From: Porpolomopsis calyptriformis
Lineage: Eukaryota; Basidiomycota; Agaricomycetes; Agaricales; Hygrophoraceae
Direction of reading: 5' to 3'
DNA: 64,000 nt
NCBI GenBank assembly: GCA_951640195.1
Contig: OX621171.1
Location: 434,001-498,000, forward strand
Positions within the stretch are counted from its first letter, which is position 1. The number at the start of each line of letters is the position of its first letter. This document shows positions 1 to 64,000 of this stretch, one piece after another. The translations under genes were made by a program, and so were the position numbers. Under the pieces are notes generated by a model. That model was not told the origin of the DNA and did no database searches. It saw only the letters and a program-made list of their open reading frames with translations.

Positions 1-2100
1 CAAGCACAGACTTGTGGTTTGAAGGTGAGTAAACAGAAGTGATTGAAGATGAAATACCAAGATGAAAACCATAGTGCAGCCCAAGAGGGACATCCGAGAA
101 TCTATCTAGCAGGTTGAAGTGATGGAGAACGCACTCCTAGTGATCGGGCAACATTGGGGTGACAATTGGGAAGAGTTTATTGCGAAGGATGGGATTGAGC
201 AGAATGCTCGGCAGACCCACATCTTGAGCATATGTGAGCATGTGCGCACCCTTCTCTTGAGCACCTGTACCCCCCATTATGCCCAAAGCAAATCATGACA
301 CCTGTAGATGATTTCCAGAGGCCGTCTTTGAGAGACAGGAAGCCGTTATCAGTAGTCTCACAATGATGGCCCATGTGGGCATAGCTACTACAGATGAAGC
401 AGCTAACACAGGAGCTGGAGGCAGGTGGCCTAACTGATCCATGAAACAAACCACGCCCTTGTCCCCAAAAGGACCTCCTTGCTGAATTAGAGCCTGGCCC
501 TTCTAACATAGAGCCTTGTATGGTATGAGAAGTAGACACAGCACGGAGAGAGCATTCCATAACAACTTGCCATTCCAGAATCGCATGATCAATGATAGAC
601 TGCTATAGAGTGTGTTGAAAATTTTGGGGGCAAAATGAACCAATGTCTGCCACCCAAGCCTGTTGAATGGCAATATCATATTCAATATATAGATCGAACC
701 AATCATGAAAATCTGGATGCGCATGAAGCTTCTGGTAGTATTCACTGAAGTTATTGGCAATTTGGGCTCTATCAGCACTCCCCAGATGCCTGCCCACTAT
801 TTGGCATAGGCAAAGGGAAGCCTTATAAAATTCATGAAACAATAGCTACTCCTTATGTTGATCAATTGCATACAATTTTGCCAGCTAAGGCAGGCTCTCA
901 GCCACCATTGACCCACAGTCCAGCTGAGGCGCAAATCATGCCTTCCAAGATACCTCATTCATAAGCAGAGTGAGAGGGAAGTAGCACAGCCAGCCAAGCT
1001 GAAGAATTTTGACCACCAAAGGATAATCAGACACCATGTATGGATCAAGTATATGCTCGGCTGCGTTAGGCTGCATAACCGCACGAGAGTTAACAGGCTC
1101 AATCGCATGAGCTATGTGAGGAGAAGGGAGTAAGCCCTGGTAACATCTATTGAACTGTGAACAAATGGGCTCAAAACCACTACTTATAGCCCAATAATAG
1201 ATGCTAGCTGTAAGGCTCAAATAGATGATATGAACCATATATGATTCCTAGGGGATCGCAAGGAGCAAATACCCATAAGGTGTCAAGCCCATATGAGACT
1301 GACAAGGGTAGCAATGATCATATAAAAACGGTAGAAGCTTTGAAGACCAATAAGAATGATGAGGGGTAGCAAGGGCCATATAAAGGAGGTAGAAGCTTCA
1401 AAGACTAATAAGAATGATTAACGCACCTGGGAGCAGAGATGCAGCTGAAGCAATATCCATCTGACATGTGTTAACCTTATCCTTATGAAGCGCAATAGCC
1501 ATTGCTGCTTGGAGTATATCATTGAATGTATGCGATTTAAGTGTAGCCAGTTCCAGAATCTGTGATAACACATCTTCCTCATCATTAGAAGGGAGGTCAT
1601 TTTCCCTTCGCGACCTCTTCCCCCTGGTATTTGATGAGGGATCATTCGGGGATGAGCTTGGAGCACCACAATAATTGCTGACTGATGGTGATGACATGCA
1701 TCCCACAGCTGTTGAGGTGGCTGTGCCCAGAGTGGGCATAGGTGTAGGGGCAGTGGTAGATGTATGCCCAATGACTGTGGTCAAATTAGCTGCCGCACCC
1801 TCACCTTGGGGTGTCATCCCAGATTCTGCCTGTCAGAGGATATTGGAGACAGCCAATTGTGCCCGACTACTCTGAGCACTATGGCCTCACCCAGATAGTT
1901 GACCAGAGGCATTACCAGTGGAGGACCCTTCAATGAAGCTTGTAAGGGCAGAAAGCGCTGCATGAGTTTGTGGTGGTGACATTGACTAGTCCACACTAGG
2001 ACGTAGTAAGGAACTGAAGGAACTAGCAATTGGGGCCAAACAGAAGCTAGAGTCCAGAAGAGGAAGGATAGCAGGCTAAATGGAAGAAGGAAGGGAGGAA
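1..2100 (-). pseudogene. DIRS-like element gag-type gene, decayed
   Basis: Read on the minus strand, a Ser/Pro/Thr-rich start (about 2030 down to 1400) is followed by a basic patch and helical segment (1400-1660), a central region (600-1240) and a C-terminal Cys/His cluster at about 177-420 (pieces such as CFGHNGGYRC, CSREGC and HICSRCG). That order and the closing CxxC-H finger resemble the gag-like first ORF of fungal tyrosine-recombinase retroelements. I infer this from family resemblance and from a related N-terminal fragment lying next to a DIRS-type recombinase at 25380-25660. The frame is broken by several stops and shifts, so no product is expected. The gene may continue past the left edge. 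Confidence 0.45.
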
Positions 2101-2145
2101 GAAGATGTAGAAGGAGGGGAAGAACACCTAGCGTGATGTCATAGA

Positions 2146-2240
2146 CTTGTTGTGCTAGATGGCAGTTGGGAAGTAAGGGCCCACTATGTTACAAGTCTGG
2201 CATTGTTCTGCTTTGCCTCACTCTGCTTGGTAAATGCTTG
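2146..2240. repeat. Terminal-type repeat of the DIRS-like family, copy 1
   Basis: This stretch matches 25697-25800 in the same orientation at roughly 80 percent by eye, with differences mostly C/T or G/A. The shared core is GTTGGGAAGTAAGGGCCC. Here it lies just upstream of the start of the gag-like gene, and the second copy lies between a recombinase gene and another gag fragment. A direct repeat at the outer edges suits the split direct repeats of DIRS/Ngaro-type elements. Exact borders are not resolved. Confidence 0.5.
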
Positions 2241-2244
2241 TGAA

Positions 2245-3217
2245 ATTCCTGCAGGGCAGTCATTATTGTGAGAAGTTTGTGATTGTAAATCTGATAATTT
2301 CATTCTGCAGGACTGAATGATTTCAAGAGGAATCTGATGGGTTTCCAAATGTTTTCTTGTTTTTGCGAGAGTATAGCACCCAGAGCATATTCTGAAGTGT
2401 CAGTCTCAATGCGGAGTAGGTCATGATCATTAGCAATGGAAAGAATGGGAGCAGAAGTAATAATTGTTTTGAGGACATTGAAGGCCTCCTGACATTGATC
2501 GGTCCATTTGAAAAGAGTGTTTCCTGTTAAGATATTAAGAGGGCAGGCAAGGCCAGCAAAATGGTGAATGAAGTGACAATAGAAATTACAGAAGCCGAGG
2601 AAGGACTGAACATCACATTTGCAAGTCAGGGTTGGCTAGTCAGTGATACCTTGGACCTTGATTGGATCCATTTTGACTTGGCCTTCAGAGACGACAGCTC
2701 CAAGGTATTCCACTTATTCTTAATCGAATTCACACTTGTCGGGTTTGAGGTAAAATTTGTATTCGCAAAGTAAGGACATGACTTCGTGAACATGCTGATG
2801 GTGCATTTCAAGATCCTTGTCAAAGATCAGTATATCATTGATGCAAATCAGTATGTAACCTTGGTAGATCTGAATGTGGAAGATGTTGTTCATCATTGTC
2901 TGAAAGGTTGCGGGTGAGTTCATAAGTCCAAAGAACATAACCAGGGGTTTGAATAAGCCATGGTTGGTCCTGAAGGCAGCTTTGTGCTCATTGCCTTCCT
3001 TGATGTGAATATTATTGTAGCCCCAACGGATATCCAACTTGGTAAAGTAATGGGCATCCTGAAGGGCATCAATAAGTTTGGTAATCAAGGGGAGTGGGTA
3101 GCAATTCTTGATGGTCATATTGTTCAGTTTGCGATAGTCCTGGATTGGGCATAATTGACTGTCTTTCTTCTTGATAAAGAAGAAGGGTGAAGTGATGGGG
3201 GAGATAGAGGGGTGAAT
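2245..3217 (-). pseudogene. Element F reverse transcriptase and RNase H start
   Basis: On the minus strand 3118-2720 encodes the palm/fingers of a gypsy reverse transcriptase: a CYPLPLIT-type start, FTKLDIRWGYNN, a TFQTMMNNIF stretch, and the catalytic motif in a degraded form (ICINDILIF where YxDD is expected, so the first catalytic Asp of the pair is replaced by Asn). From about 2440 down to 2400 an IETDTSEYA stretch marks RNase H. The missing Asp fits G-to-A decay. The gene is cut at 2245 by the junction with the neighbouring element. Confidence 0.85.
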
Positions 3218-4016
3218 TCATCCAGTACGAAGGTTTTCTTTGAGGAATTCATCAAGTTGTGAGCATTCGTCCACACTGAGGGGGTAGATCTTGCAATCGA
3301 GCTTCTCTTCAGTACCTGGGAGCAGTTCAATTGCGTGATCCCAAGGGCAAGGGGGTGGTAGCTCATTGAAGTCTTTCTTAGTGAAGACATCTTGGAATTT
3401 GTGAAGGTAGCCAGGGACGATGTCCTCCCAATTGCAATCCTTCTTCTGGGTCTCAGCAGCTTTGATTGCAAGTTCCTGCAACTTGGTGGTCATTAACTGA
3501 ATCTGGATAGCAGGAGTGAGATTGATCATAAGAAGATGATCATCATCTTCCAGAGTGAGGTTGTTGATGTCGAAGGAATTGATGGAGGGATGACAATCTG
3601 GGGGGCATTGGTTGAAATTGAGGGTACCAGCCTTCCAGTCCACAGAAGGGTTATGGGTTCTGAGCCAGTCATGTCTGAGGAAGACTTGTCCTTTGCCGAG
3701 GTTGGTAATACCAAAGTTGATCTGTTCCACATGGGTTCTGACTCACAGTTTGAGGGTGACCATTTCTGAGATGGGGCCTTCAGTGTTGGGCTGACCATCA
3801 GTATTGTGTACTGGAATGGGTCGGGTGAGAGGGGTTGTGTGGAGATCACGATCTCAAACATACTTGATGTTGATGCAAGAGCCTTCACATCCACCATCGA
3901 TGAGAGCAGTGGCAGTATGCTCTGCATGATTGTCCAAGGTGACAAGATGGGCCTTGAGGATGAGTTGGCTTCCTTTTGAACCACAAACAAAGACATGGGG
4001 TTGCTTGAGTTCATTC
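3218..4016 (-). pseudogene. Element F protease region of Pol
   Basis: A minus-strand frame contains an ALIDGGCEGSCI motif (about 3920-3880), recognisable as the retropepsin active site, where D-S/T-G is expected; here the middle residue reads Gly. It is followed by a stretch ending in the HDWLRTHNPSVDW motif typical of fungal gypsy proteases (about 3680-3640), and a linker into the reverse transcriptase with DVFTKKDFNELPP (about 3400-3350). Several frame changes separate the pieces. Confidence 0.75.
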
Positions 4017-4499
4017 AGGGCTTGGATGGCATTTTCTGGGGAGAGGGCAGTGATTTCATTGATAGTAGACTGTACTATCTCACGTGAACATGCTGGGTGG
4101 GACCAATGTTGGAGAATAGAGATTGCTGAATTAGTATTGCCTTTAATAGCATTGACAATATCCTGAGGTGTGGAAAGAGAGTTGATGTTGATTGAATCGA
4201 CAAGAGAGACAATGGTTCAGGAGTGGGGATTTCGGGGCATTCAATGTGTTCATCTGACAGAGCAAGTTTTGGAGATGGAGAAGCGACAGGGGTATTTGAT
4301 TCAGGTATACTGGGTACTGTACATGCCGTCGTGGTAGATAAAGGAGAAATATCCAATACTAGGGTGTTCTGCCAAAGCAAACAACTTCCAGCTGAGTGAA
4401 GGGAACGCATCTTCATTAACCATTGACAAAATCCAATTTGTCATTGAGAGTGGGGGTTTTGTTCACCGAGCTGTGCTCCTCTGTGGAAAGCAGGTTCTT

Positions 4500-6410
4500 C
4501 AGCTCATCAAGTTCTGATGTGGCCATGTTGTAGAAGAGAGCGCGGATGTTAACAGCAGCCTTCTCCTTGGGACAATCTCATTGTAAGTGTCTGACTTCTC
4601 CACAGTTGAAACAACGGTGGACCTGATGCATCTTGTGGATGTCCATGGGCCTTCCCTGACTGCCATGGATGATCCCAGTGGGGACACAATGATCTTCAGA
4701 GGGTTGACCTTGAGGATGAGATGGGAGGGTCCGGGGTATGAATTGCAAGGAGGGGACAGCAGGGCGACGAGTCTGTTCCTGTTGATGGAACTATTCATGA
4801 AGTTGCCCAATGGCCATGGCCTTCTCAATGTAATTGGACCAAGTTGTGGGGAGAGGGGGATTGAGGTACATTTGGTGAATGATGTTGTGATGAATGTTCT
4901 TCTCAAAGATTCCGATTTTTTCTTTATCCTGGCAGCCGAGGCCAGCGAGTTTTGCCTTCATTTTATACTTGACAAGATACTCCACAATGAGGGATGATCC
5001 TTGCATCATGGTCTTGATCTCTTCTCATGCGCGCTGTTCTGAGGTAGTGTCTTTGAAAGCTCTGTCAAGACCAAGCTTGAAGTTTGCCCAGGAAGGGAAA
5101 GGGATCGCATTGCCTTGAGCATCAGTCTGGTCAAGAAAATCATTGATGAACTGCTGGGCCCAGATAGCGGCAGTCCCTTCCTTCATGTAGGAGAGGGTGA
5201 TGAGGGCACATTCCATGGCATCAGTGACACCTCAGCCAGCTTGGAATATGATAACCTGGTGGTACTAATCCCTGTAGGCCTTGGGGTCACCATTGAACGT
5301 GCTGGGTTCAGCAAGCTTGATTTTACTGGAGATAGCAGTAGCCATTGGAGGAGCAGGTGGGGGGCTGTTTGGGGGTGAGGGAAAAGGAGGTGTTGGCAGG
5401 TTTGGATCAGGTTCAGGGTTCGTATCGGGGAGGGGAGCGAGTGGCTCTCGAGGAGAAGGGCTTGGTTTTCTTGAGGAGAGAGAAGACAGAGTGGAAGGAA
5501 GCAGGTCTGAAGGTTTGGGTTCTGGTTCAAATTCCACAGATGCGATCTGTTGCTTTCCCTGGGTGGTAGGTTGCGGGAAAGGTGATTCAACTGGTGGAGG
5601 AGGGGTTTGTCGAGGTTAGAGACCTAGGAAAGAAAATGAGACTGGAGTCTGAGGGTTTGGAGGCGTGAAGGATGCTGATGTGAGCAGAGTGATGGGAGGT
5701 AGAAGAGGGGGAAGGAATTGCAACAAGAAGGGCAAGTGGATCTCGAGGTGATCCTCAGGCGCATCTTCATACTTGAGTTCCTCTTCGGGTTTCGAAGTGC
5801 TGTACAAGGGTCTTCGTGAAGGATGAGACGTGGTGATTTAGTGGTCAAGTACAAGATGGACTTCTCATACATCTTGGGTTCCATGTCATCGAAAGATGTA
5901 ATGACAGGGACAGTAGCTCATTCTGTGAGATGATGGGGACGATGAATGTGAATGCAAACTTGAAGGTGGGTGACTGGCTCTACTTCAAGGAGTGTTGCTG
6001 GGTTGCACGGGTCTTCAATCAGGGATGAAGGGGCAGTATCAAAAGATTCCTTGGATGAGGACGATGAAGGGGACAAAGGTGGGGATGGGGCGAGGTCAGG
6101 TTCAGAGAATTTGTCAGCCAACAGGTTGAGCTGTTCCATGAGGGAATCGAGCTCGAGTGGTGACAAGTCTAGTGCAGCTGCAGCAATCAGATGTTCATTG
6201 CTGATGAGCTTAGATGTCAAGGCCTGGTGGGGTTCAGGGTTGGTGAGAGCATAGGGCAGGGGTGGCGATGGAGAGCGTGAGGCCGGAGTGGTGGTCGAAT
6301 TGAATACCATGCAGGGATGCCAGAGTCACCTGTGGTTTTCCAATTGAAAGAGGATGGCCTTGCAGGGGAGTCCGGGTTGAGATTCCAAGGCAATCGCTCA
6401 GCTAGCATGG
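4500..6410 (-). pseudogene. Element F Gag, decayed
   Basis: The minus-strand coding runs from near 6408. It includes an N-terminal helical region (6310-5918, with a LELDSLMEQLNLLADKF stretch), a proline-rich linker (5537-5340), the capsid start motif KIKLAEPSTFNGDPKAYRD (about 5340-5265), the capsid body (5216-4791) and a zinc knuckle CFNCGEVRHLQ near 4600 that is interrupted by a stop. A TGA near 5917 lies where CGA is plausible. Gag would form the particle shell and bind RNA; this copy cannot be translated in full. Confidence 0.8.
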
Positions 6411-6574
6411 TAGCAGAGATGATCAGATGAATCTTGACCAGGGACTGTTGCAGAGAAAAGCAGAGGGGGAGGAGAGTTTCAATCTTCTGTTAAGGCACAG
6501 GGGTCTCCTGGTCAGCTTAGAGTGCTCAACAGAAAGAACCAAGATCTCAGCTAGAAGCTAAGGGGGGGTGTCTT

Positions 6575-6832
6575 TGTTGAGATCAAAACTAAGGAGTACA
6601 AACTCTAACTACACTACTTATCTAATCTGAGTTTGAATAGTACAACTCAACTGCAATCCATGGAATGGCTGACTCAGCTACTGCGCAACTGTGGATGGTG
6701 TCATCACTGACTAATAGCGAAAACCCCTGTAATCTACAAGGTAACAAATGACAAAGGAAGGTGGTGGGGGGATAAGATAAGATTAGAAAGGTTGCGATAA
6801 GATAAAAACAAAAACGAGGACACATTATAACA
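6575..6832 (-). repeat. Element F 5' LTR (258 bp)
   Basis: It begins TGTTGAG and ends TTATAACA on the plus strand, so the ends are TG...CA, and it lies directly outside the gag leader of F in the expected position. No second LTR of this family is present in the window, so the borders rest on the TG/CA ends and position only. Confidence 0.65.
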
Positions 6833-6993
6833 CTTTAGCCTTGGAACTGCCTTCAGGAATCCTGCACGCGCTCAAATAATTGACCAAGTCACCTGAGAAA
6901 AGGCTTCCAGTATATGAAATCAATTTTGCACTGTGGTAAAGTTACTTGCCTTTATTATCTACCCAACCCTGATCTGGATGTTTGGAAGCTATG
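6833..6993 (+). pseudogene. Unrecognised gene, 5' piece split by element D
   Basis: This short stretch between F and D has a plausible plus-strand frame (about 6843-6940, including ARAQIIDQVT and YEINFALW) followed by a GT that may open an intron. Its coding continues beyond D at 15137, judged by the matching 5-bp target duplication. I do not recognise the family. Confidence 0.35.
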
Positions 6994-7250
6994 TGTTACA
7001 TCCCAGTTCCGACCAACTCCGATGAATTCTGATGAACTCTGATAACTCCAACAACTCCGAACACTCCGTACTTTTCACATGTTTCCTACTTATGACATCC
7101 TCTGTCATCACTATGTCTCAGATATAATTATCTAGCAGGTATATAAGTACTGTGTTTTTTCCCCTGTATCTGTAGACAGAATATTGACTAAGTCCTGTCA
7201 TTTATTTAACTCTGATCTCCAAAATCAACTCCAAAACTTCAGACCTAACA
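6994..7250 (+). repeat. Element D 5' LTR
   Basis: TGTTACATCC...CTAACA, 257 bp. A TATA box (TATATAAG) lies at 7140-7147, and about 30 bp downstream (7170) begins CTGTAGACAGAATAT, the likely start of the transcript and the self-primer. Confidence 0.95.
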
Positions 7251-7267
7251 GTATATTCTGTCTACAG
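7170..7267 (+). promoter_or_regulatory. Element D self-primer and primer-binding site
   Basis: CTGTAGACAGAATAT at 7170-7184 in the LTR is an exact reverse complement of ATATTCTGTCTACAG at 7253-7267, which starts two bases after the LTR. No tRNA-type site beginning TGG is seen there. In Tf1-like elements the first bases of the mRNA fold back on the PBS and prime reverse transcription. The 30-bp distance from the TATA box to the LTR copy supports the same arrangement. Confidence 0.8.
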
Positions 7268-7282
7268 CTCGGGTTTTTATTC

Positions 7283-8512
7283 ATGATGACACAACGCACT
7301 CTCGAACGTTTCACGGGATTTTCAACTAGAAGTCGATTATCTCTGACCAACTCTGAAACAAGTCCTGTGTCTCCAACTACACGTATATCTGAAAGGCTCC
7401 CTACTGCTTTTCATGATTGAGAAAATCCGTTACAACCCGTAACTCCACAGACTACTCAAGGTCAAGCATCAACTTCAGTTGAAGAGACACCTCAAGTCCA
7501 GCCAGCTCAGGAAGCTCCGGAACAGGAGACAGCTGAAGAGAGATTGATCATGGCTTTTCAAAATATTGCCACCATCGCTCAAGCTTCTTCTGGAGCTAAA
7601 CCCACAAAATCTAAAGTCCGAGAGCCTGATCCTTTCGACGGCTCTAATCCAATGAAACTCTGACCTTTCCTAATTCAACTTCAATTGAATTTCAAGGATA
7701 GGCCTTCTGCGTTTACTTCCGATGAAGCTAAGGTCAATTATGCTATGTCATTTCTGAAGGGAATGGCGTTATCTTTATTCGAACCTTACCTTTTGGAGAC
7801 TATTCCTAACCCTCTGTTGTTCCTCTCGGACTTCTCGGAGTTCTGCTCCGAGTTACAGGACCAATTTGGACCTTTGGATCCAATAGGAACTGCCGAAGCG
7901 GAATTGGAATCTTTGAAGATGTTCGATAATCAACAGATCACCAAATATATTGTGCACTTCAATAGGCTAGCAGTTCAAGTCCAATGGGACGTCACAGCAC
8001 TGCGGCATATCTTTTACTGTGGTCTTCCAGATCGAATCAAGGATCAAATGTCTCAAGTCAGAAAACCAGCCACATTGGTAGCTATGAAGGAGTTAGCTCA
8101 AACAATTAATGCTAGGTATTGGGAACATAAAGGAGAGCTTAAGTGGGACTCCAGTCATGCTCCAGCACCTCCGACGAATGCTCCTAAACCACCTTCAACT
8201 CCAATGACACCTTCTACTTTCAAGAAAACTCCTATGAAATCCACTCCGACTACCTCAACTCCGAAGCGTCCTGACCTCTCTGATAAACTCGGAAAAGACA
8301 GAAAGCTTACTCCAGCTGAACGAAAACATCATTTGGATAATAACTTGTGTATGTTTTGTGGATCCCCAGGTTATATGGCAAAGGAATGTCCAAAGTCTGG
8401 TTCCTCTGCTTCAAAGAAGGCTTCTGGATGTGCCACTACTGTCACCGAACCATCCACTCAGGAATCCCCTACTCCTATTCCGAGTGCCCCTCCAGCTGCT
8501 CCAGAAAAATAG
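7283..8512 (+). pseudogene. Element D Gag
   Basis: One frame of 409 codons from the ATG at 7283 to the TAG at 8510-8512, broken only by two TGA codons (7418-7420 and 7661-7663), both in contexts where CGA (Arg) is expected. The capsid part spans about 7620-8150. A zinc knuckle CMFCGSPGYMAKEC lies at 8349-8390, with Tyr at the position normally His (CAT to TAT would explain it). A Pro/Thr/Ser-rich tail follows. Pol is in the -1 frame at the gag stop, where the sequence CCAGAAAAATAG offers a short A run for slippage. Confidence 0.9.
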
Positions 8513-9638
8513 GAGGCAGTCCGCATGAGACGCAGAATGTGGACTGGGTTGAAACCGTTCCTGTGTCTTCTATTGTAAAGCTCAACGCTTCCATTCCTTG
8601 TTCTGATTCCTTTCTAATTACTTTATTTATTGACTCATTATCTATTCTGACTCTTATCAATTCAGGATCCACACACTGTTTCTTGGACTTTGATTTTGTT
8701 CACCGAAACAAGCTCAAAACATCTCCACTTCCTCCGAAGCAACTCCAATTATTTGATGGATCTCAAGGGAGAACCATTGATGCGGGAGTTATCCTCCCTG
8801 TCTGATTTCCGTCTGGAGAAACTCTAGATATTGAGTTTTTGGTCACTCCGTTGGATGCATCATGTTCTGCTGTTCTTGGATTCAACTGGCTTACCCGCTA
8901 CAATCCATTGATTGACTGGGTTACAAGCAGTATTTCATTCGGGACACCAAAACCGATGTATTCGTCTTCGTCGTCGACACCCATGCCCTCCGAGGCAACT
9001 CTGCTTGACCCTCCAGCTCCGACTCCAACTCCGACTGCACTTCCTCCTGTGTCCATTATTTCGGCAGCTACATTTGTACATGCTAGCAAGCAAGAAGGAT
9101 CTCAATCATTTGTTCTTCAAACTGCTGATATTTCAAAAGCGTGTTCTGTCGACATCTCCAATGTTCCTCTGGACCCTACATTTTATGCAAAAGTTCCTCC
9201 AGAATATCATGACTATGCTGATGTTTTCAGTGAAGGAAAATCTAAACGTCTTCCTCCTCATCATTATAGCGATCACCATATTGATCTAGAGGAAGGTACG
9301 ACACCTCCCTGGGACGCATCTATTCTCTTTCTGTTGCGGAACAAGAAGCCCTTTGTATATTCTTGGATGAGCACCTTAGAAAAGGTTGGATACATTCCTC
9401 CGGATCTCCGGGCGGTGCTCCAATCATTTTCATCCACAAGAAAGATGATTCCTTATGTTTATGTGTGGACTATCGAGGCATCAATAAAATCACCAAGAAA
9501 GATTGTTACCCACTTCCGCTCATCTCTGATCTCCTGGACCATGCCAGTAAAGGTCGTATCTACACCAAAATTGATCTGTGAATTGGATACTTCAATGTAC
9601 GAATCGCGGAAGGGGATGAATGGAAAACCACTTTCCAT
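8512..9638 (+). pseudogene. Element D Pol, protease and N-terminal reverse transcriptase
   Basis: The protease motif reads LINSGSTHCFLD (about 8655-8690), with Asn replacing the catalytic Asp of D-S/T-G, a G-to-A change. LGFNWLTRYNPLIDW (8876-8920) is the conserved C-terminal protease stretch. The RT start (9181 on) contains a frame shift near 9300, and then an IFIHKKD stretch, the VDYRGIN motif, and YTKIDL followed by TGA at about 9580 (Arg expected). The frame is then cut at 9643 by E1 and resumes at 11352. Confidence 0.88.
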
Positions 9639-9643
9639 ACCAG

Positions 9644-9854
9644 TGTCACAACTGTAGTTGCAAGTCTTTTCGTCAATCACAAGGCAGGCCTTGGAGCTTA
9701 ATAAGTCTAGTAGGATGTAGAAGAAAGTCCTGACAGGGACATCCTCGTAAAGGGTGATGATTCCTCCTGAGTTAAGTTTTACTTCTACAAAGAAGTTGTT
9801 CTGCGAGTTAAATCCATTGCGTGCCTCTGCTGAGAGTTTAGGGAATATGGGCAT
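9644..9854 (-). CDS. Start of Gag frame inside the E-type LTR (70 codons, open-ended)
   Basis: From the ATG at 9854 an uninterrupted minus-strand frame (starting MPIFPKLSAEARNG and ending KTCNYSCD) runs to the LTR border at 9644, where it would continue into the lost internal region. The same frame is kept in E2 (20395-20605, start codon changed to ATA) and E3 (45273-45063), with only a few substitutions. It lies about 140 bp downstream of a TATA box. A gag that starts in R/U5 of the LTR is known from some LTR elements (Ty1 for example). Function as Gag is inferred from position; no capsid motif is visible in this short part. Confidence 0.6.
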
Positions 9855-9993
9855 GAACGATTGGCTTAGTAGTTATGGGTTTATGTTTCTCTTTCCTTGT
9901 TCTGATGGAAAAGAAGTCTGATGATTCTGATTGCGTTCGTGCTACTACAAGTAATCTCACAGGAGGACGAAGTGATGATCCGCTTCGCCCTCA

Positions 9994-10314
9994 GGGTTTA
10001 TATAGTATTTCTAAAATAGGAGTCACTATGAGTCAGCTTCCGCAGTCACCCCATTTTCTATTGTTCACAGCCTTCGGTTTAAGGTTTGCCATTGTTCTTA
10101 GTCATACTGCGGAAGGCTGTGTTGTTTTGATGACTCAACTCTATCGGGCATAGCCTTCCGCAGCATCAGGCTGTGCTGTCTCATGACTGGTTCCTATTGT
10201 TCTTCTAGTCATGAGATCGCCGCTGTTTCTATCTCTTGTCCGGCGTATTGGGTTTCTCTTCTTTGACTGAGGAACCTCCTTTTGGTCTTCCCTTTGTGTC
10301 TGAGCATATAAAAG
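9994..10314. promoter_or_regulatory. Divergent promoter region within E1
   Basis: Two TATA boxes face away from each other: TATATAAA on the minus strand (10004-9997) and TATAAAAG on the plus strand (10307-10314). Between them are three copies of a CCTTCCGCAG-like motif (CTTCCGCAG 10037-10045, inverted CTGCGGAAGGC 10107-10117, GCCTTCCGCAG 10153-10163) and two TGAGTCA/TGACTCA palindromes (10029-10035 and 10131-10137) of the kind bound by Gcn4/AP-1-type bZIP factors. Binding is inferred from motif resemblance only. Confidence 0.6.
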
Positions 10315-10361
10315 GTGTGGGGTTGTATCCCTACGCTTCAGTTCAATCCTTGTCAATCATC

Positions 10362-11196
10362 ATGACTCCTTCCCACCAAGGCCACTACATCCGGTTCTTC
10401 AAGCAGTCTGGAGTGGTGCACCACACCGCTCCTGTCTTTCTCGATTGTGATTCTTTCCACTACTACCTTCAGCGCACCCCCTCCGAAGCCGACCTCTGCT
10501 GGTCCTCCTTCTCTTGTTTTGCTTGCGGTGGCAAGCATAAGGTCAGAAAGTGTCCATATGTTCGCTGGCCAATCCAGCATGTTTGTGGCTTGATGGAGGA
10601 TCCGCTTGGTATGTATCTTGTTTTGTCTTTGTTAGTCTATGTTTATTGATAATAGGCTTTCCTTCTTTTAGCTTGGGATGACGACGCCCCTCCCCCTACC
10701 TCCCAGCTCCCTTTGGAGGAGCAGGTTAATTGGGGGTCCGACAAGTGGGCTGACTCTCTTCCTTCCGTCAAGAAGGAGGCAGTTGACTGGGCTGCCAGTC
10801 CCCCTTTCCGTCCTTGGACCCCTGGTCCATTAAGTCCTTTATCTAGTGGTAATACCCTTAACTCTCTTGGTCTCTTCGTAGTTGCTGATTTCTTTGCCTT
10901 TTTTAGTTGAAGATTTGTCGTTGTCATTGACTAACGTCAACGTCAAGATCGAGGAGGAAGAAGTTCCTCCCAGTTTGTTGTGGAGTCCCACCAACGATTG
11001 GTTGGGTGAGGAAGCGAGAAAGATAGCGATGGGTTTCGTCGAAGGGAAGGCTGCTGAGTTGCAGGCCTCTGGTGGTGACACCAATGGGGCAATTTACTGG
11101 GGTAATAAGTTGGCCGCATTAGATGGTCAAGTAGTCTCGAGTTTCATAGAGTTCTTGAGGGACAGTATGGTGCAAGAGATTGCCAAGACGGACTAG
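10362..11196 (+). CDS. LTR-encoded three-exon gene, near-CCHC finger protein (237 aa)
   Basis: Exons 10362-10608, 10672-10848 and 10907-11196 join through two GT-AG introns (63 and 58 bp) with matching phase into 238 codons ending in TAG. The ATG lies 55 bp after a TATA box, and an AATAAA (11254-11259) lies 58 bp after the stop. The product has an N-terminal domain with a finger at about residues 54-66 (CFACGGKHKVRKC, spacing C-x2-C-x3-H-x4-C, one residue shorter than a classical zinc knuckle) and a further CP pair nearby. An acidic Trp/Pro-rich middle follows, then a predicted helical C-terminus (about 160-237). I do not recognise the family. In E2 the last exon is mostly preserved while upstream exons are decayed. 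The strand is antisense to the element's own transcript. Confidence 0.8.
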
Positions 11197-11253
11197 TTTA
11201 GATAGTTAGTCGGACATGGACTCCCCCTCTTTGTACAAATAGTTTCCGCTGCC

Positions 11254-11259
11254 AATAAA
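11254..11259 (+). terminator. Polyadenylation signal of the LTR-encoded gene
   Basis: AATAAA, 58 bp downstream of the stop codon of the spliced gene in E1 and still inside the LTR. Confidence 0.5.
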
Positions 11260-11351
11260 GACAGCCCCCCTTCCAAAGAGAACAGGCAAAGAAAAGAAAA
11301 GAATGAAGAAAAGAGATGAATTTTAAGAGAGTGAATGCCAATTTCATGACA

Positions 11352-13906
11352 ACCAGATATGGTGCTTTCGAATTCTTGGTTATGCCCTTAGGTCTATACA
11401 ATGCCCATTCAACATTTCAATGTTTCATGAATGAGATTTTCTCCGACCTCTCTGATATCTCTGTTGTAGTATATCTTGACGATATCCTTATCTACTCAAT
11501 AATGTTGCGGATCACCGGAGACATGTCCGTGAGGTACTCCAAAGACTCCGACTTAACAGTCTTTTTGGAAAACTGGAGAAATGTTTCTTTCATCAAGATA
11601 CGATTGAATACCTTGGATTTATCCTTTCCCCTGGTGGAATTACCATGGACCCTGCCAAAGTTCAAATTATCCTGGATTGGCTGGAACCACAGAAAATCAA
11701 GGATGTCCAGTTGTTCTTGGGTTTTGGAAATTTCTATAGGCGTTTTATCAATAACTACTTGGGATTGGTATCTCTGCTTATGCAACTGACCTGGAAAAAT
11801 GTTCCGTGGAATTTCGATACTCAATGCAAATTCGCATTTGAATCCCTGAAGCAGGCCTTCACTTCCACTCCTGTTCTTGTCAATTTCACTCCAGGATCAC
11901 GTCTGGTAGTAGAAACAGATGCCTCTGACTATGCCATAGCAGGCATCTTATCAACTTACACTGAGGATGAATCATTACATCCCATCGCATTCTACTCTCA
12001 GACTTTAACTCCACTGGAGTTGAACTATGATATCCATGACAAGGAGCTATTAGCCATTCACGATAGTTTTTACAACTGGCGACATTACCTTGAAGGCTCT
12101 TCTGACCCAGTCAATGTTGTCACTGATCACAAGAATTTGGTGTATTTTTCTACAACCAAACTCCTGTCATGGCGTCAGGCTTATTGGTCTGAATTTTTAT
12201 TGGGCTTTAATCTTGTTATTCATTTTCGCCCCAGAAAACTCAGAGCAAAACCGGACTTCTTAACACGTTGATATGACATAAATCCTAAAGAGGGAGATAG
12301 CGACTACGCCAGTATCAATCCTCAGAATCTCCGACCGGTTTTTACCTCAGAGCAACTGGCTTCATCCCTACGAGCTTTATCCTTATTGGATCCAGTGTTA
12401 AAAGCTGCATTCATTATGGATGTAGACTCCCTCCACTCGAAAATTCGGAGTTCACTTCGTGATGATCCAGTGGCTATGGAGCACCTAGAGGTTGTGGAGT
12501 TCAACTCCGATGCCAACTCCGATCTCCGATGGACTGTCGACACCTCTGGTTTCCTTCGTCACGATAGTCGTATCTATGTGCCCAACGTAGATGACTTATG
12601 ACTTCAAATTTTGCGTATGAAGCATGATTATCCAATTGCTGGTCATTTTGGTCAAAACAAAACGCTTGAATTGATCCAATGAGAATACACATGGCCAGAA
12701 CTCCGGACCTTTGTAAAGGATTACTGTAACTCCTGTACTATGTGCGCTAGGTCCAAAGTCCCTCGCCATCGACCTTATGGTTTGCTCAAGCAACTCCCAA
12801 TTCCGGAGAAGCCTTGGAATTCCATCTCCATGGATTTCATCAAGCAACTCCCTAACTCCGATGAATTCTCCACTATTCTTGTTGTTGTTGATCGATTCTC
12901 CAAACAAGCTATTTTCATACCAACCTTTGACACCATCACTGCTCCTCAACTCACTCAACTTTTCCTTGTCCATGTATTCTCCAAACATGGAGTTCCCTCA
13001 CATGTCACCTGTGACTGAGGCTCGGAGTTCGTCTCCCGCTTTTTCCAGTCATTGGGTAAAGTCCTTGACATGTGTCTCCATTTTACCTCCGGGTATCATC
13101 CGGAAGGTGACGGACAAACTGAATGAGTTAATCAAACCTTGGAGCAATACCTACGGATGTATTGTAACTATCAACAGGACAACTGGTCCCATCTCCTGGC
13201 TATTGCAGAATTTGCATATAACAATGCTCTGAACGCTACTACTGGGATATCCCCTTTTTTCGCTAACAAGGGTTATCATCCAAATATTTCAGTACACCCT
13301 GAGCGTGATATTACTTCCGTTCGAGCCAGAGAACTAGCTGTTGATTTGGACGAACTCCACTCCAAACTCCGAAATACCATCTCCGAAGCTCAAAAGTGTT
13401 ATCAGCACTATGCTGACTTAAAGCGCATTCCAGCCCCTGATTTCGAAATAGGAACTCAAGCCTTCGTAAAGGCCAAGTTTTTCTGAACTACCAGACCCTC
13501 CAAGAAACTCTCGGAGAAGAACTTAGGTCCTTTCAAGGTTATTGCCCAAGTTAGAACCCATTCCTATACTCTCCGTTTGCCTAGTTCTATGAAAGCTATC
13601 CATCCAGTCTTTCATGTATCACAGTTGGAACCAGCCTCACCGAATACGATTCTGAACCAAGTACAACCTCCGCTTCCTCCGGTAATCATAGATGGAGAAC
13701 CGGAGTTCGAGATCTCCGAAATCCTAGACTCAAAAATTGATAATAGGCGTCGCTTATGCAAATTATTGTATTTGGTTCGTTGGGAAGGCTATGAAGGTAC
13801 CAACAAAGAAACCTCATGGATCCTTGCTACTGAGCTAGGACATGCTTCGGAACTCGTCTCGGAGTTCCACTCTGCTTATCTGGAGAAACCCAGACCTGAC
13901 TATTGA
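11352..13906 (+). pseudogene. Element D Pol, RT to chromodomain
   Basis: After E1 the RT resumes ([14 protein letters not shown], then [11 protein letters not shown] with an intact YLDD at about 11470-11500). RNase H follows (ETDASDYAIAGILS at 11910-11950, TDHKNLVYF about 12120), then integrase (an H-x3-H region near 12620-12650, CNSCTMCARSK, MDFIKQLP, and CD followed by a TGA at 13016-13018), and the C-terminal chromodomain (FEISEILDSKI to LATELGHA, about 13705-13850) ending at 13906. TGA codons at 12598, 12680, 13016 and 13484 break the frame; most fit CGA precursors. The chromodomain would direct integration to histone-marked chromatin. Confidence 0.9.
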
Positions 13907-13953
13907 TTTCTTTCACTCTTATTTATCCTTTTCTTTGATTCAAAAATCATTAT

Positions 13954-14710
13954 CTATTCCATTGAAGGGACTATTTCTACATCCCTTATGGGCATTTCCT
14001 CCTCCGACATCTCTGACTCCTCTGGCTCCTCTGAACTTTCTCCGCTTTCTCCACTATCCTTGTAATCTCCATCTAACAACTCCTCAGTCCTTTCCATGGA
14101 CTCCCTCATTCTCTTCATCTCCATTCTCATCTTCTTCATCTCCCCCCGAACTCCTTGCAACTCCTCCCTCAGATTCGCCATCTCCAACAACTCCGCATTT
14201 CCCCATTGCCTTTTTCCTCCATGCTCCAGTTCCTCTGTGGTACTCTGGATGCGTTTCCTTTTTGCTGGTTCTTCCCCAACCCAGCATTTGGCCTTCACCT
14301 GTTGACAGGTGGTACAACTCCAGGCCTTCCCCTGTCCGGTTAGCCACACACACCCCTCCACGCTCCCTTTCCTAATACAAGGCTCGCACGGAGCCCTCCT
14401 AAACAAACTCTGGTCAACTCCGGAATAAAGTGGATAAAAAAGAAAATACTTACGGCTGTCTGATCAAGGCCTCTTGCCCTGATCTTTCCTCTGCCGCCTG
14501 CTCCGCTGTTCAAGCCGCCTCCTTCGCCCTCCTTGCTGCCTCCCTTTTTGCAGATTTGGCCGCCCATCGCTCCTCTGCCAACCGACGCTCTTGCTCCACC
14601 CTCTGGGCCTCCTCTGCTTGCTCCACTTCCTTGCACTCTCGTTGTTCTTCGTTTTCGAGTAAGACTTGCAGTTCTGCAAGTTGGGCTTGGATCTCGTTGC
14701 GAGTGGGCAT
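13954..14710 (-). pseudogene. Antisense spliced gene in element D (coiled coil plus Cys cluster, 233 codons)
   Basis: On the minus strand the ATG at 14710 opens exon 1 (14710-14454). A 55-bp GT-AG intron (14453-14399) follows, and exon 2 (14398-13954) ends in TAG; the phases match. One TGA at 14512-14510 interrupts exon 1 where CGA is likely. The protein has an N-terminal coiled coil (residues about 5-75, starting with an IQAQLAELQVLL stretch), a cysteine cluster at about 90-122 (CEPC, GC, SCTTC, KC) resembling fungal Zn-cluster arrangements, a second coiled coil with repeated EM/KRM, and an acidic tail. A TATA box lies about 30 bp upstream. Remnants occur in both other D-family copies. Cellular role unknown; a DNA- or RNA-binding regulator of the element is a guess. 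Confidence 0.75.
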
Positions 14711-14740
14711 TGTTAATGAAGAAGAGTGATTCACCGGACC

Positions 14741-14750
14741 TTATTATATA
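14741..14750 (-). promoter_or_regulatory. TATA box of the antisense gene in element D
   Basis: TATATAATAA on the minus strand, 31-40 bp before the ATG. The related fragment at 41797-42430 keeps ATATATAATA in the same place, so the promoter is shared by the family. Confidence 0.6.
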
Positions 14751-14879
14751 TGTTCTGATTTCAAACTCCAGCAATTCTGCGAAATCCACCACATTCTGAA
14801 ACTCCGATTTCTTGGTCATTACCAAACATGGTCAAGTCCAATATGCGGTCTCGAGGGCTCGCCCTTAAGAGGGAGATAC

Positions 14880-15136
14880 TGTTACATCCTAGTTCCGACC
14901 AACTCTGATGAATTCCAATGAACTCCGATAACTCCAACAACTCCGAACACTCTGTACTTTTCACATGTTTCCTACTTATGACGTCCTCTGTTGTCACTAT
15001 GTCTCAGATATAATTATCTAGCAGGTATATAAGTACTGCATTTTTTCCCCTGTATCTGTAGACAGAATATCGACTAAGTCCCATCGTTTATTTAACTCCG
15101 ATCTCCGAAATCAACTCCGAAACTTCAGACCTAACA
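14880..15136 (+). repeat. Element D 3' LTR with polypurine tract just upstream
   Basis: 257 bp, same length as the 5' LTR and colinear with it. The purine run AAGAGGGAGA (14867-14876) precedes it by three bases, as expected for plus-strand DNA priming. Confidence 0.95.
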
Positions 15137-16402
15137 CTACGTGAAAGTATATTCAGCACTAAAAAACACTCTCTTGAACAGACTGTCATTAAGCTCACTA
15201 CTATGATGGTTGGTCCATCTGCCAGAACTTCTGTGAAACCTGAATGGAGCATTTGGGTAGCATTATTGGTATATTTATTTTTTCAGTCTCGTACACTGAT
15301 GCAACATGTTTTTCTTACAGCACTGCTTTGCTCGCGAGAACAGTGGGCTTCTCAATATTTCGGATAATCACCTTGGAGCTCAGGCAAATGACAAAAGTGA
15401 TGATATTGTGCAGCCAGCTATGAAGTGTACCTGAACTGGTGTCAAGAAACTCAAGAACAGTGTGGAGAAGAAACAATCTTTTTTCGAAGCAGTGGATCAT
15501 TGGTTCAAAGAGTGCGCAGCGGAATGGGGCCCTGACCTCAGTAGTGATGGATAGTGCCAGTATGTATTCTTTCTTACCTGACTGCATGGCTAACATCCTT
15601 TTGCAGATATATTCAGGAAACTGTTCTGATGGAAAACCCTACCCCCACTCTGGTTTTAAGGGTTAGCCATATCTTCAATAACCTATTTGGTTCTGGCTCT
15701 GTCGGTACCACTCCCCCTCCTGACCTGGGGCTACAGACTCTGGCCCCTTCTACTCCTCAACCATGTCTACCTCTGAATCCACATCTGAATCCTTGTCTAG
15801 TTCTCAATGTGCAACCTGGAGCCAGTAGCCTGCAAGGATATGGTCCCTCTGGTATTGGCCTTTCCAGCACAATGCCCTTTCCCCCAACTGCAGCAAATGA
15901 AGGGATGCTGCTGTCTCATCATAATTTGTCTGGCAATGATGTTTCTTCTGGACAGGTGATTGGGAGGCATGCTTACAGACCCTGGTAGTGCATGGTAGTG
16001 TTTAATCAATGGATTTTGTTATTGTCTGCTCAATACTGAGGTGGGAATGGGAAAAATGAAGGGGAGTGACAAATGCACCAAATATCACATGCCTGAATGA
16101 ACTGGTGTATAATCCCAGTTTCACCTAGGTTATGCACCAGCTACATCCCAGACTGAGCAGCAGTTTGTTGAATACTGCTTAGCACCTGCAGTCTCAAAGG
16201 CAGTGAGGTAGCAGTTGAAACAGCTACATAATTTCAGTTCAGTTCAACTGCCACAAATTCCCTGCAAAATGACTGGGTGTGTAGACCAGAGTTCAGGTTG
16301 GAATCCTTGGATGAAGGTGCGACTTTGTTCCGCTTCAGAGATTCTGTTGTTCGATTGCAGGAATTTGGTAATCACAAGGAATGATTAGAAATATGCTCCA
16401 AG
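15137..16402 (+). pseudogene. Unrecognised gene, continuation of the piece at 6833
   Basis: Plus-strand coding-like pieces lie at 15170-15270 (EQTVIKLTTMMVGPSART), at 15330-15420, at 15460-15550 and at 15607-15988 (144 residues, Pro/Ser-rich, ending GRHAYRPW). GT-AG introns are plausible near 15270-15320 and 15560-15606. A further piece with WNPWMKVRL lies near 16300. Stops (for example TGA in place of an expected residue at 15432) indicate decay. It continues the 6833-6993 piece across D. I do not recognise the family. Confidence 0.35.
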
Positions 16403-17029
16403 TTCGTTTGTATTCATGATTCCTAGTTGAAGTTGTTCTCCAACTATCTTGTCCATATCAGCGATGGACCACTTTCAATCATCTTCCAATCCTGGGTAGA
16501 GCTTATAGATGGCAGCGACGAATTCATCAAATGTGTGTCCTACTTGGAACTCTGTTTGGTATTTCCAGAGTTCAGAGGTATCAATGTCGATGTATTTGAA
16601 GGTGTAAGTCTTCTTAGCATCGTCGTCATTGGTGCTACAGTTAGCGAAAAGACCTCTGAGGTCTTGAAAGTATCATTGAAGTTCTCGAGGTTGTTCAGGA
16701 TTGAACTTTGGGGTGGTTGAGTGACCGTGAGTGGGCATAACTAGAGTTGGTGGAATTGTCATATTTGTTATAGAAATAGAAGATAATGATAAAAGTGATA
16801 AGGTAGAGGATGGTTCATTGGGTGAATAAGGATGATCGATTGAAATTGGGTTTCAATTTATTGGAGAGTTAGGAAGTGTTAGTTGGGTTGGATTGATGTT
16901 CTGAGTGAATCTATCTCATAGGGTTGTGCTTCGAGTGACTCAATTGTGTGTCAGGAATGGCAGTTCAAAGGACTGAGTCAAAGGAATCTTTTAAGATTTA
17001 TTAGTGGGCCCTTGCGGTGGGCTCCAAAA
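16403..17029 (-). pseudogene. Element H: Gag N-terminus and leader
   Basis: On the minus strand, after a leader, a Gag start (MPTHGHS.. near 16740) runs to about 16410, containing ANCSTNDDDAKK, TSELWKYQTEFQ and AAIYKLYPG. This is a Gag type common in Agaricomycete gypsy elements. A tRNA-type primer site TGGAGCCCACCGCAAGGG (17026-17009) follows the LTR by three bases. The rest of the element is missing beyond 16403. Confidence 0.75.
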
Positions 17030-17626
17030 TGATACGTCTGCTTCATGTATGTGAACCAAACACAGAACAAGGTGCAAGGATGACTATAAAGAGTCTCAAC
17101 ACAGTCTATGATTAATGATCATAGAAAGGGAGTCTTCAATCATTTGCAAATGTGATCAATCAGGGGATTGGAAGAATCGGCAGATTGAAAGAGGAAGTCT
17201 TAGAAGATCTAGACTTGAGAGTGAGAGAGAAGTGAATATCTAACTTTTTGAATCACTAGCTACAACATACAGTATATATATCTTCTAGTACAAGGATCCC
17301 TTTGAGTGTATATGATAAAAGGGGATCCTCTCTAATGATCTAAGGGGAAAGTAGTGAATGGGAATGAAGAAGTCAAATAAAAAGGGAGAATTAGAAGAGA
17401 GATGATGCCTTTGAAAAGTGTCTTCCCTTTGATATACAAACTTTCATTTGCATTCAGAAAGCTTTGATCGCATTTGGAGAGTTTGAAGATTCTCAAACTT
17501 GTTCGGAACATTCAGGAGCTATTGGGTGCATTCAAAGGGTTCATGTTCATATTTGAAGGACTTGATAGGCATCTAGTATTCATATAGTTGAATATACAGT
17601 GGTCAGGGGATGGAGGGGTCATATCA
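17030..17626 (-). repeat. Element H 5' LTR (597 bp)
   Basis: Plus-strand ends TGATACG...ATATCA give TG...CA with short inverted ends (TGATA/TATCA). It adjoins the primer site of H on one side and the integrase of G on the other. A TATA-like run (AGTATATATATC) lies inside near 17270. No second copy is in the window. Confidence 0.7.
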
Positions 17627-18909
17627 TCGCTCCACCATTTGGAGGTAAATTTGAGTCTCTGTCTAAGACTATACTTTCAGGAAGGCCATGAAGCCTTACT
17701 ACTTCTTTTAAATAGATCCACAAAAGCTTAGATGCTTTCATTTTGGTATTCACTAGTATTAGGTGGATCATTAATGTCATTCAACAAATGACTACCCATA
17801 GGTAATTGTACCTATCAATTTCAGGAAACAGACCAATAAAGTCCATTCCAATTGATTGCTACAGTTTTGTGGGTATAGGTAATGAGTGCAACAGTCCTGT
17901 TGGGTGCTGCATATCATCTTTCAATATTTGACAAGTCTGACACAACTTGCAAAATTGTTTAACATGGCTAAATATCTTAGGCCACCAGTACTATCATCTT
18001 ACATAGTTGGTGGTACATTGTGGACCAAAATGGCCTACTATTGAGTGTGCTTGATCAATAATCAGGCTGAAAATTGATTCTTGTCCCATCTTTGCAGATG
18101 GGATACATAGTACTTCCTCTCCCCCTAAATTCTTGGACCAAATCAGGCCTTCACAGACAGTGAATGCCTCATAGTGATCAGGGTTTTTAAGAACCTTACC
18201 AAATAATGCATCAGATTTGTATCCTCTGTGAATTGCTACTGTTAGCAATTCATCATACTCTATATGAGTGTGCAAGTTCTCTCCCCATTGATGGGATTGG
18301 AAGATCATTGGATTATCTAGGGATGATCTTAATTTTTTCATCAGTTCTATGTCTGGAATTGGAACTAGTGTGAGCACTACTGCTTGCACATCTCTATCTT
18401 CTTCTCTTTCAAGGAGACAATTGCTTCAGCATTGTTGAATGTCTTTGATGACCTGGATGGCCTTCATTTCAATGGCTCCATTATCAATTTCATTTAGATG
18501 ATCCCAAGGGAGATCATCTCTTTCTGAGTCTAGATGTATATCTACATCTATGTAGTCACTCACAGGATGAGCTTCATACTATGTATCACTTTCATAATAA
18601 TGTGATAGTGCATTGGCAACTTTATTCAGTGCCCTTTGATGTCTGTTATATCAAAGTCAAATTTTGATAGGTATTCTATCCAATAAGCTTGTTGGCTAGA
18701 CAGGCATCTTTGCATCTTGAAAAACTCAAGAGCTTGATGGTCAGTCACAACATGTACCTGATATCCTATCAATTTGTCCTCCCATTTAAGGAGGGCTTTG
18801 AGTATCACAATTGTTTCATACTTGAAAGTACAATAATTTTATTGAGCATCCATAAACCTTTGTAACATAAATCCTGCTGGTCTGCAGGCTTGCTAGGTAG
18901 GACCTTGTC
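17627..18909 (-). pseudogene. Element G RNase H and integrase
   Basis: RNase H C-terminal motifs (VVTDHQALEFFKMQ and QQAYWIEYLSKFDF) lie at 18808-18626. The integrase N-terminus at 18389-17994 (SIVGHFGPQCT for the HHCC region) is followed by core fragments down to 17627 (SIVLDRDSNLPP near 17690-17650, where the second catalytic Asp is expected). It then ends at the LTR of H. Confidence 0.7.
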
Positions 18910-20605
18910 TGTCATGAAATTGGCATTCACTCTCTTAAAATTCCATTCTTTTCCTCTCTTTTCTATACCTGTTCTTTTTTGGAAAGGGGCTGTCTTTATT
19001 GGCAGCAGACTATTTGTACAAGAGGGGGAGGTCCATGTCTGACTAACTATTTAAACTAGTCCGTCTTGGCAATCTCCTGCACCATACTATCCCTCAAGAA
19101 CTCTATGAAACTCAAAACTACTTGACTATCTAATGCGGCCAACTTATTTCCCCAATAGATTGCCCCATTGGTGTCTCCACCAGAGGCCTGCAACTCAGCA
19201 GCCTTCCCTTCAACAAAACACATTGCAATCTTTCTTGCTTCCTCACCCAACCAATCATTAGTGGGACTCTACAACAAACTAGGGGGAACTTCTTCTTCCT
19301 CGATCTTGACGTTGACGTTGGTCAATGACATCGATAAATCTTCCACTAAGAAATGAGGAGTCAATAAATATGAAAGAGAGTGAGAGAGTTTAGAGCATTA
19401 CTACTAGATAAAGGACTTAATGGACTAGGGGTCCAAGGACAGAAAGGGGGACTGGCAGCCCAGTGCTCAGGCTTGGGATCAACAAAGAGGAGAGGGTGCC
19501 CCCAATGATCAGAACTCCAATCAACTTGCTCCTCCAAAGGGAGCTGGGAAATAGGGGGAGGGGTGTTGTTATCCCAAGCTAAGAAAGGGAAAGCCTATTA
19601 TCAATAAACACAGACTAATAAAGACAAAACAAAGTACTCACCAAGCGGATCCTCTATTAGGCCACAAGCATGCTGGATTGGCTAGCGAATGAACAGACAC
19701 TTCTTGGCTTTGTGCTTGCCACCACAAGCGAAGCAGGAGAAAGAAGACCAACAAAGGTCAGTGTCAGAAGGGATACACTGAAGGTAGTAATGAAAAGAAT
19801 CACAATCAAGAAAGACAGGGGCAGTGCGGTGCACCACCCCAGACTGCTTGAAGAATCAAACATAATGGCCTTAGTGGGAGGCAGTCATGATGATTGACAA
19901 GGATTGAACTGAAGCATAGGGATACAACTCCACACTTTTTATATGTCCACAAACAAAGGGAGGACCAAAAGGAGGTTCCTCAGTCAAAGAAGAGAAACCT
20001 GATATGCCGGACAAGAGATAGAAACAACGGCAATCTCATGACTAGAGGAACAATAGGAACCAGTCATGAGACAACACAGCCCAATGCTGTGGAAGGCTAT
20101 GCCCAATAGAATTGAGTCATCAGAAGCACACAGCCTTCTGCAGTATGACTAGGAACAATGGCAAACCTTAATTGAAGGCTGTGAACAATAGAAAATGGGG
20201 TGACTGTGGAGGCTGACTCATAATAACTCCTATTTTAGAAATACTATATAAACCCTGAGGGCAAACTGGATCATCACTTCATCCACCTGTGAGATTACTT
20301 GTAGTAGCACAAATGCAATCAGAATTATCAGACTGCTTTTCCATTAGAACAAGAAAAGAGAAACATAAACTCACAACTATTGAGCTGACTGTTCATACCT
20401 ATATTCCCTAAACTCTCAGCAGAGGCACACAACGGATTCAACCCACAACAGAACTTCTTTGTAGAAGTCAAACTTAACATGGAAGGAATCATTACCCTTT
20501 ATGAAGATGTTCCTGTTAGAACCTTTTTCTATATCCTCTTAGACCTATTAAGCTCCAAGGCCTGCCTTGTGATCAATGAAAAGACTTGCAACTACAGTTG
20601 TGACA
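18910..20605 (+). mobile_element. E2: second 1.7-kb solo LTR
   Basis: TGTCATGAAATTGG...GTTGTGACA, 1696 bp, flanked by TTGTC on both sides (18905-18909 and 20606-20610). It is E1 in inverted orientation, so its own sense strand is plus. It splits the polymerase gene of G between RT and RNase H. Mismatches to E1 are mainly C/T and G/A, making it more decayed than E1. The gag start frame survives at 20395-20605 without its ATG. Confidence 0.9.
19056..19900 (-). pseudogene. E2 copy of the LTR-encoded spliced gene
   Basis: The last exon is retained (19330-19056, with GEEARKIAMCFVEG and the terminal QEIAKTD followed by a stop). Upstream a TGG codon has become TAG near 19272. The first exon at about 19900-19655 still shows most of the finger region in degraded form. 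The intact gene is the copy in E1. Confidence 0.7.
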
Positions 20606-21700
20606 TTGTCTGTACATTGCACTGATGCTATGTATTGAGGCATCGCAGATGACACATATAGGTTCATCTTTCTTGTGACGTATTAGCACTAGTATAGGTG
20701 TTGAGCAACATATCTGCTTTATCATTTCAAAGCATTTATCGTGGATTGGTCTCCACACAAATGGTTGCCTGTTTGATGTCATGGCTGCTAAAGGCCCTAT
20801 GTAGCTTGATATATCTGGCAGGAAATGCACCAAGTATTGTATAAGTCCTATAAACTTCTGGATATCATTGTAATTGCGCAGCTAGTGCCAATCATGTATT
20901 CTTGCCATTTTATCAGCATCTGTGTGTAGCCCTTTGTCATCTATCTTATGTCCTAGACAGTTGATAACATTAGCATACAGTTTGCACTTCTCCTCTTGGA
21001 AGTAGAACTTGTATTCTTATAGTTTACCAAACATAAGACCCAAGTGTTTTTCATGCTCCATGACAGAAGCACTATAGAGGAATAGATTGTCAAGATACAC
21101 ATGCATGAATATGCTGATGAAATCTTGAGAGATCATTGTTATTACCCACTGGAATGTAGCAGGTGCATTGCAGTCTCCTATCTGCATTGTATGGCTTACA
21201 TAGGTGCCATATATAGTTGCAAACATGCTCTTATGCATGTCTTCAGGTACTGTCCATACCTGCTTGTAAGCATCTGATAAGTTGATTTTTGACCTTATCA
21301 TTCCACCAGCCACATCGTATCTGATCTGGTCTTGGTCAGGAAAGGGTGTAACATCCTTCAAAGTATTGTTGTTGCATTTACAACAATCAATTGGCGTCTG
21401 TAGAGTGCCACTCTTTTTTGGAATGCACAGCATCGGAGCTACTTGATCAGTTTGCACCGATTCCCACCACCTGGTGCACATATACCATGTAATCTTCACC
21501 ATAAGCTGAGGCTTTAGCAAGTCTAGACATCTCGGCAGATAATAGTTGTACTTCTTATCTTTGTTGATAAGAGGTATGTGGTAATTGACACTATGTACTG
21601 GAGGCAATTCCTTGGGCACTCCATGCATAATATCCTGACATGCTTCAATCCATTTAGCTCGAAGGTGAAGTCTGTCCTCATTTGTTAGGGGTGTTTCATC
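20606..21700 (-). pseudogene. Element G reverse transcriptase
   Basis: From 21628 the minus frame has a VPKELPPVHSVNYHIPL start, PMLCIPKKSGTLQ, INLSDAYKQVWTVPEDMHKS, NAPATFQWVITMI and VYLDNLFLYS, where the catalytic pair reads YLDN instead of YxDD. Downstream, 20833-20606 holds the thumb/RNase H start (VHFLPDIS to CVICDASIH). Degraded Asp and stops show it is dead. Confidence 0.8.
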
Positions 21701-21897
21701 AGTTGAACAATTTGAGCTACACTCAGTAGCATCTTTTCATTGGACCTGTTAAGGGTATTATCTTTTATTTTCTTTGTGTTTACATCTGAACACCTTTTTC
21801 TTGAGAACTCCTTGACAAACTCTCTTGGTTTGTCAGTTTCTTGGATGTCCTGTCCAGATGTCTTCCCTACAAAACCTTTCAGTTCTGCATCTGCTAG

Positions 21898-22600
21898 TCA
21901 TTCAGTAGACCTTTGTTCAGTTTGTCGCAGCAATTGTCTGCACACAATTTCATCATTTTCCTCCCCTTCTGTTAGAGTGGGAGCAGCCACACTGTGGACC
22001 ATTATCTGGTTTGCGCTAGGCTCTAGCATAATTTTGAATTCATGCATGAAGCCAATACTAATTATTGTGTTGAATCTGTCGATATTTACAATATTGAAGT
22101 AGTACTTCTTTGCAATACTTTTGTACCACATGGGATAGTAAGTACTGTAGTTAATCTGTGATCTGCTACTGCGGCATCCTAGTTGGATCAGAACAGGGTC
22201 CTTCAACTGATATATTTTTAAATTTGTGACTCTCGCAAATTCTGGGCTAATGGCATCAGAGGTGCTGCCTGTATCGAACATTACAATAGCTACAAGGCTG
22301 TTTAATTGCATGCAAGCCACTAAAGGCCTTACTTTTGTGCTCAGCTTTGCTGGGCAGTCCTGCTGTCTGCTGGACTTATAAACCCATGATTTGAGTTGAG
22401 TGTTCTCTTTGAACACTTGTTCATCATTTATAAATGCTATAAATTCATGAGCAGGGTTACTCATTTCTCTTATGCAATGTATCTGTTCATTGACAATGTT
22501 ATTGTCATCTTCCTCTTGTGAGTACTCTTCATACTCATCATATTCTTGGAGGTGATACTCTTTACCTTGTGATATATACTGTGATCCTTGCAAAGGATTG
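21898..22600 (-). pseudogene. Element G protease region
   Basis: A 231-residue minus frame has an acidic linker, then the retropepsin motif FDTGSTSDAISPEFAR (residues about 135-150), with Asp-Thr-Gly intact, and RSQINYSTYY. This protease type is frequent in Agaricomycete gypsy elements. The frame ends at 21898; neighbouring parts carry stops. Confidence 0.8.
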
Positions 22601-24570
22601 TCCTCCTCTTCCTCAACTATGATTCTGTAGTTATTTTGAGGCTCATCTGCCTCTTAGTCATTCCCTTTGATAGTGTCTTCTGCTACCATTTTGAATGCAT
22701 CCTCCCCCTCTTGAATAGTTGCCATTCAGGGCTTCCTAAAGTTGGGACATTTTGGATCAGTCACATAGTGGCCCAAACTTGCCACATGCGTAGCATTTTA
22801 CACCAGATGATCCTGTCTGGTTTTAATTATATACTAGTGCCTGCAGTGTCAGTCTACTTCCAGAACCACTTGGTTGATTTGGCAGTGGTCTGTAAGGCTG
22901 ACAATTGTCTGTTGGTCTATATGGTCTGTATGGACCTCATTTGTTAATATACTTATTGTACACTGGCTTCAAATACGACAGCATTTCTTTATTCATCATC
23001 TGATTTGTTGGCAGCTGCATATTTGCAGTTGCCTTTGGCTGACTGGTTACTCCAGATGTTGCCTTGCATCACTCATCATAGTAATACTTTATTTGAATAC
23101 TCTCTTTAACACATCAAGCCACTTTGAGAATTGTATCAAGTGACAAGGTTTCGGTGGTAATGCCTTTCTGGACAACTGCATCAGTTATCTGTGCAGGTAG
23201 ACCCAATAATAATTGGGTTTTGAACATATACAAGTCAGGCTCATGTATCACACATCCTCTGTACCTCTCGAGGTCATAGAAAAATCCTAAGACACCACCT
23301 TCTGTGGTGTACTTTCTCAAATAGAATTTCATTGTAGCATCCTGTATAGATGCTTCATGTATAAATCAGTTGTACAGTCTGGTTATAACCTCTTTGAATG
23401 TCCATCAGTGTTTCTGCCTAGACACGCTGTTGACATTGTCATTAAACCATTGTCTTGCTTTGCCTGCAAGATAAATAGCCATTAAAGTGATATACTCTGG
23501 CTCCACATTAGGTCTAGCATAGTTGGACAATTTCAACCAGCTCAAGAATGATTGAACCCACCCATTGAATTTCTCAATGTCCTCTTCACCACTATACTCT
23601 TTGGGAGTAGGCAGTTTAGGTGATGAGGTTTAGAAACTAGATAGGTTCCCTTTCAGTGGTTTGCCTACTTGTTCATCAATTAATTTATGATATTTATAAT
23701 GAATGTCTCCAAGGTAATCAGAGTGTCAATCTTTCCCCTCATATTTATGAGGTTTACAACTATGACTTCTATGTCATGTTATTGTTTTTGACATCTGTTT
23801 AGATGTTCTTTTACTACCATGTCTGGTAGCATCGGAGGGTTGATTTCTCAACTGATCACTTGCAGTGTCCATCATTTCACTACAATTGGACTCATCAGAA
23901 GAAGACGATCCTTGATCTGGGTTATCTGAATCACTATTATCTGACTGGTGATACCACCTTCTATCTGACGGCAGCCAGTGGTCTCATTTAGGCCACTTAT
24001 TTAGTCCTTCTGCCCATAAGTCTATGGTTTCTCTAGAATCATCAAAGGTGATGCCTTGGTCATCCAGGCCAGATCTTCTGTTTTCACAGATGTCACTATT
24101 TCTTAACCTTTGAATAGCCACTCTGTCCTTGAGTGTGAACATGCCTGGTCTCAAGGCTCCTTCATTTTCTTGTTCAAACAACCTAGTTTGGTTATTCTTC
24201 TTCTTACTTCCATGTTGATGTTTATCAACTTGATTAGCCACAGCATGCCATCTCTTATAGACAGAACTTGTCTTGTCTTCTTGTCAAGGATGGTGAAGCT
24301 CAGCTTCTACTTGTTGAAGAAGTTTGTCTTCTTCATCCCTATCTAGATGAATGGTTGTATCTGTCTTATTTTGATGGGTGTTGTTGATATTCTTATGCAC
24401 CATAACCTTATTAAGGTTGTTGGCTAGCTTCATGAATTCCTCACAATTAATTCCATCTATTCTAGTCTGAATGAGTATATTGACTTGGTCAACTACATTG
24501 GAGAGTGTCTTGCTTAATGCCTGGCAATTCTGCAGGTGCTTTTCTTGTCATCTCTTACAACATGTAATAG
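22601..24570 (-). pseudogene. Element G Gag
   Basis: Minus-strand coding starts near 24570 with a helical region (NCQALSKTLSNVVDQV..) and includes 24241-23984, a capsid body around 23700-23114 (a run with LEWCVIHEPDLY-like and LLGLPAQITDAVV motifs) and a probable zinc knuckle near 22790. Many stops are present. Confidence 0.6.
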
Positions 24571-24590
24571 TTGACATCTGACTAGGTGTG

Positions 24591-25379
24591 GGCGACAGGT
24601 CTCATCACTCATCTTGGTTGTCTATTTCATTACAATATAATAGATTCAACATTTAATGAACATATGCTTATTCATTCAAGTTTCATGATAAGGAAGGGTT
24701 TCCTGTCCTTGTTTGACCCTCTGTGAGGGTCTGCATTAAAGTATTAAGTGTAGGGTTAATAGTCATGCTTACTCACCAACTTGTTGTCAGCGACGAATCC
24801 TCTCTTTCTGTGAGTTGGGAACTGCTATCATCTAAGTTGGCACAATGTCTTCATTCACTCTGAGGTGAATTTATAGCTGTTGATAGCTGTCTTCGGGTGT
24901 TGCTGAGGTTGTGACATGGCACACCTGAATCAATGACAGCACTCATCTATGCTATTCCAAGGTCATCGTCATCAGGCAGTTTGCCTTGTGAATTGTATGC
25001 TGTTGAGGCCTGCATGATTCAAGTCTTCATGTGGGTCTTCATCATTGACAAAGGCTATGTTATCAACAGGGAAGCTTTTTCAATCAAAAGTTGATTTACA
25101 CAGATATTCTACAATTTCTTATGGATGTGCAAAAAAGTGTAAGGGTTGGGGATAAGTTATCACACTTTGCTCAATACCAGGATATGCACAGAACTAATGT
25201 ATTGGGGCAATCTGGTATAAGTGGGAGTGGGATGTAAACTTATTGTTTACCTAAGCATAACCAGTACTTAAGGTATCTGGTACAAATAAGTACAAACACA
25301 GGTTGGTAGCTGTATGTAACAGATCTGTTATACAGAGGAGCTACCCACACCTTCTACTTCATGTAAGATATCACTTGCA
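24591..25379. other. No gene seen; possible G leader or LTR
   Basis: AT-rich sequence without a convincing reading frame on either strand. Position suggests it may contain the leader and 5' LTR of G, but I could not define TG...CA borders or a primer site. Confidence 0.3.
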
Positions 25380-25660
25380 CTCTGGACTGTATTCGCTGAA
25401 GGCATTGATGACATTGCCTGAGCTTGAGCTGATTGGCTCTGAGAGGTATGGGTGGTGAGGTTTAGTTAGATAGATAGGATCTTCACAGTCGAGGGAGTAG
25501 AGGTGGAGGCATTGGAGGGGTGTTACTGCTACTAGCAGGAGCATTGTTGAGGGCTGACACTGTGGAAGAAAGGGCAGAGTGCAGTGGTGACATAGGGTAC
25601 TACCTGCTTAATGCCAGAGGGCAGAGAAGTACACTAAGATTAATCACTACCCAGACCAGG
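25380..25660 (-). pseudogene. N-terminal fragment of a second DIRS-like gag-type gene
   Basis: The minus frame begins near 25600 with a MSPLHSALSSTV-type start resembling the beginning of the gag-like gene at 1-2100. It is Ser/Pro-rich and soon broken by stops. Confidence 0.4.
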
Positions 25661-25696
25661 TCTGAGGAGAAGCAGAGGAAATAGTGTAACGTACAA

Positions 25697-25800
25697 CACA
25701 TAAGCTGCTTGCTGCACTAGATGGTGGTTGGGAAGTAAGGGCCCTCTACATCACAAGTCCAGCACTATTCTGTCTGCCTCACTTTACTAGGCAGGAGTTG
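25697..25800. repeat. Terminal-type repeat of the DIRS-like family, copy 2
   Basis: Same orientation and sequence family as 2146-2240. It lies between the end of a tyrosine recombinase gene (26110) and the start of a gag-type fragment (25600). Confidence 0.5.
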
Positions 25801-26109
25801 AATATAGAAAATCATTGATCACATTCTTGTTTATTAATAATAATAATAGTTCGCGAATGGTGATTACAATTTTCTTAGGGTTGGGGGAAAAATTTGGGTA
25901 CATTATGAGTGTTTCTGGACACTTGAGACAAGGAGAATAAATGAAGAAGGATTAAGAATAAGAGTGGGTACCTAAATTTTTGAGCATGTTGAGGTGGTCC
26001 AAGACATAGGAGGGTTATAGAGGACAAAGCAACCTCTCATTGCAGAGAAAAACACACATCAAGTCTGGAGAGACCTGACAACCCCAAGCTATGTGATGAG
26101 ATGATTTTT

Positions 26110-27171
26110 TTACTTCAGATTATAACATTTTTGATAGGAAGATATAGCAGCTGAGAGGGTGTTAATATGCATGTTGAATGTGGGTGAGGAGGTGAAGAGA
26201 GGGAGAATAGCTTCAATTCTCCTCCAGTACTCTAGGAATGATCTGGAGTGCCATTGACCTTGGGTGGCTACAATATCTGGTGGAACACCAGAGAGAAGTA
26301 AGTGAGAGGCACCACCTATGTGGAAGCTGTGACCCATCATTTCAGGTAGTCCATGTTGTTTCTAGATGGTGTTGCAGCACTTGAGGAACCAGGTTTGGGT
26401 CATCAGGGACTAGTATCCACAGGAGGTAGAGTAAGCGAATAGTGGGGCATGACTAGGGATTTCATCTGATACTGATAGGTGAAGTTTGAGAGCTATGAGT
26501 GGACAAGAGGGGTTAGCATGGGAGGTAATAGAAATATCTGCACCCTCGTTGAGTGTGGTTTTTGTCCAGGGGATATGAAGTGTGGCAAAGTTGATATTGT
26601 TGATTTTGGAGAAGGATATTGTAGTGGATTAAGCAACATGTTTGTTGGGCTCAATGGTTGATGGGGTTGTTATAAGTAATTCTCCTAGATGGCAGCAAGA
26701 CCAGAAGGCTATGGTTGCAATGGCCCATATGGAGATGTCATGGGTGTTGGAGAAGTCTAAGCCAGATTTCAGGGGGTAAAAATGCTCCAGGGTAACTGGT
26801 GGCCATTTCTTGTAATAGGAGTTGCTTGGTGTGAGTTTTTGCACACCTTTCTTAACTTGCAAAAGGATTTCTCTACCGAACCATGGTGTACCATGGAGAA
26901 TATGCCAGAAGTGAAGGCTAGCTAGCCATGTGTCAATGGTTGAGCCAGAGAGGTGACCTGCAGCATCTGCTGTGAAGAGGGAGAGTAGGTCCTCTGAAGC
27001 TAGCATGCAGAGTTCTTCTGGGATGTTGAGATTGTCACAGAATTGCGTGAATCTGAGTAGACCTGAACTATAGCTGGAATGTGGGGAGACATCTAGTAAG
27101 GAGGTTAAGACTTCATGTCTTTTAGCTAGGGTGGTATGTGGAAAGGTGGATTGAAGGGCTAGATTGGTCAA
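26110..27171 (-). pseudogene. DIRS-type tyrosine recombinase
   Basis: The N-terminal core-binding part is at 27171-26629 (LLRFTQFCDNLNIP, LSGSTIDTWLASLHFWH, then AFWSCCHLGELL, where the first catalytic Arg is expected at the position reading His). The C-terminal part at 26340-26110 carries GHSFHIGGASHLLLSGVPPDIV and a GQWHSRSFLEYWRRI stretch, the H-x-x-R region with the Arg changed to His and the following box II. Loss of both Arg residues (CGN to CAN changes) makes it inactive. The family integrates cDNA circles by recombination instead of an integrase. Confidence 0.85.
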
Positions 27172-27419
27172 TATTGAGTGTGGAGAGAGCTATGAATTTA
27201 ATTGATCAGTGGCTAGAACATGGGGACAGAATATAGAGGGGTTGATTGCATTCTTTTAGCAGGGTTTGCAAGGTTTTCAATGACAAGTTTGGGGTGTGGG
27301 TGGATTAGATGTATGTTGGGTAGGAGGTCAAATGGCGGATTGTGGATTGGGAAATAGTGCAATGAGTTTTCTTATTTCATCATGGATATTGATATTGGCA
27401 AGTAATTGGTTGAGAGACA

Positions 27420-27860
27420 TTGTTAATGACAGAGAAGAAAATGGAGAGAGTATGGGTCAGAGATGTGTGGTGGAGGTAAATGATGGTGTGTGGAAGGAAG
27501 AAGACCTCTGGAAATGGGGTCAGCAAGATTGGTGGAGGATTCTACATAGACTAGTTGAATAGAGAGATTTGCAGAATCTAGTGACTTCTCAGTATGACAT
27601 CTTACTAGATTGATTTCAAAATTTTGGGAGTAGCCATTTTGAAAGGCACCAATGATGCCCATGTTGTGACTTCAAATGAGGATGTGGAGATTGTGTTGAT
27701 TTTGAGTGATAAGTGAGCTGATTACAAGTTTGATAGCAACTGCTTCAAGCTAGCCAATGTTCCTCCAGCAACAATCCCAGCCAGCAAGGAGACTCCAAGC
27801 ATCCCAATAATTACCTATGCATATGCAAATACCCCAGTCAGTGGAGGAATCAACCCATAT
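27420..27860 (-). pseudogene. DIRS-type RNase H region
   Basis: Between RT and recombinase the minus frame 27662-27423 has GAFQNGYSQNFEINL and YVESSTNLADPISRGLLP, typical of the RNase H end of fungal DIRS elements. Stops separate it from its neighbours. Confidence 0.75.
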
Positions 27861-28001
27861 GTGAAGATTAGTTAATGATTGGGTTGGAGAGAGAGATCTT
27901 GAGAAGGTGGGATTTTCAAGTGCATGTGACCACTACTTGAGATCAGTGATGAGTGAGGGAGGGGGGTAGTGAGGGGTGAATTTGTTAGGGAAGGACATTA
28001 G

Positions 28002-28600
28002 CTATGAGAATATATTGGAGAGGTATAAGTAACCACATAAGTGGACAAAGGCGAGATGAGAAAGAGAGCTGCAGATTTTTTGCACATCTTTTTTGAGTAC
28101 TTTATATGCAGTGCAGTTGGTGAGAAAAAGAGATAGATGTGAGAGATGTTTGATGCATTTATTTTTGGGGATTGATACTATCTTGAGTAATAGATCCCAA
28201 AGAAAGCTGAGGTATGGGAAGGTGAGACTGAAGTCCTGGCCTTTCTCTTTGTGCCATAGGATGCCTAGTGGTGAGATGATGTGCTTGAGGTAAGGAAGAT
28301 CATAGTCATATTGGAGGGAAGGGAATTCAATTGAGCAATAAGAGCTAGAGACTAAAGGAAAGTGAAATATCACAAAGTCATCTACCCATTTAATTATGGG
28401 ATGGATGTTTAGGCTGTGTAGGAAGTCGACCATGGCATCAGCCACTTCTCCTTGGAGGCCATAAGCTGAGGCTGCACCGAAGGGTACATTGTGATTAATA
28501 AAAAAGAGATTATGGAAGTAAACAATGTTGAATCTTTTGTGGTTCAGTTTGATTGGAATTGTATGATAGGCTCCTTCTATGTCCATGCATACTGCCTAGG
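28002..28600 (-). pseudogene. DIRS-type reverse transcriptase
   Basis: The minus frame 28586-28002 has MDIEGAYHTIPI, PFGAASAYGLQGEVADAMVD and IKWVDDFVIF, with the catalytic VDD pair intact, then LGILWHKEKGQDF. This is the RT class found with tyrosine recombinases. RT, RNase H and recombinase follow in the normal order on one strand, so 26110-28600 is one element. Confidence 0.85.
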
Positions 28601-28692
28601 CACTGACTAGGGCAGAGGAGACCTGATGAAGAATTGTGTTAGATGATGTCATAGTATTATAGTGCATTCAAGCAAGACATGGCTCACAAAGC

Positions 28693-29104
28693 TGTCACAG
28701 ATATAAATTTTCCTTCTCTCTCTATGTTTGTCCTTGTAGTTTAGTTGGATTCCTCTTATCTTCCTTGGGATTCCCCACAATTACACCATGGGATTCCCTA
28801 TAGCCTTATCTTTTTCATTTGCCTCAAGTAGGATATATTTCATTTCCAACTACATATTTTTCATCCCTTCACATGCTCCAAGTCTTCTTATCATATTTAT
28901 CTTTTACTCACGACATGTATTCCTCATGTAACACTGACTCATCCACAGTAGCATAGTCAGTATATAAACTCATAGTTAGTCATACTCAGACCTTAAGTCT
29001 GATTCCTCATTAGCTACCCCAATAACTAGGACTTGAGACTCATATCATCATCTAGGACACAGCACCTGAAGTAAAACCATCTTGACAATAACCAGTTTAT
29101 AACA
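28693..29104 (+). repeat. Element C 5' LTR (412 bp) with self-primer
   Basis: TGTCACAG...TTATAACA, same length as the LTRs of A and in opposite orientation. A TATATAAA box lies near 28961, AAGTCTGATTC about 34 bp after it, and GAATCAGACTT right after the LTR (29106-29116), the same self-priming layout as A. Confidence 0.88.
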
Positions 29105-31010
29105 AGAATCAGACTTCTTTCTTGCTCTCTCCTCTTTACTTGATCCACCCTTGCTTTCACACTGGATGATGAAGAAGATTTCTACTATTCCTCTAAGCAA
29201 AATCCTCTTTCTCAATCACTTTACTCACAAACTCAAATCTTCCCAGACCCAAATGAAGAAGCTAGTCAAGCTTCCCCCTTACCAAGTACCTCACAAACTC
29301 TAGGAAGAACTTGAAGTGAAACAACCCAATTACTCGCTGCTGCCTAGTCACAATGTCCCATCACTCCCCCTTCAATCAGATATCAACCCTTCCTGTTCCA
29401 ATAACATACTCAACCATCTTCACCTTTAACCACACCCTCACCTTCATCTTCACCACCACCAATAGGTTCTCATGCTAATCCCCCTCCTCCCAACCTCAGT
29501 GACATTCTCATAGTTATGAATGACTTGCAGAGAGAAATGGCTGCTCTCCAGGCTGCTAATACACAGCAGGTAACAGAGATTCAAAACCTTAATCAACAAC
29601 TTGCCGCCCAAGCTTAGCCTTAGCCCCCACTGCAACCTCAACCTCATTGAGATTAAGATGGCTAAACTAGACAAATTCACTAGTCAACAGCAGGACATCA
29701 ACAAATTTATCAATAGCTGTGAATTGTATTTTATAGGAAAACTGTACCACAACAAACACAAGATTCCCTTTGCCCTTTCCTTTATGAAAGGGACCATGGC
29801 CCAAACCTAGGCTGAAAAGGAGATCAATGATATGAGAGCTGTGAACTGGACAGGCCCAACTACCACTTGGGCCACATTCATTACTTGATTCGAATCTACA
29901 TTCAAAGGGATCAACAGACAGTCTTATGCATCAAGAATCTCTGACAGGGAAAGAAGACTATAACCTGCACTTTGGTGCTTTACAGATTGACACCAGTTTC
30001 AACAATGCCACCCTCATTGACCTTTACTAAGCTAGACTCAATAGCGAGTTTATTGAATTTGTTTACCAACTCCCTGCCATCCCTACCACCCTCCAAGAAT
30101 AGAAGGACATGACAACATGTTACCAACACCAGAAAGACATTTTAGCCTCACAGAAACAGTCCTCCATGTCCTGACCCCAATACTCCAATCCCTTTCCTGC
30201 CCAAGGATCAACCGTGGCTGCAATGGTAACCTGTCAAATGTCAGCAGCCCCCACTGTTAGAGATATATTTTTTCTTTTTCCTTTGCTCATCTATTCCTAT
30301 TTACATCAGACAGTTTACATTAATAACCACTTAGCCACACAAGCCCCGCTTAGTAATAGAAGGTGACTAAGCCATATCTATATTTAGTCTACCATTACTC
30401 TCCTTATCTACATGACTCATCCATAGTTGTTACAACTCACATGTAGTCAGTATGACTCATACTCAGCTAGTATATAAAGCTAGCAGTAGATAGACTTAGG
30501 ATAAGTCTGTTTCTTTCATTTAACACCCCCAATCAGTGGTCTGCTAACCCTTTAAAACCCTACACCCAGAGCCTGAAGTAAAACCTTGCGATCAATCCTA
30601 GACTGCCATCTAACACCCACTGTCAAAAGAGAAGAGTCTTCCTCTTCTACCCTTATGATCCCACACAGAAACTGCTATGCCTGTGGCTAACCTGGACATT
30701 TTGCGAATGCATGTCCCAGCCAAGTTGCGAGTAATGAGATGAATTTATCCAATACCTCTTCCTCACATTGAGGAGGATATTATCGAGGCAGAGGAGGTTA
30801 CTGAGGATGAGGATGAGGATGAGGCTGAGACATATGTGTTATTACTACTGAGCCCAAGATGGAGAACATCAGCTCACCTGCTACACTGGCAATGAGCGAG
30901 ACTCCATCAGATATGGCAAAATGTGGGATATGCAATTGGTTGGATAATCAAAAGAAGAGGCTGGCAATGGACTTGAAGTCCCAGGGTTTTTTAAAGGTTC
31001 AGATGATTTG
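29105..31010 (+). pseudogene. Element C Gag, split by solo LTR J1
   Basis: Leader-coded N-terminus (about 29160-29480), a coiled-coil stretch (MNDLQREMAALQAANTQQ at about 29518), the capsid start KMAKLDKFT (29655), and the capsid body to 30254. It resumes after J1 at 30616 with a zinc knuckle NCYACG-PGHFANAC (about 30670-30720) whose one Gln codon is TAA. It ends with KSQGF near 30990 at a GGGTTTTTTA slippery-type site. The J1 target duplication is CCCAC. Confidence 0.85.
30255..30615 (+). mobile_element. Solo LTR J1 (361 bp)
   Basis: TGTTAGAGATAT...CATCTAACA with CCCAC on both sides (30250-30254 and 30616-30620), inside the gag of C. A TATATAAAG box lies near 30470. It matches J2 (50253-50600) over its full length in the same orientation. 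Confidence 0.93.
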
Positions 31011-31565
31011 CTCAATGTTACAGACCATACCACTCAATGTACCATTACCCTATGCAATCTATTTCAAATTCTTGGTGCTATTGAAAAGGGTAATTTATTA
31101 CTTACAATGGACATTTGGATCAAAGCTTCAGATACTAGCCGACATGTCCCTGCTCTGTGTCTTATTGATAGCAGAGCTTCTGGAAACTTTATGGATGAGA
31201 CCTTCACAACTTATCTTGAATTTGCTCTTTTGGATTTGGAAACCCCAATCTCTATACAGAATGCTGATGGGTCAGAGAACTGAGGAGGCCCAATCGTTTT
31301 TGACACTGATATCTGGATAGAAGCTCCTGGTGGACACATTGAAAGGATCAATTTGGAAGTGCCTAACCTCAGATCCAAGATTGATATTATCCTCAGCTAC
31401 CCATAGCTGAGAGCTCAAAACCCTAGTATCAATTGGGAAAAGTCAACACTGGCTCTCAGAGGCAAAGAGACTTCTCATTAGTATTGTAGTGGTGAAGCAG
31501 AGCCCTCTGAGGTAGAATTGGTCTCACTGGAAATTACAAGTATTTCAAAATTGGATGAAGCTTGA
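31008..31565 (+). pseudogene. Element C protease
   Basis: CLIDSRASGNFMDE marks the active site; Gly of D-S-G reads Arg. The -1 frame relative to gag is retained. It ends with a TGA at 31563-31565 at the exact position where element A also has a TGA before RT. Confidence 0.8.
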
Positions 31566-32635
31566 GCCAGCATAGTGGAAGAAGATATGTGAAAGTTTGT
31601 ATGAGAGGTCTATTGGAAGGACTATGCTAGTGTCTTTTCCAAGGAGTCCTTCAATTTCCTTCCACTGCATTCCAAGTTCAATCATGTCATTGACCTTAGA
31701 GATGATTTCATACCCCAAACTGACATGGTTTATCTGATGTCCCCTCAAGAGAAAGAATTCCTGAGAAAGCTTTTAGACAAAAATGTAGCTACTGGACAAA
31801 TATTCAAAGGATCATTGCCTCAAGCTGCTCCCTTTTTCTTAGGAAAGAAAGCTGAAGAAATCAATGCAAAGGGACAAGATGCTGGATACAGACCAATTGA
31901 AAACTACCATTATTTGAACCACTTTACAGTTCCCAACTGCTATCCCCTGCCACTCTTGCATCAAATTGTTCAACAACCAAAGTTACAATCTGCCACATTG
32001 TTCACAGTTGTGGACATCCAATGGGGATTTAACAATATTTGAATCAAGGAAGGCAATAAATGGAAAGCCGCTTTCAACACAGTTGAAGGACTTTTTGTCC
32101 CAAGAGTGATGTTCTTTGGTCTATGAAACTCTCTAGCTATGTTCCAATGGATGATCAATATGCAATTTGCTGAAGTGCTAAAATCAGGTTGCATCTTCAT
32201 CTATATTGACAACATTCTCATCTGCAGAGATGATCTAGAAGAACTGCATTACTGGATGTTCAAAACCCTTGATATCATGAAGAAATACAAACTCTCCTGT
32301 AAACACATCAAATGTCAATTCGAGAAGGAAGAGGTGATCTATCTGGGAATGACCTTGTCAAAAGGTTATATTGGAACCAATCCCAAGAAGGTCAAAGCCA
32401 TAGTTGAATGGCCTGAACCTTGAACTATTAAACAACTTTAATCCTTTCTTGGAAGCACAAATTTCTGGAGAAAGTACATCAAGGACTTTTCAAAAATTGC
32501 TCAACCTCTTAACCAATTACTCCGCAAAGATACCATTTGGGAATAGACCCCTGAATGATAATGCACCTTTGATTATTTAAAGCACTCCTTCATGAATACC
32601 CCTGTCCTTGAATTGCCAGACCAAGACCTGCCATA
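31566..32635 (+). pseudogene. Element C reverse transcriptase and RNase H start
   Basis: Frames include EEDM..KFV, FNFLPLHSKFNHVIDL, an AAPFFLGKKAEEINAKGQDAG stretch, VVDIQWGFNN, FIYIDNILICRDD (YIDN, second Asp lost) and LSKGYIGTNPKKVKAI, ending at LPDQDLPY where B is inserted. Several TGA/TAA codons break it. Confidence 0.85.
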
Positions 32636-33023
32636 TGTTATAAACTGGTTGCTGTCAAGACAGTTTTACTTCTGGGTGCTCTGTCCAAGATGATGATGAT
32701 GGTCTCAAGTCCTAGTTATTGGGGTGTCTAACAAGGAATCAGACTTAAGGTCTGAGTATGACTAACTGGGTGTTTATATACTGACTATGCTACTGTGGAT
32801 GAGTCAGTGTTACAATGAGGAATACATGTGGTAAGTAAAAGATAAGCATGATAACAATGCAGAGCATGTGAAAGAATGAAACATAAGTAGTCAGAAATGA
32901 AATATATCCTACTTTAGGTAAATGAAAAAGATAAGAGTATGGGGAATCCCAAGCAAGATAAGATGAGTCCAACTAACTACAATGACAAACATAGAGAGAG
33001 AAGGAAAAATTACATCCATAACA
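32636..33023 (-). repeat. Element B 3' LTR
   Basis: 388 bp, TGTTATAAAC...CATAACA. It lacks the about 23-bp piece that the other LTR has around 38690. Confidence 0.9.
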
Positions 33024-33057
33024 TACACCTTGCTTCTCAGGAAATTCGACCTGAATT

Positions 33058-33775
33058 TCAAACTTGGGTGATATCAGTCATTTCGTTCTCTAAGGCCTGA
33101 GTCTGGATTTCCTCAGTAGCGGGGGCCTTGATGGCCACTGAGAGGGAAGTGATGGGATCAACTTCCAAGGTCAGCTGGGTGGGGGAGGGAATAGCAGTGA
33201 TGCTGTCATTGTCATCTGGGTATTCTAAATTGAGGTCAATGGGGTATTTGACCAATTTTCCGTATTCGATGAGAGTCTCCCTCATTGCAAGATCTTGTTG
33301 CGTCAAGCCCTTGATGGCTTGACAATCTTCCAGCATATGGGAAATGAGGGTGCGGGTAGTAGCATTCCCACAATCAATCCAGTTTCATTTCTTCTCTTGC
33401 TTGAGTGTCCAGAGCTTGCATTCAAGCACGTCATGACTGTCCTTCCAAAATATAATCCATTTCTCCATCAACTTCAACTCTGCCTTTGTTGCTGTTAACT
33501 CTGCTTGCAACTCATGATTCTATTGTCTGAGGCTTTCATTATTGATGTTCAGATAGGTGATAGTGATGTTGGGGTCTTCTGGGGGAGGAGTTGCTTCGTT
33601 GCCAAAAAGATCAGCAGCAGTCAAGTGACATTGTCAGCGTAGTTGTCTAGAGATGGGGATGGCAGTAGTGGAGGAGGGACCAGGGGTAGGGGAACAGGTG
33701 CAAGGAGAGGGGATTCATCCTTGATAACAGGTAGTGATTTGACAGTCAGGTTGGGTATGAGTGGTGGGCATTTTC
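33058..33775 (-). pseudogene. Element B third ORF
   Basis: Homologue of the third ORF in A. It reads from MPTTHTQPD near 33775 through a coiled-coil stretch (ELQAELTATKAELKLMEKW) to KQEKK, then TGA (33387-33385), then continues in the same frame to the terminal TQV at 33058. The TGA is in the same position as in A and C. Confidence 0.7.
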
Positions 33776-33953
33776 AAATGATAGTACTATGATGTTGATG
33801 ATTTGGCTTAGTGGTTTAGACTGTTGACAAGAGGTGTCATTGAGAGTGGGGAAAAGATTGGATGGAGTTGTATCAACGACTCTGAGTTTATAAGCACCAC
33901 TTGGATCTAAAAATAAAGTAACAAAATGGATAGCCAGAATGATGCCAAATGAG

Positions 33954-36740
33954 TTAAGTCACTGTTTGAATTGAATCTTCGTAAGTCTTCACAATTTGCT
34001 TGGTATGTCATAAGACACTCAATCGTTCTTCCAAAGTGGCTTCTTCAATCGGATAACCTTTCCATTTGACCAAATACTTTCATCAGGGTTTAGCTCCAGA
34101 ATGTTGTAGAATGGATTCAACCTTGTATTCTTCCTCATTTTCAATTAAATCTGGGGGAGGTCAAGATGTATTAGTGACATCAGGGTGGAGTGACTTATCT
34201 TGGACGTTAGGTCTCAGGAGTGATACATGAAAGACTAGGTGGAGCTTCCAAGTTCCAGGGGTATTGGTAAGGTATGCAAGGTCTGGTATTTGCTTTAGGA
34301 TCTTGAATAGTCTAGTCCTTCAGTTATCTAGTTTCTTGGCGGGTTGAGTCATCTTGGTATTCTTTGTGTCTAACCAAACTAGGTCTCCAACTCTGAAGGG
34401 GGGAGAGAGTTTCCATTTTTGATCAGCATATTTCTTCATCGATTCTGCAGCATGTGATAGTGATTTGCCAGCATTTTTCTGGGCATACATGAGACATTCA
34501 TGGAAGGTGTTTGCTGTGGGGACATTACTCAGAGAATTGATAGTGATCAGTAAATGAGGGTGACAGCTATATTCTAAATAGAAGGGTGATTGTGAAGTAG
34601 CAGAGTGTTGTTGATTATTGTAAGTGAATTCAGTGGAAGCCAGCCATTCAGACCAGTCATCCTGCATGAAGTTAGTATAGAACCATAGGTAAACCTTGAG
34701 TTCTTGGTTCATTTGTTTGGTCTGGCTATCAGTTTTGGGATGATAAGGCAGTAGAGAGTCTAGAAATGGTTCCTAGAAGTTTGTTGAGGGCTTCTGTGAA
34801 TTTTGACGCAAATTGAACTCCATGATCAGAAATAATCTTCTTTGGATATCCATGGTGTTTCCAGATATGATTACGGAAGAGTCGGGTAATGCCTTCTGAT
34901 GAGAGATTGGAAGTTGTCAGAATAAAGTGGGCATATTTTATCAATCGATTGATGAATACCATCACAGCATCATATCCAAACAAGTCAGGTAATGAGATCG
35001 ACAGTTATCTCAGTCCATGGTTCGGTAGCAGGGGGTATAGGTTGTAAAAGTCCTGTCAGTTTTGAGGGGTAGTTTTTGTTTTGCTGACAAGCAGGGCAGG
35101 ACTGTACATAGTTGATAACGTCTTGAGAGACACTATCCCAAACAAAGTTTCAGAGCACCAGCTCCTTCGTCTTCTCAATGCCAGGGTGACCAGCATGGGG
35201 GTAGGTGTGGGACAGTTGTATTATGTCTGTGTGCAAAGATACTTCCTCCAGCACCACAATTCAACCTTTAACATTGCAAACCAACCTATTGGCTTGGTCC
35301 CAAAACAATGAGGCATCCTCAATTTTCTGTGAGATTTTGTCCGGTATCAGTAGCTTGAAGTGTAGTCTTGCGAAAAAGTCCAGTTTTGAAAGTTTGACAA
35401 TCAAATTGATCCAGTAGTCTTCTGTGATTAAAACTTCATTTTCCACCTCGCCTTTACCTTCGTTGAAATAGTCTGGATGCCTGGACAATCCATTGGCTTT
35501 GTTCTTTCTCCCTGGGATGTACTCAATTTTGTACTTGTATCTTGATAAAATTTCTGACCAATGAGCACATTGTGCAAACAACACACAAGTAATACTGAAA
35601 TATTTGAGAGCAAGACTGTCGGTACAGATTAAAAGGTTGTGTCTTGAGCCTTCCAAAAGATATTGCCATGTCTTGAGACAGTCCATTATAGCCAAAAGCT
35701 CAGTATCGTGAGTCGGATATTTCTTTTCAGCAGGGTTTAATGATCTTGAGTGAAAGCCTACAGGTTTCCATTCATTTCCATGCAGTTGAGACAATATACC
35801 TCCTAAGGCAAATCCAGAGGTGTCAGTCTCCAAGCAATATGGCAGGTCTTGATCTGGGACTTTGAGGACAGGGGCATTGGTGAGGGAGTGCTTCAAGTAA
35901 TCAAAGGCATGTTGTTATTCAGGGGTCTATTCCCATATGGAATCTTTGCGGAGTAACTGGTTAAGTGGTTGGGCAATCTTTGAAAAATCCTTGATATATT
36001 TTCTCCAGAAGTTCACGCTTCCAAGGAAGGATTGGAGTTGTTTAATGGTTCGAGGTTCAGGCCATTCAGCTATGGCTTTGACCTTCTTGGGATTAGTTCT
36101 GATATGACCCTTTGTTAAGGTCATTCCCAGATAGATTACTTCTTCCTTCTTGAATTGACATTTGATAGGTTTACAGGAGAGTTTGTACTTCTTCATGATC
36201 TCAAGGGTTTTGAATGTCCAGTAATGCAGTTCTTCTAGATCATCTCCACAGATGAGAATGTCATCGATATAGATAAAAATGCAACCTGATCTTAGCACTT
36301 CAGCAAATCATGTATCGATCATTCATTGGAATGTAGCTGGAGAATTTCGTAGACCAAAGAACATCACTCTTGGAATGAAGAGTCCCTTGATCATATTGAA
36401 AGCAGCTTTCCATTCATTGCCTTCTTTGATTCAAATATTGTTAAATCCCCATTGGATGTCCACAACCGTGAACAATGTGGCAGATTGCAACTTCAGTTGT
36501 TGAACAATTTGATGCAAGAGTGGCAGGGATAACAGTCAGGAACTGTAAAGTGATTCAAATCATAGTAATCTTTGATTAGTCTGTATACAGTGTCTTGTCC
36601 TTTTGCATTAATTTCTTCAGCTTTCTTTCCTAAGAAGAAGGGGGTGGCTTGAGGCGAACATCCCTTGAATATTCATCCAGTAGGCACATTTTCATCTAAA
36701 AACTTCACTCAGAATTCTTTCTCTTGAGGGGACATTGGAT
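33954..36740 (-). pseudogene. Element B Pol (RT, RNase H, integrase, chromodomain)
   Basis: RT is at 36740-35930 (FIYIDDILICGDD with YIDD intact), RNase H at 35896-35430 (YCLETDTSGFALGGILSQ, TDSLALKYFS) and integrase at 35290-34320 (IISDHGVQFASKF, then an ERTNQEL-type region read as MNQELKVY), with the chromodomain at about 34150-33954 ending TVT and a TAA. Many frames are broken. Protease is absent because of the deletion at its upstream border. Confidence 0.85.
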
Positions 36741-36741
36741 A

Positions 36742-38376
36742 ACCCTTTTCGATAGCACCAAGAATTCGAAATAAATTGCATAGGGTAATAGTACATTGAG
36801 TAGTATGGTCAATAACATTGGGCAAATCATCTGAACCTTTCAAAAACCCTGGGACTTCAGGTCCATTGCCAGCCTCTTCTTTCAATCATCTGACCAATTG
36901 CATATACCACATTTCACCATATCCGATAGAGTCTCACTCATTGCTAGTGTAGTGGGCGAGTTGATGTTCTCCATGTTAGGCTCAGCAGTAATGACACATA
37001 CATCATGGCCTTGTCCTTGTCCTTGTCCTCAGTAGCCTCCTCTGCCTCAATAATATCCTCCTCAATGTGAGGAAGAGGTATTGGGTAAATTCTTCGCATC
37101 ACCAGTAACATGGTTTGGGCAGGCATTCACAAAGTGCCCTGGTTGGCTGCAGGAATAGCAATTTCCCTATGGGATCGTAAGTGCAGAAGAGGAAGACTCT
37201 TCTCTTTTGACTGTGGGGGCTGCTGACATTTGGTGGGTGACCATTGCAGCCACAGACAATCCTCAGGTAGGAAAGGGGTTGGGATGTAGAGGACTGTTTC
37301 TGCTAGGCAAGAATATCCTTTTGATGTTGGTAATATGTCATTGCATCTTTCCATTCTTAGAGGGTGGTGGAAATAGCAGGGAGTTGGTAAATAAATTCTA
37401 TGAACTCACTGTCAAGTCCAGCTTAGTAAAGATTGATGAGGGCAGCATCATTAAAACCAGTATTAACCTGTAAAGTGCCAAAGTGCAGGCTATAATCTTC
37501 AATCTTCAATCTTCCCTGTCTGAGGTTCTTGATGTTATTACAAGCACGAGACTGTGTGTTGATTCCTTTGAACGTAGATTGGAATCGAGCTACAAATGTG
37601 GCCCAGGTAGCAGTCAGGCCAGTCCAGTTGACAGCTCTCATATCATTGGTCTCCTCTTCAGCCCAGGTTTGGGCCATGGTCCCTTTCATGAAAGAAAGGG
37701 TGAAGGGAATCTTTTGTTCATCGCGGTATGGTTTTCCCATGAAATATAACTCGCAGCTGTTAATAAATTTGTCAACATCCTGCTGTCAACCAGTAAACTC
37801 ATCTGGTTTGGCCATCTTAATCTCAATGGTGGGAGTGGCAGGAGGTTGTGGTTGAGGTTGGGGTTGGGGCTGAGGCTGAGCTTGGGTGGTAAGTTGTTGA
37901 TTGAGATTATGAATCTCCATTGCCTGTTGCATGTTGAAAGCTTGGAGAGCAGCTACTTCTCTCTGCAAGTCATTCATGATTGCGAGGATTTCATTGACAT
38001 TAGGAACAGGGGGATTAGTGCGAGAACCCATTAGTGGTGGTGAAGGTGTTGTTAAAGGTGAAGAAGGTTGAGTAGGTTGTTGGAACAGGAAGGGTTGATA
38101 CCTGATAGTAGGGGGAGTGATAGGATGTTGTGACTGGGTGGCGGCGAGTAATCGAGTTGTTTCACTTTGAGTTCCTCCTAAAATGTGTGAGGTACTTAGT
38201 AGAGGGGCAGCTTGACTAGCTTCCTCTGTTGGATCTGGGAAGAGCTGGGTTTGTGAGTAAAGTGATTGAGAGAGAGGATTTCATTCAGAAGAATCATAGA
38301 GATCTTCTTTGTTGTCCAGTGTGAAAGCAAGGGTGGATCAAGTAGAGAGGAGAGAGCAAGAAGGAAGTCTGATTCT
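36742..38376 (-). pseudogene. Element B Gag
   Basis: From MGSRTNPPVP at 38031 (coding continues upstream into the leader) come a coiled coil (IMNDLQREVAALQAFNMQQ), a QPQ-rich stretch, the MAKPDEFTG capsid start, the capsid (37740-37423) and an intact CCHC zinc knuckle CYSCSQPGHFVNAC near 37130. The gag end reads CAGGGTTTTTGA, matching the slippery site of A. Confidence 0.85.
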
Positions 38377-38787
38377 TGTTATAAACTGGTTGCTGTCAAG
38401 ATGGTTTTACTTCTGGGTGCTCTGTCCAAGACGATGATGATGGTCTCAAGTCCTAGTTATTGGGGTGTCTAACAAGGAATCAGATTTAAGGTCTGAGTAT
38501 GACTAACTGGGTGTTTATATACTGACTACACTACTGCAGATGAGTTAGTGTTACAATGAGGAATACATGTGGTAAGTAAAAGATAAGCATGATAACAATG
38601 TGGAGCATGTAAAAGGATGAAACATAAGTAGTCAGAAATGAAATATATCCTACTTTAGGTAAATGAAAAAGATAAGACTATAGGGAATCTCATAGTGCGA
38701 TCATGGGAAATCCCAAGCAAGATAAGACATGTCTGACTAACTATAATGACAAACATAGAGAGAGAAGGAAAAATTACATCCATGACA
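38377..38787 (-). repeat. Element B 5' LTR
   Basis: 411 bp, TGTTATAAAC...CATGACA. AAGTCTGATTC just outside it pairs with an LTR copy, as in A and C. Confidence 0.92.
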
Positions 38788-38844
38788 CCATATTGCTTAG
38801 AGACTGATGCCTCTGGATTTGCCTTGGGAGGTATACTGTCTCAG

Positions 38845-39056
38845 TGTAACAGTTATTACTTTTATAGTATGTACATTAGGGATGTAGTCCTTATGTATTA
38901 GTGTTTGTACCAGAGAGCAGTATATAGGCAGTATTTACCCTTATTTAGGTAGTTCTTTTTATATCTTGCCACTGCTCGTACCAGGGTTACACATATCCAA
39001 TAGATATTGGTTGTATCCAGCTGGTTGTGAGTACTGCAAGATCAAGAACTCTTACA
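38845..39056. mobile_element. Solo LTR L (212 bp) in element C
   Basis: TGTAACAG...TCTTACA flanked by CTCAG on both sides (38840-38844 and 39057-39061). Removing it rejoins GGILSQ to LHGNNWKPVG of RNase H. The family has no other copy here; the strand is undetermined. Confidence 0.88.
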
Positions 39057-39154
39057 CTCAGCTACATGGAAACAACTGGAAACCTGTAGGCTTTCACTCT
39101 AGATCATTAACCCCTGTTGAAAGGAAGTATCTGACTCACAATGCTGAGCTTTTA

Positions 39155-39282
39155 GGGCCTGATCTGCTGCATCGGGATGAACCTGATTCCCCACCAAAAT
39201 GTGTTCTCACAGTGTCATTCCATCTGGTTGAGCTTAAATTTGGTAGAGAAACAACTACATATCGGTGCAACAGATTGGGCCC
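39155..39282. mobile_element. 128-bp MITE, PIF/Harbinger-like
   Basis: Imperfect terminal inverted repeats start GGGCC (left GGGCCTGATCTGCTGCATCG, right reverse complement GGGCCCAATCTGTTGCACCG, differing only by transitions) and TTA flanks both ends (39152-39154 and 39283-39285). Removing it restores ELLAIID in the RNase H frame of C. A TTA duplication with GGGCC-type ends suits PIF/Harbinger; classification is inferred. Confidence 0.85.
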
Positions 39283-40839
39283 TTAGCTATAATAGACTAT
39301 CTCAAGACATGGCGACATCTTTTAGAAGGTTCCATACTAATAGTCTTACCCTCAAATATTTCAGTATCACTCATGTATTATTTGGATGATATGCTTATTG
39401 GTAAGAGATTCTATCAAGATATGAATACAAAATCAAGTACATCCTAGGGAGAAAGAACAAGGCTGATGGTTTATCCAGACATCTGGACTATTTCAATAAA
39501 GGTAAAAGTGAGGTGGAAAATGAAGTTTCAATTGCAGAAGACCATTGGATCAATTTGATTATCAAACTTTCAAAACTAGACTTTTTCACAAGACTACACC
39601 TCAAGCTACCAATACTGGACAAGATCTCACAAAAAATAGAGGATGCCTCATTGTTTTGGGACCAAGCCGATGGGTTAGTTCATGATGTTGAAGGTCGGAT
39701 TGTGGTGCTGGAGGAAGTATCTTTACACACAGACATAATATGACTGTCCCATGCCTACCCCCATGCTGGACACCCTAGCATTGAGAAGACAAAGGAGCTA
39801 GTGCTCCAAAACTTTGTTTAGGAAGGCATCTCTCAAGACATTATCAACTACATACAGTCCTACCCTGCTTGTCAACAGAACAAGACCTACCCCTCAAAGC
39901 TGACAGGACTTCTACAACTAATACCCCCTGCTACTGAACCATGGACTGAGATAACCATCAATCTCATCATTCAATTGCATAACTTGCTTGGATACAATGC
40001 CATGATGGTAGTCATTGATCGATTTACAAAATGTGCCCATTTTATTCCAATGACTTCTAATCTCTCATCAGAAGGTGCTACCTAACTCTTCTGTGATCAC
40101 ATCTGGAAACACCATGAATGGCTAAAGAAGATTATTTCTGATTGTGGAGTTCAATTTCTATTGAAATTCATGGAAGCCCTCAACAAACTCCTAGGAACCA
40201 TTTCTGGACTCTCTACTGCTTATCATCCTGAAACAGATGGTTAGACTGAAGGAACAAATCAAGAACTTGAGGTCTACCTACAATTCTATACTAACTTTAT
40301 GCAGGACGACTGGTCTGAATGGCTAGCTTCCACCAAATTCACTTATAACAACTGACAATACTCTGCCACTTCACAATCACCCTTCTATCTAGAATATGGC
40401 CATCACCCTCATTTACTGATCACTATCAATTCCCTGAGTAATGTCCCTACAGCCAACACCTTCCATGAATGTCTCATGCATGCTCAGAAGAATGCTGGCA
40501 AATTATTATCACATGCTGCAGAATCGATGAAGAAGTATGCCAATCAAAAATGGAAACTCTCTCCCTCCTTCAAAGTTAGAGACCTGGTTTGGTTAGATAC
40601 CAAGAACATCAAGATGACTCAACCCACTAAGAAGCTGGATAACCAAAGAACTAGACCATTCAAGATCCTGAAACAAGTGTCAGATCTTGCATATCTTATT
40701 GATATTCCCAGAACTTGGAAGCTCCACCTAGTTTTTCACATATCACTCCTAAGACCCAATGTTGAAGATAAGTCACTCCACCCTGATGTTACTGATACAT
40801 CTCGACCTCCCCCAGATCTAATTGAGAATGAAGAAGAAT

Positions 40840-41012
40840 ACAAGGTTGAATCCATTGTACAACACTCCGGAGCTAGATGCTGACAAAAATATTTAGGCAA
40901 ATGGAAAGGCTATCTGATCAAAGAAGCTATTTGGGAAGAACAATCAAATGTCTTACAATATGCCAAGGAAATTGTGAAGACTTACAAAGACTCAATTCAA
41001 ATAGTGACTTAA
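40840..41012 (+). pseudogene. Element C chromodomain
   Basis: EEYKVESIVQHSGARC, then a TGA (40880-40882) and QKYLGKWKGYLIKEAIWEEQSNVL ended by TAA at about 41012. The TGA replaces an Arg. Confidence 0.75.
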
Positions 41013-41169
41013 CTTATTTGTTATTATTCTAGCTATCCATTTTGTGATTCTATTCTTAGATCTGAGTGACACTTATAAACTCAGAGTTATTAATATGACT
41101 CCATCCAATCTTTCCCCACTTTTGATAACAAGACCACTAAGCCAAAATGTCGCAGAATTATTATTCAAA

Positions 41170-41796
41170 ATGCCCACCACTCATACCCCCAAACCTGAAC
41201 GCCAAGTTGCTATCTGCTATTAAGGATGAATCCCTTCTCCTTATGCCTATTCCCCTACCCCCAGTCCCTCCACTACTACTACTGTCCCTATCTCCAGGCA
41301 ATTATGCTGACAACCTTGTACCACTGCTGCCAACTTTCTCAGAAATGAATCAACTCCCCCCCCCAAAGATCCCAATGTTACCATCACCTACCTAAATGTC
41401 AATAATGAAAGCATCAGACAATGGAACTGTGAACTACAAGCAGAGTTGAAAGCAATGGAGAAATGTATTATATTTTAGAAGGACAGTTATGACATGCTCA
41501 AGCGCAAACTCTAGATGCTTGAGCAAGAAAAGAAATGAAACTGGATCAATTGCAGAAATGTCACCACCCATGCCCTCATTTCCCAAATCCTGGAAGACTG
41601 TCAAGCCATTGAGGGCTTGACATGACAAGACTTCATGACAAGGGAGACTCTCATCAAGTACAGGAGTTTGGTTGAGAACCCTATCAATCTCAATTTAGAG
41701 TACCTGGATGATGACAACATCACAGCTGCCACCACCCCCACCCAGCTGACTTCAGAAGTCAATCCCATTGCTCCCCTCTCAGTGGTTGAAGAGGCC
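41170..41796 (+). pseudogene. Element C third ORF, truncated
   Basis: From MPTTHTPKPERQ at 41170 (Pro-rich), helical part ELQAELKAMEKC near 41440, EQEKK then TGA (41536-41538), continuing in frame to SVVEEAC at 41796, where the D-family LTR begins. It shares the TGA position with A and B. Confidence 0.7.
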
Positions 41797-42430
41797 TGTT
41801 AGGTCTGAAGTTTCAGAGTTGATATCGGAGATTGGAGATGTGTAAACATAGGACTTAGTTGATATTCTGTCTACAGATACAGGAAAAAATGCGGTACTTA
41901 TATACCTACTAGATAATTATATCTAAGACATAGTGATAACAGAGTATGTTATAAAGAAAAGACATGTGAAAAGTCTGGAGTGTTTGGAGTTGTCAGAGTT
42001 GTCAGAACTAGGATGTAATAATATCTCCCTCTTAAGGGAAAGCCCTTGAGACTGCATACTGGACTTGACCATAATTGGTAATAACCAAGAAACTGGAGTT
42101 TAGGAATGTGGTAGATTTCGGAGAATCATTGGAGTTTGAAATTGGAACATATATAATAGCATCTAGTTGATCACTCTTCTTTATTAACAATGCCCACTCA
42201 CAAAGAAATCCAAGCCCAACTTGTGTAGCTGCAAGTACAGCTTGAAGAAGAAGAATGATGAGAGCGCAAGGAAGTGGAGAAATGAGCAGAGGAATTCTGG
42301 AGGGTGGAGGAAGAGTGACAGTTTGCAGAGGAGTGATGGGCAGCCAGAAAGGCAGCTAAGGCTGCAAAAAAAAGAGGCAGCAAGGAGGGTGAAGAAGACA
42401 GCTTGAGCAATGGAGCAGATGGCAGTGTTG
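41797..42430 (-). mobile_element. D-family fragment at 41.8 kb: 3' LTR and end of internal region
   Basis: The LTR (41797-42020, 224 bp) is shorter than that of D by about 33 bp but is clearly homologous. It is followed by D internal sequence in inverted orientation, with the antisense gene's TATA box (about 42149) and the first-exon start (ATGCCCACTC at 42190). It ends near 42430. Confidence 0.85.
42190..42430 (+). pseudogene. Remnant of the D-family antisense gene
   Basis: Starts MPTHKEIQAQLV and runs as a coiled coil with stops; it corresponds to exon 1 of the antisense gene in D. Truncated near 42430. Confidence 0.7.
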
Positions 42431-42559
42431 TGCTGGTTATCAACTGAGAGTCATGGTTACCAACTGTAAAACATGAGAAAGTTACCAACAGTTGCCAATA
42501 GTCAAATGTTTATGACTTTGGTATAGTTTTGGGGTCTCCCTACCACCCACTGGATGTGA

Positions 42560-43280
42560 GGTAGATGAGCAGCATTTGCTGGCTACAAAGACTAGGTGAG
42601 TACTGGCCACCCATTCACACTTATATCAGTGAACAGCCTCACAGTTGTTTACTACTCACAGGGCTGATATGATGAGGCTAAAGCCCTCTACAAGTGGGCA
42701 TTGGCTGGCTCCGAGACTATCTGGGTGCTGACCACCCATCCACCCTTATGTCAGTTTGCAACCTCGCAGGTGTTTACTACTCACAAGGACTATACGATGA
42801 GGCCGAAGCCCTCTACAAGTGGGCATTGGCTAGCTCCAAGACCATCTGGGTGCTAACCACCTATCTACCCTTATGTTGGTTTGCAACCTTGCAGGTGTTT
42901 ACCACTCTCAAGGATGATATGACGAGGATGAAGCCCTCCATAAGTGGGCTGGGTGCTGACTGCCTATCCACTCTTACATCAGTTTGCAACCTTGTAGGTG
43001 TTTACCACTTACAAAGATAATATGACCAGGCTGAAGCCCTCTATAAGTGGGCATTGGCTGGCTCTGAGACCATCTAGGTGCTAACTGCCCATCTACCCTT
43101 ACATTGGTTTGCAACCTTGCAGGCGTTTACCACTCACAAGGACTATATGATGAGGCTGAGACCCTCTCTGCACAGGCATTAGTTGGCTGTGATGCCATCT
43201 AGGTGCTGACCACCCATCCACATTTACGTCAGTTCACAACCTTGCAGGTGCTTGCTGGTTACAAGGACAATACAATGAGG
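42560..43280 (+). pseudogene. TPR-repeat gene remnant (tandem 42-residue repeats)
   Basis: About six 126-bp tandem repeats encode a 42-residue TPR of kinesin-light-chain type: LGADHPSTLMSVCNLAGVY, YYSQGLYDEAEALYKWALA. The frame is best near 42694-43020; elsewhere stops and frame shifts break it, and one repeat is internally shortened near 42945. Such repeats form the C-terminal sensor of many fungal NLR-like (NB-ARC/NACHT-TPR) proteins, but no nucleotide-binding domain is present here, so that identity is an inference. Confidence 0.75.
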
Positions 43281-43454
43281 CTAAGTTATGCAAGTTTACA
43301 CAAGTATGTATATAACACATTTATTTAACCGAGCAGAAGCCTTACATGCTTCACCCAGGTTGTGCAGTTGATTATTAGCCTGGGAAAAGGGTTGTTGGAA
43401 GCTTAGCTTGAGTACTTAAGTGGCATTCTACATCAGCTACTACATATCCAATAT

Positions 43455-45062
43455 GCCTCCCTCCACAAAATGTGGCTAGTGGAGAGCCTTTTTTCATGAC
43501 CATCCAGGGTATACAACTAAGACCCCAGACTCTACAGATAGCAGCAGTAAAGCAAAGGTATGGTGTATGCAATGTTTCGAGGCATGAATTGCAAAGGAAA
43601 TTGCCCCCAATAATGGGACAGTTGCTACAGGCACCTGGGAGTCTGTGCATTCAAGAGATATAATAGAAAGCATGGGTATGTTTCTACTACTGTAAATATG
43701 ACCAGTTTTCTGATGAGTCTTACAACAGTGTGGGCACAAGGCCAGGGTGATCCTGCCTAAGGCTGGCTTATTTCACACACAACAACTCTCACCTGTCATC
43801 TCTGCAACTGTGAGCTTCAGCCATATGGTATCCAAGCCAGAGCAGCTGCTGAGGGCAGTGCAGCAAGCCCAAGCTGCACATGGCCAAAGGCAGTAACTAC
43901 CCACCCTGTACCCTGGCCTTTAGCTACTTTTGCCTCGTGACCCATCTCTGGGGATTTCAGTTTTGCATCAGCCCAATCTACTGATGCATTCTCCACCCAA
44001 CATTCACCCGCACCCAGATTTTCAGTACCATTGTCTCATGCTCCTAGTCCAACTCCATCAAATACTACCAACTGCTCCTAGCTATCAAAATGTACTCATC
44101 TCTCCTGATCTCAGTCTTGTCCCTCAATTTTTGTAGATACTGAGGTAGTGTGGTCGAAAGGGGAGTAAGCTCTATTAGAGACCTCTCTTGCTCATCTTAC
44201 AGCCAGTGCTGGCTTCCCTCTATGATGGGTTGAGAACCCAGAATGGCTGGCTTTCTGCGAACACTGGATACCAAATGTGAAATGTCCATCATGCAAGGTT
44301 CTGACTCAACAGTTGCTTCCTGCAACACTGAAAGCTTTCAAGGAGGATGCCAAGGAGCAAGCTCATGGTTTCAAGGCCACAGTTTCATGTGATGGATGGA
44401 TAGGTGGTAATCACTACCATTTTATTGTGTTCATAGTATCATGTAATGGCCAGGTCTGTTTTATTCCAACCTATGTACTCCTTCCGAAACTAATCAAAGG
44501 CTGGTCTTGAAAGACACATACAGTCTGAGTATACGATGCTTCAGCAGAGAGGAAGACTACTAACAATCTCTTTCAGCACACACTTGAAGTGCTCAATGAA
44601 CTGGAAGGAAACTGGGGTGTTACTGTCATTGCATTCATGTCTGATGCTTCAGGCAAGTCACTTAAAGCCCACAAGATGGTGAAGGCGAAGTTTCCACATA
44701 TTGTCACACCTGACTGCTATGCCTATCAGGTACAGTAGTCTTTGTTGTGCTGTGTAAATCAGTATTAAAGCTTAATATGTAGATTATAATAATCTCATTG
44801 TTGGAGACTTCTTGAAGAGTGCTGCATCATTCCTACAGCATGCAAACCAAGTAAGCAAACTGATTGGTTGGCTTCAGAGCAAGATCTATGTCCTTGCACT
44901 TCTATGTGAAGTCCAGTTGACCAATTCTTTAATAGTCTTAGCAGTTATTTGTGCTGTTCTTACCTGCTAGACTGCCCATTATCTTGCATACTGTCGTCTC
45001 CTTGATATCTGACTTTCTTTGCAGATACTTGTTGAAAATGATGAAAAGCTCCCTCTCTCAAT
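43455..45062 (+). pseudogene. hAT-type transposase, decayed
   Basis: The BED-type finger region (MPPSTKCG..WRAFF, KVWCMQCFEA, VSKPEQLLRAVQQAQ) spans 43455-43880. A Pro-rich linker follows, then catalytic-domain pieces: AHGFKATVSCDGWIGGNHYHF (44360-44430, with the DGW motif), VIAFMSDASGKS (44620-44660), FPHIVTPDCYAYQ (44690-44730, then a GT intron), DFLKSAASFLQHANQVSKLIGWLQS (44800-44880) and ILVENDEKLPLSIV (45025-45065). It is cut at 45063 by an E-type LTR. Terminal inverted repeats were not found. Confidence 0.7.
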
Positions 45063-45369
45063 TGTCACAACTGTAGTTGCAAGTCTTTTCATTGATCACA
45101 AGGCAGGCCTTGGAGCTTAATAGGTCTAAGAGGATATAGAAAAAGGTTCTGACAGGAACGTCTTCATAAAGGGTAATGATTCCTTCCATGTTAAGTTTGA
45201 CTTCTACAAAGAAGTTCTGTTGTGGGTTGAATCCATTGCGTGCCTCTGCTGAGAGTTTAGGGAATATAGGCATGAACAGTCAGCTCAATAGTTGTGAGTT
45301 TATGTTTCTCTTTTCTTGTTCTGATGGAAAAGAAGTCTGATGATTCTGATTGCATTCGTGCTACTACAA
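45063..45369 (-). mobile_element. E3: truncated E-type LTR
   Basis: Starts TGTCACAAC as E1 and matches it to GCTACTACAA (45369), then diverges, so only the U5/R end survives. The gag start frame (ATG at 45273) is open to the border. It interrupts the hAT gene. Confidence 0.85.
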
Positions 45370-46299
45370 CAAGCACAACATGATATCTCTCATGTTGGGA
45401 ATGTTGCTCAGCAATGTGGGCTTTCAGTCACCTTCAGCGCAATTGGCTGGTAACATCAGTGCAATAAAATGGAACCCCCAAAGTGACCCATGAATAGTGT
45501 TACTTCTTAGAGTGAATACTCCTATATCTTTGTCCCGCAATGCCCACTTATCAACAAAAATCCATAGGAGACATGGGAACTACTTGTCAAAGTAGAACTT
45601 TAGCTGTATCCTGAGCCATCACTTGTAGCTGCCAGAATTAGTATGTTTCTCTGTTTATCTGCATTTCTATTGGTGTATAGTACCATACAATATTTAATTT
45701 CATTAAGTTTGCAAAGCAACTGAGAAAGAAGTTTCAAGTTTCTGAGTACTTAACATCCTATACAGTAGGGATTAACTTTTGTTCTAATAGTTAAGTAAAT
45801 AAAATCAGGCTCATTCATTTCCTCACAGTTGTGCCATTCAACTGAGCTCCTTGTCATATACCTATGACAGCAGCAGCACTTCACAATCAGAGCTGACAAT
45901 TCCTTCTCTGATAGACTGGCCCCACTAAAGCAGTCCAGCTTAATGGAATGCTTTATTAATAAGTAAGCTGGAGAAGGTGAAAGAGTTATAGACAGCAAAC
46001 TATCCTAATACTAGATAATGTAGGTGTGTGAAGGCTGTCAGACAATTATCGACTCCTGGCTATGCCAGTTTCTCCACCTTTACCTGGGGTTGATGGGTTG
46101 ACACAGGAACACATCTTATAAATTACATGGACAATCATGATACAATGTGAATCATAACAGGTTGGGTTCACAGTTATGTACAGCACTATACTCAATATAC
46201 ATTTAATCATCTGTTATAACCTTTTGTCAGGTATCAAAGTATTCTCGCTCTGCAACTAGTCTGACCAGACCATGTCTGCTTAAGTGAATGCATGCTTGC
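45370..46299. other. No identifiable gene
   Basis: Short broken frames only. A weak WD-like stretch (ISAIKWNPQS, plus, near 45450) may belong to a WD40 gene remnant, but support is thin. Confidence 0.3.
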
Positions 46300-47760
46300 T
46301 GCTAGGAGTAAGCCTGAGTGACAAGAAGCAACATTCTTAGCTCACATTGATAATAGCATGGAGGGCGAGGAATAGTAAAATGGTGATGTGGAAATGGAAT
46401 AGAAATCAAGCTACCCTTGAAAGGCCCTAAACTCACTAGTGAGTAGATACGTCCTGCATATAAGCAACAGCTTACCTGCATGCACAATGTGTTGAACCCT
46501 TGTCTGTGAATAGGATCCACTGTTGGCATTTTAATGGCTCCTGCCAGGATGAATCTGAGATCATTTGGGTCCCAAACAACCTAATCACCAGAATGAATTT
46601 GAGAAGACCCAGAGCATCAATCAGCTCAGGAACCAACCATCAAAAGATTCAGGTGCACAACACCTATACAGTATCATCACATTCAAACACAGTGGATAGT
46701 TTAAAATGCACCCACTAGTGTCTCTTAGGTCTAATAATGCTAAAACTTGATGTGTTTTATAGGTCCAAATGCACATGTTGCCTTCTGTGCCTTCAGCCAC
46801 CAGAATAGAAGCATCTTTCAATAAATGAAGTCACACATCTGGTATTGGGCTTCAAAATACAGAGATACAGTAGCACTGGTTGATTACTGTTAGGCAACAA
46901 TGTCAGGAAATGGACAGAATGAGCTGTCATCCTAGGGTAGCTGCTCCAGATCTGAACCAGCTTGGGATTATGCAGGTGAAAGGTGTGTGAAACTTACATG
47001 AGACTGGTAGCTTGGATGGTGGCTTCCAACTGGCCCTTGATAAGATTAACATAGCTCAAGGAAATGGTAGGTTCAGTGTCCATGGTAAGAGCATCATCCA
47101 TGCACCTACATAATCATAGCATCAGCAAGAATGATGGCAGTAGCACAGTTGTCTAGATAGATCAGACTTTTCACTTCTGCAGAAGGGCCTTCACCCTCTG
47201 CAAAGGAAATGTCATGAAGTGACATCCAAGTACCTGGAAATCAGAGGATTTAGGACAATACCTGGGTATGCTGGCATAGTGAGAAATGCCCTTACCTTCA
47301 ATATTGTCATAGATCCAGACATTGATTTTGCTGCCAACAGCTGTAATCAGTGATCTATCTCTTTGGGATATTGCAGAGACTATGCTGTATATACTACTGG
47401 GCTAAATGTCATACATGATAACTGGCTATGACATAAATAAAGTCAACTTTGAATCAATGACTCAGTGGAAGACCAACTCACATCCTGTTGACTGAAGGTC
47501 ACCAACTGCAAGTTTCTAGTCATGAAGCCAATGACAATTGCAAAGTAGCCAGGCATACTAGGAACCTAGCTCAAACAGGATGGTGTCTCATTAAAATCCA
47601 AGAAATGCATGAGTCAGCTCTGATTGATAGTGTAAATAGTGACCATCCCATCTAATGCACAGGTGGCAAGATATTTTCTGGTGTTATCAAACCAGATGGT
47701 GATGATATTGTGGCTGTGTGTTCAAGGGAGTAAAAAGGAAGATGATTCCATCTGCTAAGG
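46300..47760 (-). pseudogene. WD40-repeat gene remnant, minus strand
   Basis: Several WD-type blades are visible on the minus strand: WFDNTRKYLATCALDGMVTI (about 47690-47630), SLITAVGSKINVWIYDN (about 47350-47300), a segment with MDDALTMDTEPTISLSYVNL (about 47100-47040) and VAEGTEGNMCIWTYKTHQVLA (about 46800-46740). GT-AG introns fit between some blocks. TGA and TAG codons interrupt the frame where CGA and CAG are likely. It looks like a decayed host gene; I cannot name it. Confidence 0.6.
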
Positions 47761-50252
47761 AGGGGGTTTGATTTGTTGTGATTGGACTGCATTAAGTAAG
47801 TGTAATGTTACAAGTACATGCCTTGGAGTTGACCTATCTCTGTCTTCGAAAGGGCCTTTGCCCCCTCTCGTGTGTCTTTCCTGAGGCAGATTTACATGGT
47901 AAAGATGAGAACCCATGGTTGGTGTTCCAAGCTATTGTAGTGCAGAATCAGTTAATCTGCAAGAATAAAGCATCAACATGAGTCCACATGGAACAATGCA
48001 ATTGACCAATTGTGTTTTTCAATTCAGTTGTGGGGACCTCAGTAAAGATGAAAAGGCAGGATAATGAGGTGTGGTGAACTGGATTTGCATTTACTGTGAT
48101 CGCGCTAATCTATAAATCCAAAACAATGGCCCTGTCTGGCCAGTCAGGGAGGCTACTAGCAGTGTGTTGTTCAATAGATAAAGCTAGTACCAGCCTGTCC
48201 AACTGATCAGAGGCACTACTGATAGCATATTGTTCAATAGATAACACTAGTACCTACCTGTCCAACTGGTTATGCATTGTTCCATAGATCTTGAGTTTTG
48301 GGGACTATACATGTAATCCTGGATAACCAGATCATCTACGGCAGATTGTTGATCACCTCTCCTTGTGGATATGATAGGTATATCTGGTCTCATCAAATTT
48401 CCCTTGTCAATAACTCCACTGATGCAAATGCCCAAGGTTCTGATTATCAGATGTTGCAGTCTAGCAACTTCACTGTGGATGCAAATTCAGTGCATGGAAG
48501 AGGATAGCATTCCACAGCCGAGGTTGTATCTAGATTGATGGCAATAGCAACTTGCTGGTCTGTATAGTAAGGTCACCCACCTTCATCGCTTGATGCTGGA
48601 CTAACCACCAGAGTGTGGATTACATTTAGTACAAGTCAAAGACATATTGGAGGTATAGATGTAGTTTCTTCAAATCATCAATCCTCCTAAGCTGATACAC
48701 AGGAAATGCCAACCAGAGCAAATGCCATAGGATCACCTTTACCATTGACTTCATGTATCAAGAAACTGGCAAATGTGATGTCTCTCAAGCTACAATCTTG
48801 GCTCAACTGGCTGCCTGATTGGTATTCAGAAATTTAGGAAAGTAACATCTTTTTCTATCTAGTGGCCACTAATTCATCCTTTCCCAGATTTACATACATG
48901 AACTAGTTCAGCAACACTTAGAGACAGATCTTCCACTCCACAAACAAGGCAACCTCAACCAACTTACTAATCTGTCTGCTTTAGGTTGCAGAGGATTCAA
49001 GGAATCAAACAAGGCTATCTATGCCTTGAAGTATCCTTGTTTTGAAACACAAGTCCTCCGCCTCCTTAATAGCAATCTCAAAGTTGCCATTGTGCTGAAT
49101 GAATAGTATGCATAGTTGTTTGTTGATCTGGAGCAAGTCACAGGTGATGGGAGTTGGCAGATTTGATTGGACACCAGAGCCAGCAGTAATAACTAGTGAA
49201 GCATGCTGAGAGTTGAGACTAGCAAAAGAATTTCAAACTTTCATTCCTAAACTCACTGTGTAGGATCAAACTTACTCCCCCAATTTGACCATTATACCTT
49301 CCTCAGCTAATGAGGTATGCTTGTATTTCAAAATTTGGATGAACTTTTGAGAGTTATGAGTGTGGTTGTTCCAGAGAAATATCTATTCACCTGATCCCAA
49401 CCATAAGCAGATCATGGTGTCATTGTGCAACACGGTTTCAGGCAAAAAGCTAATAGTATGGTAATAACCAACAGTTTTTAGAATGGTATTATTGGCATGC
49501 AGTATAATGATGTAGCCAAACTCTAGAGGCTGAATTGTATTGGTTGAAGACATATTGATAGTATCAACCTTGATGAGTTACAATGTTTAAACAGTTAAGA
49601 CAGATGAGTTATAAGAATTGGTATCCCTAATTCTGCTACTTAAGATTTTGAATATGTGTGTGAGAACCCTAAAATCATCACAGGCAGATGATAACACTTG
49701 AGTTGAGGACCTGCCTTTGGATTGCAGGTGCTGTTGACAGTTTTTGATTCCAAGAGATGTCAGAGAGGTGTGTTTCCACATTTCAAAGACCCACTGGTTG
49801 TATAGTATTGATAATGTTGATCCACAAAATGCATGATCTGTAGATGCCTTAGCTAATGCTCGACTGGGAACAGCTGTAGAATGCCTGACCTGTGAGATAT
49901 CATTATTCACCTAGTGCTTCCAGACCCAGTGGATTTCCATACAGGTGGGAAATGTAGACTCTGTCTTGGTCTCATCAGAAGAAATATCCTTGTCTTCGAA
50001 AAACTCAAAAACTGCCTTGATCCCTTTCCAAATCTGAGGATCTTCACAATTAGGCAAATTAAGCTTGCACTCAATTATCTCACCCCACCTAAGGAGAAGC
50101 TTTTAAACATATGAGAAACACTGGCAGATCAATTAGCATTTGAATCACTTACATTTCACCTTCACTCCCAACACTGCATCTAGGTTGACATATCTTTCAC
50201 ATCTCTATCTAAAGCCTCAAACACTTCTGAGGATAACAGGTTAGTAGCCTGC
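47761..50252. other. Decayed coding-like sequence of unknown origin
   Basis: Several short minus-strand frames (for example 48435-48247 and 49910-49587, the latter with FCGSTLSILYNQWVFEMW) look more protein-like than random but are separated by stops. They may belong to the same gene as the WD40 blades or to another. No family recognised. Confidence 0.3.
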
Positions 50253-50600
50253 TGTCAGAGATATATTTTTCTTTTTCCTATCCCTATTTACATCAGACAG
50301 TTTACATCAATAGCCACTTAGCCACCCAAGCTCTGCTTAGTAATAGAAGGTGACCAAGCCATATCTATATTTAGTCTACCATCACTCTCCTTATCTACAT
50401 GACTCATCCATAGTCGTTATGACTCACACATAGTCAGTATGACTCATACTTAGCTAGTATATAAAGCTAGCAGTAGATAGACTTAGGATAAGTCTGTTTC
50501 TTTCGTTAACACCCCAATCAGTAGTCTGCTAGCCCTTTAAAACCCTACACCCAGAGCTTGAAGTAAAACCTTGCGATCAACCCTAGACTGCCGTCTAACA
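50253..50600 (+). mobile_element. Solo LTR J2 (348 bp)
   Basis: TGTCAGAG...GTCTAACA flanked by CCTGC (50248-50252 and 50601-50605). It matches J1 throughout; J1 has about 13 bp more. Confidence 0.93.
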
Positions 50601-52159
50601 CCTGCACTACTTTACAGGGAGTACTTCACAGTTGGGACTGATGACTATCTAGCCTTGCTTGGATAGCACTTATGATGAAATTGTCCCTGATGACATCCAG
50701 TAAAACTGTCAGCACCTAATAACGACATGCATCCACATTCTGCTTGAACTCCTTTACCAGAAGTTAGATACCCCTTTGGTTCTAGGGGTCCTCTATGGAA
50801 TGGATCCATGAAACTAGCATGAAACCAGACCTGGGACCTGGGTGAAGCCACTAGTAATATGCCTTCAAAACCAAAGGATCTATGGGGGTTGGCATAGTGG
50901 GGAAGCTACCCTGTGGTCTTTTTGTTCTTTACTTCAAGGCTGCGGTAGCAATCCCTTCTCACCAAGAAAGTTCCATATCAATTTCTGGGGGTACTCATCC
51001 ATTTAGTGTGAAGCTTCTTCATACCACTGCCTTATATGAAGTAAATTCATTTCTGGCAACTTGCCGGCAGGGGTTGCTCATACCTGGTTGACATTCCAAG
51101 GGTCAGTCATTTCATCATCCATATCACCATTTGTAGGAAGCCCACTTTGATTACTGCTGCTGAATAACAGCTTGCAGATTGAAAATAAAGTGTGCTCACC
51201 TATTACCTCTCATGAGATAGTCTACCAGGTTAGTCTATAGAGTGCACATAGATAAAGGAAATGATTGTGAGCAGGCTAACTTGCTCACATCATCCTGATG
51301 TATCCTATTATTAGAATGAGGAGGTTAAGTTGCACCTCCCAATTCTGCAATCATAGGAAAAGGGAATACTAGAAAAGCCTGTACAAGCGAAATGGTCAAA
51401 GACATGTAGCAATTCCAAGGTATGTGTGACTACTAGCTCACCCAAGCCTCCTATACCATGACTGTCCACTGGAATTGAATTGAAAGTATAGCAAGCAGAA
51501 CATACCATCAAGTCTTGAATATAGCTTAAACGTGTGGGAGGGTCATGCAACCAAGCCAATCCATTAGCCTCCATTGCCATGCATCTACCTGGAAAATTCT
51601 AGAGTTGGTGGAAGCTGAACAGGATTGACTTGGCATAAAAGGTACTCACAATAAGCACAAAACAATGAGATTGGGAAATACAATGTATACCTAAGTGCAT
51701 TGTTTGACCATCATCAGTAACCTTCCAGATTACAAATAGTATGCATATCCTAGGTTCTGGGTCATGAGTATAACATTTATAAAGTTAAAAGAGCTGCACA
51801 TACCCCAATACTAGTATGCCACCTTCTGAGCCTGGTGCTTGCATTTGACCATTTATCTAATTAACAAACTATCATTGTGAAATGCCACCTTTTAACAGAC
51901 CATTAGTTGTAAGTGCTAATCACTTAGACTTTCAACCACTGCATTGTGAACTCTTCTCATATTGAACCAGGATTCCAACACAGGCTTGGTGCTGTGCCAG
52001 ACCCTGAATACTCAGTGTTGAAACTCTGTGACATCTTTTAGGTTACAACCTGCTGGTAATCTACTTGCTGCAGCTAGTTAGTTCTCAAATCTTCTGCAAT
52101 CCTTCACTCAATAGTCTCAATCCACAGATGATTTCAGGTCTTTATTCTTTTTTGACCTA
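50601..52159. other. Decayed sequence, possible coding pieces on the minus strand
   Basis: Minus frames at 50851-50645 (VWFHASFMDPFHRGPLEPKG and a Cys-rich part with CHQGQFHHKCYPSKAR) and 51580-51311 look coding-like. No family recognised and no complete gene seen. Confidence 0.3.
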
Positions 52160-52500
52160 AGCTCGCCAACCAATAGCCCTTTCCAATCACGGCAACTTCT
52201 TGCAGAGCAAGGTGGAATCTTGGAGCTGTGTTGGGTGAGAGATGATATAATTGCTGTAGGAACCACACATGGGAAGATCATAACATTCACAAGACAGAGT
52301 CAGATGGTCAGTTACATAATCGCTCATCCTTATATCTTCTATGTATTGATGGGATTTCTAGGGGCAGTTTTATCACATTGATGATGTGGGAGCCCACAGA
52401 GATGGTGTCTCCCAAGTAGCTGTTGAAAGCATGGATGTCTCTCCAGATGGCTATCACTTAGTCTCTATTAGTGAGGAGAGAATCTGCATCAAGCTATAGA
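52160..52500 (+). pseudogene. WD40-repeat gene remnant, plus strand
   Basis: Exon QGGILELCWVRDDIIAVGTT..ITFTRQ ends at 52306. A GT-AG intron (52307-52361) is followed by GQFYHIDDVGAH and VESMDVSPDGYHLVSISEER, ending with IKL and TAG where TGG (Trp of WD) is expected. It is cut by the D-family LTR at 52631. Confidence 0.6.
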
Positions 52501-52630
52501 ACATAAGCAATTATGGTATGAGATTTAGGAGTGGATTCCTCCATTCCAGCTGTGGCTGATCTTGACCCCAGGAAAGCTCAATGCTTGTCCAACAGGAGAG
52601 TAGGTGCCTAAGTTTTCTATTCCATGATTT

Positions 52631-53981
52631 TGTTAGGTCCGAAGTTTTGGAGTTGATATCAGAGATTGGAGATACATAAATGTAGGACTTTGTTAATATT
52701 CTGTCTACAGATACAGGAAAAAATGCAGTACTTATATACCTACTAGATAATTATATCTAAGACATGATGACGATAGAGTGCGTCATAAGTAAGAGACATG
52801 TGAAAAGTTCAGAGTGTTCAGAGTTGTCAGAATTGTCAGAACTGGGATGTAACAGGATAGAGATGAAGAGGATGAGGGAGTCCATAGAGAGGACAGAGGA
52901 GTTGTTGGATGGGGACTATAAGGATAGCGGAGAAGGTTTGGAAAGTTCAGAGGTGTCAGAGGTGTCAGAGATGTTGGAGGAAATGCTCATAATGGATGTA
53001 GAGCTAGTCCCTTCAATGGAATAAATAATGAATTTTTTGAATCAAAGAAAATGAATTAAATGACAGTGAAAAAAATTCAATAATGGGGTCCAGGTTTGTC
53101 TGGATAAGTGGAGTGGAACTCCAAGACAAGTTCTAAAGTGTGTCCTAGCTCAGTAGCAAGGATCCATGAGGTTTCTTTGTTGGTACCTTTATAGCCTTCC
53201 CAATAAACCAAGTACAATAGTTTGCATAAACAACACCTATTATTAATTTTCAAGTCTAGGATTTCAGAGATCTCAAATTCCAGTTCACCGTCTATGATTA
53301 CCAGAGGAGGTGGAGGTTGTATACAGTTCGGAATTGTATTGGGCAAGGCTGGTTCCAACTATGATACATCAAAGACAGGATGGATAGCCTTCATGGAACT
53401 AGGCAAATGAAGAGTATAGGAATGGGTTCCAACTCAGGCAATGACCTTGAAAGGACCTAAGTTTTTCTCTGAGAGTTTCTTGGAGGGTCTAGTAGTTCAG
53501 AAAAACTTGGCCTTTACAAAGGCTTGAGTTCCTATTTTGAAATCAGGGGCTAGAATGCACTTTAAGTCAGCATAATGCTGATAGCACTTTTGAGCTTCAG
53601 AGATAGTATTTTGGAGTTCAGAGTGGAGTTCATCCAAATCAACAGCTAGTTCTCTGGCTCGAACAGAAGTAAGATCACATTCAGGGTGCACTAAAATATT
53701 TGGATGATAACCCTTGTTGGCAAAAAAGGGGATATTCCAGTAGTAGCATTTGGAGTATTGTTATATGTGAATTCTGAAATAGCCAGGAGATGGGACCGGT
53801 TATCCTGTTGATAGTTACAATACATCTGTAGGTATTGCTCCAAAGTTTGATGGACTCATTTGGTTTGTCTATCACCTTCTGGATAGTACCCAGAGGTAAA
53901 ATGAAGATGCATGTCGAGGACTTTACCCAATGACTGGAAAAAGCAGGAAACGAATTCTGAGCCTTGGTCACAGGTGACAGG
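52631..53981 (-). mobile_element. D-family fragment at 52.6 kb
   Basis: LTR 52631-52854 (224 bp, TGTTAGG...TGTAACA), then a fragment of the antisense gene's second exon (52857-53024, deletion of the rest), the chromodomain (53358-53077) and the integrase (53975-53497), ending at 53981 in the integrase core near the second catalytic Asp. 5' half missing. Confidence 0.88.
53077..53981 (-). pseudogene. Integrase and chromodomain of the 52.6-kb D-family fragment
   Basis: From a FPAFSSHWVKSS start at 53950, through a TNRPYHQ-type region and the open 53691-53497 frame, to the chromodomain (LEFEISEILDLKI to LATELGH, 53358-53077). Frame breaks are present. Confidence 0.78.
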
Positions 53982-54500
53982 AAACTAGAACAGAGGGTTG
54001 GGTATAATCCATACTCTCAACATTTAAAAACCCATGGGGACAGGTTTCTTGTTGGGCTTCTGAGCTTGTGATCATGTGGACACTTTAATCCTCTTTCTAG
54101 TATTCAGATCCATGATGTTGATGTGTTGTGAGCTTTCTGGTTTGATCCTGCTATCTAGATTTATGAGGAGATAGAAAGGTTGCCCAAGAATCATATTGCA
54201 GGGTAGCTTCTCTGCTACCTGCACCTGCATGTAGAAGGTACAGGGTCCAATCATGACTGGGAGGTTTTTAAGAACTCCTAGGGTAGGGGCAACAGTGGAG
54301 TGTGATGATTCCATGTGCATAATAAGGTCAGATCAGATCAGAATACCAAGTCATTCCCAAATGTCTTTCTGGATGATAGTTATTATGCTTCCCATGTCAA
54401 GGAGGGCTTCCTCTTTCTGTCTTCCATCTAGTAAAATGTCAATTACCCAGTGTAGGAGATCCATACTCCCTACGAATGGAAAACCTTTCCATCACACACG
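53982..54500 (-). pseudogene. Element K protease
   Basis: The minus frames include ALLDMGSIITIIQKDI (54410-54360), where D-x-G reads DMG, and 54320-54072 with MESSHSTVAPTLG, NMILGQPFYLL and HINIMDLNTRKRI. This two-block protease layout occurs in a large Agaricomycete gypsy lineage. It is cut at 53981 by the D-family fragment. Confidence 0.75.
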
Positions 54501-54549
54501 AGCTCAACATCACTGAATCCATATACACATATCCCAAAAGCCTGACCCT

Positions 54550-54994
54550 TCCAACCTTCCAATAGACATTCTGAAATGTCCACCTCTAACTGGAAGACTT
54601 CTAAAAACATGAACTCCATCAGAAACACCTTCAACTGATTGACAAGCCTCTTTTCTTTGTTTTCCTTATCTTATCTACATTATCCTATCTTCCTTTCACT
54701 TATCTACCTAATTACCACTCACATACTCTTACAAAGGAACTATCCTTTGTAGACATACCTACAAAGAAGTTCCTTTATTCACCTCCTCTATATATATCAA
54801 GTAGATAATCACTAAATACAACAGACACACCTTCCCCCAATACATACTTTCCCTTTCTACCCAATATATCAAGCCTTCATAAGCTTGAAACCCCCTATTC
54901 ATCTTCATCAGATTACTGAATTGACCCCTATGTGCTCCGATACCCCTTGGATGAATGAGAGGAATCTCCCTCAAGATCCCTCACGCCTTCTACA
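54550..54994 (+). repeat. K-family LTR in inverted orientation inside K
   Basis: Matches the K 5' LTR at 63760-64000 in reverse, ending CTTCTACA at 54994. The left border is not clear (about 54550). It lies between the linker domain and the protease of K. Flanking CTGGA on the right has no match on the left, so a clean target duplication is absent. Confidence 0.65.
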
Positions 54995-56663
54995 CTGGAT
55001 GGCAGAGGCATCATTGGCTACAATAGTGTCTTCATCAGGTGAGTTTGGCATAGTATAGAAGCTAGAAATGGGGTCATCTGAGTTGTCTGATAGGTTGACA
55101 GGGTACATTTACTGGTGGTGTGATCTTTGATCCTTTTCCAGACATCCAAATGTGATGCCAGGAGATGTCCAACTATGGTGGTGACAGTGGCTCTAAGGAC
55201 ATTATTGTATAGTTGGTCCATTAGGACTGGGTCTTCAGTGGGGGAAAGGAACCGGAATTGGGGTTCTTTGAGTTGTGGGGTCAGGATAGATTTGATTGGG
55301 TTGTGAATGTTAGAAGGCAGGATTTCAATGATAGGTTTCAATGTTGGTCTAGGTTTGGAAGGAGGGGATTTCCGGTTCTTGTTTCATTCTGCCTTCTTGG
55401 CAATTTCGTTTCTAAGCATGGTGTGGAGGACCATAAGTGTATTGTCATCTTTGGATGAGGATAGGATATCTTCCAGGAAGAAGGGGAGTGGGTGAGTGGG
55501 TGAGGCATATGCAGAGTCTAGATTCAATGGGGGAATTATCTCAATGATGGCAGCAGTGACAACCAGGGCAGGTGTGGTGAGGTTTCCGGGATTGGTGCTG
55601 TGCCAATTGTTGAATTTTTCTGAGAGTGTTGCCAGTGATGTCCTAAGGGAGGTAGTTGCTGTTGGGAAGAACCATTTGTCTTTGATCATTCTGAATGCAT
55701 TTTCCAGCTCTTATAAACTCTTTAGCTACAACACATATCTGAATGCAGCAATTCAGAGATCCACAAAAGATACACATGTTAGTCTGCTGTCAGGGGCAGG
55801 TCTCCATCAGAGTCGGGTAATTCCAGGGATGATTGGCTTGGTTTTTCATCATGGATTCCATCATTGTTATTATAGTAGTTATAAGATTTGCCATGGTGAT
55901 AGTATCACTTGACTGTATTTTAGGGGTTGTGCAGGATATAGTAGGGGTGATGGGTGGCAGTGAAGTGATTGGGGAAGTGGAACAAAGGAGGAACTGGGTG
56001 GCATTGTTGATATCTTTCATAGGGTATGGCTCATTGGGGTGATAATTCGGCATTGTAATAGACAGTCTGTGTTCAATCTGGCATAGAGTAGATATTCCAA
56101 AACCTTGGGCAAATAGTCTGTCAATGGTCCATTGGTCAATCCAGTTAGTCTGTAAAAGGTGGGATGAAATCTGGGTGAACTCTTGGAAATACTCTCCTAG
56201 ATCTCCTCTAGTGTATACTCCTTTTGAGGCAGTTTCCTGAGTGAATCATTCTAGGTCTATAGCATTATGTAGGATATCATTGGTGTTAGATCCAGGGTAG
56301 AGTGTTTGGATATTATCTCTAAAGGAATCCCATGTCCAGGGGTTAGCTACTCTAGGCTGGAGCATTTCCTAAAGGAGAGCGATATCATTGTCTAGGAAAT
56401 ACAGAGTGTGAGTGATCCATTCTTCATCAGTGGGATTCATCCTGAGGGTGGTGTACATCATGTCAATGTCAGAAAAGTATTGGTTAAGGTGTATGGGGAT
56501 TCTATTGAAGATGGGGGTGCTGGAAGAGTATTAGAAGGGTATTTGGGCTGGGTTAGCCATAGTGGAGTATGATATGGAGGGTATGGAAATAGGTGTGACT
56601 TTTAGGAGTATGGTAGGGGGTGTTTTGCTTGTGGGTGGAAGGTCTATGTTTCCTTCTGAAGGG
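54995..56663 (-). pseudogene. Element K Gag and linker domain
   Basis: The Gag body (about 56560-56053) includes NQYFSDIDMMYTTLRMNPTD, ALYPGS-type IQTLYPGSNTND and TNWIDQWTIDRLFAQGFG. Following parts (56053-55384, then 55341-55018) hold LSPTEDPVLMDQLYNNVLRA, seen between Gag and protease in the same lineage. The N-terminus lies at 63570-63740 beyond inserted element A. Confidence 0.75.
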
Positions 56664-56668
56664 GTGTT

Positions 56669-57080
56669 TGTTATAAACCAGTTGTTCGGAACGCGTTTTA
56701 CTTCGGTTGTTCTGTCCCAAGAGATATAGAGGATGGTTCCAAGTCCTTGTTATGAGTAGGCTAACGAGGAATCAGACTTAAGGTCTGATACATACGGAAG
56801 TACTCTTTATATACTGACTACTTATCTGTGTGAGTCAGTGCGACATAACATGAGGTAGAGATAAGGATGAGTCATTGTGATCGATGACGAATCATAAAGG
56901 GGTTGAAACATAACGGAAATGAAGTGTGTCCGCATATGGGTAAAGTAGTGGGGAATCCCTAGGGAATCCCGGAGAAAGGTAATGGGGAATCCCGATAACA
57001 AATAGGGGGGAATCCCAAGATAAGAGATAGGTTTGCATACGATAAGATAAAGAAAATGAAGGAAAATTACGACCGTGACA
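56669..57080 (-). repeat. Element A 3' LTR
   Basis: 412 bp, TGTTATAAAC...CCGTGACA. It differs from the other LTR at four sites, all CG in one copy and CA in the other. Confidence 0.97.
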
Positions 57081-57115
57081 TACACCTCGGCTTTTAAAGA
57101 AATTCGTCCCGAATT

Positions 57116-57853
57116 TCAAACTTGGGCGGTGTCGGTCGTTTCGTCTTCCGAGGCCTGAGTCGGGATTTCCTCGGTGGCGGGGGCCTCGATGGCCACCGAG
57201 GGGGAAGCAGCGGATCTGGCTTCCGAAGTCGCTTCAACGGGGGAGGGGGCTCGGACTGTCGCGACATCGTCGTCGTCGATCGGGTATTCTAGGTCGACAT
57301 TGATGGGGTATTCGACCGTTCTCCCGTACTCGATTAGAGTCTCCGTCATCGCGAGGTCTCGTTGGGCTCGGAGGAAATCCTCCCTGGTGAGCCGTTCAGA
57401 CCGACAACTTTCTTCTACGAGCTTGACGATGATGGCGCGGGTGGTGACGTCGTAGCAATCGACCCACGTTCATTTCTTCTGACATTGGAGCTCCCAAACT
57501 TTCAACTCACTTTCATCCCAGCGATTCTTCCAAAACAATGCGCTTTTCTCTGACGCCTTGAGTTCAGCTTGCAGAACTTCGCATTCTTGACGAAGTTCAC
57601 GGTTCCAATTGCTGACGCTGTTACTGTGAACCGTGAGGCGGGAGATGGTGACGGCGGGGTCTTCGGGGGGAGGGGTTTGAATGGTGTGGAAGTCTTCCGC
57701 ACGTGCGCGAGCTTGTCGACGTAGTTGTCGAGCAGAGGAAGCAGAGGTGGAGGGGCCAGGAGTGGGGGAGCGAATGGCGGACGAGGGGATCTGTCCAGAA
57801 TGTCGGATGGCGACTTGAGGAGAGGGGGATCGTGTAGACCATGTAGCGGGCAT
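57116..57853 (-). CDS. Element A third ORF (downstream of Pol, internal TGA)
   Basis: ATG at 57853 opens a frame with a Ser/Pro/basic N-terminus (ATWSTRSPSPQVA), a coiled coil at about residues 75-125 (WNRELRQECEVLQAELKASE) and a TGA at 57472-57470. The same frame goes on for 117 codons (SERLTREDFLRAQRDLAM, acidic DDDD, Ala/Pro/Thr-rich end at 57116). The full reading is about 245 codons. B and C have the same gene with the same TGA, so the arrangement is a family trait. I do not recognise the family. Position and coiled coil are compatible with a structural or accessory protein; function unknown. Confidence 0.6.
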
Positions 57854-58020
57854 GGTAAAGTTGTTAAGGTGTTTTGGCTTAGCGGTCTTGAGTCGTTGTT
57901 GAGGGGTGCGTAATTTGAATCGTGAAGGGAAGTAGAGACGTCCAGCAGTTTATAAGGAGTGGTTCTAAAAATAGAGGTCAATTCTTGGCAGACGGGATGA
58001 TGACAAACGAATGAATAGAA

Positions 58021-58200
58021 TCAAGTCGCCGTTTGAATTGAGTCTTCGTACGTCTTCACAATTTCCTTGGCGTGTTGTAAAATGTTCGATCGATCTTCCC
58101 AAGTGGCTTCTTCGATCGGATAGCCTTTCCATTTGACCAAGTATTTTTGGCGTCGTTTAGCTCCGGAATGTTGCAGTATAGATTCGACCTCGTATTCTTC
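58021..58200 (-). pseudogene. Element A chromodomain, cut off from Pol
   Basis: After a TAA at 58203-58201 the same frame continues EEYEVESILQHSG, KYLVKWKGYPIEEATWED, ending in TGA at 58023-58021. B and C have Glu codons (GAG, GAA) in place of the TAA, so a G-to-T change in A detached the chromodomain. Chromodomains target integration to modified histones, so new insertions by this copy would be mistargeted, if made at all. Confidence 0.85.
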
Positions 58201-60981
58201 TTAGTTTTCGATCAGATCAGGGGGAGGTCGTGATGTGTCGATGATATCAGGGTGGAGTAATTCATTTCCGACGTTGGGTCTCAGGAGTGAAACGTGAAAG
58301 ACTGGGTGCAGTCTCCATGTTCTGGGAATGTCGATCAGATAAGCAAGGTCCGATATCTTTTTCAAGACCTTGAATGGTCCGGTCTGTCGATTGTCAAGTT
58401 TCTTCGAGGGTCGTGTCGTCTTGATATTCTTGGTGTCCAACCAGACTAGATCTCCTTCTTCGTAGGAGGGTGAAGGTTTCCGTTTACGATCGGCGTATTT
58501 CTTCATTGACTCCGTTGTCTTTGATAAGGATCGTTCGGCGTTTTGCTGTGCACGTGTAAGACGTTCGTGGAAGGTATTTGCTGCGGGCACGTTGCTTTGA
58601 TCCGGAATGATTGTGGGAAGATGAGGATGACGTCCGTATTCCATATAGAACGGCGATTGTGAAGTGGCAGAGTGTTGCCGATTATTGTAGGCAAATTCCG
58701 CAGAAGCAAGCCATTCTGACCAGTCGTCCTGCATGAAGTTAGTATAGAAACGCAAGTAAACTTCGAGTTCTTGATTGGTGCGTTCCGTTTGACCATCTGT
58801 CTGAGGATGATACGCAGTGGAGAGACCGGAGATGATTCCTAAGGAGTTATTGAGGGCTTCTGTGAATTTGGACGCAAATTGCACTCCACGATCGGATATA
58901 ACCTTTTGGGGCCATCCATGATGTTTCCAGATGTGATTCCGAAAGAGTTTTGCAGCACCTTCTGATGAAAGATTAGAAGTTGTTGGAATGAAATGAGCAC
59001 GTTTAGTGAAACGATCGACAACAACCATTACAGCATCATAGCCTTGTGACTTGGGGAGTTCGACAATGAGATCGACGGTAATTTCCTTCCATGGTTCCGT
59101 AGAGGGGGGTATGGGTTGGAGTAGTCCTGACGGCTTCGAGGGGAAGTTCTTGTTTTGTTGACAAGCGGGGCAGGATCGAACGTAGTTGGTGATGTCTTGT
59201 AAGGCACCATCCCAAATAAAGTTACGAAGGACGAGTTCCTTCATCTTCTCAATGCCAGGGTGGCCAGCGTGGGGGTAGGCGTGGGACAGTCGTATAATAT
59301 CTGTGCGCAAAGATACTTCCTCCGGCACTACTATCCAACCTTCAACATCGCGTACAAGCCCATCAGCTTGGGTCCAAGCGAGTGAGGCATCCTCGAGTTT
59401 ATCTTGGATCTTCTGTGGGAGTGGGATTTTGAACCGTAATCTAGAGAGAAAGCTTGAATTCGACAACTTGACAATTGAATTTATCCATCGGTCGCGCGCT
59501 ATCAGAACTTCGTTCTCCACGTCGGCTTCGACGCCAGGTAAGTAATCTGGGCGCCTAGACAGGCCGTCGGCCTTGTTCTTCCTCCCTGGAACGTATTCAA
59601 TCTTGAACCCGAATCTGGACAGATACTCAGACCAACGAGTTTGGCGATTTGATAGGCGAAGATTCTTTGAAAAGTATCGCAAGGCCAAACTGTCTGTCCT
59701 GATGAGAATATTGTGTCTCGCTCCTTTGAGGAGATGACGCCATTGTTTAAAGGAATCAATGATCGCCAGGAGTTCTAGATCGTGGGTAGGATAGTTCTTT
59801 TTGGCAGGAGAGGTAGATCTTGAGTGATAGCCGACAGGTTTCCAATGTCTGTCATGAAGTTGGGAGAGTATCCCCGCGATTCCAATGATAGAGGCATCAG
59901 TTTCTAAGCAATAGGGGAGATCGCGATCAGGAATATGAAGAACGGGCGCGTTCGTTAAAAGGGACTTGACGTTGTCGAAGGCTTCTTGTCTCCGAGGAGT
60001 CCATTCCCACACAGTTTCATTGTGCAAGAGTTCATAGAGAGGGGTAGCAACTCTGGAGAAATCCTTGATATATCTCCGCCAAAAGTTCGCACTGCCCAAG
60101 AAGGATTGGAGTTGTTTCACCGTTTCCGGAATTGGCCAAGACATGATAGCGTCGACTTTCTTCGGGTTGGTGGTGATTCGTCCTTTGGATAAGACGACTC
60201 CGAGATAAATGACTTCCTCCTTCTTGAACTGGCACTTGATGGGTTTACACGAGAGTCCGTGTTTCTTCATGATATTTAGAGTCTTGAAGGTCCAGTGTCG
60301 CAATTCCTGTAAATCATCTCCACAAACAAGCACGTCATCAATATAGATGAAAACATTTCCAGAGTCCAGGACTTCTTTGAATCTTGTGTCGATCATCCGT
60401 TGAAAGGTGGCTGGTGAGTTCCGCAAACCAAAGAACATGACAGTAGGTTCGAAGGCGCCTGCTTCAGTGATGAAAGCAGCTTTCCATTCGTCGCCTTCCT
60501 TGATCCTGACGTTGTTGAATCCCCATCGGATATCCATGACCGTGAATAGAGAAGCTGTTAGAAGTTTAGGTCGCTGGAGTATTTGATGAAGAAGAGGAAG
60601 GGGATAATGATCAGGAACCGTGTGTTCGTTGAGGTAGCGATAATCCTCGATAGGGCGTAAGCCAGCATTTTTACCTTTAGCGTTTACTTCTTCGGCTTTC
60701 TTTCCAAAGAAGAATGGAGAGACTTGTTTCGATTTGGAAACTCGTATTCGTCCAGTAGATAAGTTTTCGTCGATGAACTTGTGTAAGTGATCCATCTCAA
60801 GAGGGGACATTGCGTATTTCGTGCCTTTGACTGGCCTGAAGGTTTCATCCAGTTCTATGGCGTGGTCGAATTCCGAATGCGGTGGAAGGCGGTCGAAGGA
60901 TTCTTTGGCAAAGACACTAGAATAGTCTTTCCAGTATACCTCCAGTACAAACTTTCGCATATCTTCTTCCACCGTGCTGGC
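58201..60981 (-). CDS. Element A Pol: reverse transcriptase, RNase H, integrase
   Basis: An open frame of about 920 codons. The RT has FTVMDIRWGFNN (about residue 145), NSPATFQRM and FIYIDDVLV (catalytic YIDD about residue 220). RNase H starts YCLETDAS (about 358) and has RTDSLALRYF. The integrase has the H-x6-H/C-x2-C zinc part (HAYPHAGHPG, CPACQQNK, about 570-610), D in ITVDLIVELP, D in VISDRGVQF and E in TERTNQELEVY, and then a GPF-type module ending at LIEN. It is in the protease frame, separated by the TGA at 60984-60982. Start shown as the frame after that stop; the true product is likely a Gag-Pol fusion. Confidence 0.93.
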   Translation of the reverse strand, partial: ASTVEEDMRKFVLEVYWKDYSSVFAKESFDRLPPHSEFDHAIELDETFRPVKGTKYAMSPLEMDHLHKFIDENLSTGRIRVSKSKQVSPFFFGKKAEEVNAKGKNAGLRPIEDYRYLNEHTVPDHYPLPLLHQILQRPKLLTASLFTVMDIRWGFNNVRIKEGDEWKAAFITEAGAFEPTVMFFGLRNSPATFQRMIDTRFKEVLDSGNVFIYIDDVLVCGDDLQELRHWTFKTLNIMKKHGLSCKPIKCQFKKEEVIYLGVVLSKGRITTNPKKVDAIMSWPIPETVKQLQSFLGSANFWRRYIKDFSRVATPLYELLHNETVWEWTPRRQEAFDNVKSLLTNAPVLHIPDRDLPYCLETDASIIGIAGILSQLHDRHWKPVGYHSRSTSPAKKNYPTHDLELLAIIDSFKQWRHLLKGARHNILIRTDSLALRYFSKNLRLSNRQTRWSEYLSRFGFKIEYVPGRKNKADGLSRRPDYLPGVEADVENEVLIARDRWINSIVKLSNSSFLSRLRFKIPLPQKIQDKLEDASLAWTQADGLVRDVEGWIVVPEEVSLRTDIIRLSHAYPHAGHPGIEKMKELVLRNFIWDGALQDITNYVRSCPACQQNKNFPSKPSGLLQPIPPSTEPWKEITVDLIVELPKSQGYDAVMVVVDRFTKRAHFIPTTSNLSSEGAAKLFRNHIWKHHGWPQKVISDRGVQFASKFTEALNNSLGIISGLSTAYHPQTDGQTERTNQELEVYLRFYTNFMQDDWSEWLASAEFAYNNRQHSATSQSPFYMEYGRHPHLPTIIPDQSNVPAANTFHERLTRAQQNAERSLSKTTESMKKYADRKRKPSPSYEEGDLVWLDTKNIKTTRPSKKLDNRQTGPFKVLKKISDLAYLIDIPRTWRLHPVFHVSLLRPNVGNELLHPDIIDTSRPPPDLIEN

Positions 60982-61562
60982 TCAGGATTCATCCAACTTT
61001 GATACGCGTCGATTCATGGCCAGCGTGACCGATTCCATTCCCAGTGACTCCGCATCTTTCGCTATCCATCGTGGTAGAGGGAAATCTTTGCTATCCAGAG
61101 CCAGTGTTGCCTCTTTCCAATCGATGTTGGGGTTGTGCTTTTTGAGCCACGGGAAGCCGAGGATAATATCCGTCTTAGATCCAAGATCGGTCACTTCCAA
61201 TCGGATCCGTTCATTGTGTCCTCCAGGAGCCTCTAACCAAATATCAATATCGTTCTCGATGGGTCCACCTCGGTTTTCAGATCCATCGGCATTCCGTACG
61301 GGGATTGGGGTTTCCAATCGTGTTAAAGTAAAATTGTGGCGAGCTGTGAAAGATTCGTCCATGAAATTTCCAGAGGCTCCACTATCAACCAGAGCAGTGG
61401 CCGGGACACGTCGACCAGTGTCGGTAGCTTCAATCCAAACATCCAAAATGAGTCCGAGATTGCCTTCTTCAAGAGTACCAAGAATTCGAAATAAATTGCA
61501 TGGAGTGGTGGTACATTCTTGAGTAGATACGTCCGTAACAGTAGGCGAAGCATTCGGACTCT
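60982..61562 (-). CDS. Element A protease
   Basis: In the -1 frame relative to gag, the coding is open from the slippage site at about 61572 to the TGA at 60984-60982. ALVDSGASGNFMDESF carries the intact D-S-G of a retropepsin, and ILGFPWLKKHNPNIDWKEA is the conserved C-terminal block. There is no early Met, which fits expression by frameshifting from gag. It would cleave the polyprotein in the particle. Confidence 0.88.
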
Positions 61563-61575
61563 TTAAAAACCCTGT
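61563..61575 (-). promoter_or_regulatory. Gag-Pol frameshift site of element A
   Basis: Minus strand CAG GGT TTT TAA: the heptamer G GGT TTT fits X XXY YYZ, with the gag stop directly after it. The -1 frame continues TTA AAG AGT into the protease. B keeps GGGTTTTTGA and C has one more T. Confidence 0.65.
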
Positions 61576-62711
61576 TCTTTCAGTTCCTTGACGAGCTGAG
61601 CTTTTCTCTCCTTCGGCCAGCGATCGATCCCGCAGTTGTCCACCACTCGAATAGTTTCCTCCGTAGTAACTGGGGAAACCACCTCGTCGACTCGTTCTAT
61701 CTCGATTCCTCGAATATTTCGTCCTCGACCTCGCCCTGTGGTTGGTCTTCCTCGTCGTTGTCCGGCAGGGGCACTACTCGATGGACGCACTGTCGGAGAA
61801 GAGGCGAGAGGGGAATTTGGACACTTGTTCGCCCAATGACCTGACTCTCCGCAGCGATAGCAGTTGCCTTGCGGAACGCGCGATATTGATGATGAGGAAG
61901 GTGTCTCCTGTTTGATAGGAGCAGAGGAGGGAGTTCGGGTCGTCGTTCGAGCCACGGTCTCCCTGGGAGCATAGTAGTTACTCCGGGGAGCGGCACGACG
62001 CTCAAGTGCAAGCTCGAGGCATTGTCGATCGAAGACGGAAGCTTTTCGCTTCCAAGCGTTAAGGGTGGCGGGGATGGGATCAAGGGCATAGATTTTTTCG
62101 AGAATTCCGGGATTGAGGCCGTTCCGGTAGAAAACTTTGAGGGCGTCGTCGTTGAATCCAGTTTCATCCGCGAGAGCTCCGAATCGTACGTTATAATTGT
62201 CCACAGTGGAAAGTCCTTGGGTTACCTTTTGAATTTTGACTTGCGCTGTCACTCTCGCATCAACGTCTCCAAAGCACTCCTCGAGCTCTTCCATGAAATC
62301 CTCGTAATCGGCTCCGATCCACTGAGCACGTTTGAACTCTTGGGTCTGTTGTCGGGCCCACGACTGGGCGACTCCAATCTTCATAAACGACAAGACATAA
62401 GTAATTTTCTGTCTGTCGGACCATTGGCTGTCGTCAAGGACTAGACGACAAGCTTGGATGAAGCTGAGACATTTGGCAGCAGACCCGTCGTATTCATCGG
62501 GTTTGGCGATCTTGATGGAGGGGGGAGTAGGTTGTTGAGGCAAAGGAGGCTGTTGGGGTTGTGGAGGAGGTTGGGGTTGTTGTTGTTGGAGCTGAGTAAT
62601 TAGCTGTTGTTGTTGGGTGATGGTTTGTTTGAGTTGGCGAACAGTGGCCACCAAAGTCGCAATATCAATGGTAGGGGGGTTGGTGGGGGTGTTAGCGGAT
62701 GTTCCTGACAT
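61563..62711 (-). CDS. Element A Gag (382 aa from the first ATG)
   Basis: An open frame from the ATG at 62711 to a TAA at 61565-61563. It has a helical Gln-rich N-terminus, a Pro/Gln linker, a capsid starting KIAKPDEYDGSA (about residue 68) through SFIQACRL and WARQQTQEFKRA to about residue 250, and an intact zinc knuckle CYRCGESGHWANKC at about 300, followed by a Ser/Arg-Gly tail. The same frame is open upstream to about 63095 with no ATG, and homologous sequence is conserved in B and C, so the real start may lie further upstream or use a non-AUG codon. Confidence 0.92.
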   Translation of the reverse strand: MSGTSANTPTNPPTIDIATLVATVRQLKQTITQQQQLITQLQQQQPQPPPQPQQPPLPQQPTPPSIKIAKPDEYDGSAAKCLSFIQACRLVLDDSQWSDRQKITYVLSFMKIGVAQSWARQQTQEFKRAQWIGADYEDFMEELEECFGDVDARVTAQVKIQKVTQGLSTVDNYNVRFGALADETGFNDDALKVFYRNGLNPGILEKIYALDPIPATLNAWKRKASVFDRQCLELALERRAAPRSNYYAPRETVARTTTRTPSSAPIKQETPSSSSISRVPQGNCYRCGESGHWANKCPNSPLASSPTVRPSSSAPAGQRRGRPTTGRGRGRNIRGIEIERVDEVVSPVTTEETIRVVDNCGIDRWPKERKAQLVKELKEQGF

Positions 62712-63141
62712 ATTGGTAGATGTCGGTTGTTGTGGAGTTGTTGGAGCTGTTGGTGTTGGTGTGGGTGTCGCAGAGGAAAGTTGGGAGTAGAGGGAACCAT
62801 ATCGTCCTGGTGGGGTAGCAGTTCGTTGATGAACTGGTCTCGTTGCTGGTGCTGAAGATGAAGTGAAGAGTCCTCTTGTTCTCGATCGAGTCCGTGGTCC
62901 TAGAGAGGTAGGAGCAGGGGTAGGAGTAGCTAACGTTTCTTCAAGGACTGAAGAAAAGGATGGTTCTTGATCTCGAATTGTAGCTGAGAAAGTCGATCTT
63001 GAAAGAGGGTCTTCGTAATGTTCTTCAACGTCTGAGTTGTCGGTAGAAGCCAGGATGGAAGTAGGTAAGGGGCAAAGAGGTGATGTCGATGATCACAGTG
63101 ATGGGGATGTTTGGATAAGCAGGTGGGAGAGAACCAGAAGG

Positions 63142-63298
63142 AAGTCTGATTCTTGTTATAAACCGGTTGTTCAGAACGCGTTTTACTTCGGTTGTTCTGT
63201 CCCAAGAGATATAGAGGATGGTTCCAAGTCCTTGTTATGAGTAGGCTAACGAGGAATCAGACTTAAGGTCTGATACGTACAGAAGTACTCTTTATATA
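63142..63298 (-). promoter_or_regulatory. Element A TATA box, self-primer and primer-binding site
   Basis: On the minus strand TATATAAA (63298-63291) is followed 34 bp later by AAGTCTGATTC (63264-63254) in the LTR. Its reverse complement GAATCAGACTT (63152-63142) starts two bases after the LTR. An 11-base match at the expected transcript start is the Tf1 self-priming layout. No TGG-type tRNA site is seen. Confidence 0.8.
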
Positions 63299-63565
63299 CT
63301 GACTACTTATCTGTGTGAGTCAGTGCGACATAACATGAGGTAGAGATAAGGATGAGTCATTGTGATCGATGACGAATCATAAAGGGGTTGAAACATAACG
63401 GAAATGAAGTGTGTCCGCATATGGGTAAAGTAGTGGGGAATCCCTAGGGAATCCCGGAGAAAGGTAATGGGGAATCCCGATAACAAATAGGGGGGAATCC
63501 CAAGATAAGAGATAGGTTTGCATACGATAAGATAAAGAAAATGAAGGAAAATTACGACCGTGACA
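63154..63565 (-). repeat. Element A 5' LTR
   Basis: 412 bp, same ends as the other LTR, GTGTT target duplication at 63566-63570. Confidence 0.97.
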
Positions 63566-63740
63566 GTGTTGAGAAATGAAGCAGAGGTCGAGGGGTTAAC
63601 ATAGGCTTCAATAATGAGCTCATCCAGGGGGTCAGGGGTGGGCATAGATATTGGGGGGGCAGGTAAAGATTGTGAGGAGCAGTTGAGGCATGTGGAGTGG
63701 CAGGGTGGTTGAATACTGAAAAGCAGACATATTGAACCCC
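63566..63740 (-). pseudogene. Element K Gag N-terminus, separated by A
   Basis: Coding sequence between the GTGTT duplication of A and the primer site of K. It would join the Gag at 56663. The frame is Pro/Ser-rich; the Met is not certain. Confidence 0.6.
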
Positions 63741-63755
63741 TCACAGTGGGCTCCA
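63738..63755 (-). promoter_or_regulatory. Element K primer-binding site (tRNA type)
   Basis: TGGAGCCCACTGTGAGGG on the minus strand, four bases after the LTR. It matches the site of H except at CpG-type positions (CACTGTGAGGG here, CACCGCAAGGG there). Confidence 0.7.
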
Positions 63756-63759
63756 ATTA

Positions 63760-64000
63760 TGTAGAAGGCATGAGGGATCTCAAGGAAGATTCCTCTTGTT
63801 TGTCCAAGGGGTATCAGAACACATAGGAATCAATTCAGTAAGTAGGTGATAGTGAGAAGGGGCTTCAAGGTTTTAAAGGCTTGATATATTGTGCAGGAAG
63901 GAAAGATATGTATTGGGGGAAGGTGTGTCTATGATTAAGTGACTATCTACTTGATATATATATAGAGGAGGTGAATAAAGGGACTTCTTTATAGGTATGT
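63760..64000 (-). repeat. Element K 5' LTR, continues past the window
   Basis: On the minus strand it ends GCCTTCTACA at 63760. It matches 54710-54994 in inverted orientation, which shows the border. A TATATATATA run lies near 63955. Runs beyond 64000. Confidence 0.8.

Follow-up and report, generated by a model that had tools for sequence, protein, structure and literature searches.

How does a complete, intron-containing gene come to lie inside a long terminal repeat (LTR), reading against the element that owns it, and whom does such a gene serve? The question is raised by E1, a unit within the window, i.e., the whole 64,000-nt stretch analysed here (C9:434001–498000). In the initial annotation, E1 had been called an LTR on the basis of its TG...CA ends, its ACCAG duplication, and a second copy with its own duplication (TTGTC), and a full spliced gene had been predicted within it on the plus strand. 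The favoured overall reading, to which a probability of about 60% is assigned, is that E1 is the solo LTR left by a Gypsy element of the self-priming, Tf1/sushi-like type, that this LTR is a divergent two-gene unit, and that its antisense two-intron gene encodes a nuclear regulator of the element.

The LTR unit and its parent element

The ends and both duplications are all present, and the window contains the following parts of the LTR family and its surroundings:

9639–9643, unstranded: target-site duplication ACCAG, left copy
9644–11351, minus strand (sense for the element, antisense for the gene): E1, a solo LTR from a Ty3/Gypsy chromodomain element, recognized by TG...CA ends, 41 full-length copies, paired LTRs, and gag–pol orientation
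11352–11356, unstranded: target-site duplication ACCAG, right copy
6994–15136, plus strand: host element D, Gypsy-like and distinct from the family of E1, with 257-bp LTRs (93%), carrying the E1 insertion
18910–20605, minus strand (that of the gene): second LTR copy, 86% identity, with a GACAA duplication
45063–45369, plus strand: truncated LTR fragment, first 307 bases

The LTR is 1.7 kb in length. GACAA flanks the second copy on both sides and equals TTGTC on the opposite strand; in this copy, the antisense gene has a stop at codon 6. The genome searched comprises 33.5 Mb in 17 contigs. In a DNA search with 40 of 293 candidates scored, 40 matches were full length and two others were pieces of a nested copy; the 40 together with the second window copy form the 41-copy set, which is biased toward well-kept copies, since 40 of its members are the best-scoring DNA matches. 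A less biased sample was drawn from the 23 further exact LTR starts listed for contig C1; it comprises 20 of these, of which 15 are full length. Four further loci, chosen for divergence or an odd frame, are excluded from both counts, and two of these (L048 and L049) contain several stops. E1 and the copy L009 represent a single insertion that enters the 41-copy set twice, since they have common flanks within a segmental duplication of 99% identity. This duplication, a side observation, pairs window positions 5200–14351 with C1:3653989–3663140 at 99–100% identity, gapless across the 7.7 kb directly compared, and contains host element D with E1 inside. Movement of E1 to the second site by element D was considered and rejected, as the flanks of the C1 copy outside D also match, which indicates a segmental duplication.

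Among the 41 full-length copies, 30 are flanked by perfect 5-bp duplications, four by duplications with one mismatch, and three by none, while the remaining four are the LTRs of two complete elements with outer duplications TAGAT and CCGGA. The genome-wide search thus recovered complete elements bearing two such LTRs, and the identification of the unit as an LTR holds. One LTR copy is nested within another LTR of the same family (C4:375313–378722, duplication CTCAC). The LTR start occurs 254 times at no more than two mismatches (reversed-pattern control, 0), whereas junctions of the internal region with the LTR on the primer side number 16 at no more than three mismatches (control, 0), a count that diverged junctions may escape. 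On these figures, elements that retain an internal region account for about 32 of the LTRs, and the rest are solo or truncated. Of the approximately 254 known starts, 61 were scored for the gene.

On the strand opposite to the gene, the complete elements match the Pfam families Retrotrans_gag, RVP_2, RVT_1, RT_RNaseH, Integrase_H2C2, rve, SH3_Tf2-1, and Chromo. With two LTRs, a 5-bp duplication, the order gag–PR–RT–RH–IN, and a chromodomain, the parent element is an LTR retrotransposon, a Ty3/Gypsy chromovirus. In the complete elements, TTACCCCCTCCC, the reverse of the purine tract, adjoins the right end of the LTR on the gene strand, and the reverse of the primer site directly precedes the other LTR. 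Given these positions and the location of gag–pol on the opposite strand, the gene is antisense to gag–pol; the orientation first proposed from E1 alone is borne out by the purine tract, the primer site, and the strand of gag, protease, RT, RNase H, integrase, and chromodomain, which all agree. In each of the two complete elements examined, both LTRs contain the antisense gene, which is thus present twice per element.

The class of the element is indicated by its predicted RNA start and sense promoter:

9964–9974, minus strand: predicted start of R, CACTTCGTCCT on the sense strand, an 11-nt complement to AGGACGAAGTG just after the 5' LTR
9998–10005, minus strand: TATA box of the sense promoter, the element's own, kept in 41 of 41 copies

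The start of CACTTCGTCCT and the first base of the sense TATA box are 30 nt apart. The complement is exact on both sides within L018 and within L024; family-wide, 12 of 16 primer sites and 23 of 41 LTRs have the exact form, and most of the others are one base off. We take this arrangement to be that of self-priming Tf1-like elements. The likeness to Tf1/sushi-type chromodomain Gypsy elements lies in the complement after the 5' LTR, the chromodomain, and the Pfam family SH3_Tf2-1, and the placement is made by these features; to our knowledge, Tf1 has no gene in its LTR. The element would therefore belong to the self-priming Tf1/sushi-like class by its primer site, the RNA start being predicted from sequence. 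Self-priming itself is described in PMC2864245. Such an arrangement would place R near 9974, and thus the antisense gene would lie wholly in U3.

Among the 143 of 919 candidates scored, integrase copies in the genome number 15 at 86–100% identity, below which identity falls to 51%. In the protein database, the integrase reaches no more than 65% identity among the best 120 of 5185 matches, where the named relatives are from Ceratobasidium, Calocera, Amanita, Dentipellis, and one ascomycete, Podosphaera. Since identity stays at or below 65% among these best 120 of 5185, although the database contains fungal retroelement proteins, the family is poorly sampled there, and not finding the LTR gene in it is weak evidence of absence. 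The named relatives, the short introns, and the chromodomain Gypsy elements point to a fungal host, probably a basidiomycete.

Two coding regions in one LTR and the selection acting on them

The antisense gene has the following parts:

10307–10313, plus strand: TATA box TATAAAA, kept in 41 of 41 copies
10362–10608, plus strand: exon 1, residues 1–82 plus one base, with the Cys/His cluster
10609–10671, plus strand: intron 1, 63 nt in E1 and 62–64 nt across the full-length copies, with GT...AG ends in all 41
10672–10848, plus strand: exon 2, the fast-evolving, Trp/Pro-rich, acidic middle part
10849–10906, plus strand: intron 2, 58 nt in E1 and 53–58 nt across the full-length copies, with GT...AG ends in all 41
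10907–11196, plus strand: exon 3 with the TAG stop, acidic and conserved more strongly than the other parts, with a low-confidence prediction of helices
11254–11259, plus strand: AATAAA signal, AATAAA in 37 of 41 copies

The plus-strand gene of 237 residues, with its TATA box, ATG, two GT–AG introns, TAG, and AATAAA, is found as initially annotated, and so is the unbroken frame of E1, for which splicing as predicted gives 714 nt and 237 residues. The spliced length is a multiple of three in all 41 full-length copies (714 nt in 35, 711 nt in six), and the gene is intact from ATG to stop in 24 and broken in 17. In the less biased C1 sample of 15 full-length copies, 14 are in frame (one is 701 nt) and all 15 retain GT...AG introns, with the gene intact in four and broken in 11. 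Distinct alignment gaps number two in the exons, both of 3 nt, 11 of 1–4 nt in the introns, 21 in the 3' flank, and eight, all of 1 nt, in the stretch 9644–10249. The possibility that the gene is a small mobile unit in its own right, nested in the LTR, was also rejected, as its position is identical across the 41 copies.

In pairwise comparisons, omega is 0.123–0.147 in the four dS classes of at least 0.1, whereas the two classes of closest pairs give 0.268 and 0.439. Within the protein, it is 0.110 for residues 1–83, 0.309 for residues 84–141, and 0.080 for residues 142–237. In a branch test, parsimony changes were placed on a FastTree tree of the copies, with the mutation spectrum of the noncoding LTR (CpG included) as the yardstick, in which the noncoding bases are taken as neutral and may themselves be constrained. 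At codon positions 1/2/3, internal branches carry 50/30/182 changes and terminal branches 147/78/245, giving omega-like ratios of 0.218 and 0.514, respectively, against 0.60–1.80 in control frames (12 tests across 9855–10361), of which the lowest is 0.60. Stops were gained once on internal branches against 14.0 expected and 18 times on terminal branches against 19.3 expected. Substitution among the genomic copies is thus non-neutral, in pairwise omega as well as in the internal ratio relative to the controls. Internal branches being constrained and terminal branches relaxed, selection would act mainly during transposition and not on single copies. Judged by this codon pattern, the predicted gene is a real two-intron protein gene that is kept along the transposing lineage and decays in individual copies.

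The same figures bear on three rival explanations. That the frame is a chance or decaying ORF, so that antisense RNA alone, or nothing, matters, might be suggested by the lack of a database homologue; the internal codon-position pattern and the scarcity of exon frameshifts (0 of 41 copies; one of 15 in the C1 sample) against free indels in the introns make this practically negligible, while a dual role of RNA and protein is possible. Capture of a host gene by the LTR, with the host now maintaining it at some solo loci, is a very improbable origin, even though intact solo copies exist and the introns would suggest capture from DNA and not from spliced mRNA, as terminal constraint is relaxed, with stops gained there at nearly the expected number, and only close copies occur among the matches listed (150 of 568 candidates scored). 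The selection pattern does not fit general domestication, and the initial suggestion that solo copies may persist as domesticated genes is unsupported as a rule. A copy-number or self-limiting factor, for which Ty1 p22 offers a comparison, could be produced from every solo LTR, so that its dose would count past insertions; the excess of LTR starts over primer-side junctions, many with an intact gene (24 of 41 and four of 15), would suit such a factor. However, a trans-acting brake on the element is not expected to be preserved intact by element-lineage selection, and a brake does not fit the constraint on internal branches; this rival is quite unlikely. Preservation along transposing lineages argues for a protein that helps the element.

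The 41 copies contain 20 in-frame stops, of which 17 are C-to-T or G-to-A changes and 12 are changes of TGG to TAG or TGA. An origin of these decay stops from CpG was rejected, with CpG at just one of the 20 stop codons. As a separate observation, C-to-T change at CpG on terminal branches is approximately 10 times that at other C (0.109 vs. 0.010), a methylation- or RIP-like mark.

The control for the selection test also revealed a three-base pattern in a supposedly noncoding part of the LTR, which led to a sense frame, ORF0:

9645–9854, minus strand: LTR part of ORF0 (70 aa), starting in U5, recognized by codon pattern and copies
L053:90–590: full ORF0, 167 aa where open, running through the primer site and overlapping gag by 101 nt in the +1 frame

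From 9854 to the LTR edge, the 70 codons are free of indels and stops in all 41 copies, with ATA as the first codon of one copy, and this part is open in 14 of 15 copies of the less biased sample. Its codon-position changes are 10/9/59 on internal and 43/15/74 on terminal branches, with omega-like ratios of 0.131 and 0.499. Among the 16 junction copies, six are open across 140 codons and 10 carry a stop or frame shift; the pattern holds in the leader (7/3/13 internal, 11/10/27 terminal) but does not hold clearly in the overlap with gag (3/2/7 internal, 15/3/14 terminal). ORF0 has no Pfam match. By its codon pattern, it is a second predicted coding region of the LTR, missed in the initial annotation. 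Translation of gag behind ORF0 would need frameshifting, leaky scanning, or re-initiation. Gag of Ty1, a Copia-type element, starts in U5; it resembles ORF0 in that the frame begins in the LTR and crosses the primer site, whereas ORF0 is a frame separate from gag, overlapping it in +1.

With the antisense gene and the sense ORF0 in one LTR, the LTR would be a divergent two-gene unit, the two TATA boxes of which lie about 0.3 kb apart. The region between them holds two further sites:

10029–10035, unstranded: TGAGTCA, kept in 40 of 41 copies
10131–10137, unstranded: TGACTCA, kept in 40 of 41 copies

These TGASTCA sites are presumably Gcn4/AP-1-like. By base counting, approximately 0.04 such sites are expected per 0.3 kb, a figure for a motif picked after looking; the pair makes Gcn4-type (starvation) control possible.

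The predicted protein and its proposed role

The N-terminal part (residues 1–82) contains a Cys/His cluster formed by H20, C29, H33, C46, C52, C55, H59, C64, H73, and C75, each kept in 39–41 of the 41 copies. The C-x2-C-x3-H-x4-C finger named in the initial annotation is among them, as C52-x2-C55-x3-H59-x4-C64. It is one residue short of a Gag-type zinc knuckle (C-x2-C-x4-H-x4-C), and no knuckle model appears among the Pfam matches to E 10. Residues 83–237 are acidic (D+E 26 vs. K+R 11), with a Pro/Trp-rich middle. In AlphaFold2, exons 1 and 3 gave poor models with mean pLDDT values of 45 and 53, the second mostly helical; the proposed structure prediction of the finger domain therefore yielded a model, but one of poor confidence.

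Homology searches gave consistent negatives, each within its scope. The whole protein has no Pfam match; for members of exons 1 and 3, the best Pfam value is 0.052, and zf-CHY, appearing in six of 31 members, is not trusted. The TRP28 family (PF04195) is likewise absent from the weak Pfam matches of the exons. PDB searches with the exon profiles and ORF0 reached best E values of 3, 0.68, and 0.14, which are not credible. In a large protein database, none of 392 candidates for the whole protein matched at E 10, and 28 candidates for the exon-1 profile included no relative; among viral contigs, no match to the exon-3 profile was confirmed. Since Pfam, the PDB, and the protein database offer no homologue, the proposed regulator role is read from composition and position.

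The preferred mechanism can be set out as follows. Leftward, the sense promoter, with its TATA box near 10000, would produce the genomic RNA, in which the first AUG, in U5, would open ORF0 before gag. Rightward, the promoter with the TATA box at 10307 would produce an antisense mRNA wholly in U3, which would be spliced of its two introns and translated into the 237-residue protein. As the gene runs antisense to the genomic RNA, that RNA would carry the introns in reverse and unspliced, and from known LTR biology they would persist through reverse transcription and hence retrotransposition. Similarly, the U3 location would cause the gene to be copied to both LTRs and retained in solo LTRs. The protein is most likely a nuclear, element-encoded regulator that would promote expression of the element or its escape from silencing, and its Cys/His-rich N-terminal part, joined to the acidic, Trp-rich remainder, may bind zinc and nucleic acid. 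The narrower assignment as a positive transcriptional regulator is tentative, at slightly under even odds. That the LTR is a self-contained cassette, whose solo copies would seed autonomous, intron-containing regulator genes with a dose that records past insertions and outlives gag–pol, is possible but doubtful.

The Trp residues bear on another rival, in which the antisense U3 RNA would form dsRNA with the genomic RNA and the same transcript would encode a silencing suppressor that binds Argonaute through Trp-Gly motifs. The protein has 10 Trp in 237 residues, including five in the fast-evolving middle part, where the sole non-stop change is W122 to L (eight of 41 copies), and WG pairs occur at 103 and 206. 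However, the Gly after W103 is poorly kept (<90%), the Trp/acid pattern also suits an activation domain, and the WG motif is short; both the activation-domain and the Argonaute-hook labels are putative, taken from sequence patterns. An anti-silencing factor of this kind is therefore unlikely.

Comparison with known elements and the surrounding window

In the case of mouse mammary tumour virus, the accessory gene sag lies in U3 of the LTR in the sense direction; the U3 location is common to both, whereas the present gene is antisense to gag–pol and belongs to a different virus group. HBZ of HTLV-1 is a spliced antisense regulator that resembles the present gene in its direction and its LTR promoter but has its coding sequence mostly in the internal region, so that a solo LTR would not hold it. 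An antisense promoter in the 3' LTR of HTLV-1 is noted in PMC7264820.

Among fungal Gypsy elements, the Ty3/Gypsy element Boty of Botrytis cinerea offers a comparable setting in that it carries an extra antisense gene, brtn, reportedly first published by Zhao et al. in 2011. In PMC7264820 and PMC8365987, brtn is given as a gene of unknown function, and the former places it between pol and the 3' LTR; this described position, not in the LTR, sets it apart from the present gene. Plant aORFs (Grande gene23, RIRE2, and Retand TRP28) encode an antisense accessory protein in most copies, the Grande gene has its own promoter, and a regulatory role of plant aORFs is suspected, according to PMC7264820 and PMC11963269, in the main text of which the word intron does not occur. 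These plant aORFs sit in the internal region, whereas the present gene lies within the LTR. As a conserved and apparently constrained antisense ORF, judged from the copies, the present gene would count among the antisense accessory genes typified by aORF-3R and brtn. What sets the gene apart from the antisense accessory genes described in plants and in Boty, which lie between pol and the 3' LTR, is its position wholly within the LTR. No report of a spliced antisense gene wholly inside an LTR was found in the literature searched, with subscription journals largely outside it.

The usual view of solo LTRs is that they are regulatory debris, but many copies of this family may still be complete genes with promoter, introns, and poly-A signal. 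The locus would furthermore show in nature how a gene can keep its introns through reverse transcription, by an orientation antisense to the genomic RNA, and the selection indicates that the protein is of consequence to the element. It is now testable whether a factor encoded in an LTR drives, shields, or limits the family to which it belongs. Meanwhile, the locus serves as a warning that masking LTRs as noncoding repeats can conceal conserved protein genes in both orientations.

Elsewhere in the window, positions 42572–43282 are internally repetitive, with overlapping direct repeats. In addition, a Gypsy element of another family occupies positions 56668–63565, the 413-bp LTRs of which are 99% identical; its pol and gag frames are long, at 919 and 382 aa, respectively.
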